From an uncultured Vicinamibacterales bacterium (GTDB lineage Bacteria; Acidobacteriota; Vicinamibacteria; Vicinamibacterales; UBA8438): a DNA stretch of 64,000 nt. Within the stretch, counting starts at the first letter, position 1, and each line of letters starts with the position of its first letter. The notes beneath the pieces are model-generated. The model was given only the letters and a program-made list of their open reading frames with translations, was not told where the DNA came from and did not search any database. The stretch is taken from positions 2,814,001-2,878,000 of the forward strand of contig OY282382.1 in the NCBI GenBank assembly GCA_958295905.1. The letters run 5' to 3'. This document shows positions 1 to 64,000 of this stretch, piece after piece. The translations under genes and the position numbers were made by a program.

Positions 1-650
1 CCGGTGATGACGTTGACCACCCCGGGCGGGATGCCCGCCCGGTCGGCGAGCTCGGCGAGGGCGAGGGCCGAGAACGGCGTCTGCGAGGCGGGGCGGATGA
101 CGACGGGGCAGCCCGCCGCGAGGGCCGGCGCGCACTTGCGGGTGATCATCGCGGCCGGGAAGTTCCACGGCGTGATCGAGGCGACGACGCCGATGGGCTG
201 CTTCAGCACCACGATGCGCCGGCCGGGCAGGGGATGGTCGATGACGTCGCCGTAGACGCGCTTCGCCTCCTCCGCGAACCACTCGACGAACGACGCCGCG
301 TAGGCGATCTCGCCGCGCGACTCGGCCAGGGGCTTGCCCTGCTCGCTCGTCATCAGCACCGCGAGGTCTTCCTGGTGCGCCATCATGAGCTCGAACCACC
401 GGCGCATCAGCTTGGCGCGCTCCTTCGCGGGGCGCGAGCGCCACCCGCTCCACGCCGCGTCGGCCGCCTCGATCGCGGCCCGCGTCTCCTCCCGGCCGAA
501 CGCGGGGACGGCGCCGACGACCTCGCCCGTCGCGGGGTTGTCGACCTCCACGACTTCGCGGCTCCGCGCGTCGGTCCAGGCGCCGTTCACGTAGCACTGC
601 TGGCGGAAGAGGGCGGTTTCGGTGAGGGCAATCGTCGTCTGGGTTTCCAT
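1..650 (-). CDS. gabD: NAD(P)-dependent aldehyde dehydrogenase, succinate-semialdehyde dehydrogenase-like (N-terminal part)
   Basis: Reverse-strand reading from the ATG at 650 gives 216 residues and runs off the window edge. The N-terminal arm and nucleotide-binding region of the aldehyde dehydrogenase superfamily are visible: the PATGEVVGAVP motif near residue 38, the EQGKPLAESRGE segment typical of GabD-type enzymes near residue 105, and ITPWNFPAAMI near residue 160, which forms the cofactor pocket. The catalytic Cys and Glu lie outside the window. GabD-type enzymes oxidise succinate semialdehyde to succinate in the cytoplasm. The EQGKPLAE motif favours this subfamily, but substrate cannot be fixed from half a protein. 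Confidence 0.85.
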   Translation of the reverse strand, partial: METQTTIALTETALFRQQCYVNGAWTDARSREVVEVDNPATGEVVGAVPAFGREETRAAIEAADAAWSGWRSRPAKERAKLMRRWFELMMAHQEDLAVLMTSEQGKPLAESRGEIAYAASFVEWFAEEAKRVYGDVIDHPLPGRRIVVLKQPIGVVASITPWNFPAAMITRKCAPALAAGCPVVIRPASQTPFSALALAELADRAGIPPGVVNVIT

Positions 651-794
651 GGTCGTCTCTCGGGGCGATCGTAACGCCGCCGCGCCGGGGCGGCCAGACC
701 CCCCGCGCGACGTCGTCGTCGAGCCCGTGTCGGGGGCAACCGGCTCCAAGTGCCTCACCGCCGCGTTCCGGAGCAACGCCGGGACCGGACGGGC

Positions 795-1223
795 TCATAG
801 GACGACGAGGTTGCGTGGGCTTGCCGTCCGTACCGCGGCCAACGCCATCGTCTGATCGAAGGTGACGAGGCGCCCGCCGTGATGCGCCGCCAAGCCGACC
901 AGGTAGACGTCGGTGAGCTGTCTCGGACCGTGAATGCGCGCGTGGTCGAAGGTCGTTCCGTCGAGAATCGAAACCTCGCTGCGCCAGTGTTCGTGGTGCG
1001 CGGTGGACGTCGCCGCGGCGAGAAGCTGTACCGCCTTGCCGGTGGACACCGGGTTCGGGTAGCCCGGCTGGCTCAGGATTCGGATGAAGCCGTTCTGGGT
1101 GACCGCGCACGACGCCCAGCCGTGGTGGACCTCCTGCTCGAACCACCGCCGGCCCTGTTCGTGCAGGACGTGGTCACGATCGAGGAGGGCCAAGAGGACG
1201 TTGATGTCCAGCAGGGCGCGCAA
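795..1223 (-). CDS. PIN-domain ribonuclease toxin (VapC-like)
   Basis: 142 residues with the PIN fold pattern. The first acidic residue is in MRALLDINVLLALLD, a middle acidic cluster precedes the hydrophobic stretch, and LTDVYLVGLA and GRLVTFDQTM near residues 103-125 carry the later acidic residues. VapC toxins are Mg-dependent endoribonucleases that cleave tRNA or rRNA when free of antitoxin. It lies 21 bases downstream of a ribbon-helix-helix-like gene on the same strand, the classic antitoxin-toxin order. The pair is probably autoregulated by the antitoxin; this is inferred from the family. Confidence 0.85.
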   Translation of the reverse strand: MRALLDINVLLALLDRDHVLHEQGRRWFEQEVHHGWASCAVTQNGFIRILSQPGYPNPVSTGKAVQLLAAATSTAHHEHWRSEVSILDGTTFDHARIHGPRQLTDVYLVGLAAHHGGRLVTFDQTMALAAVRTASPRNLVVL

Positions 1224-1244
1224 GTCGGCCTCCAGGCGGAGCAG

Positions 1245-1487
1245 CTAGTAGGGGCCGTCTTCGCGCAGCCGGTCGATCAACTCGTTCGTGACCGGTTTGC
1301 CGCGCCGGGGTAACGGCCGGAATCCGTGGAAGCCTTCGTTCTCGGGTACCGTGTCGACGGTCGGGTCACCGTTCAGGCCCTTGCGGGCGAGCTCGGAGAT
1401 CACGGCGCCGAGGCTGCTTCCGTCGCGGCGCGCCAGAGCCTTGGCGGCAAGAAGGACATCGTCGTCGATGGCTATCGTGGTGCGCAT
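1245..1487 (-). CDS. Antitoxin of the VapB/RHH type
   Basis: 80 residues. The N-terminus MRTTIAIDDDVLLAAKALA has the strand-helix start of a ribbon-helix-helix DNA-binding antitoxin, followed by SLGAVISELARKGL, the second helix. The C-terminal part (PENEGFHGFRPLPRRGKPVT) would be the toxin-binding tail. It sits directly upstream of the PIN toxin gene on the same strand. It probably binds its own promoter and neutralises the toxin. Confidence 0.8.
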   Translation of the reverse strand: MRTTIAIDDDVLLAAKALARRDGSSLGAVISELARKGLNGDPTVDTVPENEGFHGFRPLPRRGKPVTNELIDRLREDGPY

Positions 1488-1513
1488 GCATCAGATGCTA
1501 TCACATCGTGAAC

Positions 1514-1555
1514 GGGGTCTTCGGGGGTCTTCGGGGGTCTTCTGGGGTTTCGGGT
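1514..1555. repeat. Short tandem repeat, about 10-bp unit
   Basis: Three to four imperfect copies of GGGGTCTTCG lie in the spacer between the divergent vapB-like and acetyltransferase genes. No function is evident. It could be replication slippage in an intergenic region. Confidence 0.6.
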
Positions 1556-1771
1556 ACCGACCGGCCATCGCCGCGACGTCGCGACCGCGCAACGACGGGC
1601 GAACGGCGTACACTCGGAAGGCGGGCTTCGCCGCCGGGCGGGCCGCCGGTCCCCCGGGAGGCGCCGGGCCGGCGCCGCATCCCGGTCGGGGAAGACCTCG
1701 GCGCCGGGGCCGCCGCCGGTAGCGTCATGTCGCGGATGCTCCGGTTGTGGATCGGTTCAGGGAGACTGCGG

Positions 1772-2326
1772 ATGCCCTTCTCGACCCTCGAAACCGCTCG
1801 ACTCGATCTGCGGCCCTTCGTGCCGGGCGATGCCGAAGCCGTCCACGCCTACCGGCGGGATCCCGAAGTGATGCGTTTCGCGGGAGGTTCCGACCGGTCG
1901 CTGGAAGACACCAGACGGACGATCGAAGAGTACCGTCGCTGTCAGCGCAGGTATGGCTTCAGCAAGTGGGCTGTGCTCATGAAGGGCACTGGTGAGCTGG
2001 TGGGTGACTCGGGGCTGCTCCCCATGAACGACGTACCCGAATTCGAGCTGGGGTACCGGCTTGCGAAGCGATTCTGGTCACGGGGTTTCGCCACCGAATG
2101 TGGGCAGGCATGGCTTCGAGCGGCCTTTGCTCGACTCAATCTGCGGCACGTCTTCGCCCATTGCGACGAACGACACGAGGCGTCCATTCGGGTGATGCGG
2201 AAGTTGGGGATGGCGTTCGACAGGAGGGCCCGTATAGGGGGCATCGACTGCAGCGTGTATCGCATCGACGGCGGGAACGGCCGCCGGGCTGCTTGGACTT
2301 CGTCCGGCACACGAGTCCGCTCGTAG
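1772..2326 (+). CDS. GNAT-family N-acetyltransferase (RimJ/RimL-like)
   Basis: 184 residues from the ATG at 1772, chosen because GGGAG lies 8 bases upstream and the protein then begins with the family's TARLDLRPF strand. The order of elements is typical of RimJ/RimL-type GNAT enzymes: ETARLDLRPF, ELGYRLAKRFWSRGFATE (the acetyl-CoA-binding R/Q-x-x-G-x-G/A segment in diverged form), and HEASIRVMRKLGMAF. Family members transfer acetyl from acetyl-CoA to protein N-termini or small amines. The acceptor cannot be deduced. An open frame extends upstream to 1508 but is low-complexity and probably not coding. Confidence 0.85.
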   Translation: MPFSTLETARLDLRPFVPGDAEAVHAYRRDPEVMRFAGGSDRSLEDTRRTIEEYRRCQRRYGFSKWAVLMKGTGELVGDSGLLPMNDVPEFELGYRLAKRFWSRGFATECGQAWLRAAFARLNLRHVFAHCDERHEASIRVMRKLGMAFDRRARIGGIDCSVYRIDGGNGRRAAWTSSGTRVRS

Positions 2327-2944
2327 CGGCGCCTGCTCGCCGCCGGGATCGCCGACCGTCATCGTGCGGCGCATCTTCCCACGACCCGTCGGCTTGGTGC
2401 GGCAGGATTCGCATCAGCTTGCCGCCGCCGGAGAACACCTCCGCGGATGCGCGGACCGGAAGCTCGAGCGGAAGGTACCCCACTGGAACGCGTAGTGGTT
2501 CGTCACGTCATAATCGGCTTGCTCGACACGGCGCGAATCGCGCCCCGGGCAATCCGTTCGGCGGCCCCCGGTCCGATGTCCGCCCCGCCGGAATCCCTTT
2601 GGCGACACCGCTGGCGGGTTGGTGGTATAACGGCGGCCATGGCGGCCCGTGGTGAAAACCCCGCGTCGCCCCGGGGGCGGCGGGCTGAAGAGGGCCCGCG
2701 GGCGAAGAACGCCCCGTGCCTGACCGGGCGTGAGGAGGAAGGTGCCTGTTGTGAAACAGGTCCCGACGTTTCGTGGCGTCGGGGTGATCGGCGCCCCGAT
2801 CATAAGGGTTGGGCACCGGTAACCGACGAACAACGCCGTCAGGCGGAATGCGCCGCCGCTCGAAGGCAACGGAGACTGTCGCCGCGGGCTGACCGGCCAC
2901 GCGGCGTGCGGGCGCCGGCTGACGGCGCCGGGGGAGTGCGGATC
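2327..2944. other. Gene-free leader of the quinoprotein gene, with repeat-like segments
   Basis: No convincing gene is present, although an open frame continues upstream of the quinoprotein. Two features stand out. Around 2641-2660 the sequence (GGCCCGTGGTGAAAACCCCG) resembles the terminal repeat of the IS1182-type element seen at 17.3 kb. At 2814-2875 a segment starting GGGCACCGGTAACCG resembles one at 52.82-52.88 kb that also lies upstream of an exported-protein gene. Confidence 0.5.
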
Positions 2945-5125
2945 ATGTCGAAGGGGACTCGCGTCGGCGTCGGCGGATCGTGTGGGCGGGGACCGAATCC
3001 AGCGGCGGCGGTGGTCCGGGCGGCGGCCGCCGGACTGATTGCGGCGATCGGCTCGATCGGCGCGTCGGGTGCCGCCGCCGCGGCGGCGCAGCCCGCGGGG
3101 GCGGACGGGGCCTTCACCGCGGACCAGGCGGCCAGCGGCTGGTCGGTCTACGGCATACAGTGCGGCGAGTGTCACGGACCGGGCCTCGAGGGAATGGTGC
3201 ACGCGCCGCCGCTGGCGGGGGTGGAGTTCCTGAACACCTGGGCGGGGCGGACGACCGACGAGCTGTTCGCGTACCTGCGCGACGAGATGCCTCCGGGGCA
3301 GGCCGGCACCCTCAGCGATCAGTCCTACGTGGCCCTCGTGGCGTACCTGCTGGAGGCGAACGGCGCCCTGCCGGGCGAGCGGACCCTGATGGCCGATGCG
3401 GGGGTGATGATCGGCGATGCGGCGGACATCTCCGAGGCGCGCCGCGCGGCGCAGGCCGGTGAACAGCCGCGGCGGCGGTCGTCGCGGTTCGTCAACCGGG
3501 AGGTGCCGCACGAGCTGACCCCGGTGACCGACGCGCTGCTCGCGGACCCGCCGCCCGGCGACTGGCTGAGCTGGCGGCGGACCCGCAACGGCCACGGCTA
3601 CAGCCCCCTCGACGAGGTGACCCGCGACAACGTCGCCGACCTGAAGCTCGCGTGGTCGATCGCGGTCCGGCCCGGCAACCACCAGACGACGCCGCTCGTG
3701 CACGACGGCGTGATGTACCTCGCCAACCCGGGGAACGTCGTCCAGGCGATAGACGCGGCGACCGGCGACGTTATCTGGGTGTACCGCGCGCGGCTCCCCG
3801 AGGACGCGCGCCCCGGCCCCACCCGCACGCTGGCCCTCTACGGGGACAAGCTCTTCCTCGCCAGGGCCGACGCGGTCCTGGTCGCCCTCGACGCGCGCAC
3901 CGGCGGGGAGGTGTGGCGGACCGTCAAGGGCGACTACACGCAGGGCTTCCGCCAGAACGCCGGCCCCGTCATCGCCGACGGCGTCGTCGTCACCGGCACC
4001 AACGGCTGCGAGCGCTACACCGAGCAGACCTGCTTCATCACCGGCCACGACCCCGACACCGGCGACGAGCTGTGGCGCACGTCCACCGTCGCCCTGCCCG
4101 GCGACCCCAACAACGCGTCGTGGGGCGACACGCCCCCGTATCTGCGCGCGGGCGGCGACGCGTGGATTCCCGGCAGCTACGACTCCGACCTCGGCCTCTT
4201 CTTCATCGGCACCGCCCAGGCGAAGCCGTGGGTGGCGGCGAGCCGCGGCATGACGACGCGGCAGGACGCGCTCTACACCAACTCGACCCTCGCGCTGAAC
4301 CCGCGGACCGGGCAGGTGGAGTGGTACTTCCAGCACGCGCCGGGCGAGACGCTCGACCTCGACATCGTCTACGAGCGGGTGCTCGTCGACGCCGACGGCG
4401 GGCAGTGGCTGTTCACCATCGGCAAGGACGGCATCCTCTGGAAGCTCGACCGGCGGACCGGCGCGTTCGTCGACCTGCGCGAGACCGTCCACCAGGACGT
4501 CTTCGCGTCGATCGACCGCGCCACCGGCGAACTGACCTACCGGGACGACCTGCAGGACATCGCCATCGGCGAGCGCGTGTTCACCTGCCCCAGCCTGCTC
4601 GGCGGCCACAACTGGCAGGCGTCGGCCTACCATCCCGGGGCCGGCGCCCTCGTCATCCCCCTCCACCAGGCGTGCATGCACCTGACGGGGCGCGAGGTCG
4701 AGTTCATCGAGGGCGGCGGCGGCACCGCGGGCCGCTACGAGCTGCTCGAGATGCCCGGCAGCAACGGCAACACCGGGAAGCTCGCCGCCTACGACGTCCG
4801 GACGATGGAGGAGCTCTGGAGCCACGAGCAGCGCGCGCCCTTCCTGACGTCGGCCCTCACGACCGCGGGCGGCCTCGTCTTCGCCGGCGACGGCGCGCGC
4901 TACTACCGGGCGTTCGACGTCGAGACCGGCGAGGTGCTCTGGGAGACCCGGCTCGCCGCTTCCGCGCACGGGTACCCCGTCACCTACGAAGCGGGCGGGC
5001 GCCAGTTCATCGCCGTCCCCGCCGCGCTGGGGGGCGTGTTCCGCAGCCTCACCGCGAAGCTCAGCCCGGAGATCTACCAGCCGGAGGGGGGGAACGCGCT
5101 CTACGTCTTCGCGTTGCCGGAGTGA
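2945..5125 (+). CDS. PQQ-dependent dehydrogenase with N-terminal cytochrome c domain
   Basis: 726 residues. The start at 2945 (GGGGGAG about 10 bases upstream) leaves an Ala-rich signal peptide, so the product is periplasmic. A CxxCH heme site (CGECH, residues 73-77) is followed by MPPGQAG, where the Met is a likely heme ligand. An eight-bladed quinoprotein propeller follows from about residue 190, with repeated W-docking blades such as [14 protein letters not shown] and [14 protein letters not shown]. Such proteins oxidise alcohols, aldehydes or sugars with PQQ and pass electrons to the heme. A fused N-terminal cytochrome c is common in Acidobacteria. Substrate is unknown. A separate C-terminal fragment of a related enzyme lies at 7.6-8.3 kb. 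Confidence 0.9.
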
Positions 5126-5282
5126 CGCGGCGCACCCGGCGAAGTCGATCTCACGCTCCGGCGGCGTTCGCGCGGGCCCCGCGGGAGAGGCCGCACGGCG
5201 CCGCCGGGCAGGATGCCGACGAGGGGCCCGAGCACGACGCCGGCGAACCCCACGGCAGATTCCCGTCCTGGAGGCTGGTTCG

Positions 5283-7229
5283 ATGCGAATCTTCAAGAGG
5301 ATCCGGGCGCGCGGGACGAACGGCGGCCGAAAGCCGCGGGCGGAGCGTGGTCTCCGCCGATTCGGCCTCGGGCTCCTCGTCATGGCCGCCGTGACCGGCC
5401 GCGTGCAGGGCGCGCAGGAGGCCGGGCCGGCGGGCGGGGCGATCGTCTACAGCAGCATCCAACCCGCCAACTGGGATCTGTACCTCTTCGAGAGCCCCGG
5501 CTCGGAGCCCCGGAGGCTGACGACGGATCCGGGTCTCGACTACAACGGCGTGATCTCCCCGGACGGGCGCTGGGTGGTGTTCACCTCCGAGCGGAACGGC
5601 AATCCGGACCTGTTCGTGATCGACGCGCAGGGGCGCGCGGAGGCGCGGGCGCTGGTCGAGAGTCCCGCGATGGAGGACGCCGCGGCCATCTCGCCGGACG
5701 GCCGGCGGCTGCTCTTCGTCAGCACGCGGAACGGCAACGCGGACATCTTCGCGATGCCGTTCCGGCCCGAGGACCCGCCCGCGGCGGGCGAGGCGCGGAA
5801 CCTGACGCGCCACGCGGCGGGCGACTACAACCCCGCCTTCTCGCCCGACGGAACCCGCATTCTCTTCTCCAGCAGCCGCGACACGTCGGTGACGACGAGT
5901 TCGGAGGCGAGCCCCCCGGCGACCTATCTGGCCAGCGAGCTGTACGTGATGCAGTCGGACGGGACCGGCGTGCGGAGACTGACGTGGCACGAGGCGTGGG
6001 ACGGCGCGCCGGCGTGGACGCCGGACGGACAGGCCGTCGTCTTCTACTCGCAGCGGGACGGCGGGACGCGCATCTACCGCACCGGCATCGACGGCGCGGA
6101 GGGGCCTCAGCCCGTCTCGGCGGAGAACGAAGCGGCGTTGTCGCCGACGTTCGGTCCGGACGGCCGACTCGCGTTCACGGTGCGCCGCGACGACCGCTGG
6201 ACCCTCGTCACCACCCGGCCCGACGGGTCCGACCTGCGGATCGAGAGCGATGCCGCCCGCCACTACTGGGCGCCGGCCTACGACCCGGGCTCGGGCCGCC
6301 TCCTGGCCCACGGGCCGGGACCGGACGAGCCGGCGTCCCGGTTCGAGAGCGACGCGCCGGGGGCGTTTCTCATCCACGGGCCGGTTCCCGTCGACCTGCC
6401 CGACCGCCGCGTGTCCCTGATCGGAATCCGGGGCTATCTGCCGGCGGTCGATCCCACGTCCGGAGAGGTGGCCACCAGCGAAGCGTTTTCACGCCTCGTG
6501 GCGTCCCGGCTCGACGGCACGGGGAAGCGCACGATCTTCGACCTCGCCGGGGCCGACCGCTACCGGGGGCCCGACTCCGCCTGGGGGCCCTCCTGGTCGA
6601 AGGACGGTCGATGGCTGGCGTTCATCGTGGGGCCGCCGTTCGCATCCGCCGCCGTGGACGTCGACATCTGGAAGATCCGCAGCGACGGCAGCGACGCGAT
6701 GAACCTGACGCCGGACTCGGATGCCAACGACGCGCTTCCCGACTTCTCGCCGGACGGCCGCCGCGTCGTCTTCCGCAGCCGGCGCGACGGCAACGCCGAG
6801 ATCTATCTGATGAACGCGGACGGCGCCGACGTGCGGCGCCTGACCCGGCACGAGGCCACCGACACGATGCCCGCCTTCTCCTCCGCCGGCGACCGTGTCG
6901 CGTTCACGTCCCTGCGGGACGGCAACTTCGAGCTCTACACCATCGCGCTCGACGAGGCCGGCCGGCCGGGCCCGCCGGAGCGTCTCACCACGAGCCCCGG
7001 CCACGACATGCACCCCCGGTTCTCGCCGGACGACGAATGGGTGCTCTTCACGTCGCAGCGCGGCGAGTTCAACGACGAGCTGCCGCTGTTGCGGGTCGTC
7101 TTTCAACCGCAGCCGTACGGCGAGCTGCACGCCATTCGTCTGGCGGACAGGACGGTGGTCCGGTTGACCCACAACAAGTGGGAGGACGGCCCGACGGCCT
7201 GGGTCAGGGACGTGCCCGGCCTCGACTGA
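5283..7229 (+). CDS. Exported TolB/PD40 beta-propeller repeat protein
   Basis: 648 residues. GGAGG lies about 11 bases before the ATG. An N-terminal basic and hydrophobic signal ends near the Ala-Gln at about residue 45. At least ten PD40-type repeats can be counted from motifs such as ISPDGRWVVFTSERNGNPDL, FSPDGTRILFSSSRD, WTPDGQAVVFYSQRDGG, FSPDGRRVVFRSRRDGNAEI and FSPDDEWVLFTSQRGE. The RRDGN(A/P)(E/D)(I/L) signature is typical of the TolB C-terminal propeller family. It probably acts as a periplasmic binding or scaffold protein; no catalytic domain is visible. It follows the quinoprotein gene on the same strand after about 150 bases. Confidence 0.9.
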   Translation: MRIFKRIRARGTNGGRKPRAERGLRRFGLGLLVMAAVTGRVQGAQEAGPAGGAIVYSSIQPANWDLYLFESPGSEPRRLTTDPGLDYNGVISPDGRWVVFTSERNGNPDLFVIDAQGRAEARALVESPAMEDAAAISPDGRRLLFVSTRNGNADIFAMPFRPEDPPAAGEARNLTRHAAGDYNPAFSPDGTRILFSSSRDTSVTTSSEASPPATYLASELYVMQSDGTGVRRLTWHEAWDGAPAWTPDGQAVVFYSQRDGGTRIYRTGIDGAEGPQPVSAENEAALSPTFGPDGRLAFTVRRDDRWTLVTTRPDGSDLRIESDAARHYWAPAYDPGSGRLLAHGPGPDEPASRFESDAPGAFLIHGPVPVDLPDRRVSLIGIRGYLPAVDPTSGEVATSEAFSRLVASRLDGTGKRTIFDLAGADRYRGPDSAWGPSWSKDGRWLAFIVGPPFASAAVDVDIWKIRSDGSDAMNLTPDSDANDALPDFSPDGRRVVFRSRRDGNAEIYLMNADGADVRRLTRHEATDTMPAFSSAGDRVAFTSLRDGNFELYTIALDEAGRPGPPERLTTSPGHDMHPRFSPDDEWVLFTSQRGEFNDELPLLRVVFQPQPYGELHAIRLADRTVVRLTHNKWEDGPTAWVRDVPGLD

Positions 7230-7618
7230 TGGTCCCGCCCGATCCGGCGGGTCTCCGGTGCGCGGGCGGAAGCGATGCTCTCGGATCTTGGCGCTCTGCA
7301 AGCGAGCGAACAGATTGGCCGCCGTCTCGCACTCGATGATCCAGTCGCCGACCTGCGGTCAGGTAGCTTGGCGCACCAGTGCGCGGAACGTCTGCGGCAC
7401 GTTTGCAGCCGTGTTGTTGGCGTCGCGTGCGTTGTCTCGCATGGCCGAAGTGGTTGCCAACCGCAAGGGGGCTTCCTGGTCTGGCGCCCGTGTCGACCAT
7501 GCCCTGCGCGCGGGTGCGCCGGACGCTGGATTCCTCGTCCAGCCCCCGCTCGAAGATCCCGCGGTCGACGGGGTTCTCCAGCTCGACGTCGACCGAGATT
7601 TCGCTTCCGCGGCGAGAA
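7230..7618. other. Intergenic stretch with a relic of ISL3-type leader sequence
   Basis: No gene recognised. Positions about 7424-7480 (TGCGTTGTCTCGCATGGCC, then GGTTGCCAACCGCAAGGGGG and CTTCCTGGTCT) closely match 10444-10498 inside the ISL3-like element (TGCGTCGTCTCGTTCTGCC and following). This suggests an old, mostly deleted copy of that element. Confidence 0.45.
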
Positions 7619-8347
7619 TCACTCGGGCAGCCGGAACGACAGGAGCCCCGGCACCTCGCCGCCGACCGTCAGCGCGATGTGCTGCGCGCCGTCGAGCAGG
7701 TAGGTCATCGGGGCGCCGAGGGCGCCGGCCGGCAAATCCAGCGACGCGAGTTCCGCCCCGGTGGCCTTGTCGTAGGCCGCGAGCCGCGGCCCGCCGTCGC
7801 TGCCGCCCGCGGTCAGCGCGTAGATCAGGAGGGTCTTCGTGAGCAGGGGGCCGCTGCGGCTGGCGTCGCCCCCGAGCGGGGGCAGGTCGAGGCCGCGCAG
7901 CATGGGGTGGTTGCGGATGCGGTCGCCGTCGCCGGTGGGGATCATCCAGGCGTGCTCGCCGGTGTTCATGTCGATGGCGGTCATGCGGGTGTAGGGCGGC
8001 TTCCAGAGGGGCAGGCCGCGCGGCATGACGGGGCCGGCCGAGACCGCGCGCCGGATGTAGCGCAGGGTCGACGGCTCGTGCGGCTCGGGTTCGGTGAGCT
8101 GAATGGTCGAGTGGCCGTTGGTCGACGGCACGTACAGGTAACCGGTCTCGGGGTCGACGGCCGCGCCCGACCAGCTCGCGCCTCCCCCCACGGGGGGCCG
8201 CATGATGGTGCCGCGCAGCGTCTGGGGCGTGTAGAGCGGGCCCAGCCGGAAGCCCTCCACCGCCTCGACGGCCATCCGGCGGATCTCGGGGGTGAAGTCG
8301 CGTACCGCCCACGTCGCGCCGCTCGCTTCAATCTTGGTCAGAGTCAT
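7619..8347 (-). pseudogene. C-terminal fragment of a PQQ-dependent quinoprotein
   Basis: 242 residues beginning at an ATG at 8347 with GGAGAGAC just upstream. The sequence matches only the last blades of a PQQ dehydrogenase: VDPETGYLYVPSTN, AIDMNTGEHAWMIPTGDG, AAYDKATGAELASLDLP and MTYLLDGAQHIALTVGG. Full enzymes exceed 550 residues, and there is no signal peptide or N-terminal half. The first 15 residues (TKIEASGATWAVRDF) do not look quinoprotein-like, so the fragment may have acquired a new start. It is either a truncated pseudogene or a small domain protein expressed from a borrowed leader; the former is more likely. Confidence 0.7.
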
Positions 8348-8367
8348 TGTGTCTCTCCATTGAAGCG

Positions 8368-8399
8368 CCCGCCTAGTTCCCTTGCGAACCAGGCGGGCA
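8368..8399 (-). terminator. Hairpin between lipoprotein and quinoprotein fragment
   Basis: The two arms GCCCGCCTAGTTC and GAACCAGGCGGGC pair almost perfectly around a 6-base loop. There is no T tract, so this could be a processing or attenuation structure rather than a classical terminator. A similar hairpin sits in the previous spacer at 8950-8979. Confidence 0.55.
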
Positions 8400-8421
8400 A
8401 GGTGTAGTTACGACGCGCCGG

Positions 8422-8931
8422 TCAAGCGGAACGTGCCGCGTATTCGCACGCGACAAGAGTTGCCCTCGGGTCTCTGCCGGTAGCTGTTGACGTCAGGTTG
8501 CCGGTTGTGCGTGTGTCGAACTCCAGAATGATTACCTGCCTCCACTCGTTCGGGACCTCTGGATCCTCTCCAAGGTTGATATCGATGCGCGCAGTATCGC
8601 CAGACGCGGAATACGTCCATGAGGCTGAGAGTATCTCGTCATCGTCGTCCACAAAACTAGCGCGTATGAACGAGCGCGAAGAGAACAACCAATCAACCGG
8701 GTCCGCATCCGGATCGGATTCATCATCGATATCCGAACAGTTGGATGTGAGGGATGTAGCCCATATGGTCAATGTCGCGCCCAGGATGGACGATGGCGCG
8801 CGTACCACAGTTGGGCCGGTAACGTTGCCATTACCACCACCACTCCCGCCGTTGTCGTCACAACCTGCCAGTACGACCATCGTCGCGAAGCAAACCACCG
8901 CCAGCATGTGCCGTATTGTTGTCTCTCGCAT
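8422..8931 (-). CDS. Small lipoprotein of unknown function
   Basis: 169 residues with GGGAGAGACA just before the ATG. A type II signal peptide ends in the lipobox LAGC at about residues 21-24, followed by a Gly/Asn-rich linker (DDNGGSGGGNGN) as in many acidobacterial lipoproteins. The mature domain is acidic and shows no recognised motif. It lies between a membrane-protein-like gene and the quinoprotein fragment on the same strand, with near-identical leader sequences in front of both. No function is assigned. Confidence 0.7.
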   Translation of the reverse strand: MRETTIRHMLAVVCFATMVVLAGCDDNGGSGGGNGNVTGPTVVRAPSSILGATLTIWATSLTSNCSDIDDESDPDADPVDWLFSSRSFIRASFVDDDDEILSASWTYSASGDTARIDINLGEDPEVPNEWRQVIILEFDTRTTGNLTSTATGRDPRATLVACEYAARSA

Positions 8932-8949
8932 TGTCTCTCCCGTACATGC

Positions 8950-8979
8950 GCCCGGCCGGGAATCCGATCCCGGCCGGGC
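8950..8979 (-). terminator. Perfect GC-rich hairpin upstream of the lipoprotein gene
   Basis: GCCCGGCCGGGA and TCCCGGCCGGGC form a 12-bp perfect stem around a 6-base loop. It lies downstream of the 8989-9738 gene and just upstream of the GGGAGAGACA ribosome site of the lipoprotein gene. No T tract follows. Confidence 0.6.
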
Positions 8980-8988
8980 AAGGTGGCG

Positions 8989-9738
8989 TTAGTTGGTGTC
9001 GTTCGCTTCGCGGATGGCGGATGACAACAGCATGAACCCTCCGGTTGAGATCAAGGCGCCGGTCCAGGCCGTACGAACGCGCTTACTCCGTGTCGCGTCC
9101 GTATAGCCTGCCGTCCAACACTCCCGGTCAGCAGGATCCACGCTAGACAGTGCGTCTCTCGGCGGCGTTACCTGTGAATTACGGGCCACCGCCGTATAGA
9201 ACACTCCAACTAGAGGTATCAGACCGCGCCGCATCCAAGATGCGGATTCCTCTCCCGCTTCCTCTCCGCGTGCGGTTGCTTCCTCACAATCCGCCTGGAC
9301 GGCCACGGCCGGCACTATGCCGGCTGCGAGCCTAAGTGCCGACGACAGTATCGGGCCGGCCGACACTGACGACGCAGTAAGGATGAACACCAGCAAGGCC
9401 GACGTGGTACGGCCCAGCATGCTAGACGCGATGCCGCCCTTGGGCTTCGCTGGCGTCTTGCGCTTCCGCGTCTTGGTCTTCGTCTCGGGCTTGGCTTCCG
9501 CGGGCGCAGCAACATCCGCAGACACTAGTGGCACAACGTCAGCGTGCCACTTCGCGACCTTTTTATTCATGACCTCTCCCCTGTCCAATTCGAAGACGAC
9601 AAACGACTGCTTCTCAGTCCAGCTATCCCCTTCGTTGGTCTGCCATCGATGTTCGTACGACCCCATCGCGTACGCGATTCCAGGGTCGTCACAGTGTGCG
9701 GCGTACCACTCGACCATACTGGTCTGCGAGTCGAACAC
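8989..9738 (-). CDS. Hypothetical protein with hydrophobic segments
   Basis: 249 residues from a GTG at 9738. An internal ATG at 9570 has a stronger ribosome site (GGGGAGAGG directly upstream) and would give 193 residues. The middle is Lys/Pro/Ala-rich (KTKTRKRKTPAKPKGG) and is followed by two hydrophobic stretches (SALLVFILTASSVSAG and LAAGIVPAVAV) and a C-terminal one (GALISTGGFMLLSSAI). Cysteines at DCEE and DRECW might form a disulfide. No family recognised. The N-terminal 56 residues read as protein-like, so the gene may once have begun further upstream. Confidence 0.5.
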   Translation of the reverse strand: MFDSQTSMVEWYAAHCDDPGIAYAMGSYEHRWQTNEGDSWTEKQSFVVFELDRGEVMNKKVAKWHADVVPLVSADVAAPAEAKPETKTKTRKRKTPAKPKGGIASSMLGRTTSALLVFILTASSVSAGPILSSALRLAAGIVPAVAVQADCEEATARGEEAGEESASWMRRGLIPLVGVFYTAVARNSQVTPPRDALSSVDPADRECWTAGYTDATRSKRVRTAWTGALISTGGFMLLSSAIREANDTN

Positions 9739-9755
9739 CTTTGTTACTTCATTCG

Positions 9756-9983
9756 CTACCCGCCCCTTCGTCTTGAGTCGCTACCGCCGCAACCGCAGCG
9801 GCGACAACGGCTTGTGGACTGTCCGACGCGTCGTACGGCATCGGACCGCGAACGGGTCAACGGACCCGCAGCCGCACGTATGTCGTCGATTCCCGCTATC
9901 ACGTCCTCGGCCAGTCTGACCATCCGGCCGGGCATCAGCCTGGGCCCTCGTTCATGCCCACCTCCCTTATCGTCGGAGAGCAT
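9756..9983 (-). CDS. Possible ribbon-helix-helix protein, perhaps frameshifted
   Basis: 75 residues. The segment MVRLAEDVIAGIDDIRA followed by PLTRSRSDAVRRV has the strand-helix-helix spacing of RHH/CopG DNA-binding proteins. After about residue 53 the frame turns Cys/Arg/Ser-rich (RCRRCGCGGSDSRRRGG), while another frame reads AVVAAAVAAVATQDE. This suggests a one-base shift near the C-terminus. It lies in a chain of small minus-strand genes. Low confidence. Confidence 0.35.
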   Translation of the reverse strand: MLSDDKGGGHERGPRLMPGRMVRLAEDVIAGIDDIRAAAGPLTRSRSDAVRRVGQSTSRCRRCGCGGSDSRRRGG

Positions 9984-10021
9984 ACCTCAGGCGCTACTAC
10001 TGGCGTCAAGGGCTTTTTTTC

Positions 10022-11772
10022 GGCTCTCCTCAAACGAGTGTGGGTAGGGGCGGCGCCGATCAGCGGGTCGGCGAGGGGTGCTGGCGGCGCAGGCGGCCTC
10101 GGGATTGAGCGGTCATGGTGTTCACCTGATCCGGCGGCGGACGGGCGGACAAGTGGCGGGTCGGGTCGGAGCGGAGTAGCTCCGGGCCGGCCGGCGTGTC
10201 AACGCGCTACGCGCGTCCTCCGCTGCGCTGCGGCCCTGCGGGTGACACACCGTCCGTCCCGCCGCTCAGACAGCAGTTATGGGCCTTGCGGCCCGGCCTG
10301 GACGGGGGCGTCCCGGCCGTCCACGACGACGCGGCCGGCGCGACGACCGGCGGTTGGGGATAGGCGCCGGCTGATTGGCCCAACGGCCACCCCGGGGCCC
10401 GGTGCCGGCCCGGGGACACCCGTTGGGCGCGGGGCCGGGGCCGCGTGCGTCGTCTCGTTCTGCCGAAGCGGTTGCAAACGCAGGGGCTTCCTGGTCTCAT
10501 GAGTGTGCACCACCACGACCCGCGAGGAGGAGAGCCCCATGCGTCTGACTACGTTACTACGGCGGCTGTTGGGTGTCACGCAAATGTACGTCAAGCAGGT
10601 GGAGATGGCCGCCGCCGGCCCGTTGACGGTGTCGGTGGAGCCGTCGTGGCGGCGTTCCCGGTGCGGAACGTGCGGGGAGCGGGCGCCGCGGTATGACCGG
10701 CAGCCGGTTCGGGAGTGGCGGCATCTGTCGTGGGGCCGGATGGCGGCGTGGCTGCAGTACGCGCCGTGGCGGGTGTCGTGCCCGCGTTGCGGGGTGAAGG
10801 TGGAGCAGGTGCCGTGGGCGAGCGGCAGCAGCGTGTTCACGTCGGGGTTCGAGGAGTTGGCGGCGTATCTGTCGCAGGTGATGGACCGGACGGCGGTGAG
10901 CCGCCTGCTGGGGATATCGTGGGTGACGGTGGGCAACATCGTGGAACGGGTGGTGGCGCGGCGGCTGGACGGGGCTCGGTTCGGCAAGCTGAAGCGAATC
11001 GGCATCGACGAGTTCAGCTACCGGAAGCGTCACCGGTATCTGACGCTCGTGGTTGACCATGACCCGCGTCGGGTGGTGTGGGCCGGGAAGGGTCGCAGCG
11101 CGGAGACGTTGGGGGCCTTCTTCAAGCAGTTGGGACCGGGCCGGTGCGCGCGGATCGAGTTGGTGACGGCGGACTTGGCGTCGAGCTGGCAGAAGGCGTT
11201 GGCGGCTTGGGTTCCGCATGCGCGGGTGGTGTTCGACCGATTTCACGTTGAGCGGCTTGCGTCGGATGCGGTTGACGAGGTGCGGCGCTCGGAGCAGCGG
11301 CGTCTGGACCCGGCGGATGCGAAGGTGCTGAAGGGGACGCGTTATGCGTTGCTGAAGCACCCGGGGCGGCTGAAGCCCGGCGAGGCCCGGCGTCTGGAGA
11401 CGTTGCGTCGTGAGAACCGGGCGCTGGACCGGGCCTACGAACTGAAGGAGTATCTGGCGACGATCCTGGGTCAGGCGACGCCCGGGGATGCGCCGGAGCT
11501 GCTGGAGGAGTGGCTGGAGTGGGCTGCGCGGTCCCGGTTGGCGCCGTTCGTGAAGCTGGGGCGCACGATTCGGAAACACGCGGAAGGCATCCCGGCGTAT
11601 CTGACACCCGGATGACGAACGGTCCGGTAGAGGGCATCAACAACAAGCTGCGTGTGATTGCGCGGCGCGCGTACGGTTTCCACTCGGCCGGTGCGCTCAT
11701 CTCGATGCTGTTCCTGTGCTGCGGAGGCATCGAACTGGCGCCGCCCCTACCCACACGCATTTGAGGAGATTC
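10022..11772 (+). mobile_element. ISL3-family insertion sequence, copy 1 (1751 bp)
   Basis: The ends are GGCTCTCCTCAAACG and, as reverse complement, GAATCTCCTCAAATG. Both are followed by GTGTGGGTAGGGGCGGCGCC, giving inverted repeats of over 30 bp. An 8-bp direct repeat TTTTTTTC flanks it (10014-10021 and 11773-11780), the size expected for ISL3. It is nearly identical to the copy at 19662-21413. About 500 bp of non-coding sequence precedes the transposase. Confidence 0.92.
10539..11762 (+). pseudogene. ISL3 transposase, frameshifted
   Basis: Begins at the ATG at 10539 after GGAGGAGAG. N-terminal zinc-binding motifs (CGTCGE and CPRCG, residues about 40-90), the DDE catalytic region starting IGIDEFSYRKRH and the VVFDRFHV segment are intact. 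Near 11605 one G is missing compared with copy 2 (CTGACACCC against CTGGACACCC). The frame therefore ends at 11615 and the last 50 or so residues (TNGPVEGINNKLRVIARRAY) lie in another frame. That tail holds the conserved N-G-x-x-E-G-x-N-x-x-K-x-I-x-R motif with the catalytic Glu, so this copy is probably inactive unless supplied in trans. Confidence 0.88.
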
Positions 11773-11967
11773 TTTTTTTCCGGGCTGCCCGTCGGGCTGC
11801 CCGCCGGGCGAGAAGGTGGGTCCTGTAGGCCGTGCAGATGGAACATCGACGACCGTGATAGGAGGGCGCGCCACAAGTGACGCATGGTCCACACGGATAC
11901 CTTGGCAGAGGTTCCCATCCCATGCGGCAGCGAAGACACCTGGCAGATTCTGCTTTTGCGTAGCCAA
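11773..11967 (-). pseudogene. Small gene interrupted near its 3' end by ISL3 copy 1
   Basis: Reading from the ATG at 11967, 65 codons run to the 8-bp target duplication of ISL3 copy 1. If the element and one duplicate are removed, the frame continues on the other side as KALDASSSA and stops at 9987, giving a 73-residue product. It contains GQPDGQPGKK near the junction but no recognised domain. Frame restoration supports that this was one open frame before insertion. Whether it was expressed is unknown. Confidence 0.45.
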
Positions 11968-12102
11968 TAGAACCGGATTTTACAACCTCGACACTTCACT
12001 AGGAGTCTGCGCCGCAGGAAGTTCGCGGAATCCCGGTGGCTTGCGTCGTGACGCACGGCGTCAAGGTGTCTTCCGCGGTCGACGAGCAGGTGATTTTCGA
12101 CC

Positions 12103-13392
12103 CACTTCTGTCCCACACACCTTCAAGTGAAGGCGGCTTGAACCTTCCATGTCTGATAGAATGATTGGTAGCATAAGTCATTCAAAAGACAGGAGATCCA
12201 AGCCGTGGCTCATCATAACACAGTCTTCGCGCAGCTTCTCAAGTTCCTTCCGAGACATGAATTCGAGGCCGAAGCTCGCCGGCACCAGCGCGGTCAGGGG
12301 TTGCGCGTCATGAGCCGCTGGGCGCAGTTCGCGGCCCTTGGCTTGGCGCAGTTGACGGGCCGACAGAGCCTGCGGGATATCGTGAGCAACTTGGCCGCCC
12401 AAGGACGCAAACTCTATCACCTCGGCGTGGGGACGGTCAGCCGCTCGTCGTTGGCCCGGGTCAATACCGAACAGCCGTACACCCTCTACGAAGCGCTGTT
12501 CGAACGCCTGTTGGGCCGCTGCCGGGAGCACGCGCCGAGGCACGGCTTTCGATTCAAGAACAAGTTGTACGCCGTCGATGCGTCCACCATCGATTTATGT
12601 CTGGCGGTCTTCCCGTGGGCGACGTTTCGACGCACGAAGGCGGCCGTCAAGCTGCACGTCGGTCTGGATGAGGCGGGCCATCTACCGAGCTTCGTCAGTG
12701 TGACCGAAGGCAAGACCGCCGATGTCACGGTCGTCCGCACCTGGATATTTCCGGCCGGCAGCGTGGTCGTGGCGGACCGGGCGTATATGGACTTCAAGTG
12801 GTTCCATCAGTTGCAGGCGCAGGGCGTGACCTTCGTGACGCGCCTGAAGCGGGGCGTGCGGTATCGGGTCACGGACACGCACGGCGTCCGCCGCGGGACC
12901 GGCGTCATCAGCGACGAGACGATCGAGCTGACGAGCGCTCGCGGCCGGAAGGCGTATGCCGCGCCGCTGCGGCGGGTGGTCTACAAGGACCCGGTGACGA
13001 AGAACCGGTACGTGTTCGTGACCAACAACACGACGTGGGTGGCCAAGACGATTGCGGACATCTACAAATCCCGGTGGCAGATCGAGCTGTTTTTCAAGTG
13101 GATCAAGCAGCATCTGAAGGTGAAGCGGTTCGTGGGCCGGTCGAAGAACGCGGTCATGACGCAGCTATGGGTGGCGATGTGCATGTACTTGCTGTTGGCG
13201 TATCTCAAGTTCGTCATGCGAGTGAGTTGGAGCCTTCACCAGATGCTGCAGGTCCTCCAGCTCAACGTGTTCGAACGTCGCCTACTCCAGGAGCTCTTCA
13301 CGACGCCGTCGCCACCCGGTCCTTCCAGCCCTCCCGGCCCCCAACTGCCGCTGATGTGAGCCTAGAATCGCCAAAATTGTGGGACACTAGTG
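12103..13392 (+). mobile_element. IS4-family insertion sequence (1290 bp) nested in the IS1182-type element
   Basis: Ends CACTTCTGTCCCACA and (reverse complement) CACTAGTGTCCCACA form the inverted repeat. A 9-bp direct repeat TTTTCGACC flanks it (12094-12102 and 13393-13401). The uninterrupted target is visible in the degenerate IS1182-b copy near 43777 (GATTTTCGACAGCCGGCGG), which confirms the insertion. Confidence 0.92.
12205..13359 (+). CDS. IS4-family transposase (DUF4372 + DDE domain)
   Basis: 384 residues from a GTG with AGGAG upstream. The N-terminal DUF4372-type region includes TVFAQLLKFLPRHEFE, RWAQFAALGLAQLTGRQSLR and KLYHLGVGTVSRSSLARVN. The catalytic core has DAS (YAVDASTIDLCL), the second Asp in VVVADRAYMDF, and the IS4 signature Y-2-R-3-E-6-K in YKSRWQIELFFKWIKQHLKVK-like form. 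The frame appears intact, so this copy may be active. Confidence 0.93.
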   Translation: MAHHNTVFAQLLKFLPRHEFEAEARRHQRGQGLRVMSRWAQFAALGLAQLTGRQSLRDIVSNLAAQGRKLYHLGVGTVSRSSLARVNTEQPYTLYEALFERLLGRCREHAPRHGFRFKNKLYAVDASTIDLCLAVFPWATFRRTKAAVKLHVGLDEAGHLPSFVSVTEGKTADVTVVRTWIFPAGSVVVADRAYMDFKWFHQLQAQGVTFVTRLKRGVRYRVTDTHGVRRGTGVISDETIELTSARGRKAYAAPLRRVVYKDPVTKNRYVFVTNNTTWVAKTIADIYKSRWQIELFFKWIKQHLKVKRFVGRSKNAVMTQLWVAMCMYLLLAYLKFVMRVSWSLHQMLQVLQLNVFERRLLQELFTTPSPPGPSSPPGPQLPLM

Positions 13393-13495
13393 TTTTCGAC
13401 CAGCCGGCGGCGTGAACCGAAAACAGGCCGTACACCCCTCCAAACGCCGCGATTCGCACCCGATTCTCGGTCGGTGGGGGCAGGATCAACCCCCT

Positions 13496-14818
13496 TTACG
13501 CCGCCATCAGCGCGTGCAGGCGCTTGGCGTTCACCGCCAGGCACACCAAGTCCCACTCGCCCCGCACCTGCGCCAGGCCGCGCAGGCTGAAGCGCCGGAA
13601 GCCCAGCACGTGCTTGACCCAGCCATACGGCGCCTCCGACAACCACTTCCGCTCCGCATACACCGCCCGCCCCGCCGGCGTCGACAGCTTCTCCACCATC
13701 CGCCCCGTCGCCGGATGCTTCTCCAGATCGCGGCCGGCGACCCCCTTGTCCTCCCGGCCCGCCGCCACGTAACCGTCAACACCCCGCGTTTCCAGGTCCG
13801 CCAAATCCCGCTCGTTGCAGTACCCCGCGTCGGCCAGCACCGTCTCCGGCTGCGTCTCGAACGTCTCCCGCACCTGGTCGAGCAACACCGGCAGCCCCCC
13901 CTGGTCGCTCGCGTTCGCCGTCACATCCGTCGCCACCAACAACTGGTGCTCGGCGTCCACCGCCGCCTGCGCGTTGTAGCACTGCTGGAAGCCCTCGTTG
14001 CCCGTCTTCATGATCCCGCTTTCCGGGTCCGTGAAGTTGCTCTGCGACTTCTCGTCAGGCTCCCCGTACGCCCGCTTGTACGGCCGGCCCCCCTTCGGAT
14101 TCCGGGTCCGCCCCGGCTGCCGGCCGCGCGCGGCGTCCGCAGCCCGTTGCGCCGCCTCCAAACGCGCCTGCGCCGCCCGGATCGCCGCCAAACGATCCTC
14201 ACGCCGCCGCAACTCGGCCGGCAACTCGTCGCCCCGTACCGCCGGACCCAACCGCACGTCCTCGGCCACGTCGGTCTCATCCGCCGACCGCAACAGCGCG
14301 TCGACCTCGCCGGCCAGACGCCGTTCCTCCTCCTGCATCCGACCGTAGCTCATCGCCTTGCGCTTGCTCGCATTCGCGCGCACCTTCGTCCCGTCGATCG
14401 ACAACTTCCCGAACCGGGCCAGCCCCAATTCCCGCGCGAGACCGACCACCTCGACGAACAGCCGCTTGAAATCGGCCAGGTGCCGGCGCCGGAACTCGCA
14501 AATCGTCCGATGCTGCGGGAAGTTGCCGGCGGCCAGCACCCGGAACGCGACGTCCTCTTCCAGCTTCTTCGCGATCCTCCGCGACGAAAACACCCCCGTC
14601 GCGTAGGCGTAAAGCAGCACCTTCACCATCATCCGAGGCGAATACGGCGCGTTGCGACGGCCGTCCCCCTCGTACGGCGCGTAGAACGCCGTCAGATCCA
14701 GACCTTCAACCAGATCGCTGATGTGGTGCGCCAAGTGACCTTCGGGCAGCCACTCCCGCACATCGGGCGGCAACAACAGCGACTGCTCGGGCACGTAGGG
14801 GCGAAACGTGGTCGACAT
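13496..14818 (-). CDS. IS1182-family transposase (type b)
   Basis: 440 residues from the ATG at 14818, with GGGAG about 7 bases upstream. The N-terminus FRPYVPEQSLLLPPDVREWL plus EGHLAHHISDLVEGLDL and RMMVKVLLYAYATGVFSSRR is the DUF772-type domain of IS1182/IS5-superfamily transposases. The DDE core begins with LSIDGTKVRANASKRKAM, then VLADAGYCNERDL, and the C-terminal ERKWLSEAPYGWVKHVLGFR. A variable central linker carries many Arg/Ala residues. The open reading frame is intact. The IS4 insertion lies downstream of the stop codon, so it does not disrupt the protein. Confidence 0.93.
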   Translation of the reverse strand: MSTTFRPYVPEQSLLLPPDVREWLPEGHLAHHISDLVEGLDLTAFYAPYEGDGRRNAPYSPRMMVKVLLYAYATGVFSSRRIAKKLEEDVAFRVLAAGNFPQHRTICEFRRRHLADFKRLFVEVVGLARELGLARFGKLSIDGTKVRANASKRKAMSYGRMQEEERRLAGEVDALLRSADETDVAEDVRLGPAVRGDELPAELRRREDRLAAIRAAQARLEAAQRAADAARGRQPGRTRNPKGGRPYKRAYGEPDEKSQSNFTDPESGIMKTGNEGFQQCYNAQAAVDAEHQLLVATDVTANASDQGGLPVLLDQVRETFETQPETVLADAGYCNERDLADLETRGVDGYVAAGREDKGVAGRDLEKHPATGRMVEKLSTPAGRAVYAERKWLSEAPYGWVKHVLGFRRFSLRGLAQVRGEWDLVCLAVNAKRLHALMAA

Positions 14819-14885
14819 CAAGCTCCCTCTCGTCGTCGGCTCGTCTACAATTGTCGCATCGATTTTCTGCGGCGCAGACTCCTAG

Positions 14886-14994
14886 GAGTCTGCGCCGCAG
14901 GAAATTATGACCACCATATGTTGCGCAAGCGCCGGCGGTTGACCGCTACATATTGTGCCAGATCGGACCAAAAACCGTTCTGCGGCGCAGACTC
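14886..14994. mobile_element. 109-bp MITE (type-b ends), copy 1
   Basis: Bounded by GAGTCTGCGCCGCAG and its reverse complement and flanked by CTAG (14882-14885 and 14995-14998). The interior is relatively AT-rich and non-coding. It shares only the terminal repeat with the 441-codon IS1182-type element next to it. Copies 2 and 3 lie at 43583-43687 and 44596-44704 in the opposite orientation. It is probably mobilised in trans by the type-b transposase. Confidence 0.85.
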
Positions 14995-14998
14995 CTAG

Positions 14999-16723
14999 CC
15001 TGGATTATGCGCGAGGAGTTTATTTTGGGGGAGACACAGGAGCCACCGTGTGGTATAAACGTAGTGCACTCAACGCTTTAGCCACAACGGAGGCCCCTGC
15101 GTGACACCTCACACCATATCACAGACTGTCCTGTTCCCGGATCTCTTCGACAAGCCCTCGTCGCCACGTTCGACCAACAGCAGGCAAGCTCTGACGGCGG
15201 CGGGGTGCTGCTCAAGGCGGCCGAGCGGGTGTACGGCTTGGTCAAGGCGTTCGCAGGATGTCTGACCGACAAACGCGCCCCGGAGAAGATTCGGCACACC
15301 CTCGCGGACGTGATCGGCCAGCGGATCTTCGGCATCGCGTGCGGCCACCCGGACGGCAACGATGCCGACCACCCCGCCGACGACCCCGTCCACAAGCTGC
15401 CGCTCGGGCGGGACCCGGTGACGGGCGCGCGTTTGGCGTCGCAACCGACGATCCCGCGGTTCGAGAACGGGGTGAGCCGCACCGCCCTCTATCGGATGGG
15501 CCGGGAGTTGGCGGCCGGCGTCATCGACCGGCATCGGTGCCGCCTGCACGGGCGGGCGCGGCGTATCACGATCGATCTGGACCCGACCGACGACCGGACG
15601 CACGGCGCGCAGCAGTACTCGTTCTTCAACGAGCACTACGGCGCGTGGTGTTACCTGCCGCAGTTGGCGTTCCTGACCTTCGACCGCGGGGCGGAGCAGT
15701 ATCTGTGCGCGGCGGTGCTGCGCCCCGGAAGGGCGGTGGCCCTCCGACGGGGCCGTCGGCCTGCTGCGTCGGCTGCTGCCCCTGCTGCGGGCGGCGTTTC
15801 CGCGGGTGCGGTTTCTCGTGCGGCTCGACGGCGGTTCCGCGACCCCGGCGCTCTTCGACTTCCTGGATGCCGAACCGCGGCTCGACTACGTGGTGGCGAC
15901 GGCGAAGAACGCGGTGTTGGTGCGGCGGGCCGAGCCGGCCATGGAGGTCGCGCGGGGGCGGAGTGAGGTGGGCGGGGAGACGGCGCACGTCTACACCGAC
16001 ACCTGTTATGCGGCGCGCACGTGGGGCGGCGCGCGCCGGGTGGTGATCAAGGCGGAAGTCGTCTGCCTCGGCGACCGCAAGCCGCGGGACAACCCGCGCT
16101 TCGTGGTGACGAACATGCGGCAGACGCCGCGCTTCATCTACGAGAAGATCTACTGCGCCCGCGGGGACATCGGAGAACCGGATCAAGGAGTTGCTCGACG
16201 GCCTGCAGATCGACCGCACGAGTTGCTCCCTCTTCTCGGCGAACCAGTTCCGCGTCCTGCTGACTGCCGCGGCGTATGTGCTCATGCAGGAGCTGCGGCT
16301 GCGGGCGGCGCGCACCGCCTGCGCCCGCACCCGGGTGAGCTGGCTGCGGGACCGGCTGCTCAAGCTGGGGGTGCACGTTGTCCGCTCGGCGCGCCGCCTT
16401 GTTCTGCATCTGCCGCGCGCGACGCCGCACCTCGATGCTTGGCGGCATATCGCCCTCGAGCTCGGGGCGCGGACCGGATAGCCCCCCGCGGCGCCGCAAC
16501 CGTCTCCTGGCGGAGGGACAGAAAACCGTCCCCGGGGTGAAGCTGTCGCCGCCCCACCGTCCGCACCCGCCATCATGCCCGCCGGCCCGCCCCATCACGC
16601 CGATATTCGCCGGCCACATGGCCCGAAGCCGTCCACGGGTCGACCACGCCCCTGTCGGGAACCGTTTTCGGCCCTCTCGGGCACTCCCATTGACCGTTTT
16701 CAGACCGCCATGAATAATCCAGG
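14999..16723 (+). mobile_element. IS1380-family element (1725 bp), transposase degenerate
   Basis: Ends CCTGGATTATGCGC and (reverse complement) CCTGGATTATTCATG, both starting CCTGGATTAT, flanked by CTAG at 14995-14998 and 16724-16727. IS1380 elements make 4-5 bp duplications. The left CTAG is shared with the neighbouring MITE. The 240 bp after the transposase remnant contain no gene. Confidence 0.85.
15101..16481 (+). pseudogene. IS1380-family transposase with three frameshifts
   Basis: Starts at a GTG with GGAGG upstream. The reading frame must be changed near 15160 (before TFDQQQASSDGGG), near 15730 (before GPSDGAVGLLRRLL) and near 16178 (before ENRIKELLDGLQ) to follow the family. Recognisable segments are ITIDLDPTDDRTHGAQQYSF with the first catalytic Asp, YVVATAKNAVL, PRFVVTNM and a C-terminal LFSANQFRVLLTAAAYVLM. 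It is clearly inactive. Confidence 0.88.
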
Positions 16724-17268
16724 CTAGCGCCGGGATGCCATCTCGGTCTGCTTGGTCTCGGTCGTTTTTGTTGGTTCACTTACCAATATCAGAACTAGCT
16801 TTTCGTTTTTTGGGTTGCGCTTCCCATATGTCGAGTGTGCGGCCAAACAGGTTGTTGTTCGTGGTCGTTTAGCCTTGGCCTTGGCCTTGGCCTTGGCCTT
16901 GGCCTTGGCCTTGGCCTTGGCCTTGGCCTTGGCCTTGGCCTTGGCCTTGGCCTTGGCCTTGGCCTTGGCCTTGGCCTTGGCCTTGGCCTTGGCCTTGGCC
17001 TTGGCCTTGGCCTTCGCTGCGTCCAGACACGTACGACACCGCCGGGTAGCTGATGGATTCCCGCACTGCACACACTGACCTTGGGCCAGTCGCTTTGCTA
17101 CAATCGCATCCCGATTACGCTTTGTCCGTTCGCGGCACAGTCCACACAGTGTCTTTGTCGCCAAGTCTTTACTGCCACAGCGGGTACATACACCTTCCAC
17201 GCGTCGTTGGACATATCTACGCTGGTCGTCATCCGGCGTAATAATGGACCAACCCGTCCACTCGCTAG
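16724..17268 (-). CDS. Zinc-ribbon-like protein with a long Ala-Lys repeat tail (5' end lost at IS junction)
   Basis: The frame enters from the IS1182-type element and continues for about 180 codons. Cysteine pairs occur as CTRC, CGLC, CVQC and CRTC over the first 80 residues, resembling two zinc-binding knuckles. A run of about 24 Ala-Lys dipeptides follows, encoded by a perfect hexanucleotide repeat, then a basic tail. No start codon is apparent between the IS end and the first Cys pair, so the 5' end was probably removed by the insertion. The stop codon TAG lies in the CTAG used by the IS1380 element. Function is unknown; a nucleic-acid-binding role is a guess from the Lys-rich tail and Cys pairs. 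Confidence 0.5.
16873..17010. repeat. Hexanucleotide microsatellite (CCTTGG) x 23
   Basis: Twenty-three perfect copies of CCTTGG, followed by a CCTTCG variant, make the Ala-Lys tail of the minus-strand zinc-ribbon-like gene. Because the unit is a multiple of three and has no stop in any frame, copy-number change would alter tail length without breaking the frame. Confidence 0.95.
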
Positions 17269-18725
17269 CAGCCCGTGGTGAAAGTCGGCGTCCAGGGATC
17301 GACAGGGCGGCCCCCATGTACTACACTGGCGGGCATGGCAATGGGCACGGTGCGCGACGACGGGTCGCAGCAGTCGATGTGGGTCGCGACGGCGGATCTG
17401 TCGCAGAGTGCGGGGCATCCGTTCTACGAGCGACTGAACCGGATTCTGGAGGCGGCAGGGTTCGACGCGTTCGTCGAAGGCCTGTGCGCGCCGTTCTACG
17501 CGGTGATGGGCCGGCCGAGTCTGGCTCCCGGACGGTACTTCCGATTGCTGCTCATCGGGTACTTCGAAGGGCTGGACTCGGAGCGGGGCATCGCGTGGCG
17601 CGCGGAGGATTCGCTGAGCATGCGGGCGTTTCTGCGTTTGGCGGCGCCGGCGGCGCCCCCGGACCATTCGACGATTTCGCGGACGCGTCGGCTGTTCCCG
17701 GTGGAGACCCATCAGGCGGTGTTCACTTGGGTGCTGGAGCAGTTGGCGGGGGCGGGCTTGGTTGCGGGGAAGACGTTGGGCGTCGATGCGACGACGCTGG
17801 AGGCGAACGCGGCGATGCGGAGCATCGTTCGGCGTGACACGGGCGAGGATTACACGGCGTTCCTGACCCGTTTGGCGAAAGCTTCCGGCATCGAGACGCC
17901 GACGGCGGAGGAGTTGGCGCGTTTTGACCGGAAGCGGAAGAAGAAGACGTCGAACAAGGATTGGACCCACCCCCACGACCCGGACGCGAAGGTCGCGAAG
18001 ATGAAGGACGGCAGCACCCACCTGGCCCACAAGGTGGAGCATGCGGTGGATCTGGAGACGGGTGCGGTGGTGGGTGTGACGATCCAGGGGGCGGACAAGG
18101 GGGATACGGCGACGATGGCCGAGACCCTCGTGACGGCGACGGAGCAGGTGGAGACGGTGTTGCCGGAGGCGGCGGGGGTTTCGGAGGTGGTTGCGGACAA
18201 GGGCTACCACAGCAACGAGACGATGGTGGATTTGGCGGCGGTGGAGGTTCGGAGCTACATTGCGGAGCCGGACCGGGGCCGGCGGAGCTGGAAGAACGCG
18301 CCGGAGGCTCGGGACGCGGTGTATGGGAACCGGCGCCGGATCCGGGGCAAGCGGGGCCGGCGTTTGCTGCGGCGTCGTGGCGAGCTGGTGGAGCGTCCGT
18401 TTGCGCACCTGTTTGAGACCGGCGGGATGCGCCGGGTGCACCTTCGGGGGCATTCGAACATCCTGAAGCGCCTGCTGGTGCACGTCGCGGGCCTCAACCT
18501 CGGGCTGCTTCTGCGTCAGGCGATCGGCGCCGGCACGCCCCGCGGCCTGCGGGGCGGGGTGGTATCCGCCGTCTGCGGGCTGATTGGGCGGTTTGTGGGC
18601 CTGTGGAGCGGTCTGGAGCGGCTCTTGACGCGATTCCGGCCCAATTCGGCGCGGGTCGCCGCGCTATCGAGCCACCGGCCCCTTCAGCCAGCCATCTGAA
18701 CACCGGGGACTTCTACCTCGGGCTG
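17269..18725 (+). mobile_element. IS1182-type element (type a), copy 1 (1457 bp)
   Basis: Ends CAGCCCGTGGTGAAAGTCGG and (reverse complement) CAGCCCGAGGTAGAAGTCCC are imperfect inverted repeats. CTAG flanks it at 17265-17268 and 18726-18729. It has the same length as the inverted copy at 22859-24315 and appears nearly identical. Its right side abuts the 5'-truncated helicase gene. Confidence 0.92.
17335..18699 (+). CDS. IS1182-family transposase (type a), copy 1
   Basis: 454 residues from the second in-frame ATG at 17335. The N-terminal DUF772-type region is followed by HSTISRTRRLFPVETH and KTLGVDATTLEANAAM with the first catalytic Asp, then KMKDGSTHLAHKVEHAVDLE, VVADKGYHSNET with the second Asp, and ELVERPFAHLFETGGMRR near the C-terminus holding the Glu. 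The frame is intact. It is unrelated in detail to the type-b transposase at 13.5-14.8 kb. Confidence 0.93.
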   Translation: MAMGTVRDDGSQQSMWVATADLSQSAGHPFYERLNRILEAAGFDAFVEGLCAPFYAVMGRPSLAPGRYFRLLLIGYFEGLDSERGIAWRAEDSLSMRAFLRLAAPAAPPDHSTISRTRRLFPVETHQAVFTWVLEQLAGAGLVAGKTLGVDATTLEANAAMRSIVRRDTGEDYTAFLTRLAKASGIETPTAEELARFDRKRKKKTSNKDWTHPHDPDAKVAKMKDGSTHLAHKVEHAVDLETGAVVGVTIQGADKGDTATMAETLVTATEQVETVLPEAAGVSEVVADKGYHSNETMVDLAAVEVRSYIAEPDRGRRSWKNAPEARDAVYGNRRRIRGKRGRRLLRRRGELVERPFAHLFETGGMRRVHLRGHSNILKRLLVHVAGLNLGLLLRQAIGAGTPRGLRGGVVSAVCGLIGRFVGLWSGLERLLTRFRPNSARVAALSSHRPLQPAI

Positions 18726-19661
18726 CTAGACAACGCGCTCGAGCAGATCCGGCAGGCAGACCGCTCCCTGAAACTCGTTCGAATCGGCCACCGGCATGAC
18801 GAGCGTATTTCGAAAGGGGTTGAGGACCTGCTTTTGGAGAACAGAGTAGACACCTGGCTTTCGTCGGTACGGTCGAGCTCTGAACAGTTTCTCTCCGCGC
18901 AGGCTGCCGAGCTTGGAGTTGACCGCACGGAGATCGACCTCGGAATGGCTGCGGCACGTCTTCGGGCCGCGCTCGGGGAGCTCGAAACATTGGATCTGAG
19001 GAAACGCGCGGCGACTGTGGAAGTTGGGAAACTCGCTGAAGAGGAAGGCGGGCCGGGTGGCGCGGGTCGTGGCGATACCTACCAGGAACTGAAGGAGGCG
19101 TTGCGGGAGTCGAGGGAGACAGCGAAGCGACTGGAAGTGGAAGTTAGGCGTGCCAGTCGGCGGGTCGACGACGCGCGGGCCGAGTTGGCGACCCTGCCGG
19201 GACTCGGCTCGGATCTGGCAACACTTTCAGCGGAAGAAGTTGGCGAGTGGGAGGAGGCGCTGCTACGTGGCACCGAGGCTACGCGAAGGATGCATCGTCT
19301 CGTTGCACTGGCTGGAGAGTGGTATCTACGTTTCGGCAGATCGCGGGATTTCTTTGCGGCGCTGATAGAGGACTCCGAGGTTATAGCCGGTACCTGTGTG
19401 GGCTTCGCGGGAGTTCACGGGATTCAGAACGTCGAGTTCGATCTCTGTATCGTTGACGAGGCGTCGAAAGCGACCGTTACGGAGCTTCTCGTTCCGTTAG
19501 CGCGCTCGCGCAAGTGGATCCTGGTGGGTGACCGGCGGCAGTTGCCTCCCTTCGTCGAGGATACTCTCGCGGACGCTGCTCTGAGGAAAGAGTACGGCTT
19601 TAAGAGAGAGGACTTGGAGATTACTCTTCTCGATGTGCTAGCTGATCGTTTGCCGAAATCA
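18726..19661 (+). pseudogene. SF1 helicase (Upf1/Dna2-like AAA_11/AAA_12), middle fragment
   Basis: 312 codons in frame from the CTAG at the IS1182 junction to the ISL3 insertion. A coiled-coil-like stretch (residues about 90-160, rich in E/R/L) precedes the helicase core. It has FDLCIVDEASKAT, motif II of Upf1-like helicases, and KWILVGDRRQLPPF, motif III. The Walker A motif expected upstream is absent, so the 5' part has been lost at the IS junction. Reading across the ISL3 insertion after removing one 8-bp duplicate gives LADRLPKSCVTALVYQHRM, in frame with the downstream fragment. With the PLD gene behind it, this looks like a disabled defence module. Confidence 0.8.
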
Positions 19662-21413
19662 GAATCTCCTCAAATGCGTGTGGGTAGGGGCGGCGCCAGT
19701 TCGATGCCTCCGCAGCACAGGAACAGCATCGAGATGAGCGCACCGGCCGAGTGGAAACCGTACGCGCGCCGCGCAATCACACGCAGCTTGTTGTTGATAC
19801 CCTCTACCGGACCGTTCGTCATCCGGGTGTCCAGATACGCCAGGATGCCTTCCGCGTGTTTCCGAATCGTGCGCCCCAGCTTCACGAACGGCGCCAAGCG
19901 GGACCGCGCAGCCCACTCCAGCCACTCCTCCAGCAGCTCCGGCGCATCCCCGGGCGTCGCCTGACCCAGGATCGTCGCCAGATACTCCTTCAGTTCGTAG
20001 GCCCGGTCCAGCGCCCGGTTCTCACGACGCAACGTCTCCAGACGCCGGGCCTCGCCGGGCTTCAGCCGCCCCGGGTGCTTCAGCAACGCATAACGCGTCC
20101 CCTTCAGCGCCTTCGCATCCGCCGGGTCCAGGCGCCGCTGCTCCGAACGCCGCACCTCGTCAACCGCATCCGACGCAAGCCGCTCAACGTGAAATCGGTC
20201 GAACACCACCCGCGCATGCGGAACCCAAGCCGCCAACGCCTTCTGCCAGCTCGACGCCAAGTCCGCCGTCACCAACTCGATCCGCGCGCACCGGCCCGGT
20301 CCCAACTGCTTGAAGAAGGCCCCCAACGTCTCCGCGCTGCGACCCTTCCCGGCCCACACCACCCGACGCGTGTCATGGTCAACCACGAGCGTCAGATACC
20401 GGTGACGCTTCCGGTAGCTGAACTCGTCGATGCCGATTCGCTTCAGCTTGCCGAACCGAGCCCCGTCCAGCCGCCGCGCCACCACCCGTTCCACGATGTT
20501 GCCCACCGTCACCCACGATATCCCCAGCAGGCGGCTCACCGCCGTCCGGTCCATCACCTGCGACAGATACGCCGCCAACTCCTCGAACCCCGACGTGAAC
20601 ACGCTGCCGCCGTCCGCCCACGGCACCTGCTCCACCTTCACCCCGCAACGCGGGCACGACACCCGCCACGGCGCGTACTGCAGCCACGCCGCCATCCGGC
20701 CCCACGACAGATGCCGCCACTCCCGAACCGGCTGCCGGTCATACCGCGGCGCCCGCTCCCCGCACGTTCCGCACCGGGAACGCCGCCACGACGGCTCCAC
20801 CGACACCGTCAACGGGCCGGCGGCGGCCATCTCCACCTGCTTGACGTACATTTGCGTGACACCCAACAGCCGCCGTAGTAACGTAGTCAGACGCATGGGG
20901 CTCTCCTCCTCGCGGGTCGTGGTGGTGCACACTCATGAGACCAGGAAGCCCCTGCGTTTGCAACCGCTTCGGCAGAACGAGACGACGCACGCGGCCCCGG
21001 CCCCGCGCCCAACGGGTGTCCCCGGGCCGGCACCGGGCCCCGGGGTGGCCGTTGGGCCAATCAGCCGGCACCTATCCCCAACCGCCGGTCGTCGCGCCGG
21101 CCGCGTCGTCGTGGACGGCCGGGACGCCCCCGTCCAGGCCGGGCCGCAAGGCCCATAACTGCTGTCTGAGCGGCGGGACGGACGGTGTGTCACCCGCAGG
21201 GCCGCAGCGCAGCGGAGGACGCGCGTAGCGCGTTGACACGCCGGCCGGCCCGGAGCTACTCCGCTCCGACCCGACCCGCCACTTGTCCGCCCGTCCGCCG
21301 CCGGATCAGGTGAACACCATGACCGCTCAATCCCGAGGCCGCCTGCGCCGCCAGCACCCCTCGCCGACCCGCTGATCGGCGCCGCCCCTACCCACACTCG
21401 TTTGAGGAGAGCC
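19662..21413 (-). mobile_element. ISL3-family insertion sequence, copy 2 (1752 bp), inside the helicase gene
   Basis: Same ends as copy 1 (GAATCTCCTC... and ...GAGGAGAGCC) with a perfect 8-bp target duplication CGAAATCA at 19654-19661 and 21414-21421. Copy 2 has one base more than copy 1, which accounts for its intact transposase frame. Confidence 0.95.
19670..20896 (-). CDS. ISL3-family transposase, intact
   Basis: 408 residues from the ATG at 20896 (GGAGGAGAG upstream); an in-frame start 12 codons earlier is possible. It carries N-terminal Cys pairs (CGTC, CPRC), the HTH-like region SRLLGISWVTVGNIVERVV, IGIDEFSYRKRHRYLTLVVD with the first catalytic Asp, VTADLASSW, VVFDRFHV and the C-terminal TNGPVEGINNKLRVIARRAY with the catalytic Glu. 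The full catalytic set makes this the likely active source. Confidence 0.93.
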   Translation of the reverse strand: MRLTTLLRRLLGVTQMYVKQVEMAAAGPLTVSVEPSWRRSRCGTCGERAPRYDRQPVREWRHLSWGRMAAWLQYAPWRVSCPRCGVKVEQVPWADGGSVFTSGFEELAAYLSQVMDRTAVSRLLGISWVTVGNIVERVVARRLDGARFGKLKRIGIDEFSYRKRHRYLTLVVDHDTRRVVWAGKGRSAETLGAFFKQLGPGRCARIELVTADLASSWQKALAAWVPHARVVFDRFHVERLASDAVDEVRRSEQRRLDPADAKALKGTRYALLKHPGRLKPGEARRLETLRRENRALDRAYELKEYLATILGQATPGDAPELLEEWLEWAARSRLAPFVKLGRTIRKHAEGILAYLDTRMTNGPVEGINNKLRVIARRAYGFHSAGALISMLFLCCGGIELAPPLPTRI

Positions 21414-22060
21414 CGAAATCATGCGTGACGGCTCTGGTGTACCAGCATCGCATGATCCGACAGATCGGTGACCTAGTCAGTCACTGCTTCTATGACGGTG
21501 AGCTTCGGAGCCCTCGTGAAGGGGATCCGGATCTGTTGGCACCGGCACTGCCCAAACCAGTGACTTGGTTTGATACGGCGCAGCACCGTGACCACGGTGA
21601 GTGGCGCGATCATGGTAGCTATAAGAATCTCGCGGAGGTTGAGCACATTTGCAAGGTCCTTAAGCGAATCAACTTCCAGGCGCGGATGCGAAGGGAGCAT
21701 TATGATGTCGCGATCCTCTCGGGGTACGCTTCGCAGAAACTCGAGATCCGACGCGCGCTCGATCGGGAGCAACAAGACTTGGAATGCCTTTCGCTGCAAT
21801 GCAACACGGTGGACGCATTCCAAGGTCGGGAGGCAGACATCGCGATTTACTCTGTCACTCGCTCCAACGACAGGGGAGATCTTGGTTTTTTGCGGGAGCG
21901 ACGGCGTCTAAACGTTGCGCTTTCGCGGGCACGGTGCGGACTTGGGATTGTGGGCGACGCGACTTTTGTTCGGTCGGCGTCGGGATACAACCCGTGGACG
22001 AGGGTTCTCGACTACATGGAGTCCCATCGACAGGATTGCGCTTTTGAGGTGGCGACATGA
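21414..22060 (+). pseudogene. SF1 helicase, C-terminal fragment
   Basis: Continues the interrupted helicase. YQHRMIRQIGDLVSHCFYDG matches the QYRMxPxI motif IV region, AILSGYASQKLEI and CNTVDAFQGREADI correspond to motif V (TVDxFQGxE), and RRRLNVALSRAR is motif VI (LNVALTRAR). The stop TGA overlaps the ATG of the following PLD gene (ATGA at 22057-22060), indicating translational coupling in the ancestral operon. Confidence 0.85.
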
Positions 22061-22858
22061 CGCCGGAAGAGACGGCGGATCGGTTCGACAATCGGGCAGG
22101 GTACAAGCTCATCGCGTATGGTACGGTGGGTCTGCCGCTGTATCGGTTGACGACGGTGGGATTGTGTTTGGCGAAAAAGAACTTGGACCCCATCGAGGAG
22201 TTTGTCCTTCGTAGCGTAAAGGCGGGGTCCCAGCGGGTGGGAGAAGCGGCGGGACTGCTCGGGCTCGAGACGAGGGTTATTGAGTCCTGTTTAGCGGAAC
22301 TTCTTCGCTCGGAGTGCGTTAGGGTGTCAGCAGCGGATACCAAGGGTCGGCAAGAGATAAAACTTACGTCCAAGGGAAGAGATTTGGCGCGGGATCAGGA
22401 AGCCACGATGCCGATCGAACAAACTGTTGTTTTTTATGTAGACGGCCTCACTAGGGCACCGCGATTTTATCCGGCGGAGAGCTTGTATAGGCCGCGTGAA
22501 CTCAAGGAGGTAGGCGTGCCGGAGATTCGAGCGTTTCCGGCCCGCGCGCCGGGGCTCGAGGAAATCGACATCAAGGATGTGATCGAGGTGGTGCGTTTGG
22601 ACGCGGGAAGAGCGGAGTCGCCTCGGCAGCTCCTGCGGATCAACTCGATTGAGAGAAGGGAGCGCGTTTTCTTGGAGGCGGTGGCTCTTGCGTATCGGGC
22701 GGAGTCGGGGGGGACGCTGCAAGTCGGATTCGCGGTAGACGGGCGACTGTCGGCTGAACACGAGACGGCCTTTGCGCGAGCAGGCGGGCCGGAGAAGACG
22801 AAGGTGTTTGGTAGGCTTCAGGCGGGGGGCGGGGCACCTCAAATGTTGGAGGTGCTAG
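22057..22858 (+). pseudogene. Winged-helix + phospholipase-D-like protein, N-terminal part, split by IS1182-type element
   Basis: About 267 codons up to the CTAG target. Residues 45-85 (FVLRSVKAGSQRVGEAAGLL and the following helices) look like a winged helix-turn-helix, followed by an unassigned alpha/beta region. Removing the IS and one CTAG joins MLEVL to GKDLARRVEHVARVQ in frame. The reconstituted gene is 1434 bp, exactly 478 codons including stop. It is translationally coupled to the helicase. Confidence 0.8.
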
Positions 22859-24315
22859 CAGCCCGAGGTAGAAGTCCCCGGTGTTCAGATGGCTGGCTGA
22901 AGGGGCCGGTGGCTCGATAGCGCGGCGACCCGCGCCGAATTGGGCCGGAATCGCGTCAAGAGCCGCTCCAGACCGCTCCACAGGCCCACAAACCGCCCAA
23001 TCAGCCCGCAGACGGCGGATACCACCCCGCCCCGCAGGCCGCGGGGCGTGCCGGCGCCGATCGCCTGACGCAGAAGCAGCCCGAGGTTGAGGCCCGCGAC
23101 GTGCACCAGCAGGCGCTTCAGGATGTTCGAATGCCCCCGAAGGTGCACCCGGCGCATCCCGCCGGTCTCAAACAGGTGCGCAAACGGACGCTCCACCAGC
23201 TCGCCACGACGCCGCAGCAAACGCCGGCCCCGCTTGCCCCGGATCCGGCGCCGGTTCCCATACACCGCGTCCCGAGCCTCCGGCGCGTTCTTCCAGCTCC
23301 GCCGGCCCCGGTCCGGCTCCGCAATGTAGCTCCGAACCTCCACCGCCGCCAAATCCACCATCGTCTCGTTGCTGTGGTAGCCCTTGTCCGCAACCACCTC
23401 CGAAACCCCCGCCGCCTCCGGCAACACCGTCTCCACCTGCTCCGTCGCCGTCACGAGGGTCTCGGCCATCGTCGCCGTATCCCCCTTGTCCGCCCCCTGG
23501 ATCGTCACACCCACCACCGCACCCGTCTCCAGATCCACCGCATGCTCCACCTTGTGGGCCAGGTGGGTGCTGCCGTCCTTCATCTTCGCGACCTTCGCGT
23601 CCGGGTCGTGGGGGTGGGTCCAATCCTTGTTCGACGTCTTCTTCTTCCGCTTCCGGTCAAAACGCGCCAACTCCTCCGCCGTCGGCGTCTCGATGCCGGA
23701 AGCTTTCGCCAAACGGGTCAGGAACGCCGTGTAATCCTCGCCCGTGTCACGCCGAACGATGCTCCGCATCGCCGCGTTCGCCTCCAGCGTCGTCGCATCG
23801 ACGCCCAACGTCTTCCCCGCAACCAAGCCCGCCCCCGCCAACTGCTCCAGCACCCAAGTGAACACCGCCTGATGGGTCTCCACCGGGAACAGCCGACGCG
23901 TCCGCGAAATCGTCGAATGGTCCGGGGGCGCCGCCGGCGCCGCCAAACGCAGAAACGCCCGCATGCTCAGCGAATCCTCCGCGCGCCACGCGATGCCCCG
24001 CTCCGAGTCCAGCCCTTCGAAGTACCCGATGAGCAGCAATCGGAAGTACCGTCCGGGAGCCAGACTCGGCCGGCCCATCACCGCGTAGAACGGCGCGCAC
24101 AGGCCTTCGACGAACGCGTCGAACCCTGCCGCCTCCAGAATCCGGTTCAGTCGCTCGTAGAACGGATGCCCCGCACTCTGCGACAGATCCGCCGTCGCGA
24201 CCCACATCGACTGCTGCGACCCGTCGTCGCGCACCGTGCCCATTGCCATGCCCGCCAGTGTAGTACATGGGGGCCGCCCTGTCGATCCCTGGACGCCGAC
24301 TTTCACCACGGGCTG
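22859..24315 (-). mobile_element. IS1182-type element (type a), copy 2 (1457 bp), inverted
   Basis: Same ends and length as copy 1, opposite orientation, CTAG duplicates at 22855-22858 and 24316-24319. Precise removal restores the PLD gene. Confidence 0.95.
22885..24249 (-). CDS. IS1182-family transposase (type a), copy 2
   Basis: 454 residues. The sequence matches the product of copy 1 (17335-18699) throughout, including GVDATTLEANAAM, VVADKGYHSNET and the C-terminal ERPFAHLFETGG. Intact frame. Near-identity of the two copies implies recent transposition. Confidence 0.93.
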   Translation of the reverse strand: MAMGTVRDDGSQQSMWVATADLSQSAGHPFYERLNRILEAAGFDAFVEGLCAPFYAVMGRPSLAPGRYFRLLLIGYFEGLDSERGIAWRAEDSLSMRAFLRLAAPAAPPDHSTISRTRRLFPVETHQAVFTWVLEQLAGAGLVAGKTLGVDATTLEANAAMRSIVRRDTGEDYTAFLTRLAKASGIETPTAEELARFDRKRKKKTSNKDWTHPHDPDAKVAKMKDGSTHLAHKVEHAVDLETGAVVGVTIQGADKGDTATMAETLVTATEQVETVLPEAAGVSEVVADKGYHSNETMVDLAAVEVRSYIAEPDRGRRSWKNAPEARDAVYGNRRRIRGKRGRRLLRRRGELVERPFAHLFETGGMRRVHLRGHSNILKRLLVHVAGLNLGLLLRQAIGAGTPRGLRGGVVSAVCGLIGRFVGLWSGLERLLTRFRPNSARVAALSSHRPLQPAI

Positions 24316-24951
24316 CTAGGCAAGGATCTGGCGCGGCGGGTGGAGCACGTAGCTCGAGTACAAGGGGACGCGGAGGAGCGGGGAAGGGAGGCATTAGGAG
24401 GCCACGGAAGCGCACGTGACCGGCAACTTGAGGAGGTGCAGGCGCAGCTCGATAGGTTGGAGGTTCGGCCGCTGGCGGTATACGAACACGCAGCGCTGCT
24501 GAACGGAGCGCTTGAAACTGCGAAGGAGCGGGTTCTGATTATCTCGCCGTGGATTAGGAGAGCGGTCGTGACTCGAGAGTTTTTGGGCAGGATGCGTCGG
24601 GCTTTGGACCGGGGTGTTAGAGTCTATATCGGGTACGGATTCAGTGAAGATGACAGCGGAGAACGCCGGTGGGACCAGGATGCGCGGAAGGAGTTGGAGA
24701 CGCTCGCGGACGAACGTGAGCATTTTATCCTGAAGCGACTGGGCGATACTCACGCAAAGGTACTCATCCAAGATCGGGATTTTTTTGTGATAACAAGCTT
24801 TAATTGGCTATCGTTTAAAGGGGATCCCGATCAGACGTTCCGCGAGGAATGGGGTACACTGGTTGCGATTCCGACGGTTGTTGAGGATTACTTCGAAGAG
24901 ATGGTTCAGCGCTTTGCAGTTGGAGAAGGCGGGGCGGGCAATCGGTCTTGA
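24316..24951 (+). pseudogene. Phospholipase-D-like nuclease domain, C-terminal part of the split gene
   Basis: About 210 codons. ERVLIISPWIRRAVVTREFL and RGVRVYIGYGFSED form the first half of a PLD fold. HAKVLIQDRDFFVITSFNWL carries the HxK(x4)D motif followed by the S-x-N active-site segment. PLD-family nucleases paired with helicases occur in several anti-phage systems, for example DrmC in DISARM; this pair is not DISARM because the helicase is of a different class. Ends at 24951, convergent with the BREX operon. Confidence 0.82.
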
Positions 24952-25602
24952 GAGGTGCATGGCTTGGGTGCAGGGTTGCGCTGGGCGATGGCGTTGGTGG
25001 AGGCGATGGGCGGCGGCGACGGAACCGGAGGGCGGCGTGCGGGATTGGTACGCGAAACGGAGCGTGCGCGTTGGTCCACGGGTAGCTCGGAGTTCCGGAC
25101 GGATCGGTGCTGGGAGTGGCTGGTACTTGCTCCGTCGCGCTGTCGGTAGACATCGTGAGCGACGGCGGTATCGAGCGATGAGGCAACTGTGGATCGTGTT
25201 TGGTTCGCGCTGGCTCGGGCGGTTAGATGAACGCGATGTTCGGGCGTGCGGGCGCTTGCGGACAACAGCGCCGCGCGGCGGATCGTTATGGAGGACTGCA
25301 AGACGCCGCTGATGGCGGAACGTGCCGCTTGGCGTCGCCGGGAATCGGGCCGCGAACGCGGGCGATGAACCTGCAGCTTGTGGCGGAAGCGGCCAGGGTG
25401 AGGATCGAGGCGGGCAACGGCAACGCGGCGGACGCCCGGAGACGCCCGCTGCACACGACCGTGTGGCACGTCTCGACGCCGTCCGGTTGCTGGTGGACAG
25501 GGGCACCGGCCTGCATGCCCTGAACGACCGTGGGCAGACACCGCTGCCGGTGGCCTGCGCGTGCAGACGATCCGTCCCGTCTTCTTCTTCCGCGCCGGCC
25601 GG
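24952..25602. other. Gene-free spacer between PLD and brxL, with ankyrin-repeat remnant
   Basis: No intact gene. On the plus strand near 25430-25560, fragments in two frames read RRPLHTTV and then LDAVRLLVDRGTGLHALNDR followed by GQTPL. This is the pattern of one ankyrin repeat broken by a frameshift. The rest shows nothing recognisable. Confidence 0.5.
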
Positions 25603-27657
25603 TCACCCCATTCCCAGCGCCATGATGGCGGCCCGGGTGGGCGAGTCGAAGAACTGCCACTGCGTCGCGGTCAGAATCGCGTCGGGGACTTCCGCGACGT
25701 CGCGCTTGTTGTCGCTCGGGATCAGGATGCGGCGGGCGCCCGCCTCGACGGCGAGCTGCATGCGCTCGGGCAGCGCGTTCACCTTCAGCAGCAGGCCCTG
25801 GACGCTCATCTCGCCGAGGACGACGGTGCGGTCGAGCACCGGCTTGTCCAGAATCGACGACACGAGCGAGAGGAAGAAGGCGACGGCGGTTTCGGCGCCC
25901 TCCTGCGCTTGGTTGAGATGGATGGCCTGCACGGAGAAGTCGTAAGCCCTTAGGTCGTGCTCGATCCCGAGGTCGTGGAGGTTCGCCTTCAGGTAGGCGT
26001 CGGCGGTCTTGAGGGCCTCCTTCATTTTACCGGAGAGGTTGCCGAGCGGGATGATCCGGCCCGAGCCGCGGTTCATCTGCGTCTGGAGCAGGAAGAGCGC
26101 CAGGCGGTTGTCCGCAGTGTCGGAGCCGATGGTGTAGACGCTGCCGGGGGGCAGTCCGCCTTCGGCGATCAACGATCCGGCGCCGATCTCGGGCACGGGG
26201 ACGAAGGTCTCCCGGCCGTTCTCCCGGTCGGTGTAGGAGAAGCTCGTGTCCCAGTACTCCAGCCCGCCCATCTTCTTGAGCTGCTCCTTGACGCGCCGGC
26301 GCATCTCCAGCGCGTAGGCGAGGTACTCCTCGGCCTCTTCCCGGCTGACCTCTCCGTGCGGGTGCAGCAGCTTGACGAGCCCGGAGACGATCTTGCGCAC
26401 CGCCTTCTGGTCGCGGCCGCCGAGATGGCTGCCGAAACGGAAGTAGCGCTCGGCGCAGTCGGCGTAGCTCTGCTTGCGCAGCTCGCGGAAGACCTCGGCG
26501 AGGTAGTCGGTGACCACGCCGAAGTGGTTGGTGTAGGCGGCGTCCGACGTCTTCTGGAACTCCCAGCCGGGGATGTAGGCGTGGATGCGGTCGTAGAACG
26601 CCGTGTCCATCTCCTTCGGCAGCGGATAGAAGAGGTTCGAGGTCCGCACGATGGTCTCGATGTCGCCGTCGATGTTGCCGACGAAGACGATCGATCCCTC
26701 GGCGTTGATGACGTCCCGGCCGCGGCTGAAGGCGCCGTCCTCCATGTAGCCCTTCATGATGTTCAGGCCGCTCTTGTCCGTGAACCGGACCCCGGCTGCT
26801 TCGTCGAACGCGACGACGTCCCAGAGGCAGACCAGCCCGCGCTGCCCCGACGCGAGATTGACGAACATCTGCGCCGTCGTCGTCTGCCCGCCGGACACGA
26901 GATGGCAGTAGGGACTGAGCTGCTGGTACACGAAGCTCTTCCCCGTGCCGCGCGGGCCCAGCTCCACGGCGTTGAAGTTCTTCTCGACGAACGGCACGAG
27001 GCGCAGCATGTAGTGCAACTTGCGCCGCCGGGTGTAGTAGGGGTGCTGCGGTTCGTAGCCCAGGGATCGCATCAGCAGGTCGAGCCACTGGTCGCGCGTG
27101 AAGCGGCGGCGTCCCTCCACGAAGTCGTCGAGCTTCCGCGACGAGAGCTGGATCGGGCGGATGCGTTCGACGAAGAACGGCCGGTTCTGGTTCCTGAAGA
27201 CGTAGGCGCCGTCGTAGCGCAGGGTGATCTCGGCCCAGATCCCGCCCAGCAACAGGCGGTCGTGCCGGCGCACCTCGCTCTCTTCGATGTTGATGTAGTC
27301 GAGGTCGAGATTGGAGAGCCGCGCCCAGTACTTGTCGTGGGTCTCGATCAGGCGCACGGAAATCTTGTCGATGATCTCGAACGAGGTGTGCTGCTTGATC
27401 GCCGACTTGACCGCTTCGCGCTCGTCCGGCTTGACGTACTTGCCCGCCAGCGTCTCGCGGACGAATTCGAGACCCTCGCGGATCGTCTCCTCGTCGGTGG
27501 AGGCGCAGTACTTGCCCAGCAGGAACTCGATGACGAACGCGGGCACGCCGAACGCGCTGCGCATGCGCCGCAACAGGTCCTTGCGGACGACGAGCCCCGG
27601 ATAGGCTTCCGTCGCCAGGGTGTCGAGCTCGTCCAGCACGAATCGGTGGTCGCTCAT
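25603..27657 (-). CDS. brxL: BREX protein BrxL (Lon-like AAA+ factor)
   Basis: 684 residues. The N-terminal BrxL region (LLRRMRSAFGVPAFVIEFLL, CASTDEETIREGLEFVR) is diagnostic. An AAA+ core follows with Walker A GPRGTGKSF near residue 240 and VVAFDEAAG as Walker B. The C-terminal domain resembles the Lon protease domain (LGEMSVQGLLLKVNALPERM and ILIPSDNKRDVAEVP). However, the position of the Lon catalytic Ser reads GAETA rather than GPSAG, and the catalytic Lys of the EK pair is Arg (PERM), so peptidase activity is unlikely. BrxL is the last gene of the operon, 10 bases after pglZ. In type I BREX it is needed for phage restriction. Confidence 0.95.
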   Translation of the reverse strand: MSDHRFVLDELDTLATEAYPGLVVRKDLLRRMRSAFGVPAFVIEFLLGKYCASTDEETIREGLEFVRETLAGKYVKPDEREAVKSAIKQHTSFEIIDKISVRLIETHDKYWARLSNLDLDYINIEESEVRRHDRLLLGGIWAEITLRYDGAYVFRNQNRPFFVERIRPIQLSSRKLDDFVEGRRRFTRDQWLDLLMRSLGYEPQHPYYTRRRKLHYMLRLVPFVEKNFNAVELGPRGTGKSFVYQQLSPYCHLVSGGQTTTAQMFVNLASGQRGLVCLWDVVAFDEAAGVRFTDKSGLNIMKGYMEDGAFSRGRDVINAEGSIVFVGNIDGDIETIVRTSNLFYPLPKEMDTAFYDRIHAYIPGWEFQKTSDAAYTNHFGVVTDYLAEVFRELRKQSYADCAERYFRFGSHLGGRDQKAVRKIVSGLVKLLHPHGEVSREEAEEYLAYALEMRRRVKEQLKKMGGLEYWDTSFSYTDRENGRETFVPVPEIGAGSLIAEGGLPPGSVYTIGSDTADNRLALFLLQTQMNRGSGRIIPLGNLSGKMKEALKTADAYLKANLHDLGIEHDLRAYDFSVQAIHLNQAQEGAETAVAFFLSLVSSILDKPVLDRTVVLGEMSVQGLLLKVNALPERMQLAVEAGARRILIPSDNKRDVAEVPDAILTATQWQFFDSPTRAAIMALGMG

Positions 27658-27667
27658 CGGCGCCTCG

Positions 27668-30253
27668 CTACAGATCCCGCCCCACGGTCAGCTTGACGCC
27701 GCCGGGCGGGAACTGCTCCGTGGTCTCGTCGTCGCGGATGTCCAGATCGAGGAGCTCTCCCGCCGAGAAGGACTGCGCCGAGTCGAAGAAGAGGGTGGCG
27801 TTCCGTTCGCCCGCGTCCGCATCGATACGCACCTCTTTCGGGCGACCGCCGGCGAGGACCGACACGCGGGTTCCCGTCTCAGCGGCCCGCAGCACGTCGA
27901 GGCGCAGGGTGCGCCCCGCCGCCGGGAAGAGCGCCATCTGCCCGCCGGCCGCGGCGTCCGGCAGGGCGGGCCGCAGGGTGACCTTGACCGCCGCGCGCAG
28001 CAATTCGAACGTGGGCAGCACCACCTCGACACCGATTCTCTTCCCCGCCGCGACCTGACTGCGCGAGACCAGATGCGGGATGACCAGCTCCTGGAGCGCC
28101 GCGCCGCCGTGCGAGAACGCCCGCTCCGCCTGGAAGAAGGCGAGCCCCGGCGGCAGCGCCACGCGCAGCGTCGGGTCCCAGTCGAACGGCAGGCTCGCGA
28201 GCGGCAGATCGGCTTCCGCCGGGACCAGCGCGAACCGCGCCTTCCTGACCCGGCACCAGTCCCGGTCGCAGGGCACCTCGTCGGGGAGCCGGTCCTCGTC
28301 GAGCAGGATGAAGCCGTGATCGGTGACGACGTGGACCTCCGGGTACCCCCAGCCATGCAACTTGCGGACCAGTCGGGCGATGCGCTCGATCTCGAGGTGG
28401 ACGTGCCGCACCAGGGCGTTCGCGCTCCCATGCCCGAGGTGATCGACCTCTTCGTGTCCGAAGACGACGAGCAGATCGCCGAGCGCGTCCGGCGGGTTGG
28501 CGCGCGCTTCGAGATCGTCGATCGGCCGGCAGTCCGCGCCGAAGTCCTGCAGGAACGCGAGGCGGGTGCTGCGCGCCGCGGCGTCCTGCCCGTCGAGCCG
28601 CGGGTGCAGGCTGTTGCCCTTGACGTCGAAGGAAACCTCGGTTGCGGACAGCGGCAGCAGCGCCGTCATGCCCACGGGCGTGACCGTCGGCAGCGCGGCC
28701 CGTAGGGGTTCCAGTTGCACGTCGAGATTCGGCAGGGCTTGGCGGACGAGGTGGGCGCAGTCGTAGCGCAGGGCGTCGACGATGAGCACCGCGCGCCGGC
28801 CCTGCGTCGTCCAGAGCCGCGCCTCGAGGTGCTCGGTGACGTAGGGCAGCTTCGGGATGTCGGCGTTCCCGCTGCCGACGTAGCGCTCGAAGAAGCGGCG
28901 GTTGAGGGTGTTCGCGTACGTCGCATAGGCGCGGTCGGCCACCGCGATGACGGCCGGCTGGTTCTGTTGCTCCGCGTGCCGGCGCACGTCGATGTGCGTC
29001 GCATCGACGGCCGCCGCTTCGTCCACGAACACCTGCGCCAGCGCGTCGACGGTATCCGCCTGCCCGGCCCGCTGCGTGGCGCGCTCGCAGGCGGCGACGA
29101 ACTTCTGCAGCCGGCCGAGCAGCACCCAGGAACCGGCGGGGCCGGGACTCGCCTTGCTGTACTCCGCCTCGCGGACGATCAACGCGCCGTTCTCCGCGAA
29201 GAAGGCCGCGGTGGTCGACGACTTGGGCGCGGCGGCGGCGAAGGCGTCGGCGACCTGCCGCCAGCGCAGGCGGACCAGGTGCGGGAAACCGAAGCAGGAA
29301 CCCGGCTTGTCCTGCGCCCAGGTCGTGAGGTCGACGGTCGCTTCGACGTCCTGGATCCAGCGGTCCCAGGCGGTCCGGCTCTCGCTGTCGCGCAACCAGC
29401 GCTGCAGCAGTTGCCGGTGGTGGGGACGCACGGCCGCGGGCGGCAGGCGCTCCGCCAGCGGAAAGTCGGCGCGCTCGCCGTAGCCGAGAAAGGTCTCCGT
29501 CAGCGCGAGCACGGCGACGAGCGCGGCGACCCAGGTTGCCGGACGGTCGCGTGGTCCCTCGAAGCCGTAGCGTTCTCGGACGAGGGCGAGGAACTCGGGG
29601 ACGAGGCCCTTCTCGTCGAGACCCTGCCAGGTCGTCTCCGGCGCGACCGCCAGATCGAGAATCGTCTGGTCGACGTCGCCGATCAACCGCGACTGCGCCA
29701 GCGCCGGGCTCAGCACGTGGCGCCAGAACGCCGCCGGCCGGTCGGCGAACTTGGCGGCGTATTTCGCCAGCAGGGAGTCGCGTCCGCCCTCGTAGAGCCG
29801 CCGCTGGTCGCCCGGCGCGCCGGGCAGTTCGACGCCGGCCTGCTTGAGGAAGCGGAACAGCGTCGGCCGCCTGCCGTCCACGCGCCAGGTCACGCCGGCG
29901 ATGCGGTACTCCGCCAGCAGGTCGAGAGCCGGTTCGCCGTCGGGCCCGCCGTGTTCCAGCCGGTCTTCCGCAACGGGCAACCAGACGACGAAGCGCCGGC
30001 GGCGTCGCTCCTCGGCCGGCGCCGCTTCCAGCGTTCGATGGATGCGGTGCTTGATCCAGATCTGGCCCCGGCGCCGGTCGGCGTCGTACTCCAGGACTTG
30101 AAACGGCGGCGCCGGCATCGCCTGGAGATGGTCCTGGAGGGCGGGCAGCAGCCGCCGGAACTCCGCCTTCTCGTCGAACCACAGGCAGACCTGCGCGCGC
30201 TTCTCGTGCTGGAAGCGTTGCCGGAACTGGTCAACGAGCGCCGGCAGGACCAT
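27668..30253 (-). CDS. pglZ: BREX protein PglZ (alkaline-phosphatase-superfamily)
   Basis: 861 residues from the ATG at 30253, which overlaps the stop of the preceding gene by one base (TGATGG). N-terminal MVLPALVDQFRQRFQ and CLWFDEKAEFRRLLP match PglZ. The phosphatase-superfamily core lies in the C-terminal half: RAVLIVDALRYDCAHLV with metal-ligand Asp, PTVTPVGMTALLP with the Thr nucleophile region, VVFGHEEVDHLGHG, and VHVVTDHGF with the later metal ligands. PglZ is a core BREX component of undefined biochemical role. Confidence 0.95.
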   Translation of the reverse strand: MVLPALVDQFRQRFQHEKRAQVCLWFDEKAEFRRLLPALQDHLQAMPAPPFQVLEYDADRRRGQIWIKHRIHRTLEAAPAEERRRRRFVVWLPVAEDRLEHGGPDGEPALDLLAEYRIAGVTWRVDGRRPTLFRFLKQAGVELPGAPGDQRRLYEGGRDSLLAKYAAKFADRPAAFWRHVLSPALAQSRLIGDVDQTILDLAVAPETTWQGLDEKGLVPEFLALVRERYGFEGPRDRPATWVAALVAVLALTETFLGYGERADFPLAERLPPAAVRPHHRQLLQRWLRDSESRTAWDRWIQDVEATVDLTTWAQDKPGSCFGFPHLVRLRWRQVADAFAAAAPKSSTTAAFFAENGALIVREAEYSKASPGPAGSWVLLGRLQKFVAACERATQRAGQADTVDALAQVFVDEAAAVDATHIDVRRHAEQQNQPAVIAVADRAYATYANTLNRRFFERYVGSGNADIPKLPYVTEHLEARLWTTQGRRAVLIVDALRYDCAHLVRQALPNLDVQLEPLRAALPTVTPVGMTALLPLSATEVSFDVKGNSLHPRLDGQDAAARSTRLAFLQDFGADCRPIDDLEARANPPDALGDLLVVFGHEEVDHLGHGSANALVRHVHLEIERIARLVRKLHGWGYPEVHVVTDHGFILLDEDRLPDEVPCDRDWCRVRKARFALVPAEADLPLASLPFDWDPTLRVALPPGLAFFQAERAFSHGGAALQELVIPHLVSRSQVAAGKRIGVEVVLPTFELLRAAVKVTLRPALPDAAAGGQMALFPAAGRTLRLDVLRAAETGTRVSVLAGGRPKEVRIDADAGERNATLFFDSAQSFSAGELLDLDIRDDETTEQFPPGGVKLTVGRDL

Positions 30254-32148
30254 CACACCACCTTCGCGCTGCGCAGCACGCCGGCCCTCTGCAGCGGCGC
30301 GATGTTGACCTTGACGCCGTCGTCGAGGTCGGGGTCCCAGCCCGTGGGCCTCTCGTCCGCCGACTTCCACGGCGTCAGGATGCGGTAGTCGCGCTCGCCG
30401 CCCTCCGGGCCCTCGTGACGGCCCTCCTGCACCGCCTGGAGCTGCCGGTCGAGGGCCTCCGCTTCTTCGAGTCGGGCCTGCTGCTCGACGCGGTCCCCGG
30501 CGCGGCCTTCCCGGCCGGCGAGCGCGGCCTCGCGCCGGAACGTCTCGATGGCGTCGCGCAGGTAGCCGGAGCGCAGCTTGGCCATGCGGTTCGCGTCGAA
30601 CCGGTGATAGTGGCAGAGGACGCCGAACGCGAAGGGCGCGCCGCCCTGGCGGCTCGCGATGTGCCAGATGACAGGGCGCTTCTTGTAGAGCGCGACGTGG
30701 TAGTCGAAGTAGACGTTCTCCAGCCACTCGCCGATGCCCGCCGCCGGCTTGTAGCCCTTGACCTTGCGCTTCAGCTCGTTGGCGATCTCGACCTCGACCT
30801 GGTTGACGTCCTGCGCGGGAAAGAGCGTAGCCAACGCCTGGTGCACGCGGTCGAGCAGGCTCGTCTCGCCCGACAGGGGCGCGAAGGGGACGACGCCGTC
30901 GGCGTCCGCCTCAACCACCCGCTTGACCGCGTGGGAGAGCAGCCGCCACACGTGCTCCATGCGTTTCTGCTCGGCGGTCCTGCGCTCCATCTGCGGCCAG
31001 ATGACCTCCGGCGGCCGTTCGCCGAGGGTCTCCTCGATGATAGCGCGGGTGCTGTCGGGGATGCCGTAGAGCTTGTAGACCTCGTCGTTCAGTGCGCTGT
31101 AGAGGCGTTGAATTCGATCTTCTTCCGCCGCTTCCTGCTTGGCTATCCGTTCCAGGCGCTCCGCAACGTTCAGTTGGGCGTGATCGCGAACCAGCCACGG
31201 GCGCTCGAACCGCGTCGAGGTTTCATGGCACCGGTCCCAGGCCGCCTTGGCGTCATGAATCTCGCGGGCGATCGTACCGATACGCTCATGCTGGTTCGCA
31301 TCAGGTTGTGGAACAGGCAACCGTTTGACCACACCCACTTCCCAGGAACCGAACGACATCAGTCCCTTGAGCAGATACTCGGCCGGCGCGGAGTTGGCGA
31401 GGCCCAGCAGGAACCACTCGTCCCGGTTGCGAACGGGGAATACTGCGGGACCCTTGTGGCCGAAGATGCAGCCCTGCGGCATGATGCGCAGATTGAATCC
31501 GCGTTGAGTTCGAAGCGGCCAAGTGAGCCCTGCTTTGAAGTAATCCTCGACGTTCTGCACGCGTCCGATCTCCTTCATGCACTCGATAGCACGTGCAGTC
31601 CATTGCACTACCATCGGAACGTCCGAGTAGAACCTGCAGAAGTCGCCGCCCTTGGCGAACGGTACCCAATCGCGTCTCTCTCCAATCCGGTTTGGCGGGA
31701 TTTCCCAGTGCTGCCGGACGAACTGCGGGTCTCCAGCGGTTGCCAGTCCTTGTCTCGCACTACCCCAAGCGGGGTCGAGGGCCGACGCCTCACGAAAAAT
31801 GTGCCCCACGATTCCCAGATGACGATATGCCAGCGGCGAGGCTTCGATCGTACGGAAATCTCGCTTCGCGACATCGAACCGAACCCGGTGGTCGCCGTCT
31901 CCGGCAAGCGCCACGACGAACATCTCGTGTCGCCGGTCGCCCTTCGTTCCCGCGCGAAAGCGTTCCAGATCGAAAAAAGTCGCCCGCTCACCCTCGGTCA
32001 CCACATAGTACGCGCGCTCTGCCTGCTCCTCGGTCGTCTCGATGCCCTCGCGCGCCTGCGTCGCCCGGATCGTCCGCACCATCAGCTTCCGGCGGAGATC
32101 GGGGTCCGTCAGGATCGCCTTCACGTTGACGCGCTCATTCCGGGCCAT
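30253..32148 (-). CDS. VbhA-like antitoxin segment fused to the C-terminal half of PglX
   Basis: 631 residues. Residues 1-50 resemble the VbhA family of Fic antitoxins. The helix RTIRATQAREGIETTEEQAE contains T30-x-x-x-E34-G35, matching the inhibitory motif (S/T)xxxE(G/N), and continues like VbhA to YYVVTEGE. From residue 56 the sequence is the C-terminal specificity half of a BREX methyltransferase: ATFFDLERF, the ARQGLATAGDPQFVRQHWEI segment, VPFAKGGDFCRFY, VEDYFKAGLTWPLRTQRGF, GCIFGHKGPAVFP and GVVKRLPVPQPD, then a long helical tail. The start overlaps the fic gene by 14 bases. No methyltransferase motifs are present; those are in the separate gene at 33007-35094. Together the two halves would make one PglX of normal length. 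Confidence 0.88.
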   Translation of the reverse strand: MARNERVNVKAILTDPDLRRKLMVRTIRATQAREGIETTEEQAERAYYVVTEGERATFFDLERFRAGTKGDRRHEMFVVALAGDGDHRVRFDVAKRDFRTIEASPLAYRHLGIVGHIFREASALDPAWGSARQGLATAGDPQFVRQHWEIPPNRIGERRDWVPFAKGGDFCRFYSDVPMVVQWTARAIECMKEIGRVQNVEDYFKAGLTWPLRTQRGFNLRIMPQGCIFGHKGPAVFPVRNRDEWFLLGLANSAPAEYLLKGLMSFGSWEVGVVKRLPVPQPDANQHERIGTIAREIHDAKAAWDRCHETSTRFERPWLVRDHAQLNVAERLERIAKQEAAEEDRIQRLYSALNDEVYKLYGIPDSTRAIIEETLGERPPEVIWPQMERRTAEQKRMEHVWRLLSHAVKRVVEADADGVVPFAPLSGETSLLDRVHQALATLFPAQDVNQVEVEIANELKRKVKGYKPAAGIGEWLENVYFDYHVALYKKRPVIWHIASRQGGAPFAFGVLCHYHRFDANRMAKLRSGYLRDAIETFRREAALAGREGRAGDRVEQQARLEEAEALDRQLQAVQEGRHEGPEGGERDYRILTPWKSADERPTGWDPDLDDGVKVNIAPLQRAGVLRSAKVV

Positions 32149-33010
32149 CGTTTCCCTCCCAGTGCGCGAGCGCGGCGTTTTCCCACTCCTCGATGAGTGC
32201 GGCCAGGGGCGCGTAGTCCCTGTGAATGCGGGCCGCTTCGCACGCCGCGAAGTAGCGGTCCTCGTCCCGGCGCCGGTCGTAGACGTCGAGCGGCAGCAGG
32301 TCGTTCTGCATGAGGATGAAATTTCCGAGGATGAACGCGGTGCGTCCGTTGCCCTCCCGGAAGGGGTGGATGGCGATGCACTCGCCCATCACCTCGGCCG
32401 CGTAGGCGAACACCGCGCCGTTGTCGTCGGCGATCAGCGGTGACCGGCTGAGCACATCGCGTTCGAGGAGCTCCATCTGCGGCTGGATGCCGCCCGGTGG
32501 CAGCGGCCACTTCGTCGGTCCGTCGCCCTTGTGCAGCGCGACCGTCCGCCAAGCGCCGGCGAACGGATAGATCTCGCCCAGCAGGGCGCGGTGCGCCTGT
32601 TGCACCAGCGGCACGGTCAACGCCGCTGGCTGGGGACGCGCCAGCAGGTCGATCACGAACTCGTTGGCCCGGGCCACGCCTTCGTCCTCCCGGCGATGGA
32701 GCTCTTCCTGGTCCAGACAGCCGGCGTAGTTGAGCAGGATGCCGTCCGGGCCTTCGATCCAGTCCCAGTCGTCCCGGTCGTAGTCACGCCACGGATTGGG
32801 CACGACGCGGGGTGCTGTGGGGGCCTTCGCCAGCGTGGCGAGCGCATCCGCGCGCGCTGGGGGAAACTTGCGCTGGCTGGCCGGGACGACATAGAAGTCA
32901 CCGGGCGCTTCCGCTTGGTAGTGCTCGGTCGCGCTTCGGCCGGACCCGGCCCGGAACCGGAAGCCGAAGTCCTGTTCCTCCCAGCGCCACCGCAACCGCG
33001 ACCGGTTCAC
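32135..33010 (-). CDS. Fic-family (AMP-transferase type) protein inserted between the two pglX halves
   Basis: 291 residues from a GTG at 33010 that overlaps the stop of pglX-N (GTGA). The Fic core has the flap GEIYPFAGAWRTV (residues 145-157), then KGDGPTKWPLPP, and the catalytic loop HPFREGNGR at 215-223. The canonical loop ends RxxR; here it reads RTAF, so the last Arg is Phe226, which may alter nucleotide handling. No inhibitory (S/T)xxxE(G/N) helix was noticed in this protein itself; the following gene carries it. Fic toxins modify targets such as gyrase by AMPylation. Target and activity here are unknown. Confidence 0.88.
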   Translation of the reverse strand: MNRSRLRWRWEEQDFGFRFRAGSGRSATEHYQAEAPGDFYVVPASQRKFPPARADALATLAKAPTAPRVVPNPWRDYDRDDWDWIEGPDGILLNYAGCLDQEELHRREDEGVARANEFVIDLLARPQPAALTVPLVQQAHRALLGEIYPFAGAWRTVALHKGDGPTKWPLPPGGIQPQMELLERDVLSRSPLIADDNGAVFAYAAEVMGECIAIHPFREGNGRTAFILGNFILMQNDLLPLDVYDRRRDEDRYFAACEAARIHRDYAPLAALIEEWENAALAHWEGNDGPE

Positions 33011-35094
33011 GGCGTCCCTCCCTGGAGTGCAATGGCTGCCGTTTCCACGGTGGCGTCGTCAAGAATGCCGAAACCGAGATCGAGCATCAGGATGAGCGGG
33101 TTGCGCTTGAGCAGGATCTCCGTGCGGAGCTTCTCGAAACTCTTCAGGTTCGTGAAGGTGGACGACACCAGCGCTCCGACGTAGCCCTCCGGCTCGGTGA
33201 GCTGGCAGGCGCGGTCGAGGAACGCCGCGTAGATGTCTTTCGATGTAAGCGGATAGGCCGCCTTGACGAAGCCCCTGACCCTCGGCACGAAGGCGCCGTA
33301 GGGCGGGTTCATCACCGCGACGTCGTAGCGGCGCGACAGGATCTGCACGAGCTTGAGGCCCCGCGCCGTGTCCTCGGCGAACAGCCGATCCGCCGGGTCG
33401 CCGGCGAGGCCGGCGGCGGCGGCTTCGACGGCGGCCAGCAGTTCGCGGCGCAGGTTCGCGGCCTCTTCTTCGAGCGCCGTCCGTTTTAGTTCGAGTTGCT
33501 CGGCGTGGGCGCGGGCGGCTTCGGTCAGAAGGTCGCCGAGCTCCAGTTGCTGCTCATCCGCCGGCTGGAGAATCCTGGTGATGCCCCGGGCGTGCGCCTC
33601 GGCCTCGACCCAGTCGTCGAGGACGCGGGTGACCCCTTCGCGCACCTGCACCAGACTGCCGAGTTCGCCGACGTGCCGCAGGTTGTCCCAGAGCGTCTCG
33701 AAGAGCCGCGCGCGCAGCGCCGGCGACCCGGCGCCGCTTCCAAGACGCTCGACCAAGCCGCGCAGCCGGTCTTCGCCGAGATCGACGGCGTTGGCGACGA
33801 CCAGGTTCGTACGTTTTACCTGCACATCGGACGGCGGGAAGCCGTGGCGCAGCGCGGCCTCCCTGGCGGTGAGGAGCAGCGACAGCGACGCGATCTGGAT
33901 CGCGCGCGGATCGATGTCCACGCCGAACAGGTTGTTCTCGAGGATGGCGGCGGGGATGGCGGCGGCTTCCGCCACCGAGGGTTCGGCGGGCCAGCCCGGC
34001 TGGCCGGCGTGCTCGATCTCGTCGAGATACATGCGGTGGAAGAGCCCGAAGGCGTACTGCCCGAAGTGCATCGTGCCGCAGGCCGGATCGATCAGCGTGA
34101 CGTCGCAGGCGCGCTTGCAGGTCTGGACCTCGCCGGCCTCCGAGAGGCGCTGGAAGCGGATCTTCTCGCCGGTGCGGGGGACGAGGTAGTCCGCCACCGG
34201 CGTAGCGGCGCTGCGCTCGCCGGGCAGCGGCGGCGGTTCGCCGGCCCGCAGGGACGAGTCGGGGTGCATCTGCAACCACAGGCGCCCGAGCGTGTTGTCG
34301 ACCAGGACCTTCACGATCCACGCCGGGGTGTAGAACTGGTTGATGACCGCGAGCTCGTAGGACGAGCGCGGCGTGCCCTGGTTCTCGTCGCGGACGCGCT
34401 GCTTCTCCCCGCGGTTGAAGAACTGGTAGACCCAGCCCAGGAAGTCCGGCTCGCGGCAGGCGCCGGCGGGCAGGTCTTCGTTGATCAGCCGGATCACCTC
34501 GACGAGGGCGGCGTGGGTCGGCCAGAGGCAGGCGCACTCGTGGTCGGGGTCGAAGAGCACGCGGATGTCGCGGGTGACGTGGCGGCAGGCGGCGGTCAGG
34601 GCGTCGCGCAGCAGGGCCGCTTCGGCGTCGTCCGCGTACTTGTAGCGGCGCCCGCCGGCGGCGCGGAAATCCCGGAGATAGCGGGAACGGGGCTGGCCCG
34701 GGATGAGGCTGATCACCTCGGTCGGCTCCGGGGGCGCGTCGGGGTCGCCGGGCGGCGGCAGGAAGAGGAGCCCGCGCGCCTCCATGGCCTTGAGCCCGAC
34801 GAGCCGGTTGAGCAGCGTGTAGGTCAGCTCGCGCCGCACGTTGCCGAACCCCCGCTCGGCCGATCCTTCGGCCGCGACCTCGCGGGCGAGCAGGGCCTCG
34901 ACGCGGCGGCGAGTCGCCTTCGTCTCGTCCGGGAGCCGCATCGCGTCGAGCGGCGTATGCCGGCCGTCCGCCTGCAACCCGAGTCGATCGAGCTGGGCCG
35001 CGAAGTCCTCTTCGAGGGTCTTGCGCACGCGCGGCGCCCAAGACCGCACCGCCTCCTTGTGGCGGTCGGACGGCGCCTGGGCGTCGCCCGTCAC
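33007..35094 (-). CDS. pglX: BREX adenine-specific DNA methyltransferase PglX, N-terminal half
   Basis: 695 residues from a GTG at 35094 that overlaps the brxC stop (GTGA). The sequence carries the PglX N-terminal region, AdoMet motif I in LIDPACGTMHFGQYAFG near residue 350, and the catalytic NPPY motif (VAVMNPPYGAF, residues about 596-599). It stops after LDLGFGILDDATVETAAIAL, exactly where full-length PglX proteins continue into the specificity half, which here resumes after the Fic/antitoxin insert. Full PglX is usually 1100-1300 residues; this half alone lacks target recognition. In BREX the enzyme methylates one adenine in a non-palindromic site to mark self DNA. Confidence 0.92.
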   Translation of the reverse strand: MTGDAQAPSDRHKEAVRSWAPRVRKTLEEDFAAQLDRLGLQADGRHTPLDAMRLPDETKATRRRVEALLAREVAAEGSAERGFGNVRRELTYTLLNRLVGLKAMEARGLLFLPPPGDPDAPPEPTEVISLIPGQPRSRYLRDFRAAGGRRYKYADDAEAALLRDALTAACRHVTRDIRVLFDPDHECACLWPTHAALVEVIRLINEDLPAGACREPDFLGWVYQFFNRGEKQRVRDENQGTPRSSYELAVINQFYTPAWIVKVLVDNTLGRLWLQMHPDSSLRAGEPPPLPGERSAATPVADYLVPRTGEKIRFQRLSEAGEVQTCKRACDVTLIDPACGTMHFGQYAFGLFHRMYLDEIEHAGQPGWPAEPSVAEAAAIPAAILENNLFGVDIDPRAIQIASLSLLLTAREAALRHGFPPSDVQVKRTNLVVANAVDLGEDRLRGLVERLGSGAGSPALRARLFETLWDNLRHVGELGSLVQVREGVTRVLDDWVEAEAHARGITRILQPADEQQLELGDLLTEAARAHAEQLELKRTALEEEAANLRRELLAAVEAAAAGLAGDPADRLFAEDTARGLKLVQILSRRYDVAVMNPPYGAFVPRVRGFVKAAYPLTSKDIYAAFLDRACQLTEPEGYVGALVSSTFTNLKSFEKLRTEILLKRNPLILMLDLGFGILDDATVETAAIALQGGTP

Positions 35095-38000
35095 TGGACG
35101 ACCACCGTGAAGCCGGCCCGGATGCGGGCCTTCAGCGCCTCGGCCGATCGCTGGAGCTTCGCGGCTTCCTGCGCGAACGCCTCGTCGACCTCCCGCTCCG
35201 TCGAGAAACGACGTCCCGTCAAGTCGTCGCCGTTGCGCCACTCGAAGACCTTCTTGCCGGGGTCGGGCGGCGGCGCGGCGAGCTGCCGGAGATCCGCCTC
35301 GACCTGGGCGCGGTAGCCCGGCAGGGCGACGCGCGCCTGTTGGAGGGAGGTCAAGCTGCGGCGCCCGGCCGCCTCGATCAGTTGCGTAGCGGCGCCGACG
35401 TCCACCTGGGGATAGTGGCAGACCCGTCCCGGTCCGAACACGGCGTCCACGACCCGGTCGCGCTGCTCGCCGGGGGCCTGGGCGTAAGCCTGCCCGCCGC
35501 GGATGGCCGCTACGGTTCCTTCGACCTCCTGCCGAATCTCGTCGTACGCCCGCCGGTAGATCCCGCGATAGGCGCGGCAGGCCTGGTCCGACGCCTTCTG
35601 ATAGTCGGCCCACCGCTCGACCACCGCCTTGTCCTGGACGATCGCCGCCATGTCTTCGCGGGCCCGGGCGATGACGTTGGCGTCCGGGTGCGTCTCGGGC
35701 GCCGGATGGTTCGCGATCAGCTCGACGAGCCGGCGGGAGACGGCGAACTCGTGGTGGCGGTCGGCCTCCAGGAAACGCTGTAGCGCCCCGAGGCGCTCGG
35801 CGACCTCTTTCCACGTGTCCGCAACGGCGAGGAACGCGACGACCGCCGCCGTGGGGTCGTTCGCCGTCGCCGGCCCGCGGAGCGCCGCCTCGCTCGACAA
35901 CAGTACGTCGTGCGCCGGCAGGCCCTGCTGCGACCGCCGCCGGGCGTCTTCGATCCCGGACTGCAACTTCGCCCCGAGCTCGCGCAGAGCCGCGGCGATG
36001 GCGTTGCCGGACTCCGGCGTGCCGCTGACGCCCAAGGCGATGAGGGCCTGGGACGCCTGCCTGATCTGCTCGACGCTCAGGCTGGTCGCGGCGACCCGGA
36101 AGGTCGTCTTCTTGAACACGGTGACCTTGGCGAAGTCGTCCGTTCTGCCGGCGTAGTCGTAGATCGGGCTCGGCCCCGCGCTCGTCTGCCGCTCCAGATA
36201 GATGGCGCCGGCCCGGAAACAGGCGGCGAGCACGAGACGCACGATCTCGCCCGGCCAGCCGAACGGCGCGCGCTCGAACCCCTTGAACCCGCTGCTGTCC
36301 CTGGCGTCGATCAGCAGACCGCCGGTCGGGTCGACGCCCTCGTCCTCCAGGTCTCCGACCACTTCGAGCACCTGCGACACCAGACCCGATTCGCGCTGCA
36401 GGGTCCCCTGCGTATCGAACAGGTCGAGTTCCGCGGCGACGGTGTGGAGCGCGGCGGTCGACGGGTTGAGCAGCGCCTTGAGGTCCCTGGCGAAGTCGAC
36501 CTTGCGATCCGCGGGGCCGAAGCGCGGATAGAGGTTCGGAATGAGGCTGGTCAGGGCGGCGGTGAGCGGCCCCCGGAGGTCGGCGGCGTCCTCCAGTTCG
36601 AGCGCCTGTCCGCCGTAGAACAGCGTCCCGCTGCGGAACGCGCCTTCGAGGTCGCCGCTCAGGGCCCGGCGCAGCTCGTCGCGCTCCTTGCGCTTCTCGG
36701 ACAGCGCATCCTGCGTGTCGGCCGACGAGTCTTCCGTGAACCGCCGGTCGCCGGTCACCTTGACCAGTGCTTCGTAGCGCTTGCACCGCGCTTCGAGGTG
36801 GTCGGGGGTGGAGGCTACCCACCACACCATGCGTCCCGCCGGGCCGCCGGCCTGGTTGCTGCGCCGGATCTCGCCGAGCGCCTGTGTCCGGCCGGGGACC
36901 AGGGGACTCACGAAGGCGACTTCGACGTCGGGGCCGGTGGAGACCGCTTCGCCGTCGAGGCGCACGCCGAAGCCGAAGGGGGTCAGGGTCCTGCCGTACG
37001 GCGCCGCGAAGTTCCCGAGTTTCTGACGGATGACGACGCTCTCTTTCGCCATTTGCTGAGCGGTCCGGCGCACCGCGGCGATGCTGATGCTGCGGTTTCC
37101 GCCCGGCCGGGTCAGCTCCTGGATCGCCTGCTCGAGGGTCCGCTCCCGCTCGTTCAGGAACTTCCACTCCCCGGTGGCCTCGTCGCGCGCGACGTAGCCG
37201 GCCGCCTGCAGCGCGGCGAGCGTCGCCTCCACCCGTTCGCGCAGCGGGGCGACGTCGGCGTCGAGCGTGCGCACCAGCAGCTTGGCGAGGGTCTCCGGCA
37301 CGCGCGGCACCCAGGTGATCCGTTGCAGCAGCCACAGCACCTTGAGGACCCGGGCCGGTTCGATGGGCGTACCGGGCACCCGCTCGGCGGAATCGCGGAT
37401 CGCGCGCACGCCCGACGCGCCGAGATACTCCTGCGACAGCAGGTCGTTCTCGACGGCGTCGAAGACCTGGTCGAAGCTGACGACGACGCCGAGCGCCTCG
37501 TCGGCGACGTGCTGTACCGCCTCCATGACGACGGAGATCATCGAACGCACGCCGCCGGAGATGCGGAAGCCGGAGACGGCCTCGAAGATGTCCTGGGCCA
37601 ATCGGATCTGGTGGGGGAGGAACGGGTAGCAGTCGACGAACTTCCGCTCGCTCACCGTCCCCAGTTGACGGCTCGCCCTGACGTCCGCCAGTTGCGCGAT
37701 CGCGCCCTCGTGGGCTTGGTAGAGCGCGCGCAGCGCCGGCTCCTGCGCCGGGCGCTTCTTCAGAAGGCGTTCGGCGACGACCTTGTCGATCTCGTCGGAG
37801 ATGAGGTGGGGCTTGAGATCGAAGCGCGCGTTCAGGCGCCCCACCAGGGCGGGCTGGAAGTTCGTGCGGTCGACGACCTTCTCCAAGTCCTGCTGGCTGG
37901 TGACGATCAGCCAGACCCTGCCCTTGCCCTTGTTGCCGATCATCTCGGCGAGGCTGTTGAGTTCGCCGATGCGCTCGGTCGAGTCCCCGATGAAGGCGCC

Positions 38001-38846
38001 CATTTCGTCGATCACGAACACCAGGTGCTGGACCCTGCCGTCGGTCGTCGGTTGCGCCTCGACCCAGGCGACGAGATCGTCGGCGAGGCCTTCCGCCGTG
38101 ATCTTCTCGTGCCGGAACATGTCGTCGAGGGCGTCCTTCGCCGATTGGCGATCGCCGTACTCGGCTGGATCCACCTGCGGGAGAACCGCGGCGAGCCGGC
38201 GCCGCACCGTCAGGAGGTCGTCGCGCCCCTCCGCGCTCCGCCAGGGAACGCCGAACTCGGCCTCGTAGGCGTCCGCCAGCGGGTCGAGCGCGCCGCGCTG
38301 CTGCAGGCGCCGCTCGATGCGGGCGACGACGAAGTGCTCGGCGAGCCCGATGTGCCGGTAGAACTCCGAGAGGAGGATCTCGCCCACGGAGTTGGGGTTG
38401 CTCAGCGACTGGCGGCTCTTGATCTCGAAGGCGATGGTGCGGATGGCGGCGCCGTGCCGCACTTCCCCCAGCCGCAGCCGCACGTCCCGGCCGCGCGGCG
38501 TGTCGGAGAGGTGGCCGACGAAGGCGTCGTGGCAGGAGTCGCCGGAGCCGTCTGCGAGCGGATCGTTCTGCAGGAGGTGACCGAGCACCTTGGCGAAGTG
38601 GGACTTGCCCGACCCGAAGAAGCCGGAGATCCACATGCCCACGACGTCGCGGGCGTCGCCGCCCCGCCGCAGCGTCCCGCTGACGTGGGTGAAGGTATCG
38701 AAGATGCGCTTGAGCTCGTCTTCGATCTTGTCGGTGACGACGTACTCGCGCAGCTCGGCGGCGAGCGCGGAGCGGTCGAAGACCTTCACGACGCCTTCGA
38801 CCTGCCGGCCGACGTCCCGCTGGATGATCTGCCTGACTGTCGTCAC
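35091..38846 (-). CDS. brxC: BREX ATPase BrxC
   Basis: 1251 residues from a GTG with AGGAG about 9 bases upstream. Walker A GFFGSGKS at residues 75-82 follows the family segment DVVGMWISG. Walker B is in HLVFVIDEMGAFIGDS near residue 275, and LIVTSQQDLEKVVDR is the sensor region. The second half is helical with long coils typical of BrxC/PglY. It is an essential core gene of BREX, thought to organise the complex with ATP. The ORF is intact. Confidence 0.95.
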   Translation of the reverse strand: MTTVRQIIQRDVGRQVEGVVKVFDRSALAAELREYVVTDKIEDELKRIFDTFTHVSGTLRRGGDARDVVGMWISGFFGSGKSHFAKVLGHLLQNDPLADGSGDSCHDAFVGHLSDTPRGRDVRLRLGEVRHGAAIRTIAFEIKSRQSLSNPNSVGEILLSEFYRHIGLAEHFVVARIERRLQQRGALDPLADAYEAEFGVPWRSAEGRDDLLTVRRRLAAVLPQVDPAEYGDRQSAKDALDDMFRHEKITAEGLADDLVAWVEAQPTTDGRVQHLVFVIDEMGAFIGDSTERIGELNSLAEMIGNKGKGRVWLIVTSQQDLEKVVDRTNFQPALVGRLNARFDLKPHLISDEIDKVVAERLLKKRPAQEPALRALYQAHEGAIAQLADVRASRQLGTVSERKFVDCYPFLPHQIRLAQDIFEAVSGFRISGGVRSMISVVMEAVQHVADEALGVVVSFDQVFDAVENDLLSQEYLGASGVRAIRDSAERVPGTPIEPARVLKVLWLLQRITWVPRVPETLAKLLVRTLDADVAPLRERVEATLAALQAAGYVARDEATGEWKFLNERERTLEQAIQELTRPGGNRSISIAAVRRTAQQMAKESVVIRQKLGNFAAPYGRTLTPFGFGVRLDGEAVSTGPDVEVAFVSPLVPGRTQALGEIRRSNQAGGPAGRMVWWVASTPDHLEARCKRYEALVKVTGDRRFTEDSSADTQDALSEKRKERDELRRALSGDLEGAFRSGTLFYGGQALELEDAADLRGPLTAALTSLIPNLYPRFGPADRKVDFARDLKALLNPSTAALHTVAAELDLFDTQGTLQRESGLVSQVLEVVGDLEDEGVDPTGGLLIDARDSSGFKGFERAPFGWPGEIVRLVLAACFRAGAIYLERQTSAGPSPIYDYAGRTDDFAKVTVFKKTTFRVAATSLSVEQIRQASQALIALGVSGTPESGNAIAAALRELGAKLQSGIEDARRRSQQGLPAHDVLLSSEAALRGPATANDPTAAVVAFLAVADTWKEVAERLGALQRFLEADRHHEFAVSRRLVELIANHPAPETHPDANVIARAREDMAAIVQDKAVVERWADYQKASDQACRAYRGIYRRAYDEIRQEVEGTVAAIRGGQAYAQAPGEQRDRVVDAVFGPGRVCHYPQVDVGAATQLIEAAGRRSLTSLQQARVALPGYRAQVEADLRQLAAPPPDPGKKVFEWRNGDDLTGRRFSTEREVDEAFAQEAAKLQRSAEALKARIRAGFTVVVQ

Positions 38847-38878
38847 CTGCGCTCGTCTCCTGCCGCGCCGCGTCCCGT

Positions 38879-39418
38879 TCAGCGCCAGAACAGCTTGACC
38901 GCCAAGTAGTTGCCGCCGTCCGGCTGGCTCATGAAATGGAGCCTGCCGCCGCGCTCCGCCCCGGGGAAGGCGAGCGCGATGCGGCCCTTGAGGCCGCGCA
39001 GGCCCCGGAGCACCTCGCCGTACCGCACGAGCGGATGCAGGGCGACGGTGGCGGAGACCAGGAGCGTCGCGCCGGGCGACGCGGACGTCAGCGTCTCGAA
39101 TCGTCGAGCTAGCGCGGCCTCGACGCGCTGGGAGAGCCCTTGCCGCATCCAGCGGTAATCGTCGAACTCGTCCTCCTGAAGGAGCTCGACGGCGCCCGGG
39201 TCGAGATCATGGAACAGGAAGCCGGTCAGATCCAGGTGCGTGAACGGAATCCGCGCGGCCTGAAGATGCGGCAGGAACGATTCGACAAGTTGCTCGCGGA
39301 AGTCGAGTTCCTTCTCCGGCGGATAGATCAGGAGAATGGAATCGTCGGTCCTGACGCCGCGATCGGGACGAAGGGGCTCCTGGATGCGATCGAGAAGAGC
39401 GGCGAACAGGCTCTGCAT
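38879..39418 (-). CDS. brxB: BREX protein BrxB (DUF1788)
   Basis: 179 residues. The start at 39418 overlaps the brxA stop (TGATG). Family features are SILLIYPPEKELDFREQL near the N-terminus, RIPFTHLDLTGFLF and the C-terminal GRIALAFPGAERGGRLHFM. Length and position between brxA and brxC are as in type I BREX. It is required for the system; its mechanism is unknown. Confidence 0.93.
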   Translation of the reverse strand: MQSLFAALLDRIQEPLRPDRGVRTDDSILLIYPPEKELDFREQLVESFLPHLQAARIPFTHLDLTGFLFHDLDPGAVELLQEDEFDDYRWMRQGLSQRVEAALARRFETLTSASPGATLLVSATVALHPLVRYGEVLRGLRGLKGRIALAFPGAERGGRLHFMSQPDGGNYLAVKLFWR

Positions 39419-40200
39419 CAGGCGACCTCCTCGACGTCGAGCTCGATCACGTCCCCCTGCAGGCGAAAGCGGACGGCGTCGCGGCGATTGAGCTCGCCGA
39501 GAGCCTCGACGACTTCGTGCCCCTCGAGCGCGAGCAGTCGGAAAATGGGCGCGCGCACCAGATCGAGCGGACGGACCCCGGCGAGACGCAGGGCCCGGAC
39601 GAGAAGGCGGACCGGCGCGCCGTAGAGCGCGGGACGGACCGTGACCTTCCTGATCGTGCCTCTGGCCAACCCGAAGTCGCGGATGCTGGCGGCGTATTTC
39701 TGGGCCACGGCGGTGCGCGTGTGATCCGACCAGGCGGCGACCTCCGCGCGCTTCTCCGCCGCCTGATCGAGGAACCCGAGCACGTCGGCCACGCGCAGCT
39801 CCGCGGGCGCCCGCCGCAGGAGCGGAAACAACCAGCGGGCGCCGAGGTCGGCGACCAGACGATCGTGGAGGGCGAGGAGCACGTAGGCGGTCAGGCCGCG
39901 TTCCGGTTCGGAGCGGCAGCGGCGCCACTCTTGCAAAAACGCGGCGAAGAGCGGATGCCCGGTGTCGAGGATGTACCGCGCCTTCAGTTCCTGCCAGATC
40001 TTCCGCCTCGCCGCCGCCGACCTCCGCGCGACGCAGTTGCCGTCGATCACCAGCGACCGATAACCGGCGGACGACGGCGGTTCGCCGGTCGCCTCCAGCA
40101 GGACGCGCAGGTCGGTGTACAGCGCCGAGCGCGCCGAGAGACGCGACGTATAGGGCGCCCTCGGCTCCAGCGCCCGGACCGGCCCGGAATCTTCTGCCAT
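39418..40200 (-). CDS. brxA: BREX protein BrxA (DUF1819)
   Basis: 260 residues from the ATG at 40200; the frame stays open upstream to 40380 but that part is Arg/Pro/Gly-rich and not family-like. Recognisable pieces are PYTSRLSARSALYTDLRVLL, RRKIWQELKARYILDTGHPL, FLQEWRRCRSEPERGLTAYV and YAASIRDFGLARGTIRKV, matching the DUF1819 winged-helix protein. As first gene of the operon its upstream region (40201-40458) should hold the promoter, but no clear -35/-10 pair was seen. Confidence 0.9.
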   Translation of the reverse strand: MAEDSGPVRALEPRAPYTSRLSARSALYTDLRVLLEATGEPPSSAGYRSLVIDGNCVARRSAAARRKIWQELKARYILDTGHPLFAAFLQEWRRCRSEPERGLTAYVLLALHDRLVADLGARWLFPLLRRAPAELRVADVLGFLDQAAEKRAEVAAWSDHTRTAVAQKYAASIRDFGLARGTIRKVTVRPALYGAPVRLLVRALRLAGVRPLDLVRAPIFRLLALEGHEVVEALGELNRRDAVRFRLQGDVIELDVEEVA

Positions 40201-40301
40201 CAGCGCGTGCTGCGTCCCCGGCCGCTCCCTCCCGGCGGCGGGCGGGTCGCCGTCCCGGCCGCCGGTGGCCACACGCGGCCGGCGCCCGCCCGGACCCGTG
40301 T

Positions 40302-40405
40302 CGCCACGGGCGCTCAGCCCAGCCGCAGTGCCGCGCTGCAGGGGCCGGGAGAGAACGCGGGCGCGGTCGAGTTTCGCCACGGGCGCTCAGCCCAGCCGCA
40401 ATGCC
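40302..40405. repeat. 30-bp direct repeat spaced by 44 bp upstream of brxA
   Basis: GCCACGGGCGCTCAGCCCAG followed by CCGCAGTGCC at 40302 recurs with one change at 40376. This amounts to a 74-bp duplication between brxA and the DUF1552 gene. Confidence 0.8.
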
Positions 40406-40458
40406 GCCGCAACCGCCGGGGAGACACCGGCCGGAGGCTTCTTCAGCAGCCGGTCCGG

Positions 40459-41793
40459 CTACACCCCGGTCAGGCGCTCCACGCTGAGCCGGCCGTCGCT
40501 CTTCCCCAGGCGCTCGACGGGGACGCCCAGCTTGTCCATCAGGGTCACCAGCAGGTTCGGCATCAACGGATCGCCCTCGTAGCGGAGGTGGCGTCCGCCT
40601 TCGAGTTGCCCCCCGCACCCCCCGAGCAGCAGGACGGGCAGATCGAGCGGGCTGTGCGCGTTGCTGTCGGACATGCCGCATCCATAGAGGAGCAGCATGT
40701 TGTCGAGCAGCGATCCGTCGCCGTCCGGCGTCGACCGGAGCCTCGCCAGGTAGTCGGCGAACATCGACGCGTGATACGCGTTGATCTTGCTCATCAACGC
40801 GATCTTCTCGGGCTTGTATTCGTGGTGGGACAGCGGGTGGTGCGCATCGGGGATGCCGATCTCGGTGTAGGTCCTCGAGCTCACCTCGCGCCCGAGCATG
40901 AACGAGGTCACGCGGGTCAGGTCGGTCTGGTGGGCCAGCACCTGCAGGTCGAACATCAGCGCGACGTGCTCGGCGAAGGTGGCGGGAATGCCCTCGGGCC
41001 GGGCCAGCTCGGGCACGTCGTGGCGCTCCCGCTGCCCGGCCCGCTCGATGCGGCGTTCGATGTCCCGCACGCCCTCGAGATACTCGTCGACCTTGAGGCG
41101 GTCGGCCGGCCCGACCCCGCGCTTGAGATCGGCCACCTTCCTGGTCACGGAGTCGAGAATCGAGCGGTCGCGCCGCATCCGGGCGCGGCGGACGGCCGGA
41201 TCGGTGCTCCCGCTGTCGCCGAACATCTGTTCGAACACCACGCGGGGGTTGTTCTCCATCGGGAGCGGCGTCGTCCGGCTGCGCCAGCAGATCGTGTTGG
41301 TGTAGACGCAACTGTGGTTGCCGCTGCACTGACCGGCGTTGGCGCGGCTGTCGATCGCCAGTTGGATCGAGGCGAGCTCGGTGTGCCGGCCGTACTCCCG
41401 GGCCAGGAGCTGGTCCATCGAGACGTCGGCCACCGGCGCCGTCTCGCCGGCGACGCCCGCCGCCCCGGTGAGGAACGTCGTCGACGCGCCGGCGTGGGCC
41501 GGGGTCCAGTACCCCCGGAGGCCGGAGACCACCGTCAACTGGTCCTTGAAGGGTTCCAGCGGCTGGAGAATCGGCGTGAGCCCGAACCCCTTCCCTGCCT
41601 CGGCCGGCGTCCAGTACTCCATCGCGATGCCGTTGGGCACGTAGACCACGCCGAAGCGCCGGGTGGGTGCGGCCGCCGTTCGCGACAGCGCCGACGCGGC
41701 GGGAACCATCGCGTCCAGCAGCGGCAGGGCCACCGCGGCGCCCAACCCGCGCAGCACGGTGCGCCGAGGCAGCGACATCTTCGTGATGATCAT
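40459..41793 (-). CDS. DUF1552 exported protein (Tat signal)
   Basis: 444 residues. The N-terminus SLPRRTVLRGLGAAVALPLL is a twin-arginine signal. Family segments follow: RFGVVYVPNGIAMEYWTP, AHAGASTTFLTG, VSMDQLLAREYG, FMLGREVSSRTYTEIGIPDA and HHPLSHHEYKPEKIALM. DUF1552 genes usually sit beside DUF1592 genes, a pairing seen in Acidobacteria and Planctomycetes. The partner here starts at 47466 but is separated by about 3 kb of inserted DNA. Function is unknown; an envelope or periplasmic role is inferred from the signal. Confidence 0.92.
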   Translation of the reverse strand: MIITKMSLPRRTVLRGLGAAVALPLLDAMVPAASALSRTAAAPTRRFGVVYVPNGIAMEYWTPAEAGKGFGLTPILQPLEPFKDQLTVVSGLRGYWTPAHAGASTTFLTGAAGVAGETAPVADVSMDQLLAREYGRHTELASIQLAIDSRANAGQCSGNHSCVYTNTICWRSRTTPLPMENNPRVVFEQMFGDSGSTDPAVRRARMRRDRSILDSVTRKVADLKRGVGPADRLKVDEYLEGVRDIERRIERAGQRERHDVPELARPEGIPATFAEHVALMFDLQVLAHQTDLTRVTSFMLGREVSSRTYTEIGIPDAHHPLSHHEYKPEKIALMSKINAYHASMFADYLARLRSTPDGDGSLLDNMLLLYGCGMSDSNAHSPLDLPVLLLGGCGGQLEGGRHLRYEGDPLMPNLLVTLMDKLGVPVERLGKSDGRLSVERLTGV

Positions 41794-41869
41794 GATTGGA
41801 ACCTGTTCGTCGTCGTGAAACGCCAGCCCGGATTATCGTCGCTTGCGGCTCCGATGGCCGCCCCATCAA

Positions 41870-42060
41870 CCGGGGTGGGCACCTGCCACCGCATGAGTCC
41901 CGAACACTTGCCGCGCTACGTGGCCGAATTCGAAGGCCGCCACAACGACCGGCCCCTGGACACGGTTGACCAATGCGCGGCGTGGTGCAGGGCCTCGACG
42001 GCAAACGGCTCAAGTACGTCGACCTGACACCACCCATGCACACGGGCAGCAGGCGGTAGC
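41870..42060 (+). pseudogene. 3' remnant of an IS1595 (ISXO2-like) transposase
   Basis: CHRMSPEHLPRYVAEFEGRH and NDRPLDTVDQ match the C-terminal end of ISXO2-type transposases. The next piece, VVQGLDGKRLKYVDLT, is in another frame. Only this tail is present and it is frameshifted. Confidence 0.75.
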
Positions 42061-42082
42061 CGTGCAGTAGCCGTCACGGCTG

Positions 42083-42370
42083 TCACCCGAAGGCCGCCAC
42101 CAGCTTCACGATCAGATCCGCTATGCCGTGGAGCAGCGTCACGATTTCTTCGGCCCCGAGGAGGACGATCCCACCTGCGGTTGCGGCGCGCTTTTGCTTC
42201 CGCTTCCGCGCGCGCGCTGGCTCAGCGTCAACTTCCAACTGCCGCTTTTCGGCATCGGCTGCCTGCCGCGCGCGATCCTTCGCGTACGCGCGGCGGGCCT
42301 TGATGATGAAGGCGGCATCGTCCGGGCTGAATTGGTCGGTGCCGTCCCCGTTGCCTTGTTCCGGCGTCAT
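42083..42370 (-). CDS. Small membrane-segment protein, candidate toxin of a PanAT-like pair
   Basis: 95 residues. The ATG at 42370 overlaps the stop of the Panacea-domain gene (ATGA), so the two are translationally coupled. The N-terminal half is charged (KARRAYAKDRARQAADAEKR), with Lys/Arg just before a C-terminal hydrophobic helix (GGIVLLGAEEIVTLLHGIAD followed by LIVKLVAAFG) that could span or perturb the membrane. Panacea antitoxins are known to partner with many unrelated toxins, including membrane-acting small proteins. This fits, but the toxic role is inference from position and hydrophobicity. Confidence 0.6.
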   Translation of the reverse strand: MTPEQGNGDGTDQFSPDDAAFIIKARRAYAKDRARQAADAEKRQLEVDAEPARARKRKQKRAATAGGIVLLGAEEIVTLLHGIADLIVKLVAAFG

Positions 42371-42849
42371 GGTTGGTTCTTGATGTTCTCGAACAGCTTG
42401 GCGTAGTGGGCCATGACGGCGTCGTTGGGGATCGGTGCCCCAATGCCCTCGGCGTCGTTGGCTTCGGACCACGGCGTACCGGCCTCATGGGTCATCGCTG
42501 ACAGTTCCGTGTCCATGAAGTCCCCGTACACGCCGTGAACGAAGTTCACGATGGCGTTCTGATCTTCCGTAAGTTCGGTGCTGTGGTCGACCGCCTTCGA
42601 GACGGGAATCTGGCCACTGCCGTACACCTTGTACTCGTCGTAGATGCTGCGAACGACGGGGCCGAACTGCCCAACGGTGGGGGTTTCGTTGATCAACGGC
42701 TGGTGCCGGATCCCAAGCATCCACCCGTGGCACAGGTAGACGAGCTTCACGATGTGCAGCGGGGTCGTCACCATGTAGCGGCGCAGCCAGAGCAGGTGCT
42801 CAACCAGCACGCTTGGGGATACAGTACGCGCCTCGGTCGTTGGGGGCAT
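42367..42849 (-). CDS. Panacea-domain (DUF4065/SocA-like) protein, candidate antitoxin
   Basis: 160 residues from the ATG at 42849, chosen because AAGGAG lies 6 bases upstream; the frame remains open further upstream. Panacea features are TPLHIVKLVYLCHGWMLGI, PTVGQFGPVVRSIYDEYKVY, and the helical C-terminal part with DFMDTELSAMTHEAGTPWSE. The domain acts as a versatile antitoxin in PanAT systems and in phage-related GepA/SocA proteins. The coupled downstream gene is the candidate toxin. Confidence 0.85.
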   Translation of the reverse strand: MPPTTEARTVSPSVLVEHLLWLRRYMVTTPLHIVKLVYLCHGWMLGIRHQPLINETPTVGQFGPVVRSIYDEYKVYGSGQIPVSKAVDHSTELTEDQNAIVNFVHGVYGDFMDTELSAMTHEAGTPWSEANDAEGIGAPIPNDAVMAHYAKLFENIKNQP

Positions 42850-42944
42850 GACCGTCTCCTTGTTGGCGCTCTCCATGTGCGCCCGAAATCCAGCACCCCC
42901 ACAGGGATGGCAAGACTCAACCCAAATCGTACCACACACCCCCC

Positions 42945-43187
42945 CTATTTGTCGGTGAGCAAGTGAAGGGCCTGCAGCGCGATCTTCGCCTTCCGCCGGC
43001 CGACGGGGCTGCGCAGGGGGCTTGGCCGGAGAGGTGGCGGGTCCGGCGGCCGGCGCCGGGGCTGCGGCTGGCTGGTACACCAAGGCCACGACGCGTCCTC
43101 AACCGGCCATAACCCCGCAGCTTGCAGGGTGTCCACGCCAAGATAGCCCTTCAGAACCCGGCTCGTGTAGTAGCCCTCGACGGTCAT
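42945..43187 (-). CDS. Hypothetical 80-residue protein
   Basis: Starts MTVEGYYTSRVLKGYLGVDT, followed by a Pro/Arg-rich stretch, and ends KAKIALQALHLLTDK. The ATG overlaps the stop of the preceding gene (TAATG at 43185-43189), and the Panacea gene begins about 95 bases downstream. No family recognised. The tidy overlap supports expression with its neighbour. Confidence 0.5.
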   Translation of the reverse strand: MTVEGYYTSRVLKGYLGVDTLQAAGLWPVEDASWPWCTSQPQPRRRPPDPPPLRPSPLRSPVGRRKAKIALQALHLLTDK

Positions 43188-43417
43188 TAGCCCGCCTCCC
43201 GCTTGCGCAGCGGGGCTAGCGTTGCCTTGACAGGGACCGGCCGGGGAATGTCGTCGAGACGTTTGGCACGGACCGCGGTCGCCCGGTTGAGGTAGGCCAC
43301 CACCTGCATTTCGGCAACGTCGATGTCGATCTCACCGCGCAGCCATGCACGGCGGTAGTGCTCGACGAAAGGCGACGGGCTGGGGTCACTGGGTAGGGTA
43401 GTTGAATCCGCATGCAT
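43187..43417 (-). CDS. Hypothetical 76-residue protein, first gene of the small-gene cluster
   Basis: The ATG at 43417 has GGGAGG 8 bases upstream. The product contains SPFVEHYRRAWLRGEIDIDV followed by AEMQVVAYLNRATAVRAKRL, predicted mostly helical. No family recognised. It overlaps the next gene, so the four small genes 43417 to 42083 may be one transcription unit. Confidence 0.5.
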   Translation of the reverse strand: MHADSTTLPSDPSPSPFVEHYRRAWLRGEIDIDVAEMQVVAYLNRATAVRAKRLDDIPRPVPVKATLAPLRKREAG

Positions 43418-43542
43418 TGCCTCCACCTCCCGTGGATCGGCCGCTGGGGGGTGACGGCCGGGCTAGGGCATCTGCGAACGGACCCACAGGATGCCGGCCC
43501 GGATCCGCCCACGGAGATCGGGCAGTATACCAGAATCAGAAG

Positions 43543-43582
43543 GCTAGTCGGCCTAGTCGGGCTAGTCGGCTAGCAGTGCTAG
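43543..43582. repeat. Cluster of five CTAG tetramers, (CTAGTCGG)-like tandem repeat
   Basis: Within about 40 bases there are five CTAG palindromes in the order CTAGTCGGC, CTAGTCGGG, CTAGTCGG, CTAGCAGTG, CTAG. The last is the flank of MITE copy 2. CTAG is the target of the IS1182-type, IS1380 and MITE elements in this window. Confidence 0.9.
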
Positions 43583-43687
43583 GAGTCTGCGCCGCAGAAC
43601 GGTTTTGGGTCCGATATGACACAATATGTAGCGGTCAATTGCTGGCGCTTGCTCAACATATGGTGGTCATAATTTCCTGCGGCGCAG
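43583..43687. mobile_element. 109-bp-type MITE, copy 2 (one end shortened)
   Basis: Begins GAGTCTGCGCCGCAGAACGG after CTAG (43579-43582) and matches the reverse complement of copy 1 through the interior. Its right end is cut to CTGCGGCGCAG and runs directly into the end of an IS1182-b remnant, so the last four bases and the CTAG are missing. Confidence 0.8.
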
Positions 43688-44591
43688 GAGTCTGCGCCGC
43701 AGGAGTTCGCGGAACCCCGGTGGCTTGCGTCGTGACGCACGGCGTCAAGGTATCTTCCGCGGTCGACGAGCAGGTGATTTTCGACAGCCGGCGGCGCGAA
43801 CCGAAAACAGGCCGTACACCCCTCCAAACGCCGCGATTCGCACCCGATTCTCGGTCAGCGGAGGCGAGAAGCCGCCCCGTTACGCCGCCATCAGCGCGTG
43901 CAGACGCTTGGCGTTAACCGCCAGGCACACCAAATCCCACTCGCCCCGCACCTGCGCCAGTCCGCGCAGGCTGAAGCGCCGGAAGCCCAGCACGGTCTCC
44001 GGCTGTGTCTCGAACGTCTCCTGCACCTGGTCGAGCAACACCGGCAGCCCTCCCTGGTCGGTGCTCGGCGTCCACCGCCGCCTGCGCGTTGTAGCACTGC
44101 TGGGAGTCCTCGCTGCCCGTCTTCATGATCCCGCTTTCCGGGTCCGTGAAGTTGCTCTGCGACTTCTCGTCAGGCTCCCCATACGCCCGCTTGTACGGCC
44201 GGCCCCCTTCGGATTCCGGGTCCGCCCCGGCTGCCGGTCGCGCGCGGCGTCCGCAGCCCGTTGCGCCGCCTCCAAACGCGCCTGCGCCGCCCGGATCGCC
44301 GCCAAACGATCCTCACGCCGCCGCAACTCCGCCGGCAACTCGTCGCCCCGTACCGCCGGACCCAACCGCACGTCCTCGGCGACGTCGGTCTCATCCGCCG
44401 ACCGCAGCAGCGCGTCGACCTCGCCGGCCAGACGCCCGTTCCTCCTCCCTGCATCCGACCGTAGCTCATCGCCTTGCGCTTGCTCGCATTCGCGCGCACC
44501 TTCGTCCCGTCGATCGACAGCTTCCCGAACCGGGCCAGTCCCAATTCCCGCGCGAGACCGACCACCCCGACGAACAGCCGCTTGAAATCGG
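43688..44591 (-). pseudogene. Decayed IS1182-type (type b) element and transposase
   Basis: Starts with the type-b end GAGTCTGCGCCGCAGGAG and follows the sequence of the copy at 12.0-14.9 kb, including the downstream region with the uninterrupted IS4 target. Transposase pieces are readable on the minus strand (AQAAVDAEH, IDGTKVRANASKRKAM), but internal deletions (for example near 43996 and 44060) and frameshifts destroy it. The element is cut at a CTAG at 44592 by a MITE and continues at 44839-44881. Confidence 0.85.
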
Positions 44592-44595
44592 CTAG

Positions 44596-44704
44596 GAGTC
44601 TGCGCCGCAGAACGGTTTTGGGTCCGATCTGACACAATATGTAGCGGTCAATAACCTTCGCTTGCGCAATATATGGTGGTTATAATTTCCTGCGGCGCAG
44701 ATTC
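44596..44704. mobile_element. 109-bp MITE, copy 3, inserted in the decayed IS1182-type element
   Basis: GAGTCTGCGCCGCAGAACGG to CTGCGGCGCAGATTC, exactly 109 bp, flanked by CTAG at 44592-44595 and 44705-44708. The intact IS has CCAG at this place, consistent with a C-to-T change before the insertion. Confidence 0.85.
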
Positions 44705-44708
44705 CTAG

Positions 44709-44834
44709 TGGTCCGTCATGCCGTAAATTTCTGACAGACGAACTTGAGTCAAACGACGTATTTTCTTCTGCATAGGACTCTTTGTGGTTCGAGGTGAGTG
44801 CCCCGGCGACCCCGTTTTTAGTCGTGGCGATGCA
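44709..44834. other. 126-bp AT-richer segment between two CTAG sites
   Basis: It lies between MITE copy 3 and the resumption of the IS1182-b remnant at 44839. It starts TGGTCCGTCATGCCG and ends TGGCGATGCA; the ends are not inverted repeats. It may be a fragment of another element that used the same CTAG target. No coding content recognised apart from a 22-codon minus-strand frame. Confidence 0.5.
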
Positions 44835-44970
44835 CTAGGTGCCGTCGCCGAAACTCGCAAATCGTCCGGTGCTGCGGGACGCCGGCCTCGGAAATCGTCG
44901 TCTGCGGCTCCGACTGCCGTCCTATCAACCCTGTCAGGAGCCTGCACCGTTCTACGCAGCCGCCCGGCTG

Positions 44971-47466
44971 TCAGCGATCCTGACGGGCCAACGTGACCGA
45001 AAGGTCGCGCGCGCGTCGCCATTGAAACGGCGTGCTCTTCACGATGCCGAGCACGACGGCGGACCAGCGATAGTCGTCGGCCGCGGCCTCGCGCAGGATG
45101 CGGCGCACGGCGGGACGGTCGGTGTGCCCGAGCCCGCGGCCGAGCGCATAGGCCAGCAGCTTCTCGGTGACGGCGCCGGCGAAATCCCCGCCCCGGCTCA
45201 ACAGCACCCGCCGCAGGCCCGCCGGTCCCTCGAACGCCGCCCCGCTGGGCATCGTCGCCGACGAGTCGATGGGCCGGCCGGTCTCGCTGGTGGCGCGCCA
45301 CGTGCCGACGGCATCGAAGTTCTCGAGAGCGAAGCCGAGGGGATCCATCGGCGCATGACAGCCCGCGCAGGCCGGATTGGCGCGATGCCGCTCGAGCCGA
45401 TCGCGGACCGACGCCGGCTCGCCCCCCGCGCCGCGGTCCGGCAGCCCCGGCACGTTCGGCGGCGGCTCGGGCGGGGGGGCCCCCAGGATGGTCTCGAGCA
45501 GCCACTTCCCGCGCACCACCGGCGACGTCCGGTTGGGATAGGACGTCACCATCAGGAGGCCGCCGTGACCGAGGAGGCCGCCGCGCGGATGACCGGGGTC
45601 GAGCGTCACTCGCCGGAAGCGGTCTCCGTAGACCCCGCGGATGCCGTAGTGCCGCGCCAGCCGTTCGTTGACGAACGTGTAGTTCGCGCTCAGCAGCTCG
45701 AGGAGGCTCCGGTCCTCGCGGAGGGTGCTCTCGACGAACAGCTCGGTCTCGCGCCGGAACGCGTCGCGCAGGTTCTCGTCGAACTCGGGATAGTCGGCCG
45801 ACTCGCGCTCCTGAGACTCGAGGTTGCGCAGGCGCAGCCACTGGCTCGCGAAGTTGTCGACGAGGGCCTTCGAGCGGGCGTCGGCGAGCAGCCGGCGCGT
45901 CTGCCGCTCCAGCTCCGCCGGGTCGCCGAGCCGCCCGTCGGCCGCCGCCTGCAGCAGCTCGTCGTCGGGGATGCTGCTCCACAGGAAGAACGACAACCGC
46001 GACGCCAGTTCGAGGCCGCCGAGCCGATACGGCGTCCCCGGCGCGGCGTCCCGTGGATCGCGCTCGATGCGGAAGAGGAACTCGGGGTCGACCAGCATCC
46101 GTTCCAGCGCGAACTGGATGCCGGCGTCGAAGTCGCCGTCGCGCCGCCCGGCGCGGAAGAAGTCGAGCAGCGCCTCGACCTCGCCGCCTTCGACGGGCCG
46201 GCGGTACGCCCGGCGGGCGAGCCGGCCGAGAATCCGCCCGGCGCAGGCCGTTTCCTCGTCGGCGGTGGCGGCGGCCTCCGGCCGGCAGATGAATATCTCG
46301 CGGCGGCTCGGCGTGTCGCCGGGGCCCGCGACGGCGTAGGGGCCGCCAATCGCGACCTGCTCCACCGCCGCGTTCTCGTCGTACCGTTCATCGACGAAGC
46401 GGCCGTAGCCCCGGTTTCGCGGCTGCAGCACCCCCTCGGTCTCCGACCGGCGTCTCACGAAGGAGACGCCCACGAGCCGCCGACCCGCCCGGGCGGGGAA
46501 ACGCACCTCGAGGCCGGCGTCCCCCGTGTTCATGTAGTACTCCCACTCGGGAGCCCCGGCGATGTTCCCGGAGAAGCTCAGCGGGGCCATCTGACCCACC
46601 GAATCGGCGTCGCCGACCGTGAACCGTTTGACGAGGGCGCCGTCCACCCGCACGTCGAGCTCCTGCGGTGCCGAGAAACCGAGGATGTAGTCGGAGAAGT
46701 TCCGGTGGAGGCGGACCTTGATCGTGTACTCGCCGTCGACCGGGAAATAATGCCGAATCGCCAAGCCGCCGCGGGAGCCGAACGACAGGTCGTCGTCCTG
46801 CCGGTCGTCCTGCAACCGGCCGGGATGCACCCGGTAGGTCGCGACGGCGGGATCGACGGGGGCGATGCCGACGGCGAGGCGGCTGATCCGGCGCGCGGCC
46901 GAGAGGTATCGCGACACCAGATCCGGCGAGATCGAGAGCACGTCGCCGTTGTTGTCGAAGCCGTGCTCGTAGGTGTCGTCGGCCGGCAGCAGGGCGGCGG
47001 CGTCGACCTCGATCGCGAGCAGATCGCGGACGGCGGCGTGATACTCGGCCCGGTTGAGGCGGTGGAACGTCTCGCCGCGGCCCGGGTCGGGACGGGCCAG
47101 GGCCACCGTGTCGATCTCGGTCTCGAGCCAGGCGGCGACGGCGCGGTACGTGGCCTCGGCGGGCCGCGGGCTGCCCGCCGGCGGCATCGTCCGCGCCCGG
47201 AGCTTGACGATGACCCGCTCCCAGGTCTCGGCGTCGGCGCCGACGTGGGCCAGGTCGTGGGTGTCGAGGGCCAGCCCCGCCGTGCGCGTCCGATCGTTGT
47301 GGCAGCGCACGCAGAACCGATCGAGCGCCCCGCGAACCGAGGTTGCCGATGCCGGCGCCGCGGGCTTGGGTGTCTGGGCGGCGGCGATCGGCGGGCGGCC
47401 TGAAACGGCCGGCAGGCCGATCAGGACCACCAGAACTCGGACCAACAAACCGGCTCGGGCCATCAT
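44971..47466 (-). CDS. DUF1592-family cytochrome-c-like multidomain protein
   Basis: 831 residues. The ATG at 47466 is preceded by GGAGG at 5 bases. A signal-like segment (LLVRVLVVLIGLPAVSG) leads to a PSCyt1-type domain with CVRCH at about residues 52-56. The order is then DUF1587 (FHRLNRAEYHAAVRDLL), DUF1595, DUF1592 (SRLSFFLWSSIPDDELL), DUF1588 (TSPVVRGKWLLETILGAPPP) and DUF1585. A second CxxC motif (CAGCH) precedes DPLGFALENFDA. These exported proteins pair with DUF1552 partners. The open frame extends upstream into the tandem repeat at 47.5 kb, but the ribosome site argues against using it. Confidence 0.93.
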   Translation of the reverse strand: MMARAGLLVRVLVVLIGLPAVSGRPPIAAAQTPKPAAPASATSVRGALDRFCVRCHNDRTRTAGLALDTHDLAHVGADAETWERVIVKLRARTMPPAGSPRPAEATYRAVAAWLETEIDTVALARPDPGRGETFHRLNRAEYHAAVRDLLAIEVDAAALLPADDTYEHGFDNNGDVLSISPDLVSRYLSAARRISRLAVGIAPVDPAVATYRVHPGRLQDDRQDDDLSFGSRGGLAIRHYFPVDGEYTIKVRLHRNFSDYILGFSAPQELDVRVDGALVKRFTVGDADSVGQMAPLSFSGNIAGAPEWEYYMNTGDAGLEVRFPARAGRRLVGVSFVRRRSETEGVLQPRNRGYGRFVDERYDENAAVEQVAIGGPYAVAGPGDTPSRREIFICRPEAAATADEETACAGRILGRLARRAYRRPVEGGEVEALLDFFRAGRRDGDFDAGIQFALERMLVDPEFLFRIERDPRDAAPGTPYRLGGLELASRLSFFLWSSIPDDELLQAAADGRLGDPAELERQTRRLLADARSKALVDNFASQWLRLRNLESQERESADYPEFDENLRDAFRRETELFVESTLREDRSLLELLSANYTFVNERLARHYGIRGVYGDRFRRVTLDPGHPRGGLLGHGGLLMVTSYPNRTSPVVRGKWLLETILGAPPPEPPPNVPGLPDRGAGGEPASVRDRLERHRANPACAGCHAPMDPLGFALENFDAVGTWRATSETGRPIDSSATMPSGAAFEGPAGLRRVLLSRGGDFAGAVTEKLLAYALGRGLGHTDRPAVRRILREAAADDYRWSAVVLGIVKSTPFQWRRARDLSVTLARQDR

Positions 47467-47486
47467 CAACGCCTCCACTCCGACGA

Positions 47487-47826
47487 TCATGTTCCGAACG
47501 CCTGCGCCCGCGTCGATGTTGCCTTGCGCTGCGGCGTCCGCCGCGTCATCCGTCCTGGGGTTCACGAACGCCGCGATCAGCGTGTCGACCTTGCCTTAAA
47601 TTCCGAACGCCTGCGCCCGCCCCGGGGTCGTCTTTCGCCGCGCTGCGGCGTCCGCCGCGTCAACCGTCCTGGGGTTTCACGAACGCCGCGATCAGCGTGT
47701 CGACCTTGCCTTAAATTCCGAACGCCTGCGCCCGTCCCGGGGTCGTCTTTCGCCGCGCTGCGGCGTCCGCCGCGTCATCCGTCCTGGGGTTCACGAACGC
47801 CGCGATCAGCGTGTCGACCTTGCCTT
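47487..47826. repeat. Three tandem copies of a ~112-116-bp unit
   Basis: Copies begin near 47487, 47599 and 47715, each starting (G/A)TTCCGAACGCCTGCGCCCG and ending with CGTGTCGACCTTGCCTTAA (the last continues into CTTCGAGCC). On the minus strand the unit encodes the C-terminal end of the small membrane protein at 47711-47950 (LIAAFVNPRTDDAADAA). The upstream copies are duplications of that gene's 3' end. Confidence 0.9.
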
Positions 47827-47950
47827 CGAGCCGGGCGGGCTGCTCACCCTGACCGCGGACATGGCCGTCAAGGCGGCCGAGCCGAGTGTCCATGCGGATG
47901 AACAGGCCGGCGATAGCGACGGCGGTGACGGTCCAAGTTTCGGGCGTCAT
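47711..47950 (-). CDS. Small single-pass membrane protein with short coiled tail
   Basis: 79 residues from the ATG at 47950. TWTVTAVAIAGLFIRMDTRL is a signal-anchor followed by a helical region (RLDGHVRGQGEQPARLEGKV). This architecture resembles the small membrane/coiled-coil proteins at 55.9 and 56.4 kb. Its 3' end is the unit that has been tandemly triplicated downstream. Confidence 0.6.
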   Translation of the reverse strand: MTPETWTVTAVAIAGLFIRMDTRLGRLDGHVRGQGEQPARLEGKVDTLIAAFVNPRTDDAADAAARRKTTPGRAQAFGI

Positions 47951-48109
47951 GACCAAATGCTATCACCAACACGAGACGGAATCCCCAATCCCCAAGCCCG
48001 ACCTTCCCGACGGCGCGCTCAATCGAACCCCGGGCCGTTCATCGAGCCGGCTGCGGCGCCGGCCGGCGGTCCGGACCACCCGCGACCCTGAACAGGCTGA
48101 AGCGGGCAG

Positions 48110-48336
48110 GGGGTTCAACCGGTGGACCGCGGCGGGAATCGCCGGCGGAGTCGGCGCATGGGTATACGGGGCGGGCATGGTCGTAGATTTCGGCGACCGA
48201 CCCGGGCGGATTTTCACCTCCGGGTTGATCGGAACGTTGACGACCGCCTTGGCGGCGAACCAAACGGGAGCGAACTTCGGTCTCCCGGAACCCCGCAAAA
48301 CCGCACTTTCCCCCCTCGGGGCCGCGACCCTTTTTG
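48110..48336 (+). CDS. Fragment of a small membrane protein, cut by IS remnant
   Basis: The plus-strand frame reads FNRWTAAGIAGGVGAWVYGA then RIFTSGLIGTLTTALAANQ, two likely membrane helices, before running into the type-a IS1182 remnant at 48337. An ATG at 47949 is in frame but the region between is not convincingly coding. No family recognised. Confidence 0.35.
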
Positions 48337-48700
48337 CAGCCCGTGGCGAAAGTCGGCATTCAGGGATCGACAGGGCGGTTCTCACGTTCTACACTGGCAA
48401 GCATGGCGATGGGCACGACGGGTCGCAGCAATCGCGAAGGTCGCGAAGATGAAGGGCGGCAGCACCCGCATGGCCCACAAGAGGGAGCATGCGGTGGATC
48501 TGGAGACGGGTGCAGTGTTGGTTGTGACGATCCAGGGGCGGACGCGGGGGATACGGCGACGATGGCCGAGACCCTGGTGACGGCGGCGGGGCAGGGGGAG
48601 GCGGTGTTGCCGGAGGCGGCGGGGGTTGCGGACAAGGGCTTCCACAGCAACGAGACGATGGTGGATCCGGCGGCGGGGTTCGGAGCTACCAGCAACGGAA
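48337..48700 (+). mobile_element. IS1182-type (type a) remnant with internal deletion
   Basis: Begins CAGCCCGTGGCGAAAGTCGG, follows copy 1 through the leader to GGGTCGCAGCA, then jumps to GCGAAGGTCGCGAAGATGAA and continues through the region encoding DKGFHSNETMVD. The rest of the transposase and the right end are missing. Confidence 0.85.
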
Positions 48701-48793
48701 TACGACTCAAGCCCAACCGTCATCGAAGGAATCAAGGGAATGCTCGATCTTGAAATACCGGATGCGCGGGTTCGCTTTGAAGAGACACGCTAA

Positions 48794-48938
48794 CAGCCCG
48801 TGGCAAAACTCCGAGGCGCGCCGGTGGCGCGGAAACGGCTCGGATCGGCCGGACTTCGGCGATTTCGACCGCTGTACGACACGTTCCCGGGCCGAGTACG
48901 GCTCCGGCCGGATGCAGCACAACTTCTGCCACGGACTG
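48794..48938. repeat. 145-bp MITE-like repeat with type-a-like ends, copy A
   Basis: Ends CAGCCCGTGGCAAAACTCCG and (reverse complement) CAGTCCGTGGCAGAAGTTG; flanked by CTAA on both sides (48790-48793 and 48939-48942). The ends resemble the type-a IS1182 ends. The interior GGCGATTTCGACCGCTGT and CCGGCCGGATGCAGC recur in reverse orientation at 54.57-54.73 kb. Confidence 0.75.
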
Positions 48939-49087
48939 CTAAAGACCGACCGGCTTTGCGCTGCGCCGGGAGGAACCCGAACGGTCGAGGCCGGGGGCGG
49001 AAGCATCCACGGTACGGAAATCCGCAAGCGTATCCAGCGACAAGCGAAAACCCAAGCGCATCCGCATTGACAACAGCGAAGGGGTAA

Positions 49088-49519
49088 ATGATGTGGATCA
49101 GGATGGCAGCGGCCGCAGCAACGCTAGCGGCGACAGCGGCGGCGGCCGGCTGCAACGACGCACAGATAGCGTCAAGCAACCTCTCTCGGGCAGCGGACAA
49201 CTTTGAGATCATGAGGAGAGTGGTGTTTCTGAACGGGATCACGGACACCTACCTCCTCTCCGTGGAGGGGCTCTGTTCGATCAACGACCAATCACGGCAA
49301 CTGGAAGTTACCTGCAAGGTCGGCCCGAGCGAGTACAAGAAGCACTTTCTCGGGCTCTCGAACAACGTCAGTTACTTCGCCGAACAGCTCGACGGGGCAC
49401 CGGTAAGCACCTACCACTACCGGGTGATCTTCAAGCCCCAGACGATCATTCCAGACATCGACTTCCGGGGGAGCGTGCCGGAGTTGCTGGATGACGCATC
49501 AGAACGCGAAGCCCGCTGA
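49088..49519 (+). CDS. Phage-type beta-sandwich lipoprotein
   Basis: 143 residues with AAGGGG before the ATG. The signal ends at the lipobox AAAGC, then NDAQIASSNLSRAADNFEI, RRVVFLNGITDTYLLSVEGL, LEVTCKVGPSEYKKHFLGLS and TYHYRVIFKPQTIIPDIDFR. These blocks match a family of small lipoproteins encoded by tailed phages. No other phage gene is adjacent, so it may be a leftover of a prophage or a recruited gene. Recognition is from memory of the family. Confidence 0.7.
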   Translation: MMWIRMAAAAATLAATAAAAGCNDAQIASSNLSRAADNFEIMRRVVFLNGITDTYLLSVEGLCSINDQSRQLEVTCKVGPSEYKKHFLGLSNNVSYFAEQLDGAPVSTYHYRVIFKPQTIIPDIDFRGSVPELLDDASEREAR

Positions 49520-49685
49520 CAACCTGCGGGGGCCGCGATGCCAACCGGCCGCGCTCCGCCGTCAACTACCAACGCGCGGAGAAGCCGGTCGCCGAAACCG
49601 TGATGGCTGGGGCGACCGCACCGGCCGGGTTGCCGTCGGAGGCTTGGCTCGCCAACAGGTCTACGGTACACTGCCGCGGTCAGCC

Positions 49686-52600
49686 ATGCACACCGAATCT
49701 CGGGCGCTGCCGAGTCGACGTTCCACGGTCCGGGCCGGCTTCCTGATCGCCGTCCTGGCGCTGGCCGCCGGCGTCGCCGCGCCGGCGTGGGCGCAGGAGT
49801 TCCCGTCCGAAGACCTCGATCACTTCGAATCGAAGATCCGCCCGGTGCTCGCCGCGCGCTGCTATCGGTGCCACGGCGCGGACCCCGGGCGGATCCAGGG
49901 CGGACTGGCGCTGGTCGACGCGTCCGGGGTCCGGGCGGGGGGCGACAGCGGCGCCGTCGTCGTGCCCGGCTCGCCGGACGACAGCCTGCTGATCGACGTC
50001 ATCCGCTACGGCGGACCGATCAAGATGCCGCCCGACGGCCGGCTCCCGGCCGCGGTCGTCGCCGACTTCGAGCGCTGGGTGGCCCGCGGCGCGGTGGACC
50101 CGCGGACCTCCGCCGCTCCGGTCGTGGCGGCCCGGGCCGACAGGGGGGCCGCCTACGACTTCGGTCCGGGCCGCGCGCACTGGGCGTTCCGGCCGATGGC
50201 CCGTCCCGAGCCCCCCGCCGTCGGCGGCGGGGGCCGGGCGCGCGGCGCGATCGACCGGTTCATCCTGGCCCGGCTCGAGGCGGAGGGGCTTTCCCCGGTC
50301 GCCCCCGCCGGCAGGCGTCAACTGCTGCGGCGGGTCACTTTCGACCTGACCGGCCTGCCGCCGACCCCGGCCGAGATCGACGCGTTCCTCGCCGACGAGG
50401 GGCCCGACGCCTACGAACGGGTGGTCGAGCGTCTGCTGGCGTCGCCGCGCTACGGCGAGCGGTGGGGCCGGCACTGGCTCGACGTCGCCCGCTATGCCGA
50501 CTCGAACGGGCTCGACGAGAACATCGCGCACCCGAACGCGTTCCGCTACCGCGACTGGGTCATCGAGGCGTTCAACACCGACAAGCCCTACGACCGGTTC
50601 GTGCAGGAGCAGATTGCCGGCGACCTGATGCCGGCGGCCGGCGACGGCGGGCGGTTCGCGCGTCTCACCGCGACCGGGTTCCTGACCCTGGGCGCGAAGG
50701 TGCTGGCCGAGCAGGACGTCGACAAGATGCTCATCGACATCGTCGACGAGCAGGTGAACATCGTCGGGCGGGCGTTCCTGGCCGAACCGGTCGGCTGCGC
50801 CCGCTGTCACGACCACAAGTTCGACCCGATTCCGACCGCCGATTACTACGCGCTGGCCGGCATCATGCGGTCGACGAAGACGATGGGCGGCGGGCGCAGC
50901 CGGTGGGTGGAGCGGCCCCTCGCCGACGAAGCGACCGTCGCCCGCTACGAGGCGGCGCAGGCGCTGGTCGAGGAAGCGCAGGAGGCGGTCGACGATTTCG
51001 TCGACCAGCAGAACGAGAACCTGCGGCGGCCGCGGCGGCGGGCGCTGGCCGCCTATCTTCTCGCGGCGGAGGAAGCTTACCCCGCCTGGGGCGCCGGCGA
51101 GGCGGCCCGGCGCCGGGGGGGCGGGGCCATCGCCGCCATCGCCGCCCGCGACGGCCTCGAGGCGGCGGTGATCGAGCGCTGGGTCCGGGCCTTCTTCCGC
51201 TACCGCGAGGGGCCCCCGGTGCAGGGCGACGCGCCCAACCCGGGCGTGGTCTTCCAGATCTGGAACGCCTACGCGGCGGCGCCGGCGGCGCGCTATGGGG
51301 AGGTGACCGACGAGCTGCGGGCGCAGATCGCCTCCGAGAAGGTCTTGATCGCGCCGCTGACCCGGAGCTTGGTCCGGGGGCCGGCGCCCGGGAGCCTCGA
51401 CGAGGTCGCCTGGCGCTACGCCAGCCTGTTCGCGGTGATCGAGATCGCCTGGGACCAGCACCTCCAGCGGCTGGGCCTCGAGGACCCGGACGAACTGACC
51501 CCCCGCGACTTCAGGCTGCCCCGCGAGCAGGAAGAGCTGCGCCGGCTCGTCTACGGCGGCCGGCTGTGCATCCTCTGTCTCGACCAGGCGGCGGAGGAAG
51601 CGGTCTACCCGGCCGATGCGGCCGCCGAGCTCGCCCGGCTGCGGGCCGTCGTGGAGGAACGCGGGGCGGCCTCGCCGCCCGAGCCCCCCTATGCGATGTC
51701 GGTCGAGGAAGGCGAGATCGTCGATCTCCCCGTCCACATCCGCGGCAGTCATCTGAACCTCGCCGACCGCCCGCAGCCGCGGGGGTTCCTCCGCGTCACC
51801 GATCACATCGTGCCGCCGCCGCCGATCCCCGCCGACGCCAGCGGGCGGCTCGAGCTGGCCCGCTGGCTCACGCACCCCGAGCACCCGCTCACGGCGCGGG
51901 TCATGGCCAACCGCATCTGGCACTGGCACTTCGGCCGCGGCCTCGTCGACACGCCGAGCAACTTCGGGGCCACCGGCTCGGCCCCCACCCATCCCGAGCT
52001 GCTCGACTGGCTGGCCCGGCGGTTCGTCGACGGCGGCTGGTCGGTGAAGGCGCTGCACCGGGAGATTCTCCTGTCCAGCACCTACCGGCTCGGCGCCGGC
52101 TACGACGAGGCGAACGCGGCGGTCGACCCGGGCAACCGGCTGCACTGGCGGATGAACCGGCGGCGGCTCGAGGTCGAGCCCATCCGCGACGCGCTGCTGC
52201 AACTGGCCGGCACCCTCGACCTGACGATGGGGGGGCGCGTCGCGGAGTACAGCCCGCGCGGCTACGTCTTCAGCGAGGGCGGCACGTTCGGGCGGTTCGA
52301 CTTCTACGCGGCGCCGCGCCGTTCGGTCTACATGCCGGTGGTGCGCAACGCCATCTACGACATCTTCGCCGGCTTCGACTTCGGCAACGCGAGCGACTCG
52401 GTCGGCGCGCGTCCGGCGACGGTGGTGCCGTCCCAGGCCCTGCTCATGATGAACAGCGCGTTCGTCGAGGAGCGGGCCGGCGAGTTCGCCGAGCGGCTGC
52501 TGGCGATGCCCGCGGCGGGCGGGGCGGCGCGGGTCGACCGGGCGTTCGTCGAGGCCTACGGGCGGCCGGCCAGCGACGCCGAGATCGAGGAGAGCCTGGC

Positions 52601-52712
52601 CTTCCTCGCCGACATGCGCCGGATCGCGCCGGGCGGCGGGGAGGAGCGCTTCGCGTGGACGCGCCTGTGCCACGTCATCCTGGGCGCCAGCGAGTTCATC
52701 TACGTCGACTGA
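49686..52712 (+). CDS. PSCyt1-DUF1549-DUF1553 (PSD1) exported protein
   Basis: 1008 residues. A signal peptide ends near AWAQ (residue 37). The PSCyt1 domain has CYRCHG at 59-64 and GGLALVDASGVRAGG, then DUF1549 (LLRRVTFDLTGLPPTPAEID, RYADSNGLDENI, CARCHDHKFDPIP) and C-terminal DUF1553 (RLELARWLTHPEHPLTARVM, NRIWHWHFGRGLVDTPSNFG). Both CxxCH motifs could bind heme. It is paired with the DUF1501 gene that follows on the same strand, the usual Planctomycete/Acidobacteria arrangement. Its enzymatic role is not established. Confidence 0.93.
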   Translation: MHTESRALPSRRSTVRAGFLIAVLALAAGVAAPAWAQEFPSEDLDHFESKIRPVLAARCYRCHGADPGRIQGGLALVDASGVRAGGDSGAVVVPGSPDDSLLIDVIRYGGPIKMPPDGRLPAAVVADFERWVARGAVDPRTSAAPVVAARADRGAAYDFGPGRAHWAFRPMARPEPPAVGGGGRARGAIDRFILARLEAEGLSPVAPAGRRQLLRRVTFDLTGLPPTPAEIDAFLADEGPDAYERVVERLLASPRYGERWGRHWLDVARYADSNGLDENIAHPNAFRYRDWVIEAFNTDKPYDRFVQEQIAGDLMPAAGDGGRFARLTATGFLTLGAKVLAEQDVDKMLIDIVDEQVNIVGRAFLAEPVGCARCHDHKFDPIPTADYYALAGIMRSTKTMGGGRSRWVERPLADEATVARYEAAQALVEEAQEAVDDFVDQQNENLRRPRRRALAAYLLAAEEAYPAWGAGEAARRRGGGAIAAIAARDGLEAAVIERWVRAFFRYREGPPVQGDAPNPGVVFQIWNAYAAAPAARYGEVTDELRAQIASEKVLIAPLTRSLVRGPAPGSLDEVAWRYASLFAVIEIAWDQHLQRLGLEDPDELTPRDFRLPREQEELRRLVYGGRLCILCLDQAAEEAVYPADAAAELARLRAVVEERGAASPPEPPYAMSVEEGEIVDLPVHIRGSHLNLADRPQPRGFLRVTDHIVPPPPIPADASGRLELARWLTHPEHPLTARVMANRIWHWHFGRGLVDTPSNFGATGSAPTHPELLDWLARRFVDGGWSVKALHREILLSSTYRLGAGYDEANAAVDPGNRLHWRMNRRRLEVEPIRDALLQLAGTLDLTMGGRVAEYSPRGYVFSEGGTFGRFDFYAAPRRSVYMPVVRNAIYDIFAGFDFGNASDSVGARPATVVPSQALLMMNSAFVEERAGEFAERLLAMPAAGGAARVDRAFVEAYGRPASDAEIEESLAFLADMRRIAPGGGEERFAWTRLCHVILGASEFIYVD

Positions 52713-52990
52713 GGCGGTTCGGGCAGAGCGTGGGGCCGGCAATCCGTGGTGGAGCCCGCGTCGCACCGCGAGCGGCGAGGCGCCCGTCCGACGAGGGGTG
52801 AACGGGGAGCCTGTCGGGCACCGGCAACCGGTCCGCCGGAACGACGCCGTCGGGCGGGATGCGGCGCCGCTTGAATGCGGCGGAGCGTCTACGCCGTTCT
52901 GCGGTGCGGACCGGAGGGGGGCTTGCTTGGGCGGCGAGCGGAGCCGCGGGCTATTTTCTCCGGGCCGGCCCCGCACAGGAGGGAGGATCG

Positions 52991-54415
52991 ATGCGCCATC
53001 CACACTACCAGGCGCCGGCGGTCACCCGCCGGGACATGCTCCGCACCTGCGGCTGCGGCTTCGGGGGGCTGGCCCTGTCGTCGCTGCTCCAACGGGATCT
53101 GCCGGCCGCGCAGGACAACCCGCTGGCCCCGAGGGCGCCCCATTTCGCGCCCCGCGCCAAGCGCATCATCTTCCTGCACATGCACGGCGGCCCGTCGCAG
53201 CACGACCTGTTCGAGCACAAGCCGCTGCTCGTCCGCGACGACAACAAGCCGCTGCCGTTCGCCAAGCCCGACGTGCAGTTCAACGAGACCGGCAACCTCT
53301 TCAAGAGCCCCTGGGAGTTCCGGCGGCACGGGCAGTCGGGCGCGTGGGTGAGCGAGCTGCTGCCCCACCTCGCCGGGGTCGTCGACGACCTCTGCTTCGT
53401 GCGCTCGATGTACGGCACCAACGCCGCCCACGGCGGCGCCATCCTCGCGATGAACACGGGCAGCGACCGCTTCGTGCGGCCTTCGATGGGGTCGTGGATC
53501 TCGTACGGGCTCGGGACCGAGAACGAGAATCTTCCCGCCTTCGTCACCATCTGTCCGTCGTATCAGCACGGCGGCGTGCAGAACTACTCGGCGGCGTTCC
53601 TTCCGGCCGCCTACAACGGCACCGCGATCGGCAACACGCGGATGAACACCGCCGAGGCCACCATCGACTTCCTCGAGAACCAGGCGGTCAGCCCCGCCGT
53701 GCAGCGGGCCGAGGTCGACCTGCTGCAGCGGTGGCAGCGCCGCCAGCTCGAATCGACGGGGCCCGACCTCGCCCTCGAGGGCCGCATCGAGTCGTACGAG
53801 CTTGCGTTCCGGATGCAGACCGAGGCGCCCGAGCTGATGAGCGTCGAGGGCGAGTCGGCGGCCACCCGGAGGCTGTACGGCCTGGACGACCCGGTGACGG
53901 GCGACTTCGGCCTGCGCTGCCTCCTCGCCCGCCGGTTCTCCGAGTCGGGGGTGCGGTTCGTGCAGGCCACCCACGGGCCCGACACGAAGTGGGACCACCA
54001 CTCCGGGCTGATCACGGGGCTGCCCCGAAGCTGCGCCGAGATCGACCGGCCGGTGGCCGGGCTGATTACCGACCTCAAGTCACGGGGCCTGCTCGACGAG
54101 ACCCTGGTGCTGTGGGGCGGCGAGTTCGGACGCACGCCGGGGGCCGAGGCGGGCGCCCGCAACGGCCGCGACCACAACCCCCACGGCTACACCATGCTCA
54201 TGGCCGGCGGCGGCGTGAAGGGGGGCCACAGCCACGGCCGCACCGACGACTACGGCTACTACGCCATCGAGGACAAGGTCCACATCCACGATCTGCACGC
54301 GACCATCCTGCACCTGCTCGGCCTCGACCACGAACGCCTGACCTACCGGAGCCAGGGACGCGATTTCCGGCTCACCGACGTGGCCGGCATCGTCGTCGAC
54401 GATCTGCTGGCCTGA
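52991..54415 (+). CDS. DUF1501 exported protein (Tat signal)
   Basis: 474 residues from the ATG at 52991 with GGAGG 6 bases upstream. TRRDMLRTCGCGFGGLALSS is a twin-arginine-type signal. Family segments: IIFLHMHGGPSQHDLFEHKP, FVRSMYGTNAAHGGAILAMN, GIHSS-like counterpart NTGSDRFVRPSMGSWI, GRDHNPHGYTMLMAGGGVKG and DLHATILHLLGLDH. DUF1501 belongs to the alkaline-phosphatase/sulfatase superfamily by fold and partners with PSCyt1 proteins. Substrate unknown. Confidence 0.93.
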   Translation: MRHPHYQAPAVTRRDMLRTCGCGFGGLALSSLLQRDLPAAQDNPLAPRAPHFAPRAKRIIFLHMHGGPSQHDLFEHKPLLVRDDNKPLPFAKPDVQFNETGNLFKSPWEFRRHGQSGAWVSELLPHLAGVVDDLCFVRSMYGTNAAHGGAILAMNTGSDRFVRPSMGSWISYGLGTENENLPAFVTICPSYQHGGVQNYSAAFLPAAYNGTAIGNTRMNTAEATIDFLENQAVSPAVQRAEVDLLQRWQRRQLESTGPDLALEGRIESYELAFRMQTEAPELMSVEGESAATRRLYGLDDPVTGDFGLRCLLARRFSESGVRFVQATHGPDTKWDHHSGLITGLPRSCAEIDRPVAGLITDLKSRGLLDETLVLWGGEFGRTPGAEAGARNGRDHNPHGYTMLMAGGGVKGGHSHGRTDDYGYYAIEDKVHIHDLHATILHLLGLDHERLTYRSQGRDFRLTDVAGIVVDDLLA

Positions 54416-54567
54416 GACGCGGACGCAAGGAGGGTGATCGACATGAGGTTGCCGACGGCCTCCAGGCGCAGCCCGGGTAATGACCCTGCCCCGCGCCGGG
54501 CGCGGGAGACTCCGGAACGGGCTGCGTCCCGGGGGCAGGCCGGCGAACTCATATCGATCACTTTCCC

Positions 54568-54733
54568 CAAGCCGTCCGCGGCCGAAGTTCCGCTGCATCC
54601 GGCCGGGGCCGTATTCTGTCCGGAACGTGTCGAACAGCGGTCGAAATCGCCGAAATCCGGCCGATCCGGACCGTTTCCGCGCCACCGCCGGCCAGTTCCG
54701 GCGCGCCGCGGAGTCTTGCCGCGGGCGGCAAAG
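54568..54733. repeat. MITE-like repeat, copy B (inverted relative to copy A)
   Basis: In reverse complement it follows the 48.8-kb element: CGCGGCAAGACTCCGCGGCG, then GGTGGCGCGGAAACGG, GGCGATTTCGACCGCTGT, CCGGCCGGATGCAGCGGAAC and an end TTCGGCCGCGGACGG. It sits in the 346-bp spacer before the metallo-beta-lactamase gene. An extra 14 or so bases are present near one end. Confidence 0.7.
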
Positions 54734-54761
54734 GCCGCGAGGCCCGCTGAAAGGTAGCGAC

Positions 54762-55694
54762 ATGCGACGTCTGGCACTACTGCCGCTCACCGCCCTCGCG
54801 CTCGGGCTCGTCGTCTGGACCGCCGGCGTCGACGCGCGGCAGGAGCCGAACCCGCCGATCGAGGCGCACCGCATCACCGACCAGCTGCACATGCTCGGGT
54901 CGGGGTCGACGACCGGAGGCAACACCGCCCTCCTCATCGCCGAGCACGGCGTGGTGCTGGTGGACACCAAGAACGAAGGCTACGGCGCGGACATCCTCGA
55001 CCACGTGCGGCGGCTCACCGACAAGCCGGTGACCACCATCATCAACACGCACGTCCACTTCGACCACAGCGGCTCGAACACCGAGTTCCCGGACACCGTC
55101 CACTTCGTGGCGCACGAGAACATCAGACGCCACTGGGCCCGCACCGACTGCCAGCCGATACCGACGAACTGCGACGACTTCCAGGGCGCGAACGCGAAGT
55201 ACCTGCCGTCGACCACCTTCTCCGACCGGCTGACGCTCTTCGCCGGGGGGCCCGACCAGATCGACCTCTACCATTTCGGCCGCGGCCATACCGACGGCGA
55301 CACCTTCGTCGTGTTCAAGGCGGCGCGGACCATGCACACCGGCGACATGTTCCTGGGCAAGCTGCTCCCGTTCATCGACGCGGAGAACGGCAACGGCGGC
55401 AGCGCCATCGAGTTCGGGCGGACCCTGACCCGCGCCATCAGCACCGTGCCGGACGTCGACACCATCATCACCGGCCACGGGGACACGCCGCTCGCCTGGA
55501 GCGATCTGGTGGACTACCGGGCGTTCTACATGGACCTGTACGATCAGACGCGGCGGGGCATCGACGCGGGGCTCAGCGCCGACGAGACGATCGCCGCGTA
55601 CACCAAGCCGGCGCGGTTCAGCGACTACTCGGCGGCCCGGCAGGGCACCTTCAGCGTGGCGGCCATCGTGAACCACATCTACGAGGGACGCTGA
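54762..55694 (+). CDS. Exported metallo-beta-lactamase-fold hydrolase
   Basis: 310 residues. The ATG at 54762 follows AAGG and is in front of a signal peptide (LLPLTALALGLVVWTAGVDA). Zinc-site motifs are THVHFDHSG (H-x-H-x-D-H), HFGRGHTDGD, MHTGDMFLG and the last His in ITGHGDTPL. The spacing fits class B / glyoxalase-II-like metallohydrolases. The substrate is not apparent; similar proteins are often misnamed lactamases. Confidence 0.9.
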   Translation: MRRLALLPLTALALGLVVWTAGVDARQEPNPPIEAHRITDQLHMLGSGSTTGGNTALLIAEHGVVLVDTKNEGYGADILDHVRRLTDKPVTTIINTHVHFDHSGSNTEFPDTVHFVAHENIRRHWARTDCQPIPTNCDDFQGANAKYLPSTTFSDRLTLFAGGPDQIDLYHFGRGHTDGDTFVVFKAARTMHTGDMFLGKLLPFIDAENGNGGSAIEFGRTLTRAISTVPDVDTIITGHGDTPLAWSDLVDYRAFYMDLYDQTRRGIDAGLSADETIAAYTKPARFSDYSAARQGTFSVAAIVNHIYEGR

Positions 55695-55868
55695 GTCGAT
55701 CACCCGCGGGGCCCGGTCGGCGGCCGGCGTTACGCGTCGACGAGCACGACTTCCAGGCCGGCGCCGCGACGCGACTCGTCGTCATCGACAATCGAGGCTG
55801 AACCTGCCTGCGGATGCGCCGACTGCCGATGCCAAGGGGCGGGGACCACGTGGTATCTTGGGATCGGC

Positions 55869-56246
55869 ATGAGCGGGACCGCCACCATCGTCGTGTCCAT
55901 CGTCGGCGCCGCCGTCGGCATCATCGGCGTGCTCGGACTGATGCTGCGGATCCTGGCGACGAACGTCACCCGGGAGTTACAAGCCGGCGCGCAGCGGATC
56001 AGCGAGCTGAAGACGGATCTGAGCCGCCGAATCGACGACACCAACCAGCGGATCGACGAACTGAAGACGGATCTGGGCCGCCGAATCGACGACACCAACC
56101 AGCGGATCGAGAACTTGGCCACCGAAATGCACCAGCGGTTCGACCGAGTTCACCAAGAACTCGGGGAAAACCGCGAGCGCATGGCGAAGCTCGAGGGCTC
56201 GCTCGAAGGATTCCTGGCCGGCCGCCGCGATCGCGATGCGGCCTGA
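55869..56246 (+). CDS. Small membrane protein with repeated coiled coil
   Basis: 125 residues. An N-terminal membrane helix (IVVSIVGAAVGIIGVLGLML) is followed by two near-perfect 18-residue repeats (ELKTDLSRRIDDTNQRID and ELKTDLGRRIDDTNQRIE) and further heptads to the Arg/Asp tail. The DNA repeats (GACGGATCTGGGCCGCCGAA) also lie in tandem. Such small anchor-plus-coil proteins are frequent in this genome; function unknown. Confidence 0.75.
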   Translation: MSGTATIVVSIVGAAVGIIGVLGLMLRILATNVTRELQAGAQRISELKTDLSRRIDDTNQRIDELKTDLGRRIDDTNQRIENLATEMHQRFDRVHQELGENRERMAKLEGSLEGFLAGRRDRDAA

Positions 56247-56384
56247 CCGCCGGCTTCACCGAGTCGCAGCGGGTGGAGCCGGAGCGGTTGACCAAGCCGT
56301 CTGTGCGCCGAGCGGGGCGTGAAGGGTCCGCGGTTTAGTAGGCGGCAACCCCGGCGACGGTTGGCGGGCCGGAGGCGGCCTCTG

Positions 56385-56624
56385 ATGTTCGATACGCATT
56401 CGATTGCCCGTAGCCTGAGCGAGGCGAATTTGGCCGATGCGCAGGTGGACGCGATCACCGAGGCGGTCCGTCGGGCGGCCGACCATGGCGATCACGTTAC
56501 GTCCGAGCAGTTCAAGGCCGGGCTCGCGGAGATGCGGACGGAGATCGCAGGCCTGCGCGCCGATCTGACCTGGAGGATGCCCGCCGTCGCCGGCTTGGCC
56601 ATCGCGGCGCTGAGGTTGTTCTGA
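56385..56624 (+). CDS. Small DUF1640-like membrane-anchored protein
   Basis: 79 residues from the ATG at 56385. FDTHSIARSLSEANLADAQV, then AITEAVRRAADHGDHVTSEQ and FKAGLAEMRTEIAGLRADL form an amphipathic coiled-coil, ending in a C-terminal membrane helix (AVAGLAIAALRLF). The arrangement resembles DUF1640/CCDC90-type proteins. Its 3' end is duplicated immediately downstream. Confidence 0.65.
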   Translation: MFDTHSIARSLSEANLADAQVDAITEAVRRAADHGDHVTSEQFKAGLAEMRTEIAGLRADLTWRMPAVAGLAIAALRLF

Positions 56625-56697
56625 GGAGCACGCCGGGCTCCGGCTGGGCGTGCTGTGGGGCCGGCTTGGCCATCGCGGCGCCAAGGTTGTTCTGAGG
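56587..56697. repeat. Duplicated 3' end of the DUF1640-like gene
   Basis: GCCGGCTTGGCCATCGCGGC, then GC(T/C)(G/A)AGGTTGTTCTGAGG, occurs at about 56587 and again at about 56660. The second copy includes the stop codon but no gene body. Confidence 0.85.
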
Positions 56698-56897
56698 CAT
56701 GGCGCCCGAGCCTTCCGCCGGTTCGCCTTGAACGCAGCGGTACGGCGACCCGCGTCACGGCTGTCTGGCCGACGGTGGCCGGGCGGGAGCGGGCGGGTAG
56801 TCTGGGCGCCGGCGCTTTGTTCGGTTGGGTGACACCACCGGCGTGGCGGGGTCGCAACTCGACTTCCGCAACCCGCGGCCGCTTCGCAGGAGATGAC

Positions 56898-58361
56898 ATG
56901 TCGACAGCCTTCAACCGACGCGACTTCCTCACGGCCGGCGCGACCGCGGCCGCGTTCGTGGCGGGCCGTCCCGCGTTCGCGCAGACCACCGATCCGACCG
57001 ACCTGAGCATCGCCGAGGCGCAGCGCCTCGTTCGCCGCCGCGATCTCTCGCCGCTGGATCTCGTGGAGTCGTACCTGGCGCGCATCCGGCGTCTGGACCC
57101 TCGGCTCAACGCCTTCGTGACCGTGACCGAGGAGCGCGCCGTCGAGCGCGCGCGGGCGCTCGAAGCGGAGCTGGCGGCCGGCCGGTGGCGCGGTCCGCTG
57201 CACGGCATTCCGATTGCGCTGAAGGACAACATCGATACGGCGGGCGTGCTGACGACGGCGGCGAGCGCGGTGTTCGCGGACCGCATCCCGGATGAGGACG
57301 CCGAGGTCGTGACGCGGCTCGAGGCGGCGGGCGCGATCTTCCTGGGCAAGCTCAACATGCACGAGTTCGCCTACGGCGCGACGTCGGCGTTCACCCGGAC
57401 CGGTCCCGTGCGCAATCCGTGGGATGCGGACCGCATCCCGGGCGGGTCGTCCGGCGGCTCCGGCGCAGCGGTCGCCGCGCGGTTGTGCGCCGGCGCTCTG
57501 GGCACCGATACCGGGGGATCGGTCCGCATCCCCGCCGCGCATTGCGGCATCGTCGGTCTCAAGGCGACCTATGGGCTGGCGAGCATCCGCGGCATCGTCC
57601 CGCTCGGCGTCTCCCTCGACCACGTCGGCCCGATGTGCCGGACGGTCGCCGACGCCGCGCTGATGCTGCAGGCGATGGCCGGCTACGACCCGCGGGGCAT
57701 CGCCAGCATCGATGCGGAGATCCCGGACTACGCGGGCGCGCTCCGGCGCCCGACGTCGGCGCTGCGTCTGGGCGTGCCGCGCACGTTCTACGAAGACGTG
57801 GACCCGCAGGTCCTGGCCGCCGTCGAGCGGGCGCTCGGCGTCCTCGGCGATCTCGCGGCGGGCGCGCGGGACGTGGAGCTGCCGGCGCTGCCGGGGACCC
57901 GCACCGTCGGGGTCGAGGCATACGCGTATCACGCCGATCTCCTCGACGAGCGGCGCGGCCTGTACGACGCGAGCACGCTGGAGCGCATCGAGGGCGGCGC
58001 CGAGACGTCCGCGGCCGACTATGCCGAGGCGCGGTATCAGCTCACGCTCGTGCGGAAGGCGATTGCCGCGGTGTTCGACGACGTCGACGTGCTGGTCACG
58101 CCGACGCTGGCGCAGCTTCCCGTCAGCATCGAGGAGGCACGGGCGTCGCCGCTCGAGGTGACCGGGATCCTGATCCGCAACACCGCGCCCTTCAACGCGT
58201 ACGGCATTCCCGCGATCACCGTCCCGTGCGGCTTCAGCCGCGGGGGCCTGCCCATCGGGCTGCAGCTGTGCGGCCGCGCCCTCGGCGAGGTCGACGTGCT
58301 CGCGCTCGCGCACGCGTACGAGCAGGCGACGGCGTGGCACGAGCGGACGCCGCCGCTGTGA
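56898..58361 (+). CDS. Amidase-signature enzyme with Tat signal
   Basis: 487 residues from the ATG at 56898 with AGGAG 5 bases upstream. FNRRDFLTAGATAAAFVAG is a twin-arginine-type signal, so the enzyme is exported. The amidase signature triad is visible: the Lys in GIPIALKDNIDTAG, and the two serines in the Gly/Ser-rich PGGSSGGSGAAVAA and in TDTGGSVRIPAAHCG. The C-terminal part has TPTLAQLPVSIEEA and FNAYGIPAITVPCGF as in GatA-like amidases. It hydrolyses amides or related compounds; substrate unknown. The cytoplasmic GatCAB role is unlikely given the export signal. Confidence 0.92.
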   Translation: MSTAFNRRDFLTAGATAAAFVAGRPAFAQTTDPTDLSIAEAQRLVRRRDLSPLDLVESYLARIRRLDPRLNAFVTVTEERAVERARALEAELAAGRWRGPLHGIPIALKDNIDTAGVLTTAASAVFADRIPDEDAEVVTRLEAAGAIFLGKLNMHEFAYGATSAFTRTGPVRNPWDADRIPGGSSGGSGAAVAARLCAGALGTDTGGSVRIPAAHCGIVGLKATYGLASIRGIVPLGVSLDHVGPMCRTVADAALMLQAMAGYDPRGIASIDAEIPDYAGALRRPTSALRLGVPRTFYEDVDPQVLAAVERALGVLGDLAAGARDVELPALPGTRTVGVEAYAYHADLLDERRGLYDASTLERIEGGAETSAADYAEARYQLTLVRKAIAAVFDDVDVLVTPTLAQLPVSIEEARASPLEVTGILIRNTAPFNAYGIPAITVPCGFSRGGLPIGLQLCGRALGEVDVLALAHAYEQATAWHERTPPL

Positions 58362-58475
58362 CCCGGCGTCGCGGGACGGCTTTGAGATCACGGCGAAGCG
58401 GACCACGAATCCCGCATCCCCAACCGCAGCACATTGCGGGCATTCCCCGTTCCGCTGCCGGTTTCAGAAAAGCAA

Positions 58476-58879
58476 GCAAAGAACTCGACGCGATCTCCGA
58501 GCAGACGAACGCGCTGGACCGAGCGGAGAGGGAAATCGACCTCATGCGCAAGCGCCCCGAGGCGCGCGGCCATCTCGACCGCGCGGTGGACGATCGCCTC
58601 GGGAGCCGCCAGTGCCGGATCCGCCTGATCGCCGACGTCGTGACCGGCAAGCTCGACGTGCGCGCGGCGGCGGCCGGGTTCCCGGAGGCCGATGGGCTTG
58701 CCGACGGCGACACGCCGGACGGAAACCGCGCCGCCGGCGGCCTCGACGCACGCGCCGAAGAGCAGGCCGCGGACGGCGTCGGCATGCGCATCGGAGAGGC
58801 GGAAGCGCCGGGGGCGGCCGATACGGCCATGGCGGCGCGGCGGGGGGCGGAAGAAGCCGCCGCGGGAGACCGCCGATGA
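58476..58879 (+). pseudogene. C-terminal fragment of a type I restriction specificity subunit (HsdS)
   Basis: The frame reads KELDAISEQTNALDRAEREI then DLMRK, an unrelated 20-residue stretch, and RIRLIADVVTGKLDVRAAAA. The last block is the well-known C-terminal end of HsdS proteins that usually follows IDLxREYRT. The two target-recognition domains are missing. The stop overlaps the ATG of the following ATPase gene (ATGA), which suggests that this gene and the two that follow came from a type I restriction locus. Confidence 0.7.
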
Positions 58880-60135
58880 TCGCGCTGGTCGAAGCGTTGA
58901 ACTTCCGCTGCCTGCGCTATGTGCAGCGGCCCCTGGGGCCGTTTCATGTGCTGGTGGGTCCGAACGCATCGGGCAAAACGACGTTTCTGGACGTAATCGG
59001 ATTTCTTCGGGATGTCGTATCGAACGGGTTGGAGGATGCGGTGGCGGACCGCACGCCGAATCCGCTGGACCTCCTCTCTCAACGTCAGGGCGAACGTGTG
59101 GAGCTGGCGGTCGAGGTGGACGTCCCGGAACGGCTGCGGCAGCAGACGCTGAAACCGGAACTGGACACGGTGCGGTATCAGGTGGCGATCGGCTTCGACG
59201 AAACGCAGCGCCAGTTCGAGTTCAAGGCCGAGACGCTTATGTTAAGAAAGCAGGGTGCCCTCTCGAGCGCGCCGCAGCGGCCGTTGTTCCCGATGCCGCT
59301 ACGCTCCCCGCCATCACTGTTGATTAGCATCCGGCACCGTGACAACAAGGTGTTGCTCAACAAGGTGCCGGGTGGGAATGACAATTTCTACAACGAGGCC
59401 AGCCCCGCGGACAGGAGTTGGGCACCGTCGTTCAAGCTGGGGCCGAAGAAGTCGGCGCTCGGCAACCTCCCGGCGGACGAGAGCGCGTTCCCGGTGGCGA
59501 CGTGGTTTCGTGACTACTTGGGATCTGGCGTGCAGCGGTTCATGCTCAACAGCCGCGAGATCCGACGGCCGAGTCCGCCGGCGCGGGTGTCGGGGTTTCT
59601 GCCGGACGGATCGAATCTCTCGTGGGTCGTGGCGCGGCTGCGGCGGAACGCGCGGGAACGGCACGACGCGTGGATCCGGCATCTGCGCACGGCGCTGCGC
59701 GATCTGGTGGACATCGAGACCATCGAGCGTCCGGAGGACCGGCACTGCTACATGACCTTTAAATACGAGAACGGGTTGACGGTCCCTTCGTGGCTGGTTT
59801 CTGACGGCACGCTGCGGCTGACGGCGCTTACCTTGCCGGCGTACCTGACGGATCTTCATGGCGTCTATCTGATCGAGGAGCCCGAGAACGGCATCCATCC
59901 GGGGGCCGTGGCGACCGTGTACGATTCGCTCTCCTCCGTTTACGGCGCGCAGGTGCTGCTGGCGTCCCACTCGCCGGTGGTCTTGAATGCCGCCGCGGCC
60001 GACCAGGTGTTGTGCTTCGCGCGAAGCGATGAAGGCGCCACGGACATCGTTCTCGGGTCCGAGCATCCTCACCTGAAGGAGTGGCAGGGAGCCGCTGACC
60101 TGGGTACGTTGCTGGCGTCGGGAGTACTCGGGTGA
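58876..60135 (+). CDS. AAA/SMC-like ATPase (OLD/RecF-type, AAA_21), candidate defence protein
   Basis: 419 residues. Walker A is GPNASGKTT near residue 30 after the typical start ALVEALNFRCLR. The signature and Walker B region lies in the C-terminal half, with VYLIEEPENGIHPGAVATVY followed by QVLLASHSPVVLNAA. It overlaps both neighbours: the HsdS remnant (ATGA) and the next gene (GTGA). Pairs of this ATPase type with small TOPRIM-like or MAD4-like proteins occur within type I restriction and MADS defence loci. The pair's effect here is inference. Confidence 0.85.
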   Translation: MIALVEALNFRCLRYVQRPLGPFHVLVGPNASGKTTFLDVIGFLRDVVSNGLEDAVADRTPNPLDLLSQRQGERVELAVEVDVPERLRQQTLKPELDTVRYQVAIGFDETQRQFEFKAETLMLRKQGALSSAPQRPLFPMPLRSPPSLLISIRHRDNKVLLNKVPGGNDNFYNEASPADRSWAPSFKLGPKKSALGNLPADESAFPVATWFRDYLGSGVQRFMLNSREIRRPSPPARVSGFLPDGSNLSWVVARLRRNARERHDAWIRHLRTALRDLVDIETIERPEDRHCYMTFKYENGLTVPSWLVSDGTLRLTALTLPAYLTDLHGVYLIEEPENGIHPGAVATVYDSLSSVYGAQVLLASHSPVVLNAAAADQVLCFARSDEGATDIVLGSEHPHLKEWQGAADLGTLLASGVLG

Positions 60136-60773
60136 CGCGGAAGGACCTCGTCGTTCTCGCGGCCGACAAGGACATGGAACAGACGCTGCGGGGACTGTTG
60201 GCGAGACCGCGGGCCCTCGACGTGCGGCCGGTTGCGTTCGATGTCTTCGTTCATCCGGAGCATGACGCTGCCTGTGCGCGCCGAGGCGTGTCGTTTCTGT
60301 CGAGCTTCGCGCGAAGGTACGACCACGGTCTCCTGCTGTTCGACCACGAAGGCAGCGGGCGGGAAGGCGTCAGCCGTCTGGAGATACAGAACGCGCTCAA
60401 CGGGGAGTTCGCCGGTTCGGGCTGGGAACAGCGCGCGCGGGCAATCGTGGTGTCACCGGAGCTCGAAGCCTGGGTCTGGAGCCCGTCTCCCCATGTGGAC
60501 GACGTGGCGGGATGGAAGAACCGGCAACCGGCGCTTCGCGACTGGCTGATCAAGATGGGGTTGTGGAGTGAGGGAGACGTGAAGCCCCGCCAGCCGAAGG
60601 AGGCGTTTCGGGCAGCGCTGCGGGCGGCGAGTGTGGCCCGCAGCGCGTCCCTGTACCGGTCGCTCGCCGAGAGGGTGTCGTTGCGCTCCTGCGCGGACGC
60701 GTCCTTTCAGGAACTGCGGAGCACGCTGCGCGAGTGGTTTCCGCGGGACACGCGGACCACCGACCGCATCTGA
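60132..60773 (+). CDS. MAD4-like protein, partner of the ATPase
   Basis: 213 residues from a GTG overlapping the ATPase stop. KDLVVLAADKDMEQTLRGLL, VFVHPEHDAACARRG, HGLLLFDHEGSGRE, AIVVSPELEAWVWSPSPHVD and ALRDWLIKMGLW match the pattern of proteins annotated as MAD4 of the methylation-associated defence system. The acidic positions (ADKD, FDHEGSG, PELE) recall a TOPRIM-like nuclease. Assignment is from memory of family sequences; a DUF4276-type alternative is possible. The tight overlap indicates that the two proteins act together. Confidence 0.65.
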   Translation: MTRKDLVVLAADKDMEQTLRGLLARPRALDVRPVAFDVFVHPEHDAACARRGVSFLSSFARRYDHGLLLFDHEGSGREGVSRLEIQNALNGEFAGSGWEQRARAIVVSPELEAWVWSPSPHVDDVAGWKNRQPALRDWLIKMGLWSEGDVKPRQPKEAFRAALRAASVARSASLYRSLAERVSLRSCADASFQELRSTLREWFPRDTRTTDRI

Positions 60774-60818
60774 AAATACAGTCGAAGTGGTACTACTGAC
60801 TGGCGCGGGGAGGCAGAG

Positions 60819-61183
60819 ATGGTCGAATTCAAGACGGGCGACATCCTCGCAGAAGACGCCGACGCCCTGGTCAATGAATTGGAGCTCGTGCCGGGCGCGG
60901 TGACTGACGCGAACCGGTTCTTGGAGGAGCATCCCGACGTGCGCGCCCGATTCGAACGGGTGGCGGACCTCGTGGCGGGGTTCGAGTCGTCGTTCGGTCT
61001 GGAGCTGCTGTCGACGGTGCATTGGGTGATCGCGCGCGAGTCCGGGAACTGGATGATACGGTGTCGCGGGTCCATGCCTGGAACGACCGGAAGAAGCAGT
61101 TCTCGGTCAGGCAGATAAAGCTGACCGCAGAGGTTCTGGCGGCGAAGGGCTGGATCGGCACGGGTGCTCCGCGCGCGGACTGA
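60819..61183 (+). pseudogene. darG antitoxin with internal deletion and frameshift
   Basis: The start MVEFKTGDILAEDADALVN is the beginning of a DarG macrodomain. The following ELELVPGAVTDANRFLEEHP is already close to the C-terminal region (FERVADLVAGFESSFGLELL, STVHWV), so most of the macrodomain is deleted. Near 61050 the frame shifts to DTVSRVHAWNDRKKQFSVRQ and KGWIGTG, ending at 61183. DarG normally reverses DNA ADP-ribosylation by DarT; no darT is present, so loss of the antitoxin is tolerable. Confidence 0.75.
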
Positions 61184-61307
61184 TGGACCACTGACACCTC
61201 CTCGAACGCCTCATCTGCACGGCGCTGACGGGCCACCCCTGCGATCGTCGGGGCGGACAGGCTGCCGCGAGTTGTCCCGGTGCCGTAACGGCACGGCCGG
61301 AGAGCCC

Positions 61308-61730
61308 ATGGCGATCTTCGTCACCGATCGAATCAGTCTTGCCGAGGACGAGATGAGCGAGCAGTTCGTGCGCGCGCCGGGTCCCGGCGGGCAGAACGTC
61401 AACAAGCTCGCAACTGCGGTCCAGCTTCGCTTCGATGCGCGCGGTTCGAAGTCGCTGCCGGACGACGTCCGCACCCGGCTCCTCGAGATCGCGGGAGCGC
61501 GGGCGACGAAGCGCGGCGAGATCATCATCAACGCCCATCGGTTCCGTACCCGCGAGCGAAACCGCGGGGATGCGATCGAGCGGCTCGTGTCGCTCGTGCG
61601 CCGGGCCGCGGTCGTTGCGAGGGCGAGAAAGGCGACGCGGCCAAGCCTGGCGTCCACGCGGCGCCAAGCAGAGGAAAAGCGCCGCCGCGCACAACTCAAG
61701 CGTGCCCGCCGGTCCGTCGATCAGGACTGA
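61308..61730 (+). CDS. arfB: Peptidyl-tRNA hydrolase ArfB (YaeJ/ICT1-type ribosome rescue factor)
   Basis: 140 residues with GGAG 8 bases before the ATG. APGPGGQNVNKLATAVQLRF carries the GGQ motif that enters the peptidyl-transferase centre. The C-terminal tail (RARKATRPSLASTRRQAEEK followed by RRRAQLKRARRS) is basic and extended, as in ArfB, where it senses the empty mRNA channel. Length matches the family. It hydrolyses peptidyl-tRNA on stalled ribosomes. Confidence 0.95.
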   Translation: MAIFVTDRISLAEDEMSEQFVRAPGPGGQNVNKLATAVQLRFDARGSKSLPDDVRTRLLEIAGARATKRGEIIINAHRFRTRERNRGDAIERLVSLVRRAAVVARARKATRPSLASTRRQAEEKRRRAQLKRARRSVDQD

Positions 61731-61826
61731 GGCTCGCGGGCGGCTGGTGTTCGAGCCGTCCGTCCGCCAGGGCGCCTTGGCGGCGCAGGTTGCGGGGGCG
61801 CGGGTGGAGCCTGCGCGTCGGCGCGT

Positions 61827-62300
61827 TCATTCGTCCAGCCGCAGCGCCCTGGCCAGTGCCGGGTCGCGGCGCACCCAGCCAGCGTCTTCGTCGAGGATCA
61901 TCGTCTTCAGCAGGACGACGAACTCGTGAGGCGCCAAGCTGATCGTGCCGCAGCTTCCGCCGCCGGCGCCCAGGCGCTCGCGGAGGCGGCAGACGTCGCG
62001 GCTGGCGCCGTAGGCCGCTTCGAGCGCGTCGAGCCGATTCGTGAGCTCGGTGTCGAACGCCGCGTTGGCGTCCGCGCCGCGGGCGACGCGTACGTAAAGC
62101 GCCTTGAAGCAGGCCACCGCTTGCCGATAGGTCCGGGCGCGCTCGGCGCCGGCCCGGTCTCTCCAGTCGATCTGCGCGCAGGCGGCTGCGGCGGCAAGGA
62201 GTTCCTCGCCCGCGGCATGCGCGCGCGGCGGACCCAGCGCGGCCCAGCATCCGAGCAACGCCAGCACGGCCGCGGTGCTTGGCCGGGTGAGTCGAGACAT
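61827..62300 (-). CDS. Exported protein of unknown function
   Basis: 157 residues from the ATG at 62300 with GGGAGG close upstream. The signal peptide ends near AHAAG (residue 30). The mature part is helical with Cys residues at ACAQ, ACFK, VCRLR and SCGT that could pair. No family recognised. The frame is open upstream to 62435 but the ribosome site favours 62300. Confidence 0.65.
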   Translation of the reverse strand: MSRLTRPSTAAVLALLGCWAALGPPRAHAAGEELLAAAAACAQIDWRDRAGAERARTYRQAVACFKALYVRVARGADANAAFDTELTNRLDALEAAYGASRDVCRLRERLGAGGGSCGTISLAPHEFVVLLKTMILDEDAGWVRRDPALARALRLDE

Positions 62301-62690
62301 GGCGTCCTCCCGGGGCATCCGCGCCCCGTTCGTTCCTGTCCGGCGACGGTGCGGCCGATGCCGCGGGTTGTCCCGCCGCAATACGGTCGGCGGCGCGGGA
62401 GCGGAGGCCAATAGACAATAGAGTAGTCCCGCCAAGTCAGCCAGGTCAATTCAGGTCAATTCGGCCTTGCCGGATCACGGCGATGAATGCGCGGCCGACT
62501 TGTGGGACACTCGACGCGGGAGAGGCTTGCGATGCCGCGATTGCGGCGGCAACCACCTCTACCATCGCCCGATCGGGTTTCGCGATGCGAGCGAACGGCG
62601 ACCAGCCGATGAGCAGGTCCTCCAGCCGTTCCGCCGTCCGATCTCCGTCGGGCGGACGCAGCACTCTTCCCCGTTGGAGAGCCGCCACCC
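62301..62690. other. Intergenic region with a possible IS1595-type remnant
   Basis: The plus strand at about 62480-62570 reads DECAADLWDTRRGRGLRCRD then CGGNHLYHR, faintly like the zinc-ribbon N-terminus of ISXO2/IS1595 transposases. Otherwise nothing is recognised. A short direct repeat CAGGTCAATTC lies near 62440-62462. Confidence 0.3.
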
Positions 62691-64000
62691 ATGTCCACGG
62701 ACCTCGCCAACCTGGAATACACGGCCGACGAGATGCGGCGCATGGGGTATGCCACCGTCGAGCGGCTCGTGGACCACGTCCTGAGTCTCGAGACGCAGCC
62801 GGCCCGGGGCGACGTGGACGCGGCCGAGCTCTGCCGCCGCCTCCGCGAGCCGCCGCCCGAACAGGGCGTCGCGTACGAGCCGTTGCTCGACCGGCTGCTC
62901 GCCGAGTGGGCGCCGCGGTCTTTCACATCGTCGGGGCCCGGCTATCTCGCCTACGTTCCAGGCGGCGGGCTGTATCCGGCGGGGCTGGCGGACCTGATTG
63001 CCGGCGTGGTCAATCGCTACACCGGGGTGCGGCTGGCGGCGCCGGCGCTCGTGCAGCTCGAGTCCAACGCGCTCGACTGGCTGCGCGACTGGATGGCGTT
63101 TCCGGCCCAGGCCCGCGGGCTGTTCACGACCGGCGGGTCGATGGCGAACTTCAACGCCGTGCTGTGCGCGCGCGAGCGGCATCTCGGGGCGGAGATCCGT
63201 CCGGGCGTGCTGTACGGCTCGACGCAGATGCATCACTCGATGATCAAGTCCGCCCGGCTGGCCGGCATCATGCCGGACCGCGTCAGGGCGGTCCGGGTCG
63301 ACGAGCGGTTCCGGATGGACGTGGGGGCCCTGGCCGATGCGATCGCCGCCGATCGTCGGGCCGGTCTCCGACCGTTCTGCGTCGCGTCGGCGGCCGGCAC
63401 CACGAACACGGGCGCGGTCGATCCGTTGAATGCCGTCGCCGACCTGTGCGCCCGCGAGGGGATCTGGCACCACGTGGACGGCGCCTACGGGGCGTTCTTC
63501 CACATGTGCCCGGGGCTTCGGCATCTCATGCCCGGGCTTTCGCGGGCCGATTCCCTCACGCTCGATCCGCACAAGGGCCTGTTCCTGCCGTACGGCACCG
63601 GGGCCCTGCTCGTGCGCGACGGCGCTGCGCTGCGCCGGGCGCACGAGGCGACCGCCGGCTACCTGCCGGGCCGGACCGATGGCGACGAGTTCTACGACCC
63701 TCATCAGTATGGACCGGATCTCTCGCGCGGGTTCCCGGGCCTTCGCGTCTGGCTCTGCGGGAAGCTGTACGGCGCAGGCCGGTTCCGGGCCGCCCTGGAA
63801 GAGAAGCGGGCCCTCGCCCTGGAGGCGGCGGCGCGCGTGGTCGCGGTCCCGGGGATCGTGATGGCGGCCCCGCCGCAGGTGTCGCTGTTCGCGTTCCACC
63901 TTCGCTGGCCCGGCTCGAGCCGGGCCGAGGAGAACCGCGCCACCGAACTGCTGGTGGAGCGTGTGAACCTCCGGAACCGCGTGATGCTGTCGGGCGCCGC
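62691..64000 (+). CDS. PLP-dependent group II decarboxylase (aromatic-amino-acid decarboxylase-like), partial
   Basis: At least 436 residues, running off the window end without a stop. Motifs in order: SGPGYLAYVPGGGLYPAGLA, LFTTGGSMANFNAVLCARER, SAAGTTNTGAVDPLNAVADL, HHVDGAYGAFFHMCPGL with the Asp that contacts the pyridine nitrogen, and SLTLDPHKGLFLPYGTG with the Lys that binds PLP. The family decarboxylates aromatic amino acids, glutamate or related substrates. Substrate cannot be assigned from the sequence. Confidence 0.92.
   Translation, partial: MSTDLANLEYTADEMRRMGYATVERLVDHVLSLETQPARGDVDAAELCRRLREPPPEQGVAYEPLLDRLLAEWAPRSFTSSGPGYLAYVPGGGLYPAGLADLIAGVVNRYTGVRLAAPALVQLESNALDWLRDWMAFPAQARGLFTTGGSMANFNAVLCARERHLGAEIRPGVLYGSTQMHHSMIKSARLAGIMPDRVRAVRVDERFRMDVGALADAIAADRRAGLRPFCVASAAGTTNTGAVDPLNAVADLCAREGIWHHVDGAYGAFFHMCPGLRHLMPGLSRADSLTLDPHKGLFLPYGTGALLVRDGAALRRAHEATAGYLPGRTDGDEFYDPHQYGPDLSRGFPGLRVWLCGKLYGAGRFRAALEEKRALALEAAARVVAVPGIVMAAPPQVSLFAFHLRWPGSSRAEENRATELLVERVNLRNRVMLSGA

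Follow-up and report, generated by a model that had tools for sequence, protein, structure and literature searches.

What becomes of a pair of defence genes when the restriction-modification (RM) locus around it falls apart, and can the pair work on its own? The question is raised by a stretch of 64,000 nucleotides (the window) from an uncultured Vicinamibacterales bacterium of the phylum Acidobacteriota, in which a remnant of a type I HsdS gene leads into two intact genes of the MAD3 and MAD4 families. A sequence-only reading of this DNA had proposed that the pair can function without the methylase and nuclease subunits that once accompanied it. The relevant features are collected in Table 1.

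Table 1. Features around the MAD3-MAD4 pair in the window; L052 is the locus on a gammaproteobacterial MAG chromosome used for comparison
Feature	Position	Strand	Basis or remark
Amidase gene, left border	56655..58361	+	PF01425
Weakly HsdS-like linker-helix piece	58469..58550	+	shares an open frame with the HsdS tail; score 47
Filler, 63 bp	58551..58613	-	reversed copy from an enoyl-CoA-hydratase-like gene, G000:C1:524089-524151
HsdS C-terminal tail, remnant	58615..58879	+	alignment with L052; PADLOC Specificity_I, E 1.6e-5
MAD3	58876..60135	+	OLD/RecF/SMC-head-type ABC ATPase, 419 aa; NF047739, 476 bits
MAD4	60132..60773	+	OLD-type Toprim-like protein (predicted), 213 aa, GTG start; NF047734, 214 bits
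Collapsed DarG (macrodomain antitoxin) scar	60788..61118	+	DarG matches, E 1.5e-15 and 4.1e-16; L052 alignment
HsdR N-terminal scar LLERLICTALTGHPCD	61198..61245	+	behind an in-frame stop; compared with the L052 HsdR start at 17373

Both proteins score above the equivalog cut-offs of their NCBIfam families (MAD3: NF047739, 476 versus 420 bits, E 1.2e-142; MAD4: NF047734, 214 versus 160 bits, E 2.4e-63). The family search thus bears out the earlier identification of an OLD/RecF-like ATPase and a MAD4-like protein and, as both frames are open, the view that the pair is intact. MAD3 belongs to AAA_21 in Pfam, has intact Walker A, Walker B and signature motifs, and finds its best PADLOC match in the HEC-01A profiles (E 6e-40). 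MAD4, the single copy in the genome, has no convincing match in Pfam, and its sole PADLOC match is mad4 (E 6.2e-4). The genes are joined by short overlaps: the start of MAD3 overlaps the stop of the upstream open frame (ATGA, 58876-58879) and the start of MAD4 overlaps the stop of MAD3 by 4 bp (GTGA, 60132-60135), both exactly as had been described.

The upstream frame itself is a chimera. The sequence-only reading took the C-terminal HsdS piece overlapping the ATPase gene to span 58476-58879; the overlap stands but the extent does not, as 63 bp within it are filler from another gene and homology is secure only from 58615 to 58879. At the amino-acid level this tail shares 71% identity with the C-terminal end of the HsdS of L052, which is intact at 536 aa, and the alignment with L052 takes in the last 87 residues of HsdS, MAD3 and most of MAD4. 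An annotated plasmid HsdS matches 58607-58686 at 81%. Ahead of the filler, the sequence shows a weak likeness to the linker helix when compared with seven HsdS sequences (none of 300 shuffles scored as high, the top shuffle reaching 46). The filler is 98% identical, in reversed orientation, to a stretch inside an enoyl-CoA-hydratase-like ORF that is itself intact (this ORF and the HicB-like frame of L052 were both named by eye). It lies about 2.3 Mb from its donor and sits at a deletion junction, as would be expected if broken ends had been joined with a templated insertion between them.

L052 shows what such an island looks like when intact. It aligns to 58615-60750 of the window over 2136 bp with 91.9% nucleotide identity and the same length on both sides. 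The order of its genes is HsdM, a HicB-like frame, HsdS, MAD3, MAD4, a SIR2-type gene, short pAgo, PDC-M24B, DarT, DarG and HsdR, and PADLOC matches all of them except the HicB-like frame and MAD4. In other words, MAD3-MAD4, SIR2-pAgo, PDC-M24B and DarTG are nested between the HsdS and HsdR of a type I RM locus (L052 4474-20399). Beyond the end of MAD4, where the earlier reading had stopped, the window holds scars of two of these genes. The DarG scar consists of a piece at 60788-60874, 77.5% identical to L052 16290-16376, and one from 60948 to about 61120, 72.4% identical to L052 17140 onward; the 5' end has been joined to the C-terminal part by an in-frame internal deletion of about 0.76 kb. 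The collapsed DarG remains an open frame of 99 aa, and the scar of the HsdR start stands next to it (60788-61245 for the two).

Since the HsdS tail, MAD3, MAD4, the DarG ends and the HsdR start follow each other in the window in the order of L052, what the window holds is the skeleton left by the collapse of a type I island of this kind. MAD3 and MAD4 are its sole intact survivors, every other island gene having been deleted or broken. The loss of the methylase and nuclease subunits, noticed from the letters alone, can now be read off against the intact island: HsdM is absent, HsdS and HsdR are represented by a tail and a scar only, and no [ND]PP[YFW] motif occurs in ORFs of at least 200 aa between 48876 and 64000. 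The DarG and HsdR scars diverge from L052 more than MAD3-MAD4 does, which fits either neutral decay or a mosaic origin.

The island begins directly after the stop of the amidase gene. Two congeners (G396 and G397) share this amidase at 90%, and their DNA past the stop differs from that of the window and between the two; the sole match to the pair listed for them in a search of 60 genomes is a 68% fragment from the ATPase part. The pair is accessory here. With differing DNA among congeners, the position of the amidase stop (58361/58362) is a possible integration hotspot. The 92% match of the pair to a sequence from another phylum points to acquisition by horizontal transfer, and contamination is less likely given that the contigs holding the window and L052 are both long, at 6.1 and 5.1 Mb. 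As for possible vehicles, travel on phages and frequent carriage by plasmids were both rejected for the collections searched: the pair had no phage match and no relative among viral contigs, and it occurred on one plasmid only, which carries the MADS gene order.

To what extent the pair is found by itself elsewhere can be judged from its relatives. MAD4 is present in 20 of the 396 genomes of the phylum, in 15 above the cut-off. The loci compared include 20 stretches from the phylum and the best 80 of 210 confirmed genome-contig loci; with two duplicates (L069, L098) and the window set aside, the count covers 98 non-redundant loci. Both genes are full-length in 84 of them and adjacent in all 84, with a gap of at most 20 bp; decay of the frames in relatives is thus confined to a minority. 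There is no recognizable methyltransferase context in 70 of the 98 loci; the others have an Hma system (10), an adenine-methyltransferase cluster (6), other N6 methyltransferases (4), type I genes (4) or a catalytic motif only (4). For the 53 loci whose flanks reach 5 kb or more on either side, the distribution is 36 without methyltransferase, six Hma, two adenine-methyltransferase clusters, three other N6 methyltransferases, three type I and three motif only, where absence means no model match and no [ND]PP[YFW] motif (positive controls were detected), the three motif-only loci fall outside the 36, and the census refers to methylases other than C5-methylases. With four type I contexts in 98 loci, to place such pairs generally within type I or MADS loci is too narrow a view, and a strict dependence on a full HsdMSR set fails as a general statement in view of these 36 loci, in which stand-alone pairs are indeed found.

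The embeddings that do occur show no common descent. In a quick tree of 86 pairs, rooted on the plasmid row, the Hma label requires ten changes for ten rows and the type I label four changes for four rows; with as many changes as rows, no single embedding has been inherited. The pair of the Piscinibacter plasmid and that of a 7-kb contig (L032), the only two rows on that side, are separated from the remaining 84 pairs by a long branch whose support is 100%. Among the families listed for 110 immediate neighbours (Pfam and PADLOC) are HmaB (5), HmaC (3) and HsdS (3); the other families, of at least 25 listed, are scattered and many are housekeeping. A recurrent adenine methyltransferase-like protein lies near the pair and on the same strand in six loci (L083, L087, L089, L091, L100, L105), four of them deltaproteobacterial by title; it possibly marks another host system. 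As the relatives of the pair mostly stand alone, we conclude that MAD3-MAD4 is probably a self-sufficient anti-virus unit.

Three other explanations were weighed. The pair could be an accessory, a restriction guard or effector of HsdMS or MADS, that provides no defence alone and still serves, in trans, the type I loci found elsewhere in the genome. The window's genome would offer partners, with 12 matches to PF02384 and six to PF01420, the nearest two together about 84-87 kb away, and in close relatives HsdS adjoins the pair upstream (L052, L061, L082) or lies about 4 kb upstream (L059). Nevertheless, we consider this unlikely, for most relatives are without a nearby methyltransferase and, among the 20 MAD4-bearing genomes of the phylum (drafts of varying completeness), five lack PF02384 (E<=1e-10) and seven lack PF01420 (E<=1e-4). 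Neither family was matched at these thresholds less than 10 kb from MAD3-MAD4 in any of the 20, several of the contigs being short.

Somewhat less likely again is that the pair is a passive remnant of a decaying island, two genes merely spared so far. All island neighbours are deleted or broken, and a scan for consensus sigma-70 sites gave 0 promoter-like sites in the locus (a terminator scan gave two sites against 1.7 expected). Some copies in the phylum are broken as well (L044, L046, L047, L048, L049, L051). Among broken copies that stay clear of contig ends, the damage is confined to MAD4 in L044, L048, L049 and L051 and to MAD3 in L046, L077 and L113, and affects both in L047; a toxin-antitoxin-like pattern with MAD4 breaking first is rejected, four against three being no clear excess. 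On the branch leading to the window, polarised with two outgroups, MAD4 has ten nonsynonymous and three synonymous changes, near the neutral ratio of about 2.3:1 and without a clear purifying signal, and MAD3 has six and eight (42 and 57 differences, respectively, were left unpolarised). Against a passive fate, MAD3 is clearly constrained, with a dN/dS of 0.19 between window and L052 (95% interval 0.12-0.29); the corresponding values are 0.43 (0.26-0.69) for MAD4 and 0.67 (0.33-1.46) for the HsdS tail, the divergence spanning time that precedes the collapse of the island as well. Moreover, both frames have stayed open in an alignment of equal length on both sides, the candidate catalytic residues are all present, and the deletions end on each side of the pair. 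That the two genes form a regulatory unit, toxin-antitoxin-like or otherwise, and take no part in defence against phages is very improbable: dyads of an ATPase and a nuclease-like protein could serve as addiction modules, and PDB entry 8v45 names AriA an antitoxin, but the associations with MADS, PARIS and Hma are with anti-phage systems.

Structural models give an indication of how a self-sufficient pair might act. The AF2 model of MAD4, made with 13 sequences, has a mean pLDDT of 92.3 and an alternating beta-alpha fold. In Foldseek it matches best the Toprim regions at the C-terminal end of OLD nucleases (probability 0.99-1.00, E 0.008-0.02), and VIA aligns it to 6nk8 with Z 9.9 across 182 residues and to AriB (8ux9_A) with Z 8.5 across 169, with OLD Toprim chains at ranks 1-4 and 6 and AriB at rank 7. 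The modelled MAD4 is thus Toprim-like in the fold test for that superfamily; a profile search of PDB sequences matched no Toprim protein, so that the assignment of the fold depends on the model. The MAD3 model (pLDDT 88.6) finds PtuA, the Thermus OLD protein (TsOLD), GajA of Gabija and SMC/Rad50 heads in Foldseek.

The metal site of the Burkholderia OLD nuclease comprises E400, E404, D455, D457, T506 and E508, plus K562, according to the available text of PMC6755086. By analogy, D12, E16, D71, E73, E110, E112 and K156 of MAD4 are candidate counterparts, in a correspondence set by order and offsets and not by a residue-level structural alignment. The 80 genome-contig loci were found by means of a PELExW pattern, so the conservation of P109-W114 in them follows from the search itself, and the 14 full-length copies found by HMM are free of this bias. 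Among the latter, D12, D71, E110 and E112 are present in all 14 and K156 in 13. In a set of 94 MAD4 sequences, position 12 is Asp in 90, D71 is present in 94 and E73 in 69; both E16 and E73 vary among copies. By the same offsets, D12 of MAD4 would take the place of the invariant Glu that Toprim nucleases carry after strand 1 (motif 1), and D71 and E73 that of the DxD after strand 3.

On balance we favour, with fair confidence, the explanation that MAD3-MAD4 is an autonomous PARIS-like two-gene module of sensor and effector, repeatedly inserted in methylation-based systems without needing them. Weighing against it are the Asp at position 12, the variation at E73, the modest Foldseek E-values of MAD4, its near-neutral changes on the window branch, the lack of a promoter-like site and the further type I loci of the genome. 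We infer, by analogy, a division of labour like that between AriA and AriB of PARIS. MAD3 would be scaffold and sensor, and MAD4 a putative metal-dependent nuclease, inactive while held by MAD3. An infection cue, plausibly an anti-restriction protein or DNA mimic of the phage, would release MAD4, which would then cut tRNA or DNA and so stop the infection. Its recruitment by type I RM, Hma and further methylase loci may have served to provide them with a backup. Here, an L052-like island would have arrived by horizontal transfer, and deletion of the HsdM/S/R, pAgo and DarTG parts would have left the pair alone intact. We suggest more tentatively that the pair is in the first place an immune system of the PARIS kind that stands alone, its effector being an Asp-variant Toprim protein, and that MADS, Hma and type I loci have each borrowed it; the MADS name would then refer to one of its uses, and in this genome it would have outlived all other layers of a nested island. 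The pair offers a minimal unit of MADS that lends itself to direct testing, with a predicted Toprim nuclease effector and candidate catalytic residues, and the intact and collapsed islands provide an example of an inner module persisting as a nested defence island loses the layers around it.

Prior art is close, in the form of MADS, PARIS and the Toprim-linked OLD-ABC dyads. With MADS the window pair has the NCBIfam equivalogs, the gene order and the MAD3-MAD4 overlap in common. However, its MAD4 is about 30% identical to that of the annotated plasmid locus with the MADS gene order, and the long, fully supported branch sets it apart from the plasmid pair and L032. Searches by phmmer with MAD1-8 of that plasmid locus, numbered here by gene order, found no MAD1, 2, 5, 6, 7 or 8 in 48876-64000 of the window and no match to MAD1, 2, 5, 7 or 8 in the other 100 loci. 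Judged by gene content, the window locus is thus not MADS despite its MAD3 and MAD4 family proteins. The restriction mechanism of MADS is described as unknown in the available part of PMC12904381.

PARIS likewise consists of adjacent genes for an OLD-type ABC ATPase and then a Toprim protein. Yet AriB has 306 residues (8ux9 chain) and MAD4 213, and the position of E26 in AriB is Asp in MAD4, as far as offsets can tell. DUF4435, the family of AriB, is not among the Pfam matches of MAD4 even with E allowed up to 0.1, and its three matches in 149 genomes of the phylum are too few for a profile comparison. In PARIS, AriA activates the Toprim tRNase AriB (available text of PMC12409363 and PMC12839542). 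According to the accessible sections of PMC12839542, in the main text of which the word MADS is absent, BREX and DUF499-BR (Hma) systems have recruited Toprim-linked OLD-ABC dyads. Their architecture and kind of embedding, as presented there, match the family of the window pair, but they are in-locus, recruited dyads, whereas MAD3-MAD4 copies are mostly unembedded. HEC-01, a PADLOC candidate embedded in Hma, is matched by MAD3 (HEC-01A), and MAD4 matches none of its profiles. TgvAB, a two-gene system within a type I RM locus that protects alone, is a precedent for the autonomy proposed here, although its proteins are unrelated and of GmrSD type (available text of PMC11411939). The OLD nucleases of classes 1-3 combine ATPase and Toprim in one polypeptide, where the window has two genes. 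Our literature search found no publication on stand-alone MAD3-MAD4, and we do not claim to be the first. What is added here is the prevalence of the stand-alone pair near this clade, the predicted Toprim-like fold of MAD4, and the matched intact and collapsed islands.
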